Shown here: positions 1 through 64,000 of the stretch, piece by piece
How the letters are laid out: each line of letters starts with the position of its first letter
How positions within the stretch are numbered: position 1 is the stretch's first letter
The notes under the pieces: generated by a model
Database searches by the model: none
The model's input: the letters and a program-made list of their open reading frames with translations, nothing else
Told to the model about the DNA's origin: nothing
Assembly: GCF_037975245.1 (NCBI RefSeq)
Contig: NC_092572.1
Coordinates: 27,821,989-27,885,988 of the forward strand
Source of the DNA: Apostichopus japonicus
Taxonomy: Eukaryota > Echinodermata > Holothuroidea > Aspidochirotida > Stichopodidae
Direction of reading: 5' to 3'
DNA: 64,000 nt
Program-made: the position numbers and the translations under genes

Positions 1-1329
1 GGCCATGACAAATATATGGCCTACTTCCTAACCCTAATTCCTAACCCCTAACCCTACTCGCTAGCCCTACTTCCTAACCCCTAATCTTATTTTGCCGATT
101 CGAAGTAAGCTTTGCCATTCATATGGTACGGATTCTAAAGTAAGGCCAAGGCGGGAATTACTCACAGAAACTCCTTTTGTGTTTCTATTTTGTTAAAAAT
201 ACAATAGGTCTAGCCTGGGGCAATATTATTCTATGCTAGTCCTACAGTGCTTTGTACAGTACTTAACCCAGGGCCCATGCTAGGCTATATGTTACAGACT
301 ACAGTACTTACACTAGGGGCTTGATGGCCTAGCCTGGTTTGGCCTAGCATAATAATTTAGTTAGGCCTAACACATTTGAAGCCTACTTCGGCCTAACACC
401 AGGTGTTAATATAATAAGAGAATAACATGTAGGCTAATAAAAAGGCAAGGTTTAAAAAAAACGTTTTAAGGGGAGAAAAGTGCTCCTCCCCTTTAAGAAA
501 TTTTGCCTTCAGAAGGGGGCTTAGATTCAAAATGGTTCTATCATTTTCATTTTCTCAAACTTGTACTGTATGTTTATGCACTAGAAATTACCATTTCTTG
601 TGAAGAACCCAGAAATCAACATGTTTTGAGAAATTAAGCAAACTATATTTGGAAATAAAGAAAATGTGAACAATTTTTCTTCTTATTATAAATGTTTTAA
701 CTGACCCCTTTGTTAATTTAAAATCAGTACATTTAAAGATGTACTGCATCTTCTGCCAACCATAAACCTAAAAAGTAGCGGATCCAGGGTTTGGAGGAAG
801 GGGAACCAGTCATGAAGGCAAATCCCTCACATGGGAGCATTGGAGAAAGGTGCGCCTATGACAGGGGGGGGGGGACTGGGGCAGAATATAAGCAGCTTTT
901 GTTTGCAATTTTGACGGCCTTAGAATCATAATCAATACAATTTATCAGCAAATGGCAGCAATAATTGCCAAAAATAATGACTTAAATATAATAATAAATA
1001 AATACCATATATTAAAGTGCTGTTATCATGAAATAAAACATGCTCAATAGCACTGTACAAAGAACCAAAACCTGGAATATAAAATTACCAAACATGGTGA
1101 ACATGCCTTCAAATTTTTGGAAAATACAGAGGCTGTGGCTGGTTGAACCCCCACATAAATCTGCACCCATTAAGAATGGGGGGTTGGTGCTGATGTTGGT
1201 TTTAAAGTCATATCCTAGACACTGTCGAAGCTGACAAACTTTGTCCTATCATTCATTGACTCCATTCATAGGGCAGTTTTTAGTAACACAAAAACATAAA
1301 GATTTTTTTCCCTTTTCTTTATAATTCAG
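1..1329. other. Upstream or intronic sequence 5' of the HECT-type gene
   Basis: No exon is supported here. Bases about 24-90 hold irregular CCCTAA-like units (CCTAACCCCTAACCCT and variants) that resemble degenerate interstitial telomere-type repeat. Bases 190-400 are rich in TAGGCCTAG-like words. An 11-base G run lies at 864-874. The first exon recognised downstream starts in mid-codon, so at least one earlier exon of the HECT gene must lie here unrecognised or outside the window. Confidence 0.5.
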
Positions 1330-4300
1330 GGTCTTCAAAGAGGGGTAGACAATTTCGAGTGGAATGGAAGGGGACTCCTTTTCTTTTGAGAAGGTCCAAT
1401 CCAGACTACTTTCCATCACCTGCGGAATGTAGATTTTTGAAGGAGCAACACTTTGGTGAGAAGATCTTATTTTCTTATATGAACCAGGCTTTTGACTTTT
1501 ATTAAGTTAGAATCAAAAGATGGACATAGTTACTGAGTGAAATGAGTATTGTAATCGATGTATGGCACTGAATTACTAAACATCTTACAGTACATCGATC
1601 CATCTTTTGCCAGTCCTTATCGTGTTGAAATACTATCATACATAGAGTTATACTGTCCAAAAATGTATGATGGTGTGATGTACTTTGTCCGTGTATTACT
1701 AAAGAACTGGTCAAAATGCAAGTTCGGAAGCATGTTGATTATTTATTCATGGCACATGGCTCAAATTAGCCTCACTTAGCATTACTATATAATCTGCACT
1801 TCTCTTAATTACCCAATGTACGTAGCAGGCTAGTGCATTCTCAGTTACACCAGTTGTTTAAATCTTCAGTGTCCCTTTAATGTAACCACCATCCTGTGGT
1901 AGTCCTGCACGATACATACTTACCCAGATACTGTAGGGACCACGAGCAGTCATCATAGCATGAGTGCGTGTGTTTGAGACACTAGCTTGTATCAAACACT
2001 TAGCCGGCAAAATGGGAAATAATTATCTCAGCAAAATTTGCACTGTTTAATGACACAGTATCCCTTTCCCGCAGCTGTATATGAGAAATATATTAGCAAA
2101 CACGATAGACTGATACATTTACTGTATGTGCGTTGTGTCTTTTACTCTAGGCACCCCAGATACTCCATTTGAACCATTTAACCGCAACTGGAGTATCGAG
2201 ATGCTCAAGACAAAAATTTCAGAATTATACCCCGAGAAGTCTCTTGGGGTTATCGGCTTCAAATTTGGCAGGTGTGACAAAGGGAAGAAAATTCATCTAG
2301 TTGAGCCGGCAAATGTAAGGGAACTCGAGAAGGCAGTGGGGAGAGGGAAACTTGTAGTCATTCCTAACAATGACATTGGACTTACTTCGGTAAGTGTAAG
2401 ACGTATTGGGCATTGAATGAACATATACATGTGCAAGTTTCAGTGTGATCAGTTGTTCTGTGTTTTCATTTTAGCTTAATCTTTCCTTAAATTTCTAGTA
2501 TGTCTATAATTAACTGGTAATATTAATATATGTCAATAGACTTAAAAGGGCCTTTGTTCGAATGCGTCCAGCAAGTGCAGAAATTTCAATTGGTAATACT
2601 TCAGTTGATGATATCATAACTTAATTTAAGGTACAGTATACATGAGTTTGTAGAAGATATCTTTGAGTTCTAGGTAAACAATACAATGAAATAATACAAT
2701 GACAGTATGCTACCGTAAGTGCACTCTTTCTAAGACTGTGTTATCATACTGTACTTTAAGTTTTAATTGAACATCCGGGAATTATCAACCACATTCTAGG
2801 ATTGATGGATACAATTCACTGTTAAAATTACTCAATGATTTATTTAGAAAATCATTCATTGCAATCACAATTTCCAAATTTTACTTTTTTCCTTTTTGTG
2901 TTAAAATGTTGCAATTCGTTCACCATAAGCCTTTGTGTTTACAGTACCTCATATTTTTTCATAATTTGTTTTTAGTAATTTTTATAAATGTTGTACAGTA
3001 CCTATTACATTGTTTCTTACAGATTGAAAGTAGCAATAGACTGGAAGAATCTGGAACTCCAACTGTCACCTTTACTACACAGGATGGACAAAGAAGATCA
3101 TCAGGTAAGCAAGTGATATCTTTTTTGGTTGCAACTATATGATTCACCTATCCATTGCAATTGACCTGAAGCTAGACTAGCAATACTGTCGCCAATATAA
3201 GTCATGTAACACTTCTATCGCCGTAGTTCACTAACCTAACCATGGCCTAAGAGTCAATGGTCATGATCTGCTTTAAAGAGTCACATAAGATCCAACCATA
3301 GACGTCAAGTGGTTCTCTGCCTTTGCAACATGATGCACAATATTGTTCCGGTTCTTTTAAGGATCAGGGATATTGCATTAGGCAGGGCATCATGAGGAGA
3401 CAAGAATATTGGACTCTGGATATAACGTTAAAGGGTACTGTAGATGCAGTCACCACAATTTACCTACAGTAGGTATATCCTTGTAACCTAATACATGTAC
3501 GCTATGTTTCTTTTCTATCATGTCACGTGACAATATTTTTGTTACTGGATCGCTAAATTCATGCAGGATAAATACCTTGGTTTACCTTAAAGATAAAAGT
3601 GACAATTCCACATTCAAGAAAAGATAAGATTTTCTTAGTAAATGCTTTTAATGGTTTTCTGTTTACACATCCGAAAGAATGGAGTCAATTTGATGTCCTG
3701 AAGTGTTGTAAAATACCGCTTAAACTTGTCATTTTCTTGTTAAAAAAATGAGCATTTTGCGAAAAGCAGTATGGTGATCATGTGGTCTAAATCAACCTGT
3801 GACGAGACAGAGGGTTTGATGGACAGCTTATGTCCGTTTATGACCAGGGTTGAAGGTTATGTGTTGCTGCCGTGCCACACCATGTGCGTGTATGTAGTCT
3901 AAAGGTGCCTGCAACTAAAATACAGGGCCCAAATGTTGATTTAGTCATGTGAAAAGAGGCAAGGCAAAAAGAGCTGGATAAAATTCAAGTAGGGTATTTT
4001 TAGAAACCGTAGCAATGATAGTTATTGTACATTGTACCGGGCCCTGAAGGGGGGGGGGGCAACCAAATGGTATCAATCATGAGAAAAGAGACAAGGATAA
4101 TTCTTTTTGCGGTACACCTACAGTATTAGACATTTGGTATCCCAAAATACTAATTGCAGCAACTTTATATTGTACCGAGCCTGTGTAGGCAGCAATCAAA
4201 GAAAGGCCCTTCGGCCCACACATAATTCATTTATGTGAAAATGAGCAGGATAAATCTTTTAGTTGCATTGGACTCCTTGGACATTGGGGTATCCAAAAAT

Positions 4301-7300
4301 ACCAATTACAACAACTTTATGATGTAACAGGACCCATGCAGACAGCAGCCAGAAAGGGCCTGTGGCCCACACATGATATTTAATCATGTGAAAAGAGAGC
4401 AGGATGATTTTTTATTGGTGCTGGACCCTATTTTTTTTGGGTATACCCAAAAACCTATGACTGCAAATTTATCCTCTACCATGGCCCAGACAACCCCCCC
4501 TTCCCCCAAAAAGGCCCATACATTATTTAACCATTTGCAAAGACCCAAGGATAATTCTTGTAGTTGCATTGGACCCTTTACCCATTGGAGAAAACCAAAA
4601 ATTGCCCATCTACAACTTTTATCTGTACCGTGACTCAGGCAACAGCCATAAAGGGCCCATGTCCCACATATGATTTGATTATGTTAACAGAGAGCAGGAT
4701 AAGTCTTTTAGGGGTGTTGGCCTCATTAGTCATTGCCGTATTCAAAAATACCAACGACATCATTTTTTCCTGTAACAGGGCCCATGCAGCAACCTTAAAG
4801 GCCCAATTGCCCACACAGGAATTAATCATGTTAAAATAGACAAAGGGCCCGAAATTCTTATTGTTAGAAAAATTATTCTGATTTACCAATAATTCAACAG
4901 AAAATTCACCTCATTTTCGATTTTAACACATTCATGAAGGATCAGTTTATTATCACTCCTGTTTTATGAGCAACATTTATCGTTGCTTATATGGTTAAGA
5001 TTTTTGCTTGCTTGCTGCAACTCCATGGAGTTGCCGCCAGTGAACAAAATGCAATCTCTTGCTGAGAGGAAATCTTTGTAGAAACCATTGCAAAATTCTT
5101 TACATTAATTATCTGTTTATGTCATTTATTCTAGTGCTATTCAATGTCATTGCATTGTTTGCAAATTCTTAAATTCATATAACTTATGGAGGCGCAAAAT
5201 CAGTATTTTAGTCTCAATTTGTTTATACCTTTCCTGATGTCCTATTTGAAAAATTCAAAAAGTATGTTATTTGGTAGCATGTAAACTACAGTGGATGTAA
5301 GAATTGGAATTTTTTTTTCTGTCTCTATTTTTCTACTTTAAATATAGAATGTTTAACGTTCTGAAAGTCATGAAAAGTACCGTACTTGAAAAGGAAATTC
5401 AAGGAGCTTTGTTAGATTTAGCTGGTGTTTCAGAATACTGTTGGGAGACTTGTATACCCTTTGAGCTTGTAAAATACTAGTTATGTCTTATCTTCATTCC
5501 CTTTCTACTTGACATCAAAAGCACTCATGACAGCCTCAACATCAACATCACCTGCTAGAGTAACAACACCAACAGTACCTGCCACAGCTTTAGAACCAAA
5601 TACCCCTACTTCAACAGCCACAGATACCGCTACCTCGCAGCCAGCTGGACCATCAACGATGGTGTTAGGTAGGTCTTAAATTTATTTAGAAGACACGGGG
5701 GGACTAAGGTACAAGTATGTAAACATTTTACTTGCTAAAGTATAGTTATCTTAAAATTGAACAAGGAAATGATGAATGTTTGTCATATATTATTTGAAAG
5801 TTTCCCTGGGTTAGACAGCAGTCAACCACACTATCCCACCCCACCCTCTCCCAAATGGTATTAATATACTGTACCTATGTGGGATTGTGGGCATCACCCA
5901 GCATCAAGTCTGAATATTTTCACAACTGCAAATTTGGGTGGTTGACATATACCCACTGATAGTGTTTTGGTTATATATTGTAATGTAACTGTCATTATGC
6001 CATGAGGGGAGAGCCACATCAGTTACTATTATTTGGTAAACAAGTAAGTTTAACAATCCTAATGAAAGTTTGTTTGGTGTGTTGATGTCTGGTGCAATTA
6101 GCAGAATCCTTTTGATTTTGTGGATATGATAAGTGGATAGGGCAGAATTAGTTATTATGTGATGTCAGTTACTCTGCAACAACATCTGATTTTAGTCACC
6201 TTCACTACAAAGTCATTGGAAGTAAGCGTTCAAGTAAATGAAGGATGTGGAATGTCCCAGTTATTTTAAAATTAAATGACAGATATATTGGTAAGACACA
6301 GTGCACAGTGAATTGCGGGTAACCCCAAAATTGAAATAACCGCATATTATAAATACAGCAGGTGTCATTGAGAACTGTCTCTATAAACAATAGGAATCAT
6401 CTGTTCTTTCGGATACTGTTAGTCATTTTCTGTATTTAACAAAGAATTGAAGTGCTAATTGAGCAAAGACCTACTGCATTAACTAAGTTGGTATAATCTA
6501 TAAAAAAAATATTGACAGTTTAAGCTGTTTATAAAAAATACCTTGTAATGACTTTTTTGTGTCGGTTCACCCTAAATTATTGTATGTAAAGTCTGTATAG
6601 TATATATTTGAACAGTGTTGGACAAAGTATGTGGTCTAGCACCGTGTTGTTTGTTTGAGTTCTTGATTTAAGTATGCCTTTTTTTCTCTTGAAAAATTAT
6701 GTAACAGACAAAGTTGCAGTACATGTAGACTCAATCAATACTGGACTTAGTAATCCAACTTTCGTAAATCACTTCATTTCTTAGTAACATACTGCTTGGT
6801 GAATGCATTATATAGAAATAGTTTCCAGTTCATCAAATTGTCTCTACTTATTTCTTAGATGCCGCTGCTGACGATGAGTTACCAGATTTTGACTTGCAGT
6901 TTAATGTCATGTATGGTAAATATATTCATCCCTCATTTTCAAAATCTGCATCATTATCACATAATCAACTTCTACCTCATTATTTGTACACATATAAATG
7001 GTAACAAAGAACAGATGTGTATGCACAAATATATTGAGAAGGATACTATTACAGTTCTCATACTTGGTATGTAGATACCGCATTTTCATAAGAAAAACTC
7101 CCTTGACTTTGATGGCAGTTTAAGGTTATCTAAGGTCACCAGTGGTCAAACTTTCAAAACCTTGTGAACACATTATCTCAAGATACAGTAAGAAGCATGG
7201 ATACTTTTCATATGTAGCATGTGGTTGTGTTGCATTAAGTAGGAGAACCCCATCATTTCTTTGTGAAGGCCAAAGGTCATCTCAGGTCATCAGAGGTCAG

Positions 7301-10300
7301 ACTGTTAAAAAATCTGCCAAAAATATTTTGCCCTACAATTACCTTACTGAAATGTAACCCAATGCCTCTCTTGCATTCTGGTTGTTCCTCAAAGAAGGTT
7401 TAACTTTAAAATTAGTATTTATATTGCCCTTTCTAGGTGAGTAGATGACTCATGATGTTTTTCATGGAGGTAGGGATGCACTGGATATCTGGTCCGGCTG
7501 GACTATGTGACCAGACAGTAAACAATATCCATGTCTGTGTCCGGCTAGATCTTTCATGAAATACGATCGAATCTTTCACAGATTCTGGGCAGAATTAATT
7601 CTTAGAAGGTGGTGGTACTGTAGTTTCATAAATACATGTATCATCTTTCCCCATTGTTTTTTTTTTTAAATGTGTATTACATAATAAGAGATTGTCCAAG
7701 GTATGGTAGGTTAGGTGTTCATTTCACTTTTAATGTAAGTTGATTGTGGTTTCTTAAAATTTAGACAAGTTAAAAATTATTCACATCTAAAATTACCAGA
7801 ACTGACAGTGAAGGCAATTTCAAAGTTAGTCTATCCCCAGTTATCACACACAGAAAAGTATTAAAATGTTGTTGTTGATTAATCATTTGAATGGATGAAC
7901 AGCCACATTGATGTCACTGGAAACAACCATTCAGAACATGTTTCCATTAAAATACTCAAGCAAAGTAATTTATTTTGCTGTTGTTCAAAAGCCTCAAATA
8001 TGTGATTTTGAAGATTTTTACATCTTTTCACCATGAAATTTGACATTTTGCTTTGGAACCAAGTAATGTTCTGGATTTTTCCAGACCCTACATACAGTTA
8101 TCACACCAAAAAGCTTCATCAATTTTCCAGTGCCTCATTTTGTGTGATTCTTTTTGGAGATAAAGCTGAGGTACAACAAATTTTATAATATGAATATCCA
8201 CCAAAGTAAGCTGGGAGCAAAATGCATGCACTGACAGGGTGTCCACACAGTAGGGAAAAAAGGTAAAGTCTGGAATTTTTGTACGATCTTGAAAGTCCAT
8301 GAATTGTGTAATATAGGTCTGGAAAAAATGCCATATGGTCTTGAAAATTAAAAACTTACACTTAAGGTACTTGAGATCATGTTGGTATGTGTGTCCAGTG
8401 TCCACAGTGTCTAAATGCATTAAATCAAGTTTGCAGTTTTATTTCTTCCCAACATAAAGCTTTCTTATTCAGTCTTAAAAATGGCCATTCTGGTCTTGAT
8501 AAAGTCTTGAATTTCAGTATCTCGAAAGTGTGGTATCCCTGTAAAGAACTTTACTGCTAGGATTTTACCATACATAATGAGCATTTTTTAAATTTTATTT
8601 TAAGATCCATTTGATACAGATCCTCCTCCTAAAAGTGGAACAAATGAGATGGAACAGGACGTAAAGCAAGGTACAGACAGATTAAAAGTTTTTCACTGAG
8701 TTTGGCTTTTGATTACAGTGGCAAGATTTGGTATCATAACAATCTGTATCTGAGTACAGGCCGAAGTATGTAGGTATTTGAGAAGATTATGGAGAGGTTT
8801 TTCTATGTGTTGTGTACAAATAGACTGCTGTTCTTGTGTCAAAGGTCATGATAGGTCAAGGCAGGTTAGAATGCAATTCACAATAAATTGTCTCAGTCTA
8901 TTGAAAAAGAAGCTATAATCAAGTATGTATTTTATAAACATACTTGAGCCATTTGATCTGGGTGTATCATATATGTACTTTTACAACAAGATTAGTTAAA
9001 GTATGCAATTCCAAAGATATTTTTCTGATGGATCTGCTACTGAGGCCAGCTACTACTAGAATCTTCGGTGTACCCCAGTATATTGACCTTACATATGAAC
9101 TGTATGGAACAGAGAACTACTGCTGTTCACAAAATAGATGCAGTACCAAGTGATGAACTGTGGATGGCCTAAAAATAACATGAAAAGAGGATTTAACATC
9201 TGACTTCATAGCTCCGTTGGCAAAGCAAGCATAGAAAGTGGGAGGTCCCGAGTTTGAAATATATTAGAGTCATTTTACTTTCACCACTTCCATACTTTTG
9301 GTGTTATGTACAGTATATATAGCATTACATATACTAACAATAATCACAGTGTAGCAGTGTAACTCCTAAAGTCTGTTGCACACCTCATTGACATTGACAT
9401 CATTTATTTCCATCATCAATTAAATACAATAATGTTGAGCGTAACATTTTTAAGCTCACAGAAAGCACAATACAATATAGAGACAACATTCAAGATTAAA
9501 TGGAAATGGAGAAAAAAGAAGCAAAATGCTTATAAATACTTTCCCCAAACCTAAAGTAACACATCTCAATTCAACAGTCACATGCATGATAGCAGTGTGC
9601 ATGTCTTCACTATGGAGACCACCTCAGTGAAGCCTGTATTAAGTGACATTATAAATGCCATAAAATATGTTGATTCTGCTCGTCTGACAGATTGCCATTT
9701 TACTGTGGTTTTAGCAATGAGCAGTGTTTTGTATATTATCCAGTCAGGATACTTGAATGTACTGTATGTATGTTACTTTTCAAATGAGGAAAAACTATGG
9801 AAGAAAAGCATGTAAGTAGCTCAGAAAGTCAACTACATGCATAGAAGTCAGTTACAGGTTTGGCAGCAGCCAGTCACATTCGTATGATCATTGGATTTGA
9901 CAGAAAACTAGGTCAGGATAAGAAAATCATGAATCTGAAGGTTATATTGAGTTTACATCTTGTCGAATATGGGCTGGCTCATTTTTCAGTGAGTTACATT
10001 GACTGATTTGCATTGTAATTTATCTATGGTTTTTTGTAATCTTTGCAGCTTTCTTAGAGTTGAACATGAGTCTGTCTGGAGAAGTGGAGGTCACAATTAA
10101 GCGTGAAGAGGTGGTTGACTGTCTCTTTAACATTCACACTAATCCTGAGATTTGTAAACAAAAGATGAAAGTTTGCTTCGAAGGGGAGTCTGGAGATGAT
10201 TTTGGTGGCCTTACAAAGGAGGCTCTCACCCTTTTCTGGAACAACGTAACAAAGGAATTCTTCACTGGTGAACATATCACTGTACCTGGCCTGCCACTTC

Positions 10301-11097
10301 ACCGCCTTCGCAAAGAGGAGTGGAAGTTCCGATCGCTTGGCAGGATTTTGACTCATACTGTTGCATTAACAGGTGCATTACCCTGTCGACTTTCCCAGTC
10401 AGGAATTATTGCTATGGTGTTTGACAGTGGTGTAAATCCAGAGTATCTCTGGAAGGACTGCCTCATGTTTGTTTCACCTGCAGAAAATGTTTTAATTTAC
10501 AAGGCTTTAAATGACTTTGCCTCACTGACACCTACCTTGTTGGATCGCCTTACTACATTTTTCAGTGTAAATGGCTTACTTGAAGTGCCAAAAAGAGATG
10601 AAATAAGAGACCAACTTTTGGCAATTGCAACAGAGAAGCTGGTGAAGTCTCCAAGCCGTTTCTACGCTCTGATGAGGGAAGGCATTCCAGAAGCACACCT
10701 CGGTCTGTTCTGGCGTCATCTTTCTCTGGAACACGTGTCGTACATAATGGACTCACAGAGACCTACTCCATCAAGAGTTGTAGAAGCTCTTCGTACCGCT
10801 GATGACTTGAGACCTCAAGAAGAGTGTGTATTATATTTCTTAACGGAGTATATACGATCACATGACACTGATGATCTTCTTAACTTTTTACTGTTTGCAA
10901 CTGCATCAATCCACCTGCCAGAAGGAGGAATAACAGTGTCTTTTGTTGCCACCTCAGGACTGCTGCGCAGGCCAGTGGCACATACTTGCTCCAACACACT
11001 GGAAATCAGCACAGCATACAACAGCAGCCAAGAATTTAAACGGGAAATGAATTTGTATTTAAGAGATAAGTATTCCTACCAATTCACACTTCCATAA
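1330..11097 (+). CDS. HECT-domain E3 ubiquitin ligase, G2E3-like; 5' end not found
   Basis: Exons inferred at 1330-1455, 2151-2389, 3023-3104, 5522-5668, 6859-6915, 8605-8670 and 10049-11097, ending in TAA. Each has AG/GT borders and the phases join without a stop, giving about 588 residues plus an unseen start. The last exon (about 350 residues) is a HECT-like domain. It has the N-lobe pattern FEGESGDDFGGLTKEAL and, 36 residues from the end, HTCSNTLEI, where the Cys is the expected ubiquitin-thioester residue. HECT enzymes accept ubiquitin from E2 on this Cys and pass it to substrate. Exons 1-2 encode a compact basic/aromatic module (PFNRNWSIEMLKTKISELYP, later RGKLVVIP) that I do not recognise. 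Exons 3-6 encode a Thr/Ser/Pro-rich, then acidic linker. The HECT domain most resembles the divergent ones of G2E3-like proteins. Substrate is unknown. Confidence is high for the gene and moderate for the subfamily. Confidence 0.88.
3945..4860. repeat. Diverged ~150-bp tandem repeat, about six copies
   Basis: Successive blocks beginning near 3945, 4077, 4229, 4380, 4526 and 4673 share the same order of words: ATCATGTGAAAAGAG, GCAGGAT, TTGCATTGGA, ATCCAAAAATACCAA, ACAACTTTAT, then GGCCCACACAT. Units are 130-151 bases and clearly diverged. The array lies in the intron between exons 3 and 4 of the HECT gene, and a G run (4049-4059) interrupts the first copy. Open frames here on both strands are repeat artefacts. 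Confidence 0.75.
9200..9300 (+). repeat. tRNA-derived SINE-like segment
   Basis: TAGCTCCGTTGGCAAAGCA resembles a tRNA A box, and GGTCCCGAGTTTGAAA about 30 bases later resembles a B box, as in tRNA heads of SINEs. No clean cloverleaf or intact anticodon arm could be drawn, so this is called a degenerate SINE head, not a tRNA gene. It lies in the last intron of the HECT gene. Confidence 0.4.
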
Positions 11098-14000
11098 ACA
11101 GTCTCCCTTTCCGTATTTCTTTGTTCATGTACGTGTTGAATTTTTTATTACATTTAATTCAGGGTTGCCATGCACTAGCCATCACCTTAAGTTTTTAATG
11201 TTTCCTACATTCCATCCATTTCTGGCAACTATTTTTGCATACACTATTTTGATACTTTGACATTTTGTAGTAGCCATTTGTTTAAATTTTAGATTCACTT
11301 GTAGACGTCAATTCTTGCCCTGTTGTTTATTGATACATGTTTATTATAAAGTAAATGCTTAAAGGGTGCCAAATAAGTCAAGTCTAAATGCTTTATTTTC
11401 ACAAAGATGCAGAGGGGTTCCAAGTGACATTTCAAGATTAACTTTTCTTAAATCAATTTCACATTAATATATCAGTGTTTTATTCTTCCCAATTATTGAT
11501 AAGTATCTGGTCTTTCCTTATCGTTTTTCTGTTTAGATCTAAGGACAATTTAACATAGCTTCCGTTTAAGAATAATGTGCTTACAACTCAAATAGACAGG
11601 AGCAACTCACAAATGTGCTGAATTTATAAAAAAAAAAAAAGGTCTCAACAAAAGACAAGTTGCAAACTTGGTGACCTGATGTAGATGAGCTATGTAATGA
11701 CCCAAGAAGTCATTAACATCTACCTGGTAGTAAAGCCTCTCCTTTTCAGCTTCAGTTTATGTTTGTAATGTCACTTTAGGTATTAGCACGTATGTTATGA
11801 GAAATCTTATACATCTTCTTTACTTTCTTATCAATTACCATTGCTCTTTTATTTTAGTGCTGTTCCATTTAACTGCAAGGATCACTCTCATAGTCAAGGT
11901 AATCTCTATAACAAAGATTCTTGTATAAGCATTAATTATATTTCAGTAAGAACATTGTTTTCATAAAGACGAGATGGACACAGACAGCTGTTATCACAGA
12001 GCAATATATTCCACCAACACAGTGATAGTGTTGTTTTGTTCATACCGCAGACTCTCATTTCATTCAACGTGAATTGATCTGTATTAGTTTGAACTTAATA
12101 ATCTTTTTGTACTTTGACTTTAAATATGATACTTGACATTTTCTATCAAAGTTGCATTGGCTGACCCAAATGGATATTACCAATGAAATACCTCTAACTG
12201 ACATACATGATCCTTTAATATTTTACAAAATGTGTGGGTTGTGGTTATACTTTTGAATAGTCCACATACCTTTAAGTACCATTGCATACTGATTAACTAT
12301 GAACGTTACCTGTACCTCTTAATCTCTTTTGGACGTGTCTCCAGCTGCTTTTTACAATCAGTTGCATGTAAAGACATACTTCATATTTCATTTAGGACAA
12401 ACCTTGTCATGATACCATTACAGAAATATCTTGTTTTCAGGCCCTTACCAAAAGTTTATATTCCAACTTGCCAAAATATTGAAGTATGATCGGTGCATAT
12501 CAGGCTCACATTAGCCTTATGAAAGTCACTATTAAGTACCTTAATCCATCAAAAATAAGAACAAGCAAAACTACGCACATAATTTCAGCAAATGTATTCT
12601 GCCTTACTCATGATTTTTAGCTTTGCCTTTCTAATATATGAATTTCACATATTATGTAAAGTATCAGCAGTGATGTAATATCCTTTTTTGGTAACTTTGT
12701 GTGCTATCGGTGTTTTCTTGCCTTTATAATAAATTTTGTTTTTAATAGAGACAAACTTTTTTATCTTTCTCATCATATGTCGTGCAGGTTTGCAAATCAT
12801 TTTAGTGACAACTTTTTGATTTGATTGAAGAGAGCAAACCAATAAGTCAGAATTTGAGAAACACTACTTAAACTGGCTGTGGGCTGAACAAGTTACATTC
12901 AGTTCACCTTTCCATTGGTGTTGTAAAACATCACAAAGGATGTTTAGGAAGGGTAAAACAAGAAATTTGACAGGATCAGCTGATGTTTCACACTTGAGTA
13001 AGGGCGACTGCTTATGCCATTTTAAAGAGTTTCAACAAGATCATCCCTGAATTTAACACCATTACATTTCCATCATCAAAGGCATTGACTACGCCTTATG
13101 TTTCTGGCATGTGCATAATAGATTATTCCCATCTTTTAGCCTGCCTCTCCTTAAAATACTCAAATAGTAGTTATGAATATGGTAAGTGCCAACTAAATGA
13201 GTTGTATGTATTTGCACTAGTCCTCATTTTATTTGTTCAACATGAATGTAGTTCATAGTTCATACTGCCGTAGATTTCCACGACCCTTAAAAAAATTAAA
13301 AAAAGTCAAATGATTTTGCAACATCCCATATTATTGCTGACCAGAAGTGCACAGGTATTGGAATATTCATTAATGCATGCTTCTACATACAGTATAAGGT
13401 TGAAGTTCAAACCATATTTCACTTCCTAAGTGATGATATTTATTTATATTTATATCTAATTGATTCAAGGAAACTTAACCTCTATGAAAAACAATAGCGA
13501 TCAGCTACTTACCAAGGACTACATATATACAAATTTTCACTTCTTGAGATCTGGTGTTTACAAGGTTTGAGAGTTTTCACTCTTGACCTTGAATGACCTT
13601 TGACCTGCATGAAAAACAATAGGGATCATCTACTCACCAAGGGCTATCTACAATGCAAGTTTGAAGTTCAAGCAACTTTCCCTTCTTGAGATGGAGTGTT
13701 TATAAGCCAAGGCGTCACACACGCACACACAAAGTAAAGTGAATTACAGCAGTACCAACATCTGTTAGGCAAAATAAGCTTTACATTTGGAAAAATATGA
13801 GAAATAGCCTTTGATGAAAACAATGATTTTAGAAAAAGGATTAATTTTCCAGAAGACCTTGAACAGCTCAGGAAAACTAGATATTTCCATTAAGTTAACA
13901 TTGTTTTTATATGTGTAACATAAGTCAGGGATATTCAGTGACTTTGTGTTACATGCCTAGCTTTCTCTGAAGATGATGTTGAATGCAGTTAACCTAAATA

Positions 14001-14199
14001 CCTGTGAAAAATATTTAAGGTTTTAAAACTGATGAAGATAAAACATTAGTTAGCTAATCATGCAAAATTCATAGACGTTAAGGAATTTTCCTCAAGTTGC
14101 AAATTTTGCCATCAGTGTCTTATAGTCGGCTCTACAACGCCATCACCATCTCATAGATTCCTTCGGCAAGGATTTAAAAATACAAAACACATTTTCAGC
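11098..14199. other. Intergenic region between convergent genes
   Basis: No gene is supported between the stop of the HECT gene and the stop of the integrase gene, which point towards each other. The part after 11097 should hold the HECT 3' UTR. An A run lies near 11627-11640. The segment 13440-13705 belongs to the dispersed repeat that contains TGACCTTTGACCT (13594-13606). Confidence 0.6.
13440..13705. repeat. Dispersed repeat with TGACCTTTGACC motif
   Basis: Phrases such as 'tgacctttgacctgcatg', 'aaaacaatagggatcat', 'ctactcaccaaggg' and 'cttcttgagat' recur in looser form near 15290-15420, 32870-32960, 33470-33560, 34790-35110, 46370-46740, 47500-47960 and 61400-62880, in both orientations. 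This is an old interspersed family. I could not define its ends. Confidence 0.5.
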
Positions 14200-17100
14200 T
14201 CATCGCAACATTTCATTTAGGATGGTGACACATCTTCTGTATTTCAATTTGCTACCTCCATTGGTGTTGTCCACTGCATTTCTCAGTTGCTGCATCTGAT
14301 CGTTGTCAAGACCTTCTATTGAGTGACTGTCAACACCATCCATGGATACAGTTCTTCCCACTGTTTGCTCACTGCCTTCTTCATCATTAGCCTCCAAGAG
14401 AGAACACAATTTTGCTTCTAGGTTGTCATCTTCCTCTTGAAACATCTCCCTTACTACTGTTGCTGTTGAGTTTGTGTTCTGTAGAAAACCATCTAGCCAA
14501 ATTTGATGAGGTGTTCTACTTTGCTCTGTTCTAATTTTATGGCTGTTCCACCCATTTCTGAACTGTTCCATGAGCTGATTGATTTCATCCAGATAGACAA
14601 ATTTAAGTGCAAACATTTCTGTGGGGCTGTCAATGTGTAAGAGGTCATTGTCTTCTAATTTATAAAATTCTTTATACAAAGTTGAAGTGACATCCTTGTG
14701 AACATCTCGCCACAGACGCTCGATTCTTTCATTATGTACTGATTGTCCAGTGATGTGGCTTCCCCGTCCACTTCCTCTTAACAAATTCATGAGAAGGGCA
14801 ACATCAATGTTTTCACTGCCATAGTCTGACCTGACACGGGAGGGAAGACCATACCTTTTTGCAGCTTGCACAAACGATCTCTGAACAACATCAGCCTGGT
14901 TAGTTGTAGAACAATTTAAGTACACAACCATGCGTGAATAACCGTCGATGCCACCATGTGTCACAAATCCCCATCTGTGTGAAACAAAACAAATCTTCAT
15001 ATCATTTACAGTACTAAAACTTATGTTTCGATCATGCCATGAGTTTCAGGTTTATTAGACATTTGGTTCTGTAATAATGGTGTTACAGGCAAAGCATCAC
15101 AAAACAGTACAATAAAACAGAAGGAACAAGAATGCAAAAATTGATTGAGGTTTGATGACTTCATTACACTAGACATCTGCTCGTTCACCAGAAATAGTTC
15201 TTAAAATATAAATGTCCTGAATAGCTTTTGGATCTACCAGTACACTATGGCATGTACAAAACACATCATTCTTCTGTGGAAAATCACCCACAATAAACAA
15301 TAGGGGTCATGTAGTCAATGTGAGCAACCTCACACCAACTATGAGAAGTATCCATTATTACTCCCTTCAAATATTGTGTTTAGGTTTTCAGAGTTGACCT
15401 CTGGTGACCTCAAAATGTTCTGAATTGTTGTTCTCAGTAAGATGAATGTGACTCACGGTATTCATAGCCCAGCCAACATGCCCAGCTGGGCTTAGAGGTA
15501 GTCTGTATTGGCCCCAAATTATAGCATGCTATAATTTCTAGACGTTTTTAAAAAGTACTTTCCTGGAGGTCTTTACTATCCAAATTGTTCTCAGACATTC
15601 TAAATGAACACAAGATGACTAAATTTCCCAGTGAGGTAAATTTCTTGAAAAAAATATATCAAGAGTAAAGTAACCCATGTTTTGGCTAATGTCGGGCTTT
15701 CCGTTACTCTGGAGCCCAGCTGGCTCCCAAGCGCGGCCCAACTGGGCAGACACTCTTATTTGATTGATGCTTATTTCTTAGAAAATTCATGTTGTTGGCA
15801 TTTTGTGTGTTATTGGGAGTTTTAAGTTAAAGGATAGGCTATGTGATTACAGCTTAATGTCAATCTAAAATTTAGTTCAATTTTTGCTGGGCTGCAGCTG
15901 GGCTATTGCTGGAGTTTCCCACTATTTGGAACCCAGCTAGGGCCCTACTGGGCACTTCTTTGGACAAACACTCTTCAGTTCATAAACCCAATTTTGTCAA
16001 CCTTGAAAAAAATAAAAGAAAAAAATTAACATGTTTGTATCTGGCTTAACCCTTACAAAAACTTCACACATGTTTTCCTGCCTACCGTTTTGGGATGTAC
16101 TTATTTATCAAGCAAGGCCATATATACTGTAGCTAGGCCTGTAGCGGTTAATTACCCCACGGACAAGTTTGAATTTTGAGATATAAATGTGTGTCATATA
16201 TGGTATTCTACAGTGTGTAGACTAAATCCGTGCAGCATTTCAAATTGAAGTTTTCTCATAGCTTTGAGTCCAAACAGTATCTATTGGTGTGTTTAAGCAT
16301 CAGTCATCACCTACTGCCTTAATGGAGGATCTGAACAGAAACCGCCCAAATGAAAGAAAGAAAAGGCACCTAACTATATGCATATTACTTGCTTTCATGC
16401 CCATATGGTTTACCCAAAAAGCAGCTGGAGCCCACCTATAACCCAACCATAGCCCAGATGGAGCCCGGCTGGGCCTAGGTCGTGCTAGCTCAGTTGGGGC
16501 CCACCTAGGACCCACGTGGGCCCCGGTTGGGACAAACACGGCTTGGCCCCAGCTGGGAATGTTGGCTGGGAGGTTCGAGGACTAACTGACAGCAACTTTA
16601 AAGAAATTAATAGATTGTGAAAAAATTGATATATTGGGATTACTGTGGATATGCCAACCTTGGAATTGTCTTCTTGTTTTTCACTATGTGGCCAGACAGC
16701 CAGGCCGCACTGGATATCCGGTGCATCCCAAGGCTTTACAGCGAACAAGCCAATTGAATACATCGAGGCAGTCACCCGAGGACATTTTGACAGTGTGTAG
16801 TATGAAGTCTAGCTTTTTATATACCAAACAGTGTGTTAGTCTGTTGATTACTTAAAACCATCACAGGGAATAATTTAGTGTTCAAATTTTGCCTAGCATT
16901 TCTGAGGTTTTTTCAGTTCTTAAGCATAAATACATTAAAAACCCTGGGGTTATGCATGCGAAAAAAATGCTACAGATGTTCCATTTGTGTAGCATTTTGA
17001 CCAGTTTGTATAGCCAAATGAGATGTGATACTGGATAAATTATTCCCTGCACGTCCATAGAGCAAAATTGAGACAAACCTAATGAGTTTCATATGGCCAT

Positions 17101-18884
17101 CTATATGCCAAAGACTGTTGGGTGTTGGAACAAAGTAAGTTCCTCTGGCCACGGTCCTTCCCCATCTACTGGCAGTTCCCACCGGATCAGCTGTACGCAA
17201 CATGGAGCGATTTTTTTGCCGTGGGACCAGAATTCCTTGGCTCCTAAGGTATCCATTTATCATCTGAAAATAAAAAAGCATACAATATACAGCATCAGAA
17301 AACCACGGGGGGCAGCATGCAATTCCACCCTGGAAAAGACAGAAAAAGGTCCCATAATTGCATTGACTGGGCCGAAAAAATATAGGAAAAGTGAAGAAAA
17401 TGGCCCCATAAATTCTTATCACAGAATATGAGATGAAGCTATTCTTATTTTTTTTCTGGTAATGAAGTTTCTTTGGCCAATCTCAGCCTAGTTTTGATAG
17501 AAACTGCTACCAGCCAAGATCAGTCTGTGCTGATAGACCATACAGTACACCATTGTTAGTAGCGACCATGCTAGAAAGTTTGTGTAACCTTTGGGATCAG
17601 TATGTACGTAGATATTGTTGATATTTTTCCCACACAGGCAAACATATGCCGTGTACCACTATTAACACGAAAACACACGTGTTTTCGAAGATACCAACTA
17701 GCATTTGCACTGCTAAATTTGACAGTGAAATATCAGCCATTTACCCTACAAAACCACCATCTTATATACAAACAGTTACCCACCAACTGTTATGATTGAC
17801 CTACTTATTTGAGAATCTTTTGCAACTTCAATTCTTCAGAATGGAAAGAATGTATTATTGTAACATGAACAAACCTCTGTGCCACTATTTGGGTGCTGCT
17901 TACTCAAGTTAGTAATAATGGCTGTTAGGTCTTCTTCACTCATGTTTGTGTAACGTTGTCTCATTTTCATCCCATGTTGGTAAAGGAGCTTGTACACAGC
18001 AGCAACTGAACACTTAAACTGTTGCGCCATTCTCTTTGCAGAATAACCCTTTTCATACAGGTAACGCAACTGCTCAAATGGTATTTCCAATCTCGGCCTT
18101 CCTCTTCGACCTGTTGAACAGCAAAAGTAAACATACACTGTCACTAAGAAAACAAAAACAGATTCACAATCAAACAGTGACGTAGCCAGAAATAGGATGT
18201 TTAACTTCCGCAGTCACATGCAACGTTGCATTTTGACTTATGAAAGATAATCTAGAGTGCCAAACTTGTGTGCGAGTGTAATGACATACCGTACATTATA
18301 CAACGGGAGGGGAAAGGGGACTAAGTTACACAGTACTACTACTGCCACTGGGAGTGGTACGGTAACTACTCATGCACTTGTTACAGGGAGGACAAACGTT
18401 GGGCAAGCACCGAAGGGCCAGGCCTATAAACCTATAGATGAGAGGCTATGACAAATAATACCGGGGTGGTTAAGTAGTTCAATATGAAAGACCAAAATGT
18501 TAAAAGTATACCATGGTCGGCGACAGGAACAGGCTGGTAAATGTGCCCATTAGACTGGCTCCCCGATGGTGGCTGCAACGTTCCGTCTGGCTGTGCCTGT
18601 GCGTCTGCGATAGAAAGGAGCTGATCTAGCACAGCTGCTATAGAATTGAACCTGTGCTCATCGATGCTCGCGTTAATCCGTTCTAAATTTCTCTTTGCTT
18701 GGAGAAGACGTTCTTTCGCTTCAGAAGCATTGTCATTGTCAGTTAAGAGCCGCTCTACTTCGCCCAAAATCCGAGAAATTCTGTCAAGAACGATCTGTGC
18801 TTCGTCATTTACAGCCATCGCCATGGTGAAAGTACCGCTATCGGTACCCTGTTGTCTCGCCACTGTCATTTGCATGTACTGCAC
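14200..18884 (-). CDS. Four-exon integrase-core-domain protein with N-terminal HTH
   Basis: Exons (minus): 18884-18512, 18110-17875, 17263-17079 and 14974-14200. All have GT-AG borders and consistent phase, and predict 522 residues from the first ATG. A later Met (MAMAVNDEAQ) could also start. Residues ~25-100 look coiled-coil. Residues ~125-200 contain a Hin-like helix-turn-helix (GRRGRPRLEIPFEQLRYL, later GYSAKRMAQQFKCSVAAVYK). Residues ~245-360 form a retroviral-type integrase (rve) core: WHIDGHMKLIR (D258), GGIDGYSRMVVYL, RVRSDYGSEN (D315) and HNERIERLWRDV (E350 most likely the acid, 34 residues after D315). There is no reverse transcriptase, zinc-binding HHCC domain or chromodomain. The family is a widespread intron-containing integrase-like group in animals and fungi, with unknown function. 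The reading frame is intact and the triad kept, so activity or a co-opted role is possible. Confidence 0.85.
15468..16570. mobile_element. 1.1-kb non-autonomous element with 23-bp terminal inverted repeats
   Basis: The two ends, 15468-15490 and 16548-16570, are reverse complements over 23 bases with one mismatch. Each contains CCCAGCCAACAT next to CCCAGCTGGG. The interior repeats CCCAGCTGGG, CCCAACTGGG and related words, mainly towards both ends, and carries no credible gene. No target-site duplication was evident. It sits in the last intron of the integrase gene. It is a MITE-like DNA element; I do not assign a superfamily. Confidence 0.65.
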
Positions 18885-18929
18885 ATCGTGTGCGCATGCT
18901 TGTAAGGCGGGCTGTCACGGTTGATTTAC

Positions 18930-19565
18930 TGATATCATCGTCACGGTTGAATTACTGATATCAGCAAATGATTTGTTGATATCATCAAATGAATTGGTGA
19001 TATCAACAAAAGCCTGCATTAGTGATATGTACGGTTCATTTGCTGATATCATTAAATCAATTACTGATATCACCAATTGATTTGTTGATATCAGCAAATG
19101 AATTAGTGATATGTTGGAATTGTTGATATCAGCAAATGAATTAGTGATATGTTGAAATTGTTGATATCAGCAAATGAATTGGTGATATCAACAATTATTT
19201 GTTGATATCAGCAAATAATTGTTGATATCATCAAATGATTTGCTGATATCATCAAATGATTTGCTGATATCACCAAGTCATTTGGGGATATCACCAAATA
19301 ATTGCTGATATCTGCAAATATTTGTTGATATCAGCAATTATTTGTTGATATCAGCAATTATTTGGTGATATCAACAAATGAATTGGTGATATCAGCAAAT
19401 GAATTGGTGATATCAGCAAATGAATTGCTGATATCAACAATTATTTGGTGATATCAGCAAATAATTGTTGATATCAGCAATTATTTGATGATATCATCAA
19501 ATGATTTGATGATATCAACAATTATTTGCTGATATCACCAAATATTTGATGATATCATCAAATAT
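18930..19565. repeat. Array of ~28 GATATC-centred palindromes upstream of the integrase gene
   Basis: The stretch is built from units like ATTTGNTGATATCANCAAAT about 20-23 bases apart. I count about 28 GATATC cores and a few GATATG variants. Each unit is close to self-complementary, and flanking AAAT/ATTT words are shared between neighbours. It starts about 50 bases upstream of the first ATG of the minus-strand integrase gene, so it covers the expected promoter position. Confidence 0.9.
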
Positions 19566-19631
19566 CGAATAAAAAGTAAAACGGCTTGCCATAAGTACGT
19601 CCCAATAAGATGTATTGTATGCCTCCACGAG

Positions 19632-19795
19632 TTAGTGTAACTGCGTAAGTGCGTAACTGCGTTAGTGCGTAACTGCGTAAGTGCGCAACTGCGTAAGTGC
19701 GTAAATGCGTAAGTGCGTAGTTGCGTAACTGTGTAACTACCTAATTGCGTAACTTGATAAGTGCGTAACTGTGTTACTGCTTAAGTGTACAGACA
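19632..19795. repeat. GCGTAACT/GCGTAAGT minisatellite
   Basis: An 8-base unit, TGCGTAAC alternating with TGCGTAAG, is repeated about twenty times with variants (GCGCAACT, GCGTTAGT). It lies just beyond the GATATC array. No coding content. Confidence 0.85.
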
Positions 19796-20119
19796 ATTCC
19801 TGTACCATTTATTTTAACTGCTTATCAAAGTCTGTCAATGCCGTAATCTGTGGTGAATTCATATGCCAGTGGATCAAAGATCAACGTAATAAATCAATAA
19901 ATAAGAGATCAACCAGTCATCAACCTCTTCTCCGATTTTTGTCTTAATGTGTTAAAGATTTTTATTAGTTCAAGCAGCTGGACTTCAGGAGAAACTGGTC
20001 AACGTTACAATATAAACCATAACTATTATTTTGGTACAGTGGAGCAGGAACGTGTGCACATTGAGATGTGTGTCAGGAGATGGACACTTGGAACCAGCCC
20101 ACCATCACACCGTAAGTAA

Positions 20120-20372
20120 AGATTTCTTCTGTAGCTTGGTGGTTAACACCGGTGCCTTTCAATCATAAGGTCCCGTGTTCGAGTCACTCCAAGATTAATG
20201 TATGTTGTCCAGTTACAGAGTTGTTGAAAATTGAAAATTCATAATCATGGGCGTTAAATATGAATCTACGAGACTGACTTCGATCAGCTTGCGGCATTGA
20301 TAAGCCAATCGAGTTTCTTCGCGAGTTCCTGCTTGCAGGAGGATCTAAAATACATACATACATATATAAATG
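20120..20372 (+). repeat. tRNA-derived SINE with ATAC-repeat tail
   Basis: An A-box-like TAGCTTGGTGGTTAACACC is followed by GTGTTCGAGTCACTCC, a good B box, about 30 bases on. A body of about 130 bases ends in TTGCAGGAGGATCTAAAATA and an ATAC/ATACAT tail. The same tail junction occurs at 47643-47691, which supports a SINE family rather than a tRNA gene. Confidence 0.65.
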
Positions 20373-20379
20373 TAACAGG

Positions 20380-22640
20380 TGTTAACTCTTTGGTATATAA
20401 CACCCACACTTTCATATAGCAGATGTTTGTAAGCTACTCTTTTTCGCATAGAAGAATTGGGCCGAAGTTATGTTCAATCCTTGGGGGGGGGGGGGTTGAA
20501 TCCTGTACTGATTAGTATAGGGGCATAATCTTAGGGCCAGACGGGTCCAGGTTCCTTTCAATTATTAATAAGGGGGATGTGAGACCCTGGGATATTTTAA
20601 GCCGAACCTCTTGTAGGGGGCGGGGTGGTTCCCTCGATAAAGTAACAAATATACGTTACGTGGTGCATTCTGTGGCATATTGAAACTTTACATTAGGTCT
20701 TTTATTAGGTAATAACGCAGTTATGTTTAAATAAACACTTGGTTTGAGTTCTGTGTGAGGTTGAAGCTCGATCTTCTTCTCCCCCTGGGCGAAGAGTTGT
20801 CTCATTCTTCTTCGACTGAACGCAATAAAACATTTAAAAAAATGACTGACGACGGGAGACAATGCTTCCCATCCCATCTTGTGCACGCACGCCACTGTTT
20901 GTAATGAACCCAACCAACCGAAGTGCATAACATATTCAAGCTTCTTGTAGAAAACGATTTGTACACACCCATGTGCAGTCATGTTACATTTGAAGATATG
21001 TTATATTGAAGTTTGCTTGAAAATAAACCTATGCCTATACAGACAATCAGTCAGAAAAATCCATCGTAATCATCACAAACAATACTAAACTGCATTATTA
21101 CACACGTAAGAAAGATACGCAAGTCCGTGTTTGTAATCACCAATGACCAGTTTGCTAGTACTGATATGGGTACAAGGTTCCTACTAAAAATATGAGTATG
21201 AGTACAAGGTCCCGGATAGATGACCGAATACAAATCCATACTTACGAGTACACGTGTATATGATTGTCACATATTAAGAGCTAAAACACATGAGTAAGGT
21301 CAGATAAATCTACATGAGTGCCTGGACAGGCTGGGTACTAGAAGGATGATTTATTCCGTGAGTACCTTAAACTCCGCACTTTTTGGCTTATAAAATTCCA
21401 GCATAGAAGTATTATCATGCAATTACATGATGCACGTAACTAGGTAAGGCTAAAAGAAATAGAAAATAAATATTTGGTTTAAAACCCTTTACGGGTGTAA
21501 TGTTAGTAGTGTGTTCCTCTTTTAGCGCCTCATGTTCAGAAACGTTTGAATGGACCTGGGAATGTAAAGACCCACGTCTAACTTGTGTATGACGACTATT
21601 CAAGCATAACTAACAATCAATTTCTTAGGCACGATTGTTTCATTTCGTGTTCAGATGAGATAACGAAGTAACTTTTATATTTCACTGGCAGTATTAGTAA
21701 AAAAGGCAGATCCTATAACTTCCGTTCAATAATCACAAATTTAGAGACAAAGCTGTTGTCAGCCGAAGAAGCTAAAACTAATTACAATCCTTGATTTGAA
21801 AATTCAATGAAATGCTTTTAGAATATTAATGTATGGAGACCAGTATACGGGACTTTCGATAGGTTACTATTTGATAGAAGAAAATTCACGATAATTTGTA
21901 AAAAAGACGAAAGAAATGTGGTCCCTCGAAGACACGGATGTTTCATAATTAGTTATTGCACAGCGCCATCTATTCAGGGATTTCGAAAGATCCCCAGAGT
22001 TAAATGGGAGGGGGGTGGGAAGGCAGTGTCCAACCACGATTGTATGAAACGGACTGACTTTCATTACGTCAAATAAATTCACGTAGAAAGGATTACTTTT
22101 TCAGGGTTTCGAAAATTAAGAACTATGGGTTTATCACACATGAATGTAGCAATCGTGGTGCAGAAAAAAAGAACGAAAGAACGGAAGACGAAGAACGACA
22201 GTTAAAAAAGAATTACACTTGCATTACCTGGTGCTCCCGTGTGGTAAGAGAGAGAGAGGGGGTAGTTATAAGGGTTGTTTCCTGAACTAGTACCTTCCCC
22301 ACGATGCATTTGGCAAGCGCCATGAATCCTTAAAGTTTCTTGACTATGCTAGGAGACGTATTAGTCACTCGATATGAAAACTAGGCTGCTGTCTTGTTCG
22401 TATGTCTCGCGTCTCACATTCCGGTAAAGGTAGTAGCTTTTAGCTAATACATAAACCAGTGCGAGTTTTATTAGACGTGTGGAAGATGCTGCAGTCTGGA
22501 CCATTGTTATTGGTTGATGTTGGTACCGTAGCCTAACACAATAAAGTCAGTGATTGTACATCCGCTAATAGGCTAACCACTCTTGGGCAAAGTGTCAGGC
22601 TATGAGAGCGCCTGCAGTACTGACTTGAATTTTCAGGATA
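20380..22640. other. Region without supported genes
   Basis: Only short, composition-driven open frames are present. A 13-base G run lies at 20483-20495. Nothing else was recognised. Confidence 0.4.
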
Positions 22641-22647
22641 GTTGCAG

Positions 22648-22887
22648 TCGTTATCGCTTTTTATGCTTGGAAGGTTAAAGCGTGTAAGGGAAGCTACACA
22701 TTTTGTGAACATTAAGGAAGAACGACGAAGCTCAACATCACAGTTTAGCAATTCGCTGGTGAATTGCAGCGATTCCGAGACAGAGAGTAGATTGGGAAGG
22801 CTGCAAAAATACAATAATTCTAAACTTTCTCTTCTGGCTCAAAATCGAAACTGTCCTGGTATTGAAAATGGCGAGTACCATGCTTAG
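22648..22887 (+). CDS. Possible last exon of an unknown protein (Ser/charged tail)
   Basis: After an AG at 22646-22647, 79 codons are open in phase 0 to TAG. The product has a short hydrophobic start (SLSLFMLGRLKRVRE), then a Ser/Glu-rich polar stretch (EERRSSTSQFSNSLV, CSDSETESRL) resembling a cytoplasmic tail. Codon variety looks more protein-like than in neighbouring frames. No partner exon was found on the plus strand, and an antisense open frame overlaps. This may be a real terminal exon or chance; I do not recognise a family. Confidence 0.25.
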   Translation, partial: SLSLFMLGRLKRVREATHFVNIKEERRSSTSQFSNSLVNCSDSETESRLGRLQKYNNSKLSLLAQNRNCPGIENGEYHA

Positions 22888-23265
22888 ACCAAACATTCAT
22901 CTACCGTAAGGCAACTAGGACGAGCTTACTTGTGGGACATACCTTCGACCTCGTTTTTAACTAAAATAAGGAGATTTTAAACAATCCCCACCCAAAGCAA
23001 ATCGGGAAATCAGGGGGAATAAAGCAACATCTAACTTAAGAAATCTCTGGTGAAAAGTACTGTGCTGTAGAAATATTTTGGGGTCTTACACGTCACCCAG
23101 CGCAATGGAATGTAGGCTATATAATACTATGGTACTCGCGCTAACGTTAGCGATGCAGAACACGATGGCAGAAGCTTTTTATACAATTGCCAGCAAAACG
23201 AAGTGGATTAGGTAATAAAAATCGCAGACCGTGAGATTATCTTAATCTTAATCCGGAAGACTCAC

Positions 23266-23465
23266 GATGTAAAACCAGGGAGTTGAAATATAATCAGATG
23301 AGTTGAAAGGTCTCCGGTCGGAAGGCCCTGCTCTATCGAAATTCTGACAAATTTATCAGGTGACTCGTAACTTGTTACCGTAAAAAACGGATGATCGACC
23401 GACAGAATATGCAGTATGCTACCTGACGACATTAACAGCAGGCAAATAAACACAAAACGAAACAT
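23266..23465 (-). CDS. Possible first exon with signal peptide, unknown secreted protein
   Basis: The frame opens with ATG and encodes MFRFVFICLLLMSSGS, a typical signal-peptide core, followed by about 50 polar residues (SVDHPFFTVTSYESPDKFVR). It runs into a strong donor, ATC|GTGAGT, at 23265-23264. No downstream exon on the minus strand could be linked with confidence, so the gene, if real, is incomplete here. Confidence 0.25.
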
Positions 23466-23469
23466 TTAA

Positions 23470-26240
23470 TTGTAGGTTTTAATTAAATCACGATCGCACA
23501 AAGTATAATAAATTACATTAGATATACTCAATTCATGTGTAGGCCTATATACTGTACATGCATTGTCAATGTCGAAAACTTGACATGAAATATTTGGGAA
23601 AGAATCTTATAGTTTTGTTTGAACAACAATAACCACAAAATGAAATAAAATAAATAAATATTAACTTAACTTCAATGTGGACATCGAGACATGGTGATTT
23701 AGAAATGGCATGTTGAGGGGTTTTTTTGGGATAAAACTAAAGACTTAATGAGTCATTTTCTGCTTTTTCATAGGCTGACAAAACTTTGACGTTTAGGAAT
23801 TGAAACTCTAATTAAAGGATGAAGAATAGCTAGTAAGTCAACTCTCGACGAATGACAATAGTCATAAGTTTTTTAGAGCAAAACTTTCTAGTATACATAT
23901 CAACAGACAGTCACATACTCTCCTTTGATTGAGAGATGTTTCTTGGACATCTTAGGAGAGTGACTTCTAACTCTTTGTTATGAAGAGTAGGAATGTTTGA
24001 TCCAGGCCGATTTTATGACATATTTCTCGGAGGTACATACCATGCAATGTTCTGCATTCATCAGCTCATACCACGCAAAGGTGTGTATTTCATCAGCACA
24101 GCTTCTACATCACATTATTGGTTCTGTAACATGATTGCACATCATCATACAAAGGTGAATGTTGTGACTTTATGTAACAATTGATAAACAATGAAAAGTG
24201 TTCTGCTGGTAATGACTCCAACAACCACTATTCCTTTATATTACTCCACCTTTGTTAACAATACCGTATAGACTATATGCTACTCTATTAACCACTCTAC
24301 TGTGAAAACACAAAATGCTGGCAAAAGTGCACAGCACGTCGCATTATCTGTGGTGACAAACAACTTAATTGAGAAATATTTTAAATTTAAGGCGAACACT
24401 TATAAAACAATCATCCATGGCGGAAAATCAAGGAGAAGTAATCTTGCTGTTCTAATTCTGAAATTTGCCTTCATGACTTTTAATCTCCACTTTGAATTGC
24501 CAGGTGAAAAATATTCACCAGTAATCGAATGGCAACCCACGACAAGAAAATTAATCAAAATCCTCACTCTTTGTATTGTATTTCACGGGATGATATATAG
24601 ACTGTTTCAGCTTCGATTGTTAGACAAATTGAACGTTCGTCGTAACTGCTCACATGAATATCTGAAAAGGACTAGGAATATATGAAAATCACTATGGCAA
24701 CTCTCTTGATGTCAGATATGATGAACATACAAAAAGAAGGGAAAACGAAAAGAAAGAAAGAAATAAACAAACAAGAAGGAGAAAGAAAGGAAATTGTATG
24801 ATAGAGAGTAGCCTGTAGTGATAAGGACATATATAATGTGTACGATGTTATATCGAAAACATTTAAGAGTAGTAAATCAAAAAAATAGAAACATTAACGG
24901 AAGAAAAGAATTTAAACTGGACAACCACTAGTGATATATGTTATTGTCTTATTTAATGGAGGAATATTATTAAAAAGACAATTAATATACATTAATTAAA
25001 TAATAATGCATAGAGATGAGACTTGTTAAACAATTAACCCGCCTTTTAGGAGAGTATAGGAGCTTCAAGTATGGATATTTGAGCACTGTGTGTATTACAG
25101 TTATAAATATGCACGAAGCAAAGATTTGTAGGTGTTCAGTGACACTAATATCCTCAAGTACTGGGTTTCAAAATCGAAATTTTTAGTTCTTAGGAAATCT
25201 TATATTCACAAACACATATGAAATTCTGTAGGCTAATAAACAATATACTTAAAACTATTTTGGATTGCTGTAAAAGTCTGATCTAAGACGAAAAAGTTTT
25301 GGACGATGGGATGGCAAAGGTATTAGAACATTCGATATAGGTACCTCACATCAGAAGTGTCTGGTTGGTATGAATGTGGCTGTATTAATGATCTTATATT
25401 ACACCACCATGCAAGTATATTATATATATATTGAACATACTTAATTTAGGATGGTTAAACAATACGATATAGTTGCTAATATGGCTTTTAGAGGTATATT
25501 CCGGCTTTCCTAAAATCATGCGGCTAAATATAGGTGTTAACTTGAGTATAACTAGGTTAGGCCCCTATAAGCTAGGCAACTATAACGTTATGATATGTCT
25601 AACGTTAGTAAATGTACCATGAAGTATACCTAGTAGGGAACCGGTTTGTTAGGCCTAGCCTATACTATAGTCCTAGGCCACTATATATACAGTTTCTGTT
25701 CAATTCAAATATTAATGATAAAGAGCACGTTTACAATCAATTATAACGTTACAAGTATGTGTCAATAATATAAAGATACTGCAAGATCACAAGGGAGGGA
25801 ACTTAGCCGCGGTAATAATTTGAAACTGTTGACAAAATCGGTTACAAATGCGATTCTGCGAAGCTTCTGTTGGCGTTAGTGGTTTGCGGATTCGGAATTT
25901 ATAAATTTAGCGCTAACACAAGACAAATGTCAAAGTTCAAATTTAGTCGGATCATACTATTTTGCACTAGGAAGGCATTTTGCCTACCAATTGTTCAAAT
26001 CGCCGAACAAAGTATAACATATTTTTTTCAAATTGATTATATAGTAAATATTTCATATTTTTAATCATTGCGATGCAAAAGTTTAATCGTTTAATCATAA
26101 TTGTGTTAAATATGACAAAGATTTATTTTACACCCCTCATAAGTTGGCTAATTTAGCATTTTCAATATATTACGATACGGTTACTGCTTACGAACTTACA
26201 TTATAATATTCTCGATAATTACGCCTAAAATAAAAGCAGT
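23470..26240. other. AT-rich region without supported genes
   Basis: No splice-consistent coding exon or RNA gene was recognised. Bases 25540-25700 contain TAGGCCTAG-like words like those at the window start. Confidence 0.4.
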
Positions 26241-26244
26241 CAAC

Positions 26245-26600
26245 ATAGTCCAAACCCAGTTGGGCCAGTGTGAAACCTAGTTCAACCCCAACAGGGCAAG
26301 TGCACCAGTCAACATAGTTCAAACCCAGTTGGGCTAGTGCAAAAACCACTGAAACCTAGTTGAAGCCAAACTGGATCAGTCCAAACATAGTTCAAATTCA
26401 GTTGGGCCTGAACAAACCCAGTTGAACATTGTGTAAACCCAGTTGAACCTAGCTCGTGTACAGCATAGCCCAGTTGGAACCCAGTAAGACCCAGTTAAAC
26501 ACAGTTAAACACAGTTAAACACAGTTAAAAACCAGTTAAACATAGTAGGCCCTAGAAGAACCTAGTTGATTTTTTAACTGGGTTCTACTGGAATTTCTAC
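26245..26600. repeat. AACCCAGTTGGGC-type short repeat cluster
   Basis: About twenty partial copies of (A)ACCCAGTT with variants ACCTAGTT, ACACAGTT and CCCAGTTGGGC, at irregular spacing of 10-35 bases. The cluster ends in the inverse word AACTGGGTT. The core is related to the CCCAACTGGG/CCCAGCTGGG words of the element at 15468-16570, so this may be a relative or a fragment of that family. Confidence 0.6.
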
Positions 26601-28191
26601 CAGGGATAGGAGCTATTATCTAAAACGTCAGCTGCTTACCATACGTCATTATACAAGTGTCCTAAGATAGTAATATTACTTCACGCGTCATTGTAAACTT
26701 GACCTAGTGTGACATGAATGGAACCCTGTAAAATGCAGAGAGCAAAAACGATATAAAAAATAGAAATTGGCGTGAGAAAACACTAGTCCTTCCAGAGGGT
26801 TGAGAAGTGAACAGGTAGTTCAAAGAAGCCGTCGACGCGCACTCCGAGGGACCTGGAGAATAAAGGAGCTGGCCAGACGTACTATTACATGACACACTGT
26901 ACAAAAGACATGACCTGGAAATCCTTCCAGGTCCCTATATACAACTTTAATTGTTAAATTATTTCTTCTCTTTTATCAGTAGTGTACATTTGGATGTACA
27001 AGGAAATCCATGTATTAAATAATATCAGTAATGTATGACATCACACGAGCGCTCCAAAGTTCATGTCTGTACAATTTTCCATGGAACGGGATTTGTGTGT
27101 TCGGGGGAAGCGCACACTGTTGTACGTGAAATGCGACAAAACAAATTGATATGCATAGGTTTCTAACACACATAATGTAGTGAATAGCAATCTAAAAGCA
27201 ATATAAGAATCTGATTTATGAAGAACATATTCCTAATTCCATATACCCTTCGAACCAACTTGCAATGTGTACGACCCTAAAAGCTACGAACGATCAGTAT
27301 CAGTTATTCAATTGTTTCAAAAGGCGGGATCTTTGGAATTGAACATGGTAACGTAACCTTTCGCAATTTAACAATTCCCGAAAGTTGGTGGTTCACTTAG
27401 TTACATAATGAATGTGGCAGCCATGCTTTTATGACATAACTTGTTAACATAATACACATAATATGGAGTTACACAACAATGAAGTGACGCCGCGGTATGA
27501 CGTCACGTCTCATGACCTAACATGGCTGGTACGTACGTCACCGTAAGAAACGTATCGTCCTAGCCTTTGTCGTCACATGTTTATTGTAAACCTACTTAAA
27601 CTATTTAGTCTTTCGTGTAACGTATACATTAGTCATACGCTGTGGGGGGGGGGGGGGGTATGCAGCAATAATTCGATATTCATAATAGTTGAATTCACAT
27701 AACTGTCGAATAATAATGGAACAAGTTGTGACAGCTGCCTAATGATAATACCTCTCTAAACTGTCCTTTCGTATCAGAGCACTCGTTTTGACTGTACAAT
27801 AGTTCATAGCCTTTATCTGGTAGAAACATGATATTCATACTGCTCATACTGTTAGTACGAGAGCTCTGAAGCGGGACATGACAGTACAGTGTAGATCAAA
27901 AATGTCCCATCTGGTGAAATGATGACACAGTTGAAGTCTACACTAAAATGATTATGCAAAATCCATTGTATGAAGATCTTAGACAATGTCTTTAATTGGA
28001 ATTAGGGCGCATTCCAGTGAAATTCGAAGCACTTCGTTTAAGTTGTTACGCTGTACAAAATCTGGTATTCGCGGCCGTAACCTGAAAATGCAGATGAATG
28101 CGGTCTTGATCTAAAACATATTAATTCGAAGCGTATATCGAACAGGGAATACCTATCTGCTACCCTACTGATACCATTTTGTTTCCAACAG
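26601..28191. other. Region without supported genes
   Basis: A 15-base G run lies at 27644-27658 and a TGACGTCA palindrome at 27499-27506. Twenty bases after the palindrome, an ATG with seven codons runs into GTAAGA, but nothing further supports it as a first exon. Confidence 0.35.
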
Positions 28192-28391
28192 CTAAGTTCC
28201 GCCGAGAGTTTCAGGCCGCCCTCTGTCCTTTCCTACAAGCCAAACAACGCACAAGAGGCTATTCCAGAGCAACACTTAACAGCCGGACTAGGCGGACGAT
28301 AAGCCGGGAATCACGCCCGTCTAGTAACACTGCCGCTCTATCCACGGAGAGTATGCGCATGTCCAATTTATCCAGATTTCCAGAATCCTAG
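28192..28391 (+). CDS. Orphan last exon resembling a rhodopsin-type GPCR C-terminal tail
   Basis: After a pyrimidine-rich tract and AG (28190-28191), 66 codons lead to TAG. The start, AKFRREFQAALCPFLQ, fits helix 8 of a class A GPCR: a basic/aromatic amphipathic helix followed by Cys, a usual palmitoylation site. The remainder is a Ser/Thr/Arg-rich tail (RTRRTISRESRPSSNTAAL) suited to receptor-kinase phosphorylation. In such receptors this follows NPxxY of TM7. No seven-helix exon was found upstream in the window, although the intron phase (one base carried in) is compatible with a spliced gene. It could be the end of a receptor with very distant or short exons, or a relic. Confidence 0.4.
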
Positions 28392-28814
28392 GAGGCGGAT
28401 GAAAATGGTCATGTGATACAATTGAATGTTCTTATCACAAGGAAGGTAACACAAAAAGTGCAGTTCTAAATTCTACGACAAGACTAGAGTATATGGTCCG
28501 GTGAATCTTAAATCTCGTTTGCTGTAATATCTTTCATGGCAACATCGTAATGTCCATGTGATCTGACAAATCAGTCGAAGATGATTCTGTACAGTAGTTC
28601 AAATATCCGAGCAAGATGTCCAAACAAAATGTCCAAACAAAATCAAAACTATAGGATTAAATGTGTCCTCCGAAAGGAAATAAGGGCGGCATTGCGGAAC
28701 TTAGCATTCGTGGAATCCGGATGTGTGACCTGATAATTTCGTAACGTAAAATAATACAAAACTATTATCAAACTGCTTATCAACTAAAGAACCTGTGTAA
28801 GAAAATGCGTACAA

Positions 28815-29190
28815 GTAAGTGGGCCTGACGTTTCGATCCTAGCAAGATCTTCTTCAGAGGCTGAATGACAAGTAACGGTAACAGAATGGGCAAATACATG
28901 CACATAATACAGGCAGGTTAATGAGCAGGGTGAACACAAAACGACAGATGTAAGAGGATTAGTAGACTAGGGATGGAGAGAAGAAAGAAACCAACAGGCC
29001 GGGGGAAGAGGAGAGGTATACATAGGAGATAAACTGTAGAGGGACAAAGTATCTCTTAAAAAGAGAAGGAAAAAGACAGACAAATGTAGAGGAAATATTG
29101 GAAGAGAGCTACGAGAAGACGGGTGACAGGGAGGGAGGGGGGGGGGGGTGGAGCAGATCCTTCTAGGATCGAAACGTCAGGCCCACTTAC
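28815..29190. mobile_element. 376-bp MITE-like element with 35-bp terminal inverted repeats
   Basis: Bases 28815-28849 and 29156-29190 are reverse complements at 33 of 35 positions. Both contain GGGCCTGACGTTTCGATCCT. The interior has no coding capacity, is purine-rich on the plus strand, and holds a 12-base G run (29137-29148). No clear target duplication was seen. Confidence 0.7.
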
Positions 29191-29744
29191 ATTTACAATA
29201 ATCGTCACGCGTAATATTTGCAATAGGGGTTCTACTCGTAATGCGTTAGGTTGGCATATAATATTTCTTTTAATAGTCTAATAAGAACTTCATGTCAGAA
29301 AACATGAACAAATGCGTGTGTTTCTAGTACGTTTTCTGCTTGCAAGCAGTCGTTTTGTTACAGATCTTTTTTCCGTTTTTGTTTTGAAAAAATCAACTTA
29401 CGTGACTCCTATCAAATGATGGTACTAACCAAATATTTAGTACATGGACTATTGTACAGTTGGTAAACAATTTCAATATAAAAAAAATATATAGTGTTGT
29501 ACTACTCCTAGTGTATATGAAGCGTTGAATGCGGTCAAGCCAAGTGTTTAAATTAGGTTTGAAAATTCGTATCTTAAAATTTGTTTTTCAGTAAATATTT
29601 ACTGACACGCTATGTAAGCAACTTACTCGTTGCCAGATAGGGATGAAATGCATTAAATCATATAGCAGAAACCGTGGAACCTGGACATTGTTGATACTTG
29701 GTTTTCAACGAAATATTGCGAAAGGTTCAACATAAATTTGTGTA
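29191..29744. other. Region without supported genes
   Basis: AT-rich sequence between the inverted-repeat element and the minisatellite; nothing recognised. Confidence 0.35.
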
Positions 29745-30275
29745 CATTAAGATCAATGGAAATTCGCGTCTCTATATGATTAACAAAGAATAGCGTAATA
29801 TTGGATCAACGAATAACGATAGGATCAACAAAGCTTCGCGTTTACTGTACGAACAATAGAGATTCACCTGGTGCAATAGGATCGGTACAGATTAGTGTTA
29901 CGATGTGTTACGATATGCTCGGGCTTCATATTAACAGCGATTAGTGCTCAGTAGCATCATATGTTCTTGTAAGATACAATGGAGGTTAACGTTTGATAGC
30001 ATCAACAGAGGTTTACGTTTGATAGCATCAACAGAGATCCGCGTATAGATAGCACGAACAAGGACTCGCATTAGATAGAAAAAGAAATTCACGAACAATA
30101 ACATCAATATATATTGGAGTTTGATTACATCAACATAGATGAGGATTTGAAAGCATCAACATAGAATCGAGTTTGATATCATCAACATATAATCGAGTTG
30201 TTTGTTATCATCAACATCGACTCGCGTTTTGATGGCAGGAAAACAGATTCGCGATTGATAGCATCAAGAGAGATT
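29745..30275. repeat. Irregular ~28-bp minisatellite (ATCAACA...TCGCGTTTGATAGC)
   Basis: Units such as GATAGCATCAACAGAG followed by TTTACGTTTGATAGC or ATCCGCGT recur with many substitutions about fifteen times. Period is 25-33 bases. CpG-containing TTCGCG words recur in an otherwise AT-rich setting. Confidence 0.55.
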
Positions 30276-30279
30276 TCCA

Positions 30280-33200
30280 TATAATGAAAGAAGTATATTT
30301 ATTAGAACTGTTATTTGTATATAGATTATTGTATATTGTGTACATAGCTGCTGTTAAGAAAACCAAATACCTTAAGAAGTATTAATAGAGTTATTTTAAT
30401 GTTACAAATTCAAAATGTGTAAACTTGTATAAAGGGAATTATTTATTTTTAAATGTTATCTCATTGGGGAAAACTTCAATCCATAAGTGTATAAAGTTAC
30501 GCTGTGCGATAGTTATATTCGGGTCGGTAATGTGGAAATCCATATCAAATTAAGGGGGTTGGGGGGGGGGGGTCTAATCACATCCCTTGTAGGTCGCCTG
30601 CGAAAATAGTGTTCTTCGTGGTAAGGATCGTCAAAATTTTAGTCCACATTATTGGGTTTTAAAGATTTCCTGTGTCACTTTTTAGCTAAAAGGTCTTAGA
30701 AACTGTATCATATAAACTACGTGACATTATTACAAAATGCGGCAATATTTTCAAGATGCGTCATGTTAGTTTAAAACGTCGAAGTTTATACCTCCTGTGT
30801 CATTCATTGGCCGTGTATGGTATACTGCCAGATTGTAGACGTGTGCAGTTTGTTCTACGTAAATTTTATGACAATCTGAATGCGACATTTGACAGTTTAA
30901 ATTGACATCCACTTAATAGATATATAGATGTGACAAGATGTAACCGTATCAAATCTTAAACAGAAATTAAAGAGTATGATTTTCAAATTTGGGCTAGAAT
31001 GAGTTACAAACCAGTGACCTCGTGGTTACCACATTACGGTCATACACTGGTTCCTCCCTAAAGTATGTAGTTCTCATAAACATGAACAAATCCCTTTCAT
31101 TCCTTTATCCCCCTGATCATAAACGTTAATAAACTGTTTAAGATTATTGCGTTTATGATATGCAAAATTATTGAAAACTTCAGTGGGTTTACATGGATAC
31201 GTGTAGGCCCTTGTAATTCCAATAGGTAACAAAATACAAATAAGAGGAATCGGAATGGATCCATTCATATTCCCAATTTGTTTGTATTAAAATGAATAAT
31301 TCAAATCTGTAGTACATTATCCCGATTAAACATTGACCACACCCCTATCTTTTCCACCTTGGTTTCTTCTATAATTGGTTGATACAGTCACCCCCTTCCC
31401 ATCCCCCACCCACCCCTTCCCTGCTCCAAACGAGACTAAGTATATTGTTATGTGTCTATTGCATATTGTTCGTTAAGAGGGGGGCAAATATTGTATTATA
31501 CAATAAATCTTTAGTACGCAACAAAAAAGTAAACCGAGTTTGTATTTCTATAAGTCATATTTTATTCAAACACGATCTGCAGGAGGTTGGATTTTCCACA
31601 TAAGGCTCTTGTGAAATTACATCTCAAGCATTGACGTTCATCCAGCTTTTACCTTTGGAGCTATCCTAAAGTTTGTGAGAATGCCATATCCATTCTCAGA
31701 TCAAATGTCTCACCAACAAACCAACAAAAAGCAAAAACGACAACCGTTCTTGTACTAAGCCATTACGGTTGTAATGCATACGAGGTTTATACAATTAGGA
31801 ATAAACATCGAAAATATCTTGTAGAGTTGATGATGGATTTAAAGACAACATATCACCTTCACTTCGGGATTTATTGTATTTACAATTGGCGCTACATAAA
31901 GTGTATGGTAGACATGGATACCTCACGATTCCAGTTATTGATTAAAAGACTTTCACTTGTTGAGCTCTGCTGACTGAAATGACCCTTGACATGCAATTTA
32001 CAACACAACTCGAGACGGTGGATCTACAACGTACCGTCATACATAAGGTCATTCAAGTTATAGTTTTTGTTGTCCTTTTATTTATTAAGGTGGATGTAAC
32101 GGTCGTGGCAAAACGAAAATGAAGACGGTTTCGTACAGAAGTCACCGCAATTTATTATACTCCGCAGTCGCACATATAGACTCCATGACTCCGTAAAACT
32201 ATCGAAATACAAAAATAGAAAACTTACAGTACTAAATACAACATTTTTATAGTTTGTTTCTTGGTACAAATAAAACTACACAAATTTCACTATTGCACAA
32301 ACATGAACCAGCAAACACACACGAAGAAAGCTTTTAACTTATAATATATGAACACCAAAATACCTCTTTAGCCCTTTAACATCGAGAACATCAAGAAACC
32401 ATTACGAACTATTACGACTGCATTACATTACTGTACGTGGCAATACTCTCCAACCATTTCGCAAGTAATCTCAGATTTCTGGTAAGTTAAGTATCCTGGC
32501 TAGACGCAACCAACGCCAGTAGTCCTTTTCCCGTGTGCGCCCAATATATGTATATATATATATATCAAAGGACATTGAAAAGGACTTATTACGTAACACA
32601 AATCACAAGGGTTCAACAAGCCAATCACGAAAGGACCTCGTTCAAACATGTGCGAATAATTATGCAGCTGAATCTAAACAATTTGAGGTATGGACAAACA
32701 AAGTTACACCAAATGTTATGTAACAGACAACAATACGAAAACACGCAAAATACATTTCACTACAGTGGATCTACATACTAAATATGTAAGAATGTTCACG
32801 ATATTTCAGACAACATACAATGTATGAAGTTCATTCACGCTTTACTATTATATAGTGGACTCAAACCTTGAGTTACATTGACCTTGAAGGACCCTTAACC
32901 TCCATAAAAAGGCATAGGGTGGGTTTACTTACAAGTAGTTCTCAACTACTGCACATGATTTTACAGGCCTATCTCTCCATTCCATTTGTTCATTTTGTTC
33001 ACCTGATTACATGAGCAAATAAAAGTTATAACGTTACATAACTTACAACCAAGACTTTTACCAGAAAGTAGCATTTGCTATACTAGATTAAATTCTCGGC
33101 AAATCTTGACAGAAGCTTAGCAAACCTCATTAAACAGATATGCACAAAATGCAGTTAAGTGGTTTTGACGGTGTAATTAGCGTCATCTTTTATCTTCTGA

Positions 33201-36200
33201 TATCTAAAGGTTCCTGACAAGAGATAGCATGCCTACAAGACAACGCGAGATTGTGCTTTGTTTCATTGGAATCATTGATTTCTACTATAACATCTGCGAT
33301 GTTGCAATGCAGTTAATTTGACTTTGCAAAGTGACTTTCACCTCCTACTACACCATGAAATACAACATTCAATGTTGCTGAGTGTGTAGGAATAAGCCAA
33401 GTTTACATATCGCTGCTTGTCCTAATTATGTCCTCTTCCAAATTATTGAAGCTTGCGAGTAACTCCCATATTTCATACCATTGGAAGAAAAACACAACTC
33501 TGCCTTGAACTGAAATGACCTTTGACCCCCTTTCCCACTCATTACTGAAACAAGGCAAAGTTCCATCAAACAAACCTATTGTTACTGGAAGACTATATCT
33601 AAAGTATTGCTTTTGTTGTAAACTTCAAGCAGTTATCAATTGAGTAACACATCGAAATTGACTTCAACCATATTAATACACAATATTACCAAACACTGTA
33701 ATAACCCTTAACCTTATCATACAGCAGTAAAAACATTTCCAACCATTGTGATTGACAGAGTAAATCATTATGATATAACACTGTGATATTCCTTGACCGT
33801 ATTGAGTACTGTTAATGGGAGTTCGAGTACAAAGATCTGGTTGAGCTTTGAACCAATGGCATGTATTATCTTAATCAACTTTGTTTTACATATCATCAAA
33901 CTCAAGGTAACTTGCGACCAATTTGATGTACTTTGTTTGGTGCCCTCTACTAACTGAAATATTTAATACACCTGGTTTGCCCCTCACTGTGAACAAGCCT
34001 CCAGAGAAATGGTACATTGATGCCCCATTCCAATCAGCCATTGCCAGAAATATCCACCTGGAAGAGATTAAGACCCATGGACAAGATGTTGTAAAGTAGT
34101 TCATATTTGGACCTGCCTCGACCACAAATGACCCTCGATTTATTTTTGACAGATTAATAAGGCCACTAACATAGGCAACAACTTGGAAAACCTTCTTCAG
34201 GATTGCAATATGATTGCTAGCAAATGACATTAGAACCGATGTTCACAGAAATATATAAAGACACGATTGTTACGGCATAAGCTTCATTGACAATGCTAAT
34301 TAAGCTACAGACAATAATACTAGTACATATGATGAGGGTTTCTTATATGGGTTATGTGATTAATCTTTTGTTTGCAAAAGCAGATATATTTTTTACAGTG
34401 TTTTCATTAACCTAGCCGTTTGATAAAACCAAGTGACATTTCATCTCGTTTATTTCTATCATTAAATCACAATAACATACATCAATTTATTAATACCAAT
34501 TAGGCAGTAGGACCAAAAGTAAGATAACTAAAAAGGAAAATGATTGGGTTCATTTATGTAAAATAGAGCCTCCACAAACCAAATAAGAAATATGTCCGAG
34601 ATTCATCGCTCGTGACATCATTTTTACAATCTTTTCAGTTTCATGAAATCAAATTTCCTTCGTCCACCAATAAGTACAACATTGTTCACTTTCTCATAAT
34701 GGAGCAGCTTAGTATTAAAATATGTAATTCTTCTAAAGTTCAATTCTTGATATAACCTCTTTACAAGTTCTTCATATTTTTGCCTCTGCGGACCTGAAAT
34801 GACTTTTGAAAATAAGCTTCTTGAATAAAGAGTATCAACATTCTAAATATGAGATTCATTCAATATTGCCTTCTTGAGATATCGTGTTTTTAAGATCTTT
34901 AGCTTCTGATCTCTGCTGACCTCAAGTGAAAGTTGACATCCAATGATAACAATAGAAGTTCATCTAATTAATTATAGAGCAAATAAACACTAAATATGAC
35001 ATTCATCCAAGGCTGTATTCTTATTGTATGGTATGTACAATTTACAAAGTTTTCACATTTCGCCTCTGCTGAGTCCAAATGACCTTTTACCTCCACTTTT
35101 AACAAAATGCTTGACATCAACAACGATTATCCACAAGGAAAGTTTGGGGCCATGCAGTCTCATCGTGTTTACAAGCATGATATCGCACACAGTTGCCCGT
35201 CACTATACTTGATTACATATTACGACAAAACGAAGAATATGAAACCCACAAAGGTGTAAAATATCTTCCACTTGCATGTTGATTACTGTGTGACACAAAG
35301 TGTGTGTTTAAACAAATACAGGTATATTATTGTAGACTTGTTATACTGAATATTACAACATGAACATAATTAGGCTATCATTATTAATGTAAACCTAAGA
35401 TGTATGAACAAAGAACTTGCTTCTTAACACCATAACGTTCCCACTAGCTAAAGATAGGATGATTGGAATGTAACTGGAAGCTATTGACTAATAGTAGGTC
35501 TACTGGGTATAATGTGCTTGCAAATAAAAACAGTGTAAGGACAATCCATGTTATACACCATATGTATTAATATATGCTTCACAGTGATAATAAACACATC
35601 CTGTAACCATCAATGGTCTTTGCAATGTTCTTTGAAATGCATTCTGTAAAGTGTTAGATAATTCATAGTTCTACGGAATTTTCCTTTACAACATGTTATC
35701 AACCATAACATTTATATAGTACACAACAGAAACATGAACTCTGAATGTTCTTTTCTCCCATCAGACTTACTATGTAAAGGAGGACAGCACATTACCAACT
35801 TGCTATTACCACTTGCACATACTTGTTTATATGATACTGACAACCGTGGGCTACGTACAACACTACATACAATGGAATCGGAAAATTCTCTGATAGTATT
35901 TAAGAGGCACACTGGCAAATTGACACATTGAATAAAAAATATATGTAAACAAAATATTAACCGAGCAATTCTATCATGGAAAAATGATGTGTTAAAAAAC
36001 TCCTAGTTGATCGCATTGTGTATATGACAACAACCAAATTCCCAGTCTTCTTGTCGTTATAACCAACATGCCTTCATTATCTCCTTTGCTGAACTGATTG
36101 CTATTGTGGTAATTATACTGTATTAAAGTCCTCCTCCTCCTCCTTCTTCTCCCATATTTAGTCATTGTAACTGTAACATATACTTTGTTGTACATTCAGT

Positions 36201-36320
36201 AGTACTGCAGTATATATTTGCTACAAATGCTGGTGATTTTCCGGTGATGTTAATGAAGTCAGTGGTTGCTACCAGTTTCTACAACAAACATTGCATTCGT
36301 CATACTTGCAGGTAGAGTAG
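30280..36320. other. Gene-poor region with dispersed repeats
   Basis: No spliced gene was recognised. A G run lies at 30561-30572 and a TATATA microsatellite near 32547-32566. Several diverged copies of the TGACCTTTGACC repeat lie at about 31960-32000, 32870-32960, 33470-33560, 33890-34170 and 34780-35110. The 114-codon minus frame at 34230-33886 overlaps such a repeat and is not called. Confidence 0.4.
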
Positions 36321-36324
36321 GTCT

Positions 36325-36548
36325 TTAGACCGGTCTGATGTCAAACTTCCTGATAACTCCTTCAGATGAGAGCCTGGGGAGTTGCCCTGGGTTCATACCA
36401 ACATCCCTGTATCCCATATTCAGATAGCAGCTTTATGTAGATGGGTTTTCCTGACAATAACTTTCGGTCAAAATATCAGAAGCTGGTTCTTCAAAATAGC
36501 AGTACTCTATTGCCACAGAGGTTGTACATTGTGTCCCTTGGATTAAAT
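36325..36548 (-). pseudogene. Coding-like block with an in-frame stop, unknown family
   Basis: One minus-strand frame stays open from an AG at 36550-36549 to TAA at 36325, except for a single TAA at 36433-36435. Before the stop it reads Cys-rich (CTTSVAIEYCYFEEPAS, ESYCQENPST). After it, MGYRDVGMNPGQLPRLSSEG and then a natural-looking end. The other two frames close quickly. I do not recognise it. It may be the decayed last exon of a gene whose earlier exons lie at higher coordinates, or chance openness. Confidence 0.25.
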
Positions 36549-36559
36549 CTCAGGCATAA

Positions 36560-39500
36560 ATTAATTGGTGACAAGATTGCCACATGAAGTCCTTTCCTTT
36601 AGATTCAAAGTCTGTATCTTTACTACAATATTTTGATCCCCTTCAAATCTTGTATAGAGATAGCTTTAAGTCAATTGTTCACACACACACTTTATCTATT
36701 GACCTCAAAGTTACAACAGATTTGGGTATTATGTTAATTTTCAGTACTGTGATAGATCACAGAGTTCATGACTAACAATTCTGATGTGTAACATTCTTAA
36801 TCCCTTAACGAGCATCCTTGGAGCAAAACTTTAGATATTATAGGTCTGTTGGATGGACTGGACTCCAAGTTGACATGTTGCTCTCCTGATTGTATCGAAT
36901 TAAAAGCTGTATATGGAAAAAAAAAAACAGTTTATAACAAAAATCATTCATTTCAAATCGATTAATTTCACAGTCTTTTGTCAGTTTGGTTCAAGTTTCC
37001 ATTTAGTGATTATTCACTTCTATGTCGAATTATACATCTAGTACATTGTACAACATTTATTAAGATACGCTAAGATAACACATTCAATTTGTAAAATTAA
37101 ACTACACATTTATAATAAGGATGATCACAGTTGGTCCATCATCAGAGCTTCACTGCAGAGAAAACGATCCTTTTTATCTGAAGTTGGTTATTGAGTACAG
37201 TTATTGCAGCCAATTTCAATTATATTAAACCATTTCCACTATTTTTATTAATAATGAAACAAAGAAAAGAAAGTATGAAACCATCATTCCAATGATGGAT
37301 TTCCAACTTATTTATCGAACTGCCCTGGAAAAAGAATGTTATTTCAGCAAATGACCTAAATGTCAGGTAGATTACCAATTCTGTTTCTATATCCTGATTC
37401 TTAACTTTGTAATGATATACTGATTTTGTCATTGTAGACTGTCTGATATAGAGAAGATGCTCAATACCCATCTATAGAGACGACAGTCACTAGGTGGGCT
37501 CTAGTTTAGATGGCTGTTCCCTGTGGAGGGTGGTGCCAGGTCTGGGATAGCCAATCTGCATAAGCTTTTAACGCCATAGTCTCCTGTTTACTTTTCCAGA
37601 TTGTGCTTATTTATCTGTCAAACAAAAGTTACTATCTGTTTTGCCTACCCTTATTCCAGTTTATCTATATTTCCATAATGATATCACTTTTCCACAAACG
37701 TTTAACCTACCAGAAGGTCAACCTGGATCACATTCCTACACACCCAATCAATCAATTTTTACTGTTTACTTGCTATTTCTGACTATCTGACTTGAGATTG
37801 ATTTCAGATATACTAACTGGTATCAAAACACCAATCAAATCCAGACTGCTAACTTAATACAGAGTAAATAAAAAAAGGTTGCAAAATAAGTCCAAGAGAA
37901 ACAAAATTATAAACTTATTCCCACATTTTAAATGGATATTGAGGTCACGAACAATGTAAAACCTATATGAAAATTAAAAAAATGCTCCACTGTTTCATAA
38001 TTGGTTAATTGCGAAAAATCATTTCTATTTCTTGTCTCTCAATCAAGATATGGCTGATTAATTCACTTGACTGATTGTAACCTACTTTGACTGGCTGAAC
38101 CCTTGATTCTTCCCTGGAGTGGCGGTACCACTGCGATGTAAAATATTCTTCAAAAGCTCTCCTTGTTAAAATCTTCTTAGAGATTTATCTTTTGAAATGT
38201 GATATATTTTCTGAATGTCTCCATTTTTAGATAGAAACGATATTTTTCCTCTGTAGAAAAAGGGAGTTAAATATTGTATAACAAGAAAAAGAGGAAGATT
38301 CTAGCTAAATTTCAATTTCATCGTCATAAACTCAGCTGTAAGCAGCCTGTATTTACACAAAAATACCTTCCAAATGTCAAATTCTGGCTATACAAAGAGC
38401 TACAAGAATGTTGTATAAATCTAAAGATGCAGAAAATTCGTATATCAACTAGAGTATATTAACTTGAAATATTGCTTTCATAGTTCCTTTTAGTTCTATG
38501 TATTGCATTTCTGTCATGTTGTCTTATTTTCTTAGTACAGAAATTGATTGGTACCAGTTCAGTGTCTTAATGAGCTACTGTATCATTCTCAGTAACGAGT
38601 CACTAGGTGTGGGGGGGGGTGTCAATATACATGTTGGGAATTAGAGAAATATAAATAAAAACACAGCAGGCTTCATTTACTTGGTTGAGTGCATATATAG
38701 AACCAGAATGAAAACATTCCATGGTTCCTTGCTGCTGCTCATTGATTAACAGGGAACACTCCAAGTATGTAATAATGAAGCATCTCCTGAAGTTATGTGT
38801 ACAAATTGTTGTTACCAAAATAATGCTAGCCAGGGCTCTTTATAAATATGAATGAACCATGCATTGTATTAGCACACATCAGCATGTGTCTGCCATCTAC
38901 AAATATCACTGAACCAATTTTGAAGATCAAACATATGATTTCTACATAAGGAACTGCAATTTGATAAATAATCCCTCATCCGATACTCATCATTAGTCAT
39001 GTCATGAGCACAAAAAACAATTAGGTTCACCTATTCACTAAAAATTGTAATGGTCAATAATTGCCTTGTGAAGTTATTAATCATACACACTTGTAACCGT
39101 AATATTGTAAAGCCACACTTCCTCAAAAATACAGTTATCATATTGGAACCCACATTGCCATTTGTAGGCAACCTACCAATAACATACTCATGTTTGAAGA
39201 AACTGTGACTAATGATTGTCAAGTTATTACAATTTGAATATTTTGCCATTTCATCCTATGACCTCATTAATATTCATGATATGAGCACTGTGGACCACTC
39301 ACCCATCAAGTAAGGCATTCATCAATCATTCCCTAGTGAAGTTATCATGCATACAAACTTAAGTGTCACACACATACACACTCACGCATGTAAACACACA
39401 CAGGCCGACCTGACTACAAAGGTTCTTGATTTCAGCAAGGAGCCAAAAACAGTATCTGTAAAACATACATAAAACATACATTTCATATGATACTTCTTTT

Positions 39501-40140
39501 TTAGATTTTTGGTCTCGGATATTACTAGTGACTCAATTACTGCACAATGTTTCATGAAGTGCAATAAATAGTACTACAGATATTATGACAGCTGTTTACA
39601 TATGTAACCAAAGTTACATTACCACATTCATTATATCATGCAAGGAATTCACTCAAGTAAATTAGGGAAATATAATAGTTCTGGATATCTGACAAGTCTA
39701 TGAATAGATAACATACCATACGAGATGCTGATGTACAGTATTACTGACATCTGTTCTCCATCACGGTATCGTTCTTTGGATCTCTGATTCGGTCATACTG
39801 TCAACTATGAAATGATATCTGTTAATATTAGAACTGGTAAGCAGCACTCATAGCGTTGGCTAAGATGGTAGTTGATTATAAATGCAAGTCTCATATTCTA
39901 AATTGATGTATGTTATTAATATTAGTTTAAAAGCTGAAATTAACAAAAATCCAAGTAGGAATAAAAAAAATCTGCAACTATAAACTGATTTAATTGCTTT
40001 AAGACAATTCTGAGTTTTGCTTGTTTCTTAATATAGTTCATTCAAATATAATTTTTATGTTCATATCAATTGAATGGAGCAATGATCAGCTCACATACAG
40101 CTTCAGATTTCAGTTATTACAGTTACAATGTTTAAAATAT
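36560..40140. other. Region with weak exon-like pieces on the minus strand
   Basis: A minus segment at 39783-39717 has AG/GT borders and phase matching the saposin-like exon upstream (RSKERYRDGEQMSVILYI). Another at about 38160-38070 reads KILTRRAFEEYFTSQWYR before a GTAGGT. Neither alone is convincing. A 9-base G run lies at 38611-38619. Nothing else was recognised. Confidence 0.2.
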
Positions 40141-40146
40141 ACTTAC

Positions 40147-40338
40147 TTCTACATAACATATTTCCATTCCACAAGAATCTGTCAATGTGTTGTCAAGAAC
40201 ACTACAAGTTGCCTCACTGAAAGTCACTTTCACATTCGTTCCTCCAAGAAAAGAGGAAAACTGGAGAACCTTCTGACAAACAGAACAGTTTGGCTGGAGA
40301 TGTATACCTCTGTCAGTTGGCAAAGCACTTGCCTGGAT
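40147..40338 (-). CDS. Isolated exon resembling a saposin-B-type domain
   Basis: The exon is bounded by TTCAG (40341-40339) and a strong GTAAGTAT donor, phase 0 at both ends, 64 codons. Cysteines are spaced like a saposin fold half: CSVC, 23 residues, C, 10 residues, C (CSVLDNTLTDSC). Saposin-type domains bind or disturb lipids. It lies 536 bases downstream of the last NLR exon on the same strand and is not part of that gene, whose stop is upstream of it. Partner exons are uncertain. The 175-codon plus-strand frame over it is considered a shadow. Confidence 0.35.
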
Positions 40339-40873
40339 CTGAACAATCATCAGTTATCATTTTGGATAGTGGCTAAAAAGGAAGAAAAAGAGTTTAGTAA
40401 AATGAAATTTGATGTTCAAATAGGTTCTATATGCAAATGGCCCAAAAACTTCTTAACACCCATAAACACCAATAAAGAAAGCTTTTCGGCACTGAAATTT
40501 AAACAAAAAAAAAGTATATCCTACATAGAGATGAAAAATACAAGATAGTCACAACAATGAGTCTTATTTTTGTTGTTCAGGATGATAATAGGTGTCTTAC
40601 ATAGGCGGCAGCTTTGTAAGTTTACAGTGAACAGATGTATGATAAGATTACCTGGAACACTGAAATTTGATTCCATCTGTCCACTTCATTTAATGGAAAG
40701 TTGTGAAGTTGAGTTTCTCAACAGTTTATTTGCTGTTTAATTTTGCAGAAGGAAATCAAATTTACTGTATATGTTGTATCTGTAACAGAAAGTTATAATG
40801 TATGAAACAGTTATGTAAGTAATTTCTAAGTTCCTTTGAGGTATTTATATTATTAATTGAAATACTTACCTTG

Positions 40874-41313
40874 CTAATACAGCTTCTCTTGCAGGTCTGT
40901 GCGGCCAGCTGCTTTTAAAGCCTCTCCCAGTACTCTGTATGTGGCTTGACTTCCAATTCTCTTTTTCCAAGTCAATAAAATCTGATAAACAGTTTCCTTG
41001 TGTCCCTGGTTGGTATAATCTCTCTCAAGGTTATAAAGCTTTGAGTCATCTAGTCCAAGCTTTCTACCTACAGCTTTCCACTCATTTTGAATTTCCTCCG
41101 AGAGATCCTGTAATATGATCAGAGTTTATGTATATTGAGTGTTATCTGAGTTTAACATACATAAAGCATATCAGTTTTCTATCAGGTCCACTGTCTAAAG
41201 TATTTAATAATTTTTGATGCATTGATTACAGAGTGAAGTAAAAGTTACCGCCAACGTGTTCCAATTATTTTTCACTTACAAATTATATGATAACTGACAC
41301 CGTCTGTATATTG

Positions 41314-41344
<31 letters not shown>

Positions 41345-44300
41345 GTATATTCATTTGCCTTTGTCGTTTACCTCCATTTCATTAACATAAAGTCTGTTCA
41401 AAGTATCTCTTTCGAGATCCGGCTTTAGGATTCACAAATGATTTTTGAGTTGCTTAGCATCATGTTTGATCTCTAGAGTAAGGCAAAATATGTCACCAAA
41501 AACAGAACTAGTATTGTTCGATACAGGTGACAAATGCCTACAGTGGATTTACGACCTTCCTTACCGGTTTCGAACCTCTGGACATACAAGCAGCGTCCAT
41601 GGCCTAGTTGGTTAGTGTGTTCTCGATTTTCAACTGTTGAAGTACATTTAGATCACGTGTATTTGGAACGGACCATAAGGATTACAATTTGCAATTTTAA
41701 AATTTTGTTCCCTCACAAAGAAAGTGGGCTTGATAAAATGTTGTGCCTAATTGGTCCCAAAACATTCAAGAGCATACGACCAAGCCCTTAAGAAACTGTG
41801 CCATGTTTTATGAGCGAGCTTTAACAAATTAGTATCCGCCAATTAAAGGCTGACCGTGCGCCTCTTGCCAACAATTTGCAATGTTTACAGCTGGCACACA
41901 TTGTTTGCAACTTTTGCACAAGCAAGTTGATTGAGTCCATGTTTAACATATTTATTGATGTTTTTCTTGTTTTCTGATGTTAGGATGAAGGGAAAGATTC
42001 TGCAGCTAGCGGTTCTGATAAATTAGTTGATGCAGGACTATCTCAGTCACAGAAGAGGACTGGTGATGAAAGTCTAACTGTCAAACAACCCCTAGAAAAC
42101 ATTGATCTAGAAGTCAGAACAGAAATTCTCAGGGTAATAATTTACATATTCAAGATTCTGTTGTCCGAAAAAAGTCTTCTTTAGAACATATAACACAAAT
42201 TGGTGCTTTGTCCATACTGGCCCTTAAGGCATACCTACTTTGACATTCAAGTTCCATGGTTTGCTTGTATATATTACATCATGATTTATTTCTACTAAAA
42301 TGCTTGCCATCTGGTACTGATGCTGTTTTATGATAACTGATTTTAATGAGGTATGTTCTTGCTGCAGTTAGATTAATGAGACTGAAATGTTACAATAGTG
42401 AGTGCAGTAACCTATAAAGATATTTGACAGCATACGAACAAGCCCTCATGAATCCATGCCATGATTTATGAAAGAGCTTAACAAATTAGAGTGCGTCAAT
42501 TAAATGCTGGCTGTGCACCTTGAAAATTGCCAACAATTTGAAATGTTCACAGCTGACACACATGTTAGCAACTTGTACACAAGAAGGATACAGCCGGCAC
42601 AATGTTGGTTCATAAGTCAACTTTTGGAGATTACATACAATAAATTAAGTACTAAGCACAACTTTTCACAGCTTCAACCATTGTCTTGACACAGGATTCT
42701 GTTGTCTTGGCAAACAGTCGTTTAAGAGCATATAGCACAAATTAGTGATTTACAGTTCGTCCATACTTGCCCTTACAGCATACCTACTTTGACGTTCAAA
42801 TTCCATGGTTTCCTTGTATATGTTACATCATGATTTATTTCTACTAAACTGCTCGCCATCTTCTATAGTATACTGATGCTGTTCTATAACTGATTTAATA
42901 GTTACAGTTAGTTCCATTTACTAGACCAAATGATTTCAATAGTGAATGCAGTTTATTATGAGTTTTAACAGAGCATAGCACCAAGCCATCATGAAACCGT
43001 GCAGCATGGTTGCATGTGACAGTCCTGTTCTAGCATGGTTATGTGTACTCATATTCAGCCCTGTTCTAGCATAGTTATGTGTTCTCATACTCAGCCCTGT
43101 TCTAGCATAGTTATGTGTACTCATACTCAGCCCTGTTCTAGCATAGTTACGTGTTCTCATACTCAGCCCTGTTCTAGCATAGTTATGTGTTCTCATACTC
43201 AGCCCTGTTCTAGCATAGTTATGTGTTCTCATACTCAGCCCTGTTCTAGCATAGTTATGTGTACTCATACTCAGCCCTGTTCTAGCATAGTTATGTGTTC
43301 TCATACTCAGCCCTGTTCTAGCATAGTTATGTGTACTCATACTCAGCCCTGTTCTAGCATAGTTACGTGTTCTCATACTCAGCCCTGTTCTAGTATAGTT
43401 ACGTGTTCTCATACTCAGCCCTGTTCTAGCATAGTTATTTGTACTCATACTCAGCCCTGTTCTAGCAGAGTTATGTGTACTCATACTCAGTCCTGTTCTA
43501 GCATAGTTATGTGTTCTCATAATCAGCACGGTTCTAGCAGAGTTATGTGTTCTCATACTCAGTCCTGTTCTAGCATAGTAATGTGTTCTCATACTCAGCC
43601 CTGTTCTAGCATAGTTATGTGTTCTCATACTCAGCCCTGTTCTAGCATAGTTATGTGATCATAGTCAGCCTTGTTCTAGCATAGTTTTGTGTACCCATAC
43701 AAGTTCTCTATTAGGCCCCATGTTTAAAGATTGTATGACAAAGCACTTAATGTATTGATTACAAAATGACAAATTTCACATCATGTATTTCTATTGTTTA
43801 TTTATATCCATTGAAGCTTGACGAAGTTCGTTTATATCCAGACTCCTTCTGAGTATCTTGTGTACTACAACATGATACTAAATGATGGATCTGCAAAGCT
43901 TTTCTCAAAAAGAAAAAATAATTTATTAACTGTTAACACTTTACCCACAAAGTGGCATCTTCAACTGGTGAAGATGCATCAACTCTTGTCTGTTGGGAAA
44001 GTCTCACATCTCTTGGCTGTAATGCTTGAGAACTCCCCGAGAGAGATGTAGCCAGTACTTTCTGCGATCAGAATTAATAATACAAGTTATACAAAACTTC
44101 AAAAACAACAATTTTTAACTTTTGATCCACCTCCACACATCAATAGTCGTTTTACAAACAATAAACAATGGACATAATAGTATGAACTAAAGGAAGGGAA
44201 TGACAAAACATATTTATTTGTATAACCAGTGTGTTATACTAGATTACCATTTGTTCTTAAACCTCTTAATACATTTAAGAATTTTGAACTTTTGTCTACA

Positions 44301-47300
44301 TCCTAACATCAATGATGATTGTGTACAAACAATGGACAAAACACGAACATGATCTAGTTAAGAGTTACAAACAATCATACGACTCATTACTATTAGCTAT
44401 GAACAGTAGTAAACCATGCTCAGAAGTCTTTCAACAATTTTTAACTTTTGATCTACACACATCAAAATTTGTTCTTAAACCTCTTAACACCAAACAATTT
44501 TGAACTTTTCTCTACATCCTAACATCAATGATAGTTGTGTACAAACAATGGACACAACACGAACATGATCTAGTTAAGAGTTACAAACAATCATACGACT
44601 CATTACTATTAGCTATGAACAGTAGTAAACCAAGCTCAGAAGTCTTTCAAGTTAATATGTTAGTGTAATATGTAAAAGTTATTACCTTGCTTCCACATGT
44701 TGCCTCTATTTCCATAGGAAGTGTGTGGATTGGCATGCTTTGAGCTATTTGCTCTGTAAGCCAAGTTGGTGCAGCTACAAGTTGATTGTCACTTCTAGTT
44801 TCTCCTACTGTAAATGTAAGCAATTAGATATACTGCATATTTAGCCATGTTTGTTCTTTCTCCACAGATATCTCCTGGCCTGAGGTTGGAAACTACCTGG
44901 TTGTGGAAACACTGGTAGCTAAACTTGTACGAACTCTTATTAAAGAATATGCTTCAGACAATTGGTTGTCACATGGTAGTTTCTAATAGCCGAACTGTCT
45001 TTGAGTGTAAGTGTTGGTCAAGTGGATATGATCAATTGCACATTGAAATTCCTCCATTTCTTATATTTTACATAGTTTCTTATACTCTTAACGCATTCCA
45101 CAGCTACTCACAGTAACCACATTTTTTAAAATTATTTGCACAATGACAAAAGTATAATCAAATGTGATATGTAGAGTATCGTTGTGCACAAAGAATGTTC
45201 AATCTCAATGTCACACATCAATTTGACAATGCAGCTCTTCTCTTAATGTACAAATGTACTGTATCTGTCTTCTAAATGATCAACAGTTAATATTCATTGG
45301 CTAAAGATGGCGATTTTAATGTAGTAACCATTCTAATCAACATATTAGTGCTACTGTACATACTGTGAATATTTCAATTATTTATGAATGTCATTTTCTA
45401 TTTTTCACTAAAATAAAGTAATTTTTTCAATTGTAAGGTGATACACTCTGTATACATTCCACATTTACCTTGTGGCACCGTTGAAGGGTTACGATGATAT
45501 TCTGGTATCATGGTATTCTGACACTGTACATTGGAAACAGTTGGGACTTCTTGAGAAAAGCTTGGCATTGAATCAGTACTCTGAAATACAAAGATACAAT
45601 CAGACTTCTTCAATGTCTTCAAATAAGTTTTTATCACTCACGCTTTGACATGACTTAATTGTATATTTTTTATCTCTTAAAAAAGTTATTTATGAATCAT
45701 TCAGTATAGACAAGAGCTTAATATGAGTGTGTAACTTAAAGCAATAATTACAAACTGAATTACATTGGTAAAGATGGTACAATTTGGTATTACATTTGGC
45801 TAGAAAGCAACAATATGGAACGTGTGTCTTTACTTTCTTCATTCTATGAGCCAAATTGGCAATTTGGTAGGTTGTTAAGTCATCGTGCAGAGTATGCAAT
45901 GTTGTCAATTCCTCAAGCTCCAACATAAGATATATGTTCTGAAATGATCTAAACTCCAACATCCAACATTGTCACTGTCACTTGTAATCTGTCCTTTACA
46001 GGTTTGCTTTTCTGTTTGCTATTAACATAGTTTTACAGTCAAAATAACATTACTTTGGAAGATATGCTGAGATGACAAATATACTGAAATTTACCGTCAC
46101 TGCAGCTGTAGATTCATTAAAGCGTCTCTTCTTTGGGTGTGGGACATCTGCGGACAGTGATGGCGCAGGATTGCCTGAGAGGGATGCTGCTGATATGTCC
46201 TGCAGCTAAATATGTTGAAATGAGGTAAGACACAAAGTATTATAATATTGAATAGTAAACAAGTAGCCATAATTGGGCTTATAAGTGATCATTACTTGAC
46301 ACAATTGAGAATATTTAATGTAACACTGCAGACAAGATTACAAGTTTGACCACTGGTGAATTCACAAATTTTCATACCTTGACACCTGTTGACCTCAAAA
46401 TACCTTTCACCCTTTGATTGTTGTACTTGAGTAAATTCAACCAAGCTTTCAACCAAATTTAACCAAACTGAAAGGATACATAAGGTCAAGCAAACTTTAT
46501 TACTGAAGTTTCCCATAATTTGAATCCTATCAATCTGTATAGAGGTCAACACTCCTTTGAGTTCACCAGAGGTCAACATCATAAAACAGTAATTATCACT
46601 GTAAACTCTAAAGAAAATGTGCTAACAAGAATTAAAGATGCCAGAATGAATCCACATGAAATTATGAAACTTATACAAGTTTTCAGATTTACCATTCTTA
46701 AATATTTGTATACTTTGACAAATGGTGACCTCACTTGACCTTTAAATCTATAACAACACACAGAGTTCCTTAAAAATATAACCAGAGGGAAACCCCTCCC
46801 AGTGGTTACTTGCTTTTACTTTGCTTCCAGCAAGGAACCAAAATGGTTGATTGGGTTCAATATCTCATTCCCATAACACTATGGGTTGGGATGGGATAAC
46901 AATATGTGTACTTAAAGCACCTAACTTCAAGCGTGCATAGATCATAGCATAATTGTTAGAACAATACATAATAGCCATAATGGCTAACTAAATGCAAATA
47001 TCTGCTGTTCTTCACTGATGTGCATGCATGCACTGAGGCAGAACATATTCAATAGTTTTATAAGTAAGTAAATGTGCATCTTTACCAAAAAAAGTCAAAG
47101 AATTCACATAAGCAGCTGATAAATGATGTCAAGTGATAATTTAACAGCAAGATGAATGTATAAATGTTTACAAACCTTCAACTGGACAATCAAAGGTACT
47201 GGAACTTTCTGAGTAGCTTCAAAGACTAAAATGCAATCTTCTTCTCCAACCTTCTCAAAGACAAATGAACACCGACAGTCTACGTTGACTGCTACGTTTA

Positions 47301-50300
47301 TATAAGGAATTGTCTGCAGCTGAAAATAATTGTTATTCATCTGATAAGGGAAGGTTGCCTTAATCTGAGTATGTAAAATATGAAGCGATGTAGCTAGTCT
47401 GGGGAAAATGACTTATTAAGTCAAGGTTGCTGAAAGTATGAACAAGCATCTAGGAGATATGCAGGTTTGAAGAATGCTTCCTTTGGTTGCTAATAGCTTC
47501 TCATGACCTTTGACCTTACATTATTGATTAATGCAGCTTGGCGTCATGATATCCATGCCAAACAAAAAAGATTCATTTGAAAAATATTTCACTTTTCTGT
47601 AATTACTTCCTGAAATATCCATTGACCTCTTATCCTCTTATCCTTGCAGGAGGATCTAATATACATACATTCATACATACATACATACATCCTTGTAACA
47701 ATTTTGTGCCCATTCATCAACCCACCACTCCATAGACTTCAAACTTAAACGATCAGAATACCACCCTAGGAGGGGAGCATTTTAAAGGTTTTTATCTTCG
47801 GACCTGCCGTAACCCAAAATGACCTTAGACCTACTATTATTTAGGTGTTAGGTTTTGGAGCCCCTGAAATGGGCAAAAACTTGGACATATTCATCAGGTT
47901 TGTGCAAATGGCCTGAAAGCAACAACCTTTCAAAGTTTTGACAGACAGATAGATGCACCTTACTATGGCATTAGCTCCATTGTATGGCCTTGCCAAATGA
48001 GCTTAAAACAATGCAACTCATGAACCCCAACATCATATTTCTCTTTGGATATTAAAACATGTTACAGAATTCCAAATCCAGAGTTAAGAATGGCATAGCA
48101 TGATAAATGTAGCATGATACATGATTTAAGTAACTCAGACTGGTTGGTTAAGAATGCAGTCATTCCAATGCACACATGAATTATAACATTTGTTAATTGG
48201 TCAACATAAAAGAAATCAAAGATCATTACCTTTACTTCTTCCCCTCCTGTATATTTCCAGGACATTGGCTTTACCTCCTTAAATAGTATCTTCAAAGGCA
48301 AGTTTCCCTCTTTACAGAATAGGAACGGAATTTCTTCCAAAATTCGCAAATTATTCTTGATGGAAAACAAACGGAATTCATAAAACAAACAGATATAATA
48401 TATGTATGCATGTGTGTGAAATCAACATGCTTAGACCTAGTACTTGTGATTCAATCTCTATTAAATGTCATCTCTACTTGATATTATTATGACATTGATG
48501 CTGTTTAACAAGTTTTTCTATGTTATGAGATGAAAGCAGATTAGCCCATATACCCTCAGGCCTATCTGTATAGGTAAGCAAATAGAGCAGAGGCATTTCG
48601 TATGAATGTATGTTTGACAACAAGCCAGATGTTTAACATTAGCATTATGTAACAGACCTGTATTCCCGGAATTTGTGTTCGTATATTAGTACATTTAGCC
48701 AAACTCCTAATCCTCAATGTACTCACTTCTCGAACTAATGACTGGTACGCATACTTTTGTAGTCAAACACACATGTCTATTTCCATATTGATTATCACTG
48801 CAATTATTACCCAGATCCTGTATGGATACATTTGCTTTATATATATTTTACTTTCAAACAACTTCACAAGATTATGCATACAGTTAGTAAGCACTTGATC
48901 ATGGAACTTCATTATCATTATTATGATCATTATGAAGTGAAATCCAAAATCTTGTAAGAAATGTGAAATCTTGTTCTCTACCTGGAGGAAATTCCCTAAT
49001 ATTGTGATGTTTGTGCCTGCACATACTGTGGCTGATTTCACCATTAAAGATGTTTCTCTTCAGGTGATCAAAAGAGCTCAACCCCCCCCCCCCCCCTCCA
49101 CATCAATAACATCGCAAATAACTAGAACCATGTGTTAGAAGCTTATTGTATCACTGCTTAATTACAATAATAAACACTTAATACATTACAAACAGATGTA
49201 GCTAATAATTTATTGCAATAATGATAATCATTTACTTTGACTCACCGGTCTTTCACCTGGCAGTTTAGGGTAGAAGCCAACATGTATGGGTATTATTTTA
49301 GAAAGTGGGTTCTGGTTATGAGCAGCATAGACTTGGATCTGTTTAAATTCAACAATTTTGCCATCAATCTCATATGTCTCCCAGGAAAAGCTTTTAATCC
49401 AGATTACACAGTTTGTGTCATTCAGCTGATACAAAACATTAGGTTTTGGCCTCCACATTGGCTTAGAACCTGTATCAAAACAAAATATAGCAGTGGCCTA
49501 AAAAGTTGATACTGTCATTCCTTAATTTTCCTTTCTTTTCAAGTAAAAACTTTACAGATAATGCAGAAGTTCATAAAGTACTTCCAAGAATTATTTTGCT
49601 TGCAACCCAGTGGTACTTGTAGTGAGTTAAAATTGCACAAAAGAATCTGCTGAGGGCAGAAATTCATGCTATGCAAGACATGGATAGGTTTCATTAGGAT
49701 GGTTACATTAACATCTTTACCTAATAAGTATTATTGTGATAAAATGTTATAATCCTATTATTTCTGAAAGTCAACTTTATAACATGTATCGAATGATGAC
49801 AACTGTATTAGCTATCAACATTAAAATATGTACTGCATATCTTTGATGTAAGAAAGGAATTTGTACAATCATTAACAAGCAAATATTTCTTCATGTGAAG
49901 ACTGCTGCATGCATCAAGAGTATGAAACCTAAACACACTGTCGATTATCTATTGTGTGTTGACAACACTAAAGGCAACATAGACACCAATATAGTCTTGG
50001 TAGGTGTGACAGATGCTGCTTACCAGGAATGAACAATACATCCAGTATACATATACTGTGGGTGTGGTGTCTCTTCCATGTCTGCTTAGTCACGAGTTCC
50101 TACACTACATATATACAGTACCTTTAGCATGGTGACTGCTGTACACCATGGCTTTACGTTCACCAGTTTTCTTCAACTGCAGACAGTGAGGCAGGGTGAG
50201 TTTTGCTAACTGATGTAACTTCAGATTATCAGGAAGAAGTTCCACTACTACTGTTGAGTTACTGGTAAATGATGATTTAGACTCTTCTTGAAAACTGATT

Positions 50301-53300
50301 GGTATGATTCTCATCTGGATCAAGCATTCCTGTTCAATAGCACCACAAGGAATCTCTAGTCTAACGCCAGTCCCTGGTATCTCTAGAATCCCTCCTTCCT
50401 TGTTAACCAAAGATTGTATGCTAAGAGATGTGTCCAAGTCTATATCTATTGATGAGTGTAAAGAGAATATCATGAATAGCACCACAAATTAGTTACAAAA
50501 CAAACATGCCAGTAATCGACAATTATATAGTTTTAACATCAATCGGTGTAGTCTAGCATCACTGTTGCCTCAATAAATTATGTTTATTTGTTCTCTAAAG
50601 TGTGTCATTATAGCTCCATGGTTCAACTCCTTATTGAGCCATTGACCTTATTATTTATTTAATGCATAAGCTTTCATATAAATTATGCAAATTCAAGTCC
50701 ATAAACTTGCTGAGTATTACAGTTAGACATAGCTTTACCATCTGTGCACCTTATGTATGGTTCTGTATGAGACTCACAGATATTGTATGTTCAGGCATCA
50801 TCAAAGATTTCATTAAACAATGTTGAACAAATGGTGAAAAGGGTATCACATCTGTCGGTATACAGTGCTACATGTGTTAATAGCCAGCTTATGCAATATA
50901 AACAATCTTAACTGATCATGTTAGGTAACTCAGAGTGTGATAGAAGTGTGAAATATAACAGAGAAAGGTCACACAATGTCACTTTCCCTTTCCACTTCGA
51001 TCCAACTAGATTGGCATGTGCCATTGCACGTTTGCTTGAATCTAATGAAGCACACTGTTTATGGTGTTACCACACATAGGCTATCACTGTTCTGATTTAC
51101 TTTACCAGCTCAAGCGTGTTCTCTACATGTGGCTATGTGGGTGTCAAAATGCTACCTAAGACCTAATTCATTTTTCATCCTGGATAGTTCCACACTAAGG
51201 TCAGGAACTATGTTTATATCCCTAAAGATTGCAGGCTTTGAAGATTGCCATATCTCAGCCTATCTACTAAACTACAAACTATGTCAAAGGCTAGTGCTGC
51301 CATTGTTATTCACATTATTCAATTATTCATTATTGCTACAGTATTACATCTTCAATTATATTTTATAAAATGTTTACTTTGTAAAACTCTTCTTAACTCA
51401 ATTTCAATAAGTCAATCATGATCCCTTTTCTAAAAAAGAGTTATTCCACCATCTCCTTGGTACTGTGAATCAAAAAGTTTAAAATAAATAAGTTTAAGCT
51501 AGACACACCTGTAACTGCTTTTGTTGCTGATGGTTCATTAGAGCTCCTACTGTGTAGTCTAAACTCCATCTGGAGGAAGAAATAATTCCAGATAAATACA
51601 ATAGAAACAATTATCAATTTAGATTTGCTGGTAACTGACAGAACTTCTCCAAATCAACAATCAAAACAAATATACGATGGAAAATGCTTACAAATTTGCA
51701 TTTTAACAAATAACACTTTATCATTTGACAAAAACAAGAAAAGATTATGTTTATCTCACCGGCCATTTTCCAGTGTGCACATCTAAAGTGTGAATTACAT
51801 TGGCTCCAATGGTCCATTCAACTGCAAAGAGCATATTTGATCACATATAACTGTTGTGGTTATTGCAAATAGAACTGCAATTCTCTTAAATTAATGATTT
51901 TACTATTCGCTAAATGGTGACATTTTGTTGCCAAGAAATTGCAGTAACATCTTGTTGTAGACTAGATCTGCAAATAACTATGTGTTTGGTAAACAACTGA
52001 TTGAAAAGTAACAACTGATTGTTTACCAATTTGTGAGAAATACTGTTATGCTTGCAGAAATTAAGTGTAAGTGATAAATGAAAATCAGAGAATAGCCTCA
52101 GTCTGATCTCTCTCATGATCTTCTTTATATCAAGTACATTAAACAACCAGAAAACCAACTTACTACTGGATCTACATAGAAGTGCAAAAATTCGGCCACC
52201 CTTTACACTTGGAGTTTTTGTTGTGACAAGGTTTCTAGACTTTTGACCTCCACAAAGAAAACAAAAGGGTTCTTGCACTCATCAATGTAAAGTGAATCCA
52301 CATGCCATATATGCTTAAGTTCATTGATGCTGTAGTTTTGGAGAAGTTTGTTATTTCTACAAAGTATTCAGACTTTACAGTAACTCAAGTTATCTCAAAT
52401 GAGAACTGCTTCTCACAAACTCAGTATAGCTCTAAATTCACCCATATTTACACCATCAATATGATGCAGATTTGTGTTGCCTTTGACAAGGAGTAAAAAC
52501 TCAATTGATCCAAGTTATTTCTCTATACTTTGAGTACATTACAAAGTGCTTCAAACAAAGATGTTAGAAAACCAATGTAGATTTTACTTGTTTTAAATGT
52601 CAAGTCGACTACACATTACTTCCTTTGACTGTGTGGTAAGTATTTACCTACAACATGCTACCATGGGACTTAATTTACATAACCAAACAAAAGTGGTATT
52701 CATTAATTACTAAGTGACCCCTTACCTAACACGAATATATTCGATAAGTATTCAATAAGTATTCAAAGATTTCCTTAGTATTCAGAAAATCTACCATATA
52801 ACACACAGTACAAAATAAGTATTCGAATACTAATACGAATAACTATAAGCCTTCGTCAGAGCCGAATTATGTAAATGAGTTAAGTATTCGAATACCTGTT
52901 AGGTATTCGAATAGGTATTCGAATAGCTCTTCGAATAGCTATTCGATTAGGTATTCGAGTAGCTTTTGGAATAGCTATTTGAATACTTAGCTCATTTACA
53001 TATAAGTATTCGCTCATTTAAATAATTCGGCTCTGACGAATACTTATAGTTATTCGAATACTTATTCGCTAGTATTCGAATACTTATTCGCTAGTATTCG
53101 AATACTTGTATGCTAATTAGTTATGTTATGAAGGCTTAACAGGTTTCTGAATACTTACTTGAATACTTATTGAATACTTGTATGCTAATTAGTTCCAAGT
53201 AAGGAGAGTTAGGAATTTGGCCAGCTTGTTGTCCTAGCTTCTTGATTAAATCTGCTATTAAAAGTTGAATAACATTCACAAGGAATAAATATCTATTTGA

Positions 53301-56300
53301 AATGGAGTATTAAGCACAGAATACTAAAACAGTAGGTCTTATGAATATGATCGATGAAATTTTGGAAACACTTCAGCTATTAAATCCTCCGCGGTATATT
53401 TCAAATATTTTTGCGCTGTTCAAAGTGTAAGGGTGTTAGCAACTGAAAAAAAATGTTTGTTCTTGATCAGAGAACTCTGGGTTTGGTTGGAAGACCAAAC
53501 ACAGAGCAGATACATCAAAACTGGAAAACTCAACCGGATTGGATCAAAAGAAATTATAATTATGAATAACAAACAATATTCAGCTGATCTGGGCCCAGTC
53601 AAAGAATTAAATAAAATAACTTACAGTCGTGAGGTCACACCCAAATGTTAAAGTAAATACACTTAATTTAAAAGTCTGTTCTGGTGAGTTGGCCTGCTGG
53701 TGACATCAAGTATTCTACGACATCATATCTTCCACGACATCAGATATTCCACAACATTAGAAATAGTTAAACACAAAAAATGGTATTATGAATGTCCGAT
53801 CCCAACAAAGTATTATCCTTCAATTTATAAGCAATGGTGTCGCAGGGTATCCTTCAGTAAAATAATGTCAATATCCTCTGTAGTAAAATAATGTCCTTTA
53901 TAAGAAATAGTGTCCCGGAATATACTTTATTGTAAAATAATATCCTTTATAATAAAATAGTGTCCCAGACTGTCAGTTGAATATCACAACTTCCATAAAA
54001 TGATAAGGACTACAGTAACTTGAACTATGTAAATTAAGGTTTAAAACAAACTATCCAGCCATTAAAACTATCTTTCTCTTCTTTTGCAACTGCCTTGCTC
54101 AGATACTTATAGCCAACTGCCTAACTCGTTATACCCCTCACAAAACTCCCTTTGTTACTAAAATATACACACACAGACCCCATTTCCTGTGAGAGCTAAT
54201 TTCCAGGAAGAACAAGATAGTTGCCTAGCAACCTAGAAGAGGTAGAAGTGTAGAGGTTTTAATCCACAAGACAACATACAAATATACTGTACAAATGTAT
54301 AGCCCCTCTGTTCAGTGCACAATGCACCTAATAAACAAGTAAAACTATGGTACAAAACAAAACTTTATGTAAGAGCTGACCATCTTACAAAAGGAAATAA
54401 GTATTCGAATAGGCATTCAATGAAATAGGTGTTCGAATACTTATTGGAATAGCTATATTTAGCATTCTCTAAGCATTCGAAGGAAAGAAGTATTCGAATA
54501 CCTATTGGAATAGTTATTTTAAGTATTCAATTAGTTATTCTAAAGTCTGAATGCTTAAATTTTTGAAATACCAACTATATAGCTATTCGAATACTTAGCG
54601 AATACTTAGCGAATACTTAATAGTTATTCGAGTTGGGTAAGGGACATTGTACCTGAAATATTTCGGGATTGTAAGGCTTTCAGAATCTTGTCATCTGTCA
54701 CATCCTTCGGTGGACTTGGAAAGAGTAAACTAGGGTTAAAGAAAGTGAAGAAACAATATACACTGTTATTATATACAGAAGTTCTTAGCAGCAAAGGTTA
54801 AAATATTGAACCATGTGTTTTACTTGTTCATTTCACTGTTGAGGTTTTAATGAGTGTTTACAATGCATAGTGTCCTTTTTTCTCCATGCATTGTATATAT
54901 TTCATAAAAGTAATATTGAATGTGCATATATTTTCTATATCTTGATGAAATAGGAATGCATACATTGGTCCGTTATGTAAACAACAAAACAGTTACAAAT
55001 GAACTCTGTGTGACCTACAGAAAGATACCAACAGTTACTATTTCTTTCCTGTTGGCTTTACTTATATTCATCTTCAACTATTTTTGTCTCTATGTCCATG
55101 TAGGTATGTATTCTCAGTTTTGTTTTCATTGTTTCAATAAACGAAAGATATTAAATTTCTACTTACCATGCTGCATTAACATGTTTACAATTTAAAATGA
55201 ATTTTAGAAGGTCTTCATAATCTTTGTCGATTAGTTTCTGGTCCCATCGATCCATTTCAATAGCCTCAAGAGTTTCTAATATACCAAGCCATACATCGTC
55301 CTGTAAGACAAGGGCCTTGTCTGTAACTTTTTCAACCACATCTGAAAACTTCAGACGCTTTATTGGAACCTAAAAATGAACAGAGTGTTTCACACATTAA
55401 AACCTGACATCAGTATTCACAGATAACAGAGGGTCTATTTGAGAAATTTAAATGCCCCGTGGAATAAGGGAAGGTACAATGGCAATAGAGGACTGGGGTA
55501 AAAAATGTACTCACTAAGAGAACCAATTCAACACTGACTTGATCATAAAACATAATAAAGTATATATTACTGGGAAGTCACTCAAGCATAATTTTCGACG
55601 GGCTAAAATGTTTATCAAGCATCTTCATGCTACCAATATGTTAAGGAATATGGAGTTACTTTTAGAAATGGAAAGTGTTAAAAAAAAGTGACTGTACCTT
55701 TGATTTTGAAGCAAAGGTCACCATAGAAACTTTTGACCTCAGCAGCAGTCGACTATCTCCAGAGCTGAAGTTGATGGATTCTCTTCTACAGATCTCGGTG
55801 ACAATGTCCTTGAACTTGTGTCCTTTGTACTCATCATGCTCAGCAAAACAAAGACAGATGCAGTTCATGATGTAATCAGGAATCTCCCCATCTCCTATTT
55901 TAAAGTCTCTCATTAGAAAACTGGCAATGAAATGAAAGCTGGGAGGACAGATGTGACAAGTGAAGCGCAAGACATAATGGAGATCAGCTGGGTCTATGTT
56001 AGCCAGGTGTTCTCTGAACAATTGATACTTGTAATGGTGTTCAGTTGATTTGTGACCCCAGAAGAGGTGGGCTAAATACTTTGCTGCAAACCACTCTTGG
56101 ATTAACTTATGAAGGAATTTAACCTGTAAAGAGACATATTTTGCAGCTTTTCCTTTCTGCAAAGGTTTTGATTTCTTCTCTTGCGATTCCAATATTAGTT
56201 TTCTCTCTGATTGACTGACAGATGCTGAGAGATCAGGATCAGGGGATACCCCTCTCTTTACCTCTGAAGTAACATTAGATGTGTTCAGTGACTCATCACT

Positions 56301-59300
56301 GATGGAATCAGTCTGGGGAGTTCCACTGCCTGAGTCAGTCTGAAGATTTCTATCAGGGGAATTAAATGGAGTTCCTTCCTCAACAACAAGTATCCCAGAA
56401 TCTATCCATGCTTTGCTATTAGTGACACTTCTATCCACAAAGTCTTTCTGCCAAAACAATTGTTGGTTTCCTTTACAGAGGCCATTAAATGCAAGTTCCT
56501 CCAACGTAATGTGGGGTTCTATTGATACTTCACTCTCTAATCTGCTCTCATCCTCTTCACGAACTGATTCCTGCTGCTGGTATGACAGATGTCCCGAGGT
56601 GTCTTCCTCATCCTGCACAGAACACAGAATATCTACAATGGCCTTCACGAACGGAGTAACCCTGTCGAGCTGACCAACTTGTAACTTTCCTAATCTATCA
56701 ATGTTATGTACTAACAGCACAAAGAGTAGTGGAACATTACAAAGATCAAGAATAAATGGAACATTATCAATCAATTCCTTTACTTCTTCTTGCTTTTTGA
56801 CATCATCAGAGTAGACTTTTTCAATGTATTCATCCCTCTCATCCTCACCGAAGCTTCCTATCTTCAACATTGGACCTGGAGGTAGATGCTTGGCATAATC
56901 TGTCCTAGCTGTGATTATTACAATGCAGTTGGACAGTTTCTCCTTTGTCATTACTCTCATGACTTCTGAGGGACTTCCATCTTTGGTTCCACCATTGTAT
57001 TCTTCTAACCCATCCAATATGAGGTAGACTTTCTTCTGACCACTGTTAAGCATAGACTCAATATCCTCTTCTGTAATGGGAATGCCTTTACGGATGTAGA
57101 ACATCTTGATAGCTTGAATAATTGTCATGTCATCAACAATTTTTAAGGGCAGATAGATGACCATGGGGATATCCATAAGCTTTCCACAACACCAGTCATA
57201 GGCCAACTGAGAGGAGAGCATTGTCTTGCCGGAGCCTGGCTGTCCTTCCAGAATGATTCGAGTCTCTGCTTTTAGTCTTTCATCAGTAAAGATATCTAGG
57301 TAGTGCAGCTTACATTTTCGGTCAACTTCTCTGCTAGTTATTTTTGAACCAGAATTTGTTAAGACTAAGCGGCTGGCAATAAAGAGATCATTAGATTTCC
57401 ATTGACAAGACTTCATCCAGGGGACAGGAGTCATTGTTTCAAACCAACTCTTCATCTTCTGTTGTAAACATTTCAGGAATAAGCTCTCGTTGTCTTTAAA
57501 ACAAGGAAACAGAAAGCACAGTTCAATTTATATTGAAACAAGTTAAAATCTTTCACAATTTATGACAATATAAAGAACATCTACCATACTGAAAAACAAG
57601 TGTGCTTTGATATCAATAGTTTGGGCAATCTCGTAACACTGTATCTTTCGTAACATCTACAGTAGTATAATCTTCAAATGTAAAGGTAACTCACACCTAA
57701 CACAAACTAAGACATGTGTCATTGCTCAAACATGCTAGTCAGTTTAAAAATTACTCAGTAATACAAACAGCAATAACAAATAGTTTCATACATCCAGACT
57801 TGAAACAATTGGAAACGCAGATGTTTTTATATTTCATTCATACCATCAGATACTGTTCTCTATCTGCAATTTATTTTCAAAGACTACATGTACCACTATT
57901 GAAAAATCCAAATTTAAAGATTTTATTTTATTTTAGAGACAAACATTGCACAATGATTGCTGTCATAAATGGAAAGAATTGATACTGTCCTTATTTATTT
58001 GTCACTGATCAAGTAGGACTCCTCCATAATTAGGAGCAGTGTTTAATTGTGAAGTCATTTGAGTACACTGCAAACTGCAGCTTCCTGGGACACTACTAAA
58101 ACATTTTCAAAGGATTAATATCATAACTTTAATTTTACAGGAGAAAGAGCTGTTGGTATAGTCACTGTATGACATCACAGATTACACAGTAGAACAATGC
58201 ACTCATCACACTAAAGTGAAAACCTACATTATTATATTTCTCAACAACAGACAATGCTATGAAGCTGTGAGTTGCATCAATGTGCTTCAGTTCAAAACAT
58301 ATTTTGACATCTCATTCTTCATTATCCCTAAAATATCCTGTAATCCACACATATGATTTTTAGATAATGAGTGCATTTTGTGTGTTTAACTGCTTTCGAG
58401 CTATGAAGTCTTACGTCAGGAATGTTCCTTAAAACTGGCACAACACTTGTACCAGTGGGGTGTAAGGTTTGTAACATACACATGAATTTACAATACCTTC
58501 ATCTTGTGCCTTTGTTTTGTCAGAAAGTGCCAAGGACTGGTATTCGTGTATCTTAGCTACTGCCTGGAGAAGACGATATTCCTCTAAAGGAGTCTCTAAT
58601 TTGCTGACATCAGAAGGATTAATGATACCCATCTTATCAATTGTCAGGAGGAAGGAGAGTCCTGGATTCTGACTGGAGATAACTGTCTTCTTGTTCTTAT
58701 CAGTAACTTCAAAGTTATCACACAGTTTCACTGTTATGGAAAATGTCAAATGAGCAGAGAGGCCGGCGAGGAATCTATCGTATTCAGTTTCTTGATCTGA
58801 AATGTTTAAGGTAAAACATTAAATTAAGTTTCCAGTTTTTGTTAAATATCCACAGATACGTACAGGCACACTGATAAATGCATAATCCACATCATGGCAC
58901 AGGGTGACTTTTGCTCACTTGTACATATGTACATATGTAAGTACTATGTTTTGGTGTGCACATTTTGGTTGCCAGCATCTAGAATAAATCACCACCTGTG
59001 TTATGTATCAATACTTAAAGTGGGATCTTTCTGGGGGTAGGGGTGGGGAAGGGGATAGGGCAAGTTGGGGGCAGGGGTATGGCTTTTTAAGTAAGTGCAT
59101 TTTGGAAGTACCAAAGGTGAAGCAAAAGACATAATTACAAGAGAGCTTGTGATTATTGGCCTACCTCTCAGCTTCATGTACGTCTCTGTTAGTAAGTGAG
59201 TATGGTTGATCTTCAGCTCAGTGAGTGCATCAGTTAATCGATTCACATTTGAAGGGTGTATGTATCCTCTCTCTTCAAGGGCAAGCAGAAAGTTCTTGGA

Positions 59301-59435
59301 GTACAAGGGACTTGTAATAATGGTCTTCACTTGATCGGGTGGTAGTGAAAAGTAGCGGCCTAAATTCCCACAGTCAGTTTGGGTAAGCTTTGAAGAAAGT
59401 TCTTCTTTGAGATGGCTGAAGGTGAAGATGGATGC
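40874..59435 (-). CDS. NLR-type receptor: DED-DED-NACHT-ZU5-UPA-Death
   Basis: Seventeen minus exons: 59435-59165, 58796-58497, 57493-55698, 55369-55167, 54729-54653, 51821-51760, 51569-51509, 50445-50122, 49469-49246, 48355-48230, 47319-47176, 46205-46095, 45938-45834, 45580-45469, 44807-44686, 44061-43945 and 41107-40874 (TAG). All junctions are AG/GT and in phase, about 1462 residues; a 5' exon (phase 0) is missing. Residues ~1-90 and ~91-185 resemble death-effector domains. At ~191-789 is NACHT, with Walker A GQPGSGKT (274-281) and Walker B VYLILDGLEEY (346-356), plus its helical C-terminal part. At ~925-1065 is ZU5 (GGILEIPGTGVRLEIPCGAI, then W-I-K-S-F-S-W). At ~1067-1196 is UPA. A linker with PKKRRF runs to 1385, then Death (1386-1462, NEWKAVGRKLGLDD). 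No LRRs were seen. Likely a cytosolic sensor that oligomerises and recruits death-fold adaptors. The first two and last domains could in principle be separate genes, but unbroken phase argues for one. Confidence 0.85.
41320..41345. repeat. AT microsatellite
   Basis: An uninterrupted (AT)n tract of about 12 units in the last intron of the NLR gene. Confidence 0.8.
41770..42880. repeat. Diverged tandem duplication in the last NLR intron
   Basis: Segment ~41770-42330 matches ~42425-42880 in order: CATACGACCAAGCCC / CATACGAACAAGCCC, GCCAACAATTTG, then TTCTGTTGTC, GCATACCTACTTTGAC and CATGATTTATTTCTACTAAA. A third trace starts near 42970 (AGCATAGCACCAAGCC). Only the first copy contains the plus-strand exon-like segment at 41984-42133. 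Confidence 0.65.
41984..42133 (+). CDS. Plus-strand exon-like segment inside the NLR intron
   Basis: After TTAG (41980-41983), 50 codons are open in phase 0 to an AGG|GTAATA donor. The translation is hydrophilic (DEGKDSAASGSDKLVDAGLS, then VKQPLENIDLEVRTEILR), compatible with an interdomain linker. It lies antisense to the NLR gene. No partner exons were found nearby on the plus strand. It may be an inverted copy of an exon of a related gene, or chance. Confidence 0.25.
43024..43700. repeat. 36-bp minisatellite, about 19 copies
   Basis: The unit CTGTTCTAGCATAGTTATGT + GTTCTCATACTCAGCC repeats head to tail with few substitutions. Because 36 is a multiple of three and the unit has few stops, long open frames of 207 codons (plus) and 230 codons (minus) appear with a 12-residue period. 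They are by-products, not genes. It lies in the last intron of the NLR gene. Confidence 0.95.
44108..44660. repeat. 216-bp tandem duplication
   Basis: The block starting at 44301 recurs at 44517 with about five differences over more than 130 bases (TCCTAACATCAATGAT to AGAAGTCTTTCAA). A partial earlier copy begins near 44108. It lies in an intron of the NLR gene, between the exons ending at 44686 and starting at 44061. Confidence 0.8.
47642..47691 (+). repeat. SINE tail fragment
   Basis: TTGCAGGAGGATCTAATATA followed by imperfect ATAC repeats matches the tail junction of the SINE at 20120-20372. The tRNA-like head is not recognisable here, so this is a 5'-truncated copy or a shared 3' end. 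It is in an NLR intron. Confidence 0.55.
49082..49096. repeat. Poly-C run
   Basis: Fifteen C in a row on the plus strand, one of nine G/C homopolymers of nine or more bases in the window. It lies in an NLR intron. Confidence 0.8.
52715..54647. mobile_element. Palindrome-rich element with TATTCGAATA arrays at both ends
   Basis: Two clusters of AGTATTCGAATACTT-type palindromes (52730-53190 and 54395-54640) flank about 1.2 kb of ordinary AT-rich sequence. The outer borders are imperfect inverse copies: CCCCTTACCTAACACGAAT on the left and ATTCGAGTTGGGTAAGGG on the right. The left cluster contains a long hairpin: arms 52813-52885 and 53010-53070 share the inverted 17-mer TCGTCAGAGCCGAATTA. It lies within an NLR intron, its right edge six or seven bases from a splice donor. 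Superfamily unknown. It could also be two related insertions. Confidence 0.6.
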
Positions 59436-62400
59436 CTATGGAAGAGAGAAACAACAATCAATCCAATGAGTTAGTTATTCTTTGTCAACTAATCACATCA
59501 ATAACTTTCATTTTAGACTAGCCTTGGTCAGAAGATTTCTGAGATGTGACAATGTTTGAGATGTACTGTAACCAACAGCTCATCTGAGACTTGAACTTCT
59601 CTTGAGCTCCACATAAGAGAGTAAGATTCTGGTTTCTCGCACAGAAGATCAACATACTAAATGAAGTCAAAGCAGCTACTGACCTCTGACCTCTGAACGG
59701 CTTAATGGGATATACTGTACATCACATATATTGTAAGGAAGGAAAGAAAATCTACAGAACCACATCTAAAGTTAACTGTGTGTTCTCCCATTTGTTTCTA
59801 AAACTTATTGATATTTAGGTGAACTGACCTATGACCTCTATCTAATAAGAAAGTAAGAAAGTACATTATTTAGGGTATAGTTGTTAACAGACATTTCACT
59901 GCACAGAGTGTAATGTGCAAAAGTAATTACTGATCTATTCTACTTTACAGAATGATTTAAGGACAAACAATATGTATATCCTTCATTATGTACAGTGCTT
60001 TAAAGCCAATTCCAACAAACAAAATATCGTTAAAAGAGCACTAGCTATCTGCTCACTGAAAGAAGACCTTTCAAACTTGATATGATTTCACAATTGTATA
60101 ATATATAGTACTTTCAAAGCAAACAATATCTTTGCAACAGTTCAATCTAAGCTGTTTGACTTTTCTAACTCCATTGTCAAATCAAGGCTTTACTGCCAGG
60201 TAAGAAGGAAACTGTAAGACACTTCCGGCTACTGGTGGTATTACTGGTCACGTTTGCACAGAGCTCTCTAAACTTCAGATGCCTAACATCCTTTGTTTAT
60301 TACTTTACTGCTTGCAAGCATTTCTGGAACCAGTAGGTCAGGTGGTTACAGCAAAACTGTGGTTGACACCTAGATGTAACCTTCTATCAGATGAGATGTA
60401 AACACAGATGATTAATGCACCAGATTAAGCCATAATTGCCTCATAATTTGAAGCTGAAATGCTTTGAGGCTACAAAACATTACATTCTGTAAACGATTCC
60501 CTGTAGTACCAAGAGAAAATATGTCAAGAGCATTGCTCAAGCAATGTGGCAGAAGAAGCAAAACACCATGATGCTGTCAAGTATTACAATATATTTTAAT
60601 ACATAGAGGTATTGAGATGTTTAGGGCTTTATTGTTATTAAGTGTACATAGTCTACACTGCACATTTGTGACGTTTTACAAATTTATGAAGGTTTTGGTC
60701 CTGTTGGATGTCATCTACAGTTAACATGCTTTAATGTGTGTACAGAGGACCGTACTGTAGCCATTGTCTGTCATTTTCTAACAAAACTAATCTAGAACGT
60801 CCTCCAAGTTGCTTTGGTGTATGTGCAGGGCTGTAGCCACAGTCTGTTCAAAAACATGAAATCTTATACTGCACAATGCAGTTAGAATGCTGGAATTGAT
60901 AGACACATTTTGCATCTAACCCCTAACCCAAAGAAATTATCCAAGGGGTGGACAATACTGTGTCTGAGACCCCTCTTTCATGGGGACATCAGACTCCCTC
61001 TCCCACTTCAAACTCTGTCTAGATGGCATTGTCAACTGCATGTGTAAAGTTTAAGAAACTGGCTGGAGTATTTTTACAAGAATTTCCCATTTTTGACCTT
61101 CATTAAAGCAGGATTCATCTTATTACTTAACAAGAGCCCAAGGGCACTATGGTTCCTTGCTTATAAGGACTTTAGAAGCACTATCCTAAAATTGTTATTT
61201 CAGGGTTTAATGTACACACACAATATCATTGCCATAAATATCACAAATCAATGATTGGTCCTTTTGAGAATCAGTTGACTTTTGTTAGATTTGTTTATAT
61301 AAACTTGCAGAATCATCCTAACTTTACTTAATAACTTTGGTTGCACAGGAGTCAACCCATGGACATTTAAAATATGGCCACACAAATTCAAAAGTTCAAC
61401 AACAAAAAACTAATACAGGTCACTGGAGGCACTATTCCAAGGTCATGTGAGGTCAACAGAGGTCCACCTCTCAAAACCAAACAAAACCGCATGAAGGTCA
61501 CACAGGGGTCAGCCATAGACAATTTTGATCAGTTTGGAGATTGAGTTTTTGACCCTTGTTGACCTTGGATGACATGACCGTTATGTTTGGAAACGATCGC
61601 TTACCCTTTACACAACTAGTCCAAAAAAAAAACATATTTAACCCATAATTGACCTTTGGTGACCTTGGATTACATAACAGTTATTTTGGAAAATGTGCCC
61701 CTACCTCATTCACAACTGGTCCCAATATATCAGCTATTTTATATTTCGTAATTGGAAGTTGTTGCAAAAATTGAGCAAGTGGGGCAGATTTTTTGCCCAT
61801 AAGCGACCTTGGATGACATGACTGTTTTTATTAAAAAGTTCCCCTCATTGATGTGCACATTCTCGCATAATTGTTATGCACTCCAATGTACACACACAAT
61901 GTTATTGCTAAAAAGGTATCAAATCCAACCTTTGGGGCCTAATAACTTAATAACCGTTTCGTCTATAGAACACAGAGCTCTATAAAATATTGACAAACTG
62001 TTTTTCTTTGCCCTGTATCTCCTATTAAAAATTAGCATATTTTATATAAAAACCTTAACCTCTGATTAACTTTACACCCGAAGATCACACACGGGTCAAC
62101 CCATGGACAATTTTGATCGGAAGACCATTTGAGATCTGAATATGGCCACAAGAATTCAAATAACCAAAGAAACTAACACAGGTCACCAGAGGTCAACAGA
62201 AGGTTGAAGCTGTCACAAAGATGACTAATGGATTACAATAGCGTAACTCAGACATTTTGTTCTCAAGCTTTTGCAGAAATACTAGTTTTTGACCCCTAAT
62301 TGACCTTTGATGACCTTGGATCACACGACTGTTATGGTTGAAACGATCCCCTGCCCCATTTACAACTAGTTCTAAAACAAACATGTCACACCCTGTCAAT

Positions 62401-64000
62401 GGGAGTTATTGCTTTGTTTATTATTTTGGCTTTTTGGTCCTAACTGACCTTTGGTGACCTTTACAAGCAGCGAAAACAATAGGGCCCCCCTTCTCACTAT
62501 GGCGAATCTAAATACCAAGTTTGATATCAGTTCAACTTTACCTTGTTGAGTTACAGTGCACCCAAGCAAGTGTTACAGACACACACATATGCCAAGCTGA
62601 CTACATAGGTTCCTTTTGCTAAAGCAAGGAACCAAAAACACTGTGATTCATATCTTCATGACATCCACCTGCTAAGTTTGACATCCATTCAATTTTCCTT
62701 GTTGGGCTACTATATTTTAATTGGCTTGACATTGTGACTTCTGCTGACCTCAAATGACCCTCCACTATATATATGAGAAATCATCTACTCAATATTAGTT
62801 ATCCACATACTAGTAGTAAACAATCCATCCATCCATTATTCCATCCATCCATGTTTCATATTTTGAGATATCATGTACTGTATACCGTAGGGCTACTAAG
62901 GAATATGCTGCAGCCTTGGTCACATTGCATGTAAACTGTACAGTTAAATGTGAGTAGATCATTGCAGCAGCTGATCAAACTCAAATGGTAAATATAAGTG
63001 ATGGTGCTGATCATACTGATTTTGTTTTAACAAAATTTAGGCAGGCAATAAAGCAGACATTCATTGCTTGTGATCATTAGCCCCATTGTTTGCTTTAAAG
63101 AGGAGCACACTGTTCCCTTTGTGGTCTCTGGCAGGCTTTACCACAAGCTCTGTTATGACTTGTTTGTTAGAGGAATTTTCTAGTAAAAAATGGGGGCCAG
63201 TCCTTCCTGTCATATGATCTTTTGTCTTTGTATTTCACTATTAAGCCTTGCCATATGATGAATTGCAGTTTCTGTGATAGAGTGCTTGAAACGTTGGCCC
63301 TTCCTGCCAGAAAATTTGAATCTAAGGACCGACCTACATCAAGACATGACGTCCGTGCATCACATTGGTCACACTCGATCAGATCTCACTCTAGGCTTGG
63401 CCTTGATATGCTACACAGGAGTGTGTATAGACTTCGCATATGCCTGTGAATAAAAAAGATCTCACTCTACGCTTGGCCTTGATTCACTACACAGGAATGT
63501 GTACATCACAGGGAAATTTCCATCTACACCCTATTTTGCTTCAGCAATTTTAACTTTCCTGGCTACAGTGTAGCTTGCTAATGATAGCGTCCCTGCAGCC
63601 TCCCCCCCCCCCACCCCAACGAAGTGAAGCAATGACGTCACCGTCGATCTCCAATGTTCAAATCATATTATATTAAGTTGGCGCAAGGTTAAAAAATTCA
63701 CTTCTCCTGAATCATAGGATGAAAACATCCCAAACATCCCTAGGACTGTGGCGATGATAATTCCAAATCCAGTACTCATAGGTCAGGCTTTGTTTCGTTC
63801 TTGATTAAGTCTTTATAGTTATTTCATGTTCTGTGTAATCTCTGGAGGAATAAGTTAAAGGTATGGGAAGACAGTCTGCCTACTTCCTGGAGAATTTGTG
63901 ACCAAGGCTTAAGTAAAATCTTGTCTCTAGGGTGGGGAAAATGATTTCTCTCAAAGCTTCTTTGTTTTTCTTTAAATTTCTATAAAACACTCAAGTTTGA
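59436..64000. other. Upstream region of the NLR-type gene
   Basis: The missing 5' exon and promoter of the minus-strand NLR gene should lie here, but I could not identify a start exon. Bases 61090-62880 are a patchwork of the TGACCTTTGACC repeat family (GGTCACCAGAGGTCAACAGA, TTGACCTTTGATGACCTTGG and similar). Near 63410-63500 there is a short local duplication (AGATCTCACTCTAGGCTTGGC and its variant). A poly-C run lies at 63602-63611 and a TGACGTCA palindrome at 63633-63640. Confidence 0.4.
61090..62880. repeat. Cluster of dispersed AGGTCA-rich repeats
   Basis: Several overlapping diverged copies, in both orientations, of a repeat with GGTCAACAGAGGTC, TTGACCTTTGGTGACCTT and GGTTCCTTGCT words. 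Related pieces occur near 7100-7310, 13440-13705, 15290-15420, 32870-34170, 34780-35110, 46370-46760, 47500-47960 and 59670-59840. Confidence 0.55.

Follow-up and report, generated by a model that had tools for sequence, protein, structure and literature searches.

A sea cucumber NACHT gene with a ZU5-UPA-Death tail and a candidate FIIND-type cut site

Release by degradation has been well studied for NLRP1 and CARD8, and PIDD1 has the layout LRR-ZU5-ZU5-UPA-Death. We know of no self-cleavage in UNC5. FIIND-CARD NLRs were listed only in vertebrates in the portion available to us of one survey (PMC11508797), and the ZU5 of PIDD is self-cleaving, with an HFS motif (PMC3210808). The gene described here, from the sea cucumber Apostichopus japonicus, has in common with NLRP1 and CARD8 the ZU5-UPA order and, judging from alignment, a Phe-Ser at the cut position, but its product ends in Death rather than CARD, has a predicted tandem DED rather than PYD, carries an NHL-like propeller with no Pfam LRR match, and belongs to a family of dozens of copies, some with Cys in place of Ser. 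Because its C-terminal domain is Death, the protein falls outside the FIIND-CARD class, though by analogy it may work like a FIIND-CARD protein. With PIDD1 it shares the succession of ZU5, UPA, and Death, and HFS is read in 3 of 81 sea cucumber copies, whereas it has NACHT, DED, and a single ZU5 before UPA where PIDD1 has LRR and two ZU5 domains. UNC5 has the same ZU5-UPA-Death order and is nearest in both fold and profile, but UNC5 proteins are membrane receptors without NACHT, UNC5B reads Leu-Gly at the place of the family's Phe-Ser, and the propeller-DED-DED-NACHT side is set apart from the netrin receptor ectodomain by its domains alone. As working models, NLRP1/CARD8 and PIDD come closest.

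A combination of NACHT with ZU5 has been recorded in sponges, cnidarians, and ctenophores, with function unknown; in the portions of these sources available to us it is given as a domain combination only, and neither UPA nor a DED order nor a cut site appears there (PMC12909245; PMC8260672). Other deuterostome NACHT proteins likewise have non-CARD death-fold domains, but they carry Death at the N-terminus and, in the available part of the survey, are listed without ZU5-UPA (PMC11508797). ZU5 or FIIND is also fused to TRADD-N proteins in animals, where the authors predicted autoproteolysis (PMC8195603). In A. japonicus itself, AjNLRC4 and AjNLR-new were described as Ig-NACHT membrane receptors with Ig and membrane spans (PMC13133943); they share the species and NACHT with the present protein but are set apart by that description, and predicted Ig-plus-NACHT proteins match the family at only 27-31%. 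Neither DED-DED-NACHT-ZU5-UPA-Death nor an invertebrate NACHT protein with a FIIND cut site was found described in the open-licence literature. The suggestion in the preliminary description that no described gene has this exact order holds to that extent, with the reservation that NACHT-ZU5 is on record in the sources cited above and that uncharacterised predicted proteins with the order are present in databases.

The window, that is, the whole stretch of DNA analysed (64,000 nucleotides; G000:C12:27821989-27885988), carries the gene on its minus strand, where open reading frames match Pfam NACHT (3.6e-17), ZU5 (8e-11), and Death (6.9e-16) at the places expected from the preliminary description. 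Exons were chained between 59435 and 40874 by a dynamic-programming splice and coding model with splice profiles, and the model was then refined by mapping the A. japonicus predicted protein P0001, which is 99.6-100% identical to a paralog near C12:28.20 Mb in the stretches compared. The refined model has 16 exons in 59435-40874, with GT-AG at every junction, consistent phases, no internal stop, and a terminal TAG at 40876-40874. Seventeen consecutive in-phase exons had been proposed; the single reading phase and the order stood, while a seventeenth exon is not supported. Exon e6 (53254-53159) was rejected as missing from P0001 and from all three close paralogs; e17 (41603-41565) was rejected as missing from P0001, the paralog stretches compared having ended before it; and e16b and e17b were rejected as missing from P0001. 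Exon e16b does have a counterpart in one of the close paralogs, at 28.02 Mb, and resembles a repeat. The gene start implied at 59435 had to be abandoned, since a one-exon propeller region lies upstream of and outside the window at window-equivalent 69354-68545, and a candidate ATG exon, also outside, lies at window-equivalent 79501. The first residues of the latter resemble the start of P0001, and it is likely to be the ATG exon of the gene. Counted from the propeller exon, the joined protein has 1,692 residues. Judging from the sequence and, for paralogs, from predicted structure, the locus is an intact-looking member of a holothurian STAND/NLR family with the order propeller-DED-DED-NACHT-linker-ZU5-UPA-long linker-Death.

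The N-terminal propeller is an NHL-like, bladed beta-propeller of the NHL/WD type. No LRR was matched by Pfam in the joined window protein, and the propeller is the sensor candidate instead. Exon e1 (59165..59435), whose upstream splice leads to the propeller exon, encodes the predicted DED1, and e2 (58497..58796) encodes the predicted DED2; both are kept in paralogs. As to the tandem DED of the preliminary description, all seven aligned members, the window included, match Pfam DED (best 5.1e-7), but the window's own match, in e1, is sub-threshold (8.5e-4), and no Pfam DED above the cut-off was found in its open reading frames or joined protein. The tandem DED of cFLIP aligns in register with the family, e2 included, at a weak E of 0.024, and EF-hand proteins score as well. 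In the model of the paralog P0021, six-helix bundles are predicted, with six helices for DED1 and the helices of DED2 at 370-457. Exon e3 (55698..57493) encodes the NACHT NTPase and then a helical part; the Walker A motif GQPGSGKT, whose codons were checked, together with the Pfam match, places the protein among the NLR/STAND proteins. When the P0021 model was compared by fold, its matches were taken up by propellers and by NLRC4, NOD2, NLRP3, and G-beta, and Foldseek gave NLRC4 as the top match. NLRC4 is, by both profile and paralog fold, the nearest relative of the family NACHT among solved structures. The linker that follows comprises e4 (55167..55369), e5 (54653..54729), e7 (51760..51821; EWTIGANVIHTLDVHTGKWP), and e8 (51509..51569), all of which are conserved in paralogs and present in P0001; on reading by eye, e4 may be LRR-like, without any domain match.

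The tail begins with ZU5 in e9 (50122..50445) and continues through e10 (49246..49469), which completes ZU5, carries the candidate cut site there, and opens UPA, to e11 (48230..48355) and e12 (47176..47313), which hold the rest of UPA judging from paralogs and profile alignment. The long linker e13 (46095..46199), e14 (45469..45580), e15 (44686..44804), and e16 (43945..44061), present in paralogs and P0001, precedes e18 (40874..41107), which encodes the Death domain and the stop codon; the nearest solved relative of this domain is the RIPK1 death domain (1.2e-9). The family ZU5-UPA profile aligns to UNC5B across both domains, and the predicted ZU5-UPA structure of one paralog folds like UNC5b, NLRP1, and CARD8, so that the ZU5-then-UPA arrangement of a FIIND is found by profile and by paralog fold. 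Pfam UPA was matched in 3 of 22 family members, and not in the window's own open reading frames or joined protein; detection of the pair, on which the preliminary description had staked its domain assignment, was achieved by Pfam for ZU5 and by profile and paralog fold for UPA. Searched against solved structures, the ZU5-UPA profile found UNC5B and ZO-1, but not NLRP1, CARD8, or PIDD even at an E of 10; the likeness to these three appears only by fold. An NLRP1-like layout with different death-fold domains at its ends, as first proposed, is supported by the UNC5B alignment, the paralog fold, and the residues at the FIIND cut position.

In the profile alignment, with UNC5B numbering anchored by Cys-663, Glu-666, and Cys-670, the Phe of the family Phe-Ser-Trp falls on UNC5B Leu-677, which is equivalent to CARD8 Phe-296, the residue preceding the nucleophile Ser-297 (D'Osualdo et al. 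2011; PMC3210808). By this alignment, the FIIND cut position of the window protein is occupied by Phe-Ser, at 49384..49389 on the minus strand (Phe TTT, 49389-49387; Ser TCC, 49386-49384; context S-F-S-W; codons checked). We compared the window with 80 of 85 other genomic copies, selected by likeness to its exon e10, with five of the weakest matches left out. Both Phe and Trp are invariant in these 81 copies, none of which has a stop codon, and the nucleophile place is occupied by Ser in 61, Cys in 19, and Asn in one, while the residue before Phe is of eight types, including Ser (40) and His (3). In a tree of 73 distinct e10 exons, which kept the Ser/Cys column among its characters, the Ser/Cys state requires at least three changes. 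To our knowledge, Cys at the nucleophile place has no precedent in any FIIND. The SHH motif in e9 (His pair 50134-50129, codons checked) is invariant in all ten aligned sequences, the window included, and its first His follows the LPHC His (50188-50186) by 18 residues, as in UNC5B and as His-270 follows His-252 in CARD8 (PMC3210808). We do not take this spacing as diagnostic, because UNC5B shares it yet has Gly at the nucleophile place. For Glu-279, a residue that matters in CARD8, the alignment of ten family sequences shows no clear counterpart in the window.

Judging by analogy with NLRP1 and PIDD, we think that the receptor probably works as these do, by a self-cleaving ZU5, halves that are held together, and a released UPA-Death. 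Soon after folding, ZU5 would break its own chain between the Phe and the Ser that follows, or the Cys in those copies that have one, and the two halves would remain bound non-covalently. Triggering of the N-terminal half via the propeller, the presumed sensing part, or via NACHT, or degradation of that half, would then free UPA-Death to recruit death-domain partners of the RIPK1/FADD type, and the DEDs might provide a second, caspase-8-like outlet. Against this reading count the single copy with Asn, the use of Cys, the missing Glu-279 counterpart, the failure of the profile to find NLRP1, CARD8, or PIDD by sequence, and the selection of the copies by likeness to e10. It is unlikely, but worth weighing, that the tail instead stays uncut and closed, a supramodule like that of UNC5, in which ZU5 holds UPA and Death inactive until a signal opens it. 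Phe-Ser-Trp could in that case be conserved for folding; however, UNC5B has Leu-Gly at the place in question, and if the site served structure alone there would be no need for it to be confined to Ser or Cys, as it is in 80 of the 81 copies, while the residue before Phe varies as described.

The family consists of dozens of copies. In three near paralogs the exon order e1-e5, e7-e16 is kept, the matched stretches being 67-100% identical in protein, and their Death exons were found by a separate genome search on the same strand, further on. Among the matches listed (65 of 90 for NACHT, 93 of 150 for ZU5, 86 of 86 for e10, and 130 of 145 for Death), 46 of 50 NACHT loci are followed downstream on the same strand by ZU5 or e10 and then Death before the next NACHT, and the other four by Death alone; no opposite-strand element occurred within reach among the matches used. 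For this count, NACHT pieces at most 4 kb apart were merged and the reach was 80 kb or the next NACHT; the NACHT matches left out were those of about 30%, mainly on C16, C17, and C22, and the ZU5 matches left out belong mostly to a second ZU5 family on C15, C23, C19, and others. This linkage bears on a further reading, which we consider improbable: an ordinary STAND oligomer like NLRC4, whose NACHT domains would form rings, whose DEDs and Death would co-seed filaments, and whose ZU5-UPA would be a spacer or the target of regulators, a DPP9-like protease for example. It agrees with the intact P-loop, the nearness to NLRC4, and the two DEDs on the N-terminal side, but leaves unexplained both the conservation around the cut site and the ZU5-Death linkage in the 46 loci. 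That two adjacent genes, DED-NACHT and ZU5-Death, were fused by the gene model is very improbable in spite of long introns (e.g., ~2.8 kb between e5 and e7) and of predicted proteins in which NACHT lacks ZU5 (P0021 and P0022) or ZU5 and Death lack NACHT (P0047), since phases fit at every junction, P0001 and further predicted proteins from two species carry NACHT and ZU5 together, and the same-strand order recurs in 46 of 50 loci among the matches listed.

Substitution rates were estimated for the exon set of the initial splice model, each exon being compared with those of five paralog loci that it matched. The NACHT exon of the window is little different from that of the copy at C12:29.54 Mb (dS 0.11, dN 0.04), while ZU5 (dS 2.4, dN 0.28) and e10 (dS 2.5, dN 0.41) are near synonymous saturation with dN much lower. 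The last UPA exon, e12, is fast-evolving in two of three comparisons with near copies (dN 0.21, dS 0.21-0.25; third comparison, dN 0.06, dS 0.11), which counts against the cut-and-release mechanism that we favor. Among the matches listed, 41 of the 46 linked loci have a NACHT with 83% or more identity to that of the window; within these 41, e10 reaches 80% or more in 15, the window included, and does not exceed 64% in 26. Identities were paired by hand, with the best piece taken where the NACHT match was split. The N-terminal halves therefore look homogenised or exchanged, and the C-terminal halves look to be in diverged classes.

The locus may encode an invertebrate counterpart of cell-death sensors that cleave themselves. 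A larger proposal, which we put forward tentatively and at somewhat less than even confidence, is that sea cucumbers have built, outside the vertebrates and with Death replacing CARD, a large multigene family of FIIND-type NLRs that cleave themselves. Its nucleophile would switch between Ser and Cys from copy to copy, DED-NACHT sensor halves would be recombined with diverged ZU5-UPA-Death effector halves, and this "cut, hold and release" sensing by many members would predate or parallel the NLRP1/CARD8 inflammasomes. An echinoderm NACHT protein with the same cut site would offer a direct and easy way to ask whether degradation-release logic has an older origin or arose a second time, and nature's own exchange of Ser and Cys at the nucleophile place lends itself to the study of the chemistry. 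Since A. japonicus is an aquaculture animal exposed to Vibrio (PMC13133943), so large a receptor family is also a candidate for generating variation in immunity.

The whole domain order is found within single predicted proteins, and 53 of 65 protein matches carry NACHT plus ZU5, as counted from precomputed Pfam annotation. Among the relatives in Holothuria leucospilota, NACHT and ZU5, and in part Death as well, occur together in one predicted protein. The relatives with an organism name are all from Apostichopus or Holothuria except one Porites protein (2.1e-5), in a search that relies on shared 5-residue words and does not imply absence outside holothurians. Some of the relatives bear the database name UNC5.

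When copies of the DED-DED-NACHT-ZU5-UPA-Death gene on contig C12 of the same genome (e.g., c12_29.54, L015-L016) were compared with window positions 57493-49246, the DED-NACHT halves were found to be near-identical and the ZU5 exon and e10, the exon that carries the candidate cut site and the start of UPA, were strongly diverged. Judging from this sequence comparison, the family looks like a mosaic, as if its sensor and effector halves had been separately homogenised or exchanged.

The copy L094 (C12:19774135-19774350) reads FNW at the proposed autoproteolysis motif, with Asn at the proposed nucleophile place, and is the sole such copy among the 81 e10 exons compared; its sequence makes L094 an obvious candidate for a variant that does not cut. 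Several copies (e.g., C12:28475247 and C12:33443824) carry an additional Death domain ahead of ZU5, giving a Death-ZU5-e10-Death pattern, and the predicted protein P0047 likewise has Death at 377-452, followed by a second ZU5-UPA.

There is also a second, large ZU5 family at L019-L024 (contigs C23, C15, and C19), each locus of which holds DED-like exons and two ZU5-like exons. For this family, Phe-Ser-Trp was looked for in the predicted protein P0028 and was not found; the domain order of P0028 seems to be ZU5, DED-like, and NACHT. Among the Holothuria relatives, SH3 domains are added to the NACHT(-ZU5) protein in P0040, P0041, and P0059, and P0064 has DED and NACHT (precomputed Pfam). The clear DED pair of P0062 (Pfam, 1.2e-15) is placed between NACHT and ZU5, unlike that of the window gene.

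Within the window, the intron between e16 and the Death exon e18 contains a 36-bp minisatellite of 19 copies (43020-43700), and a 216-bp tandem duplication lies at 44249-44650. Other open reading frames encode the C-terminal part of a HECT ubiquitin-ligase (10003-11097, plus strand; Pfam, 2.6e-7), an integrase core (rva_4; 14200-15045, minus strand; Pfam, 6.3e-73), and a helix-turn-helix (HTH_7; 17836-18213, minus strand; Pfam, 3.3e-6), the latter two perhaps constituting a single mobile or domesticated element.
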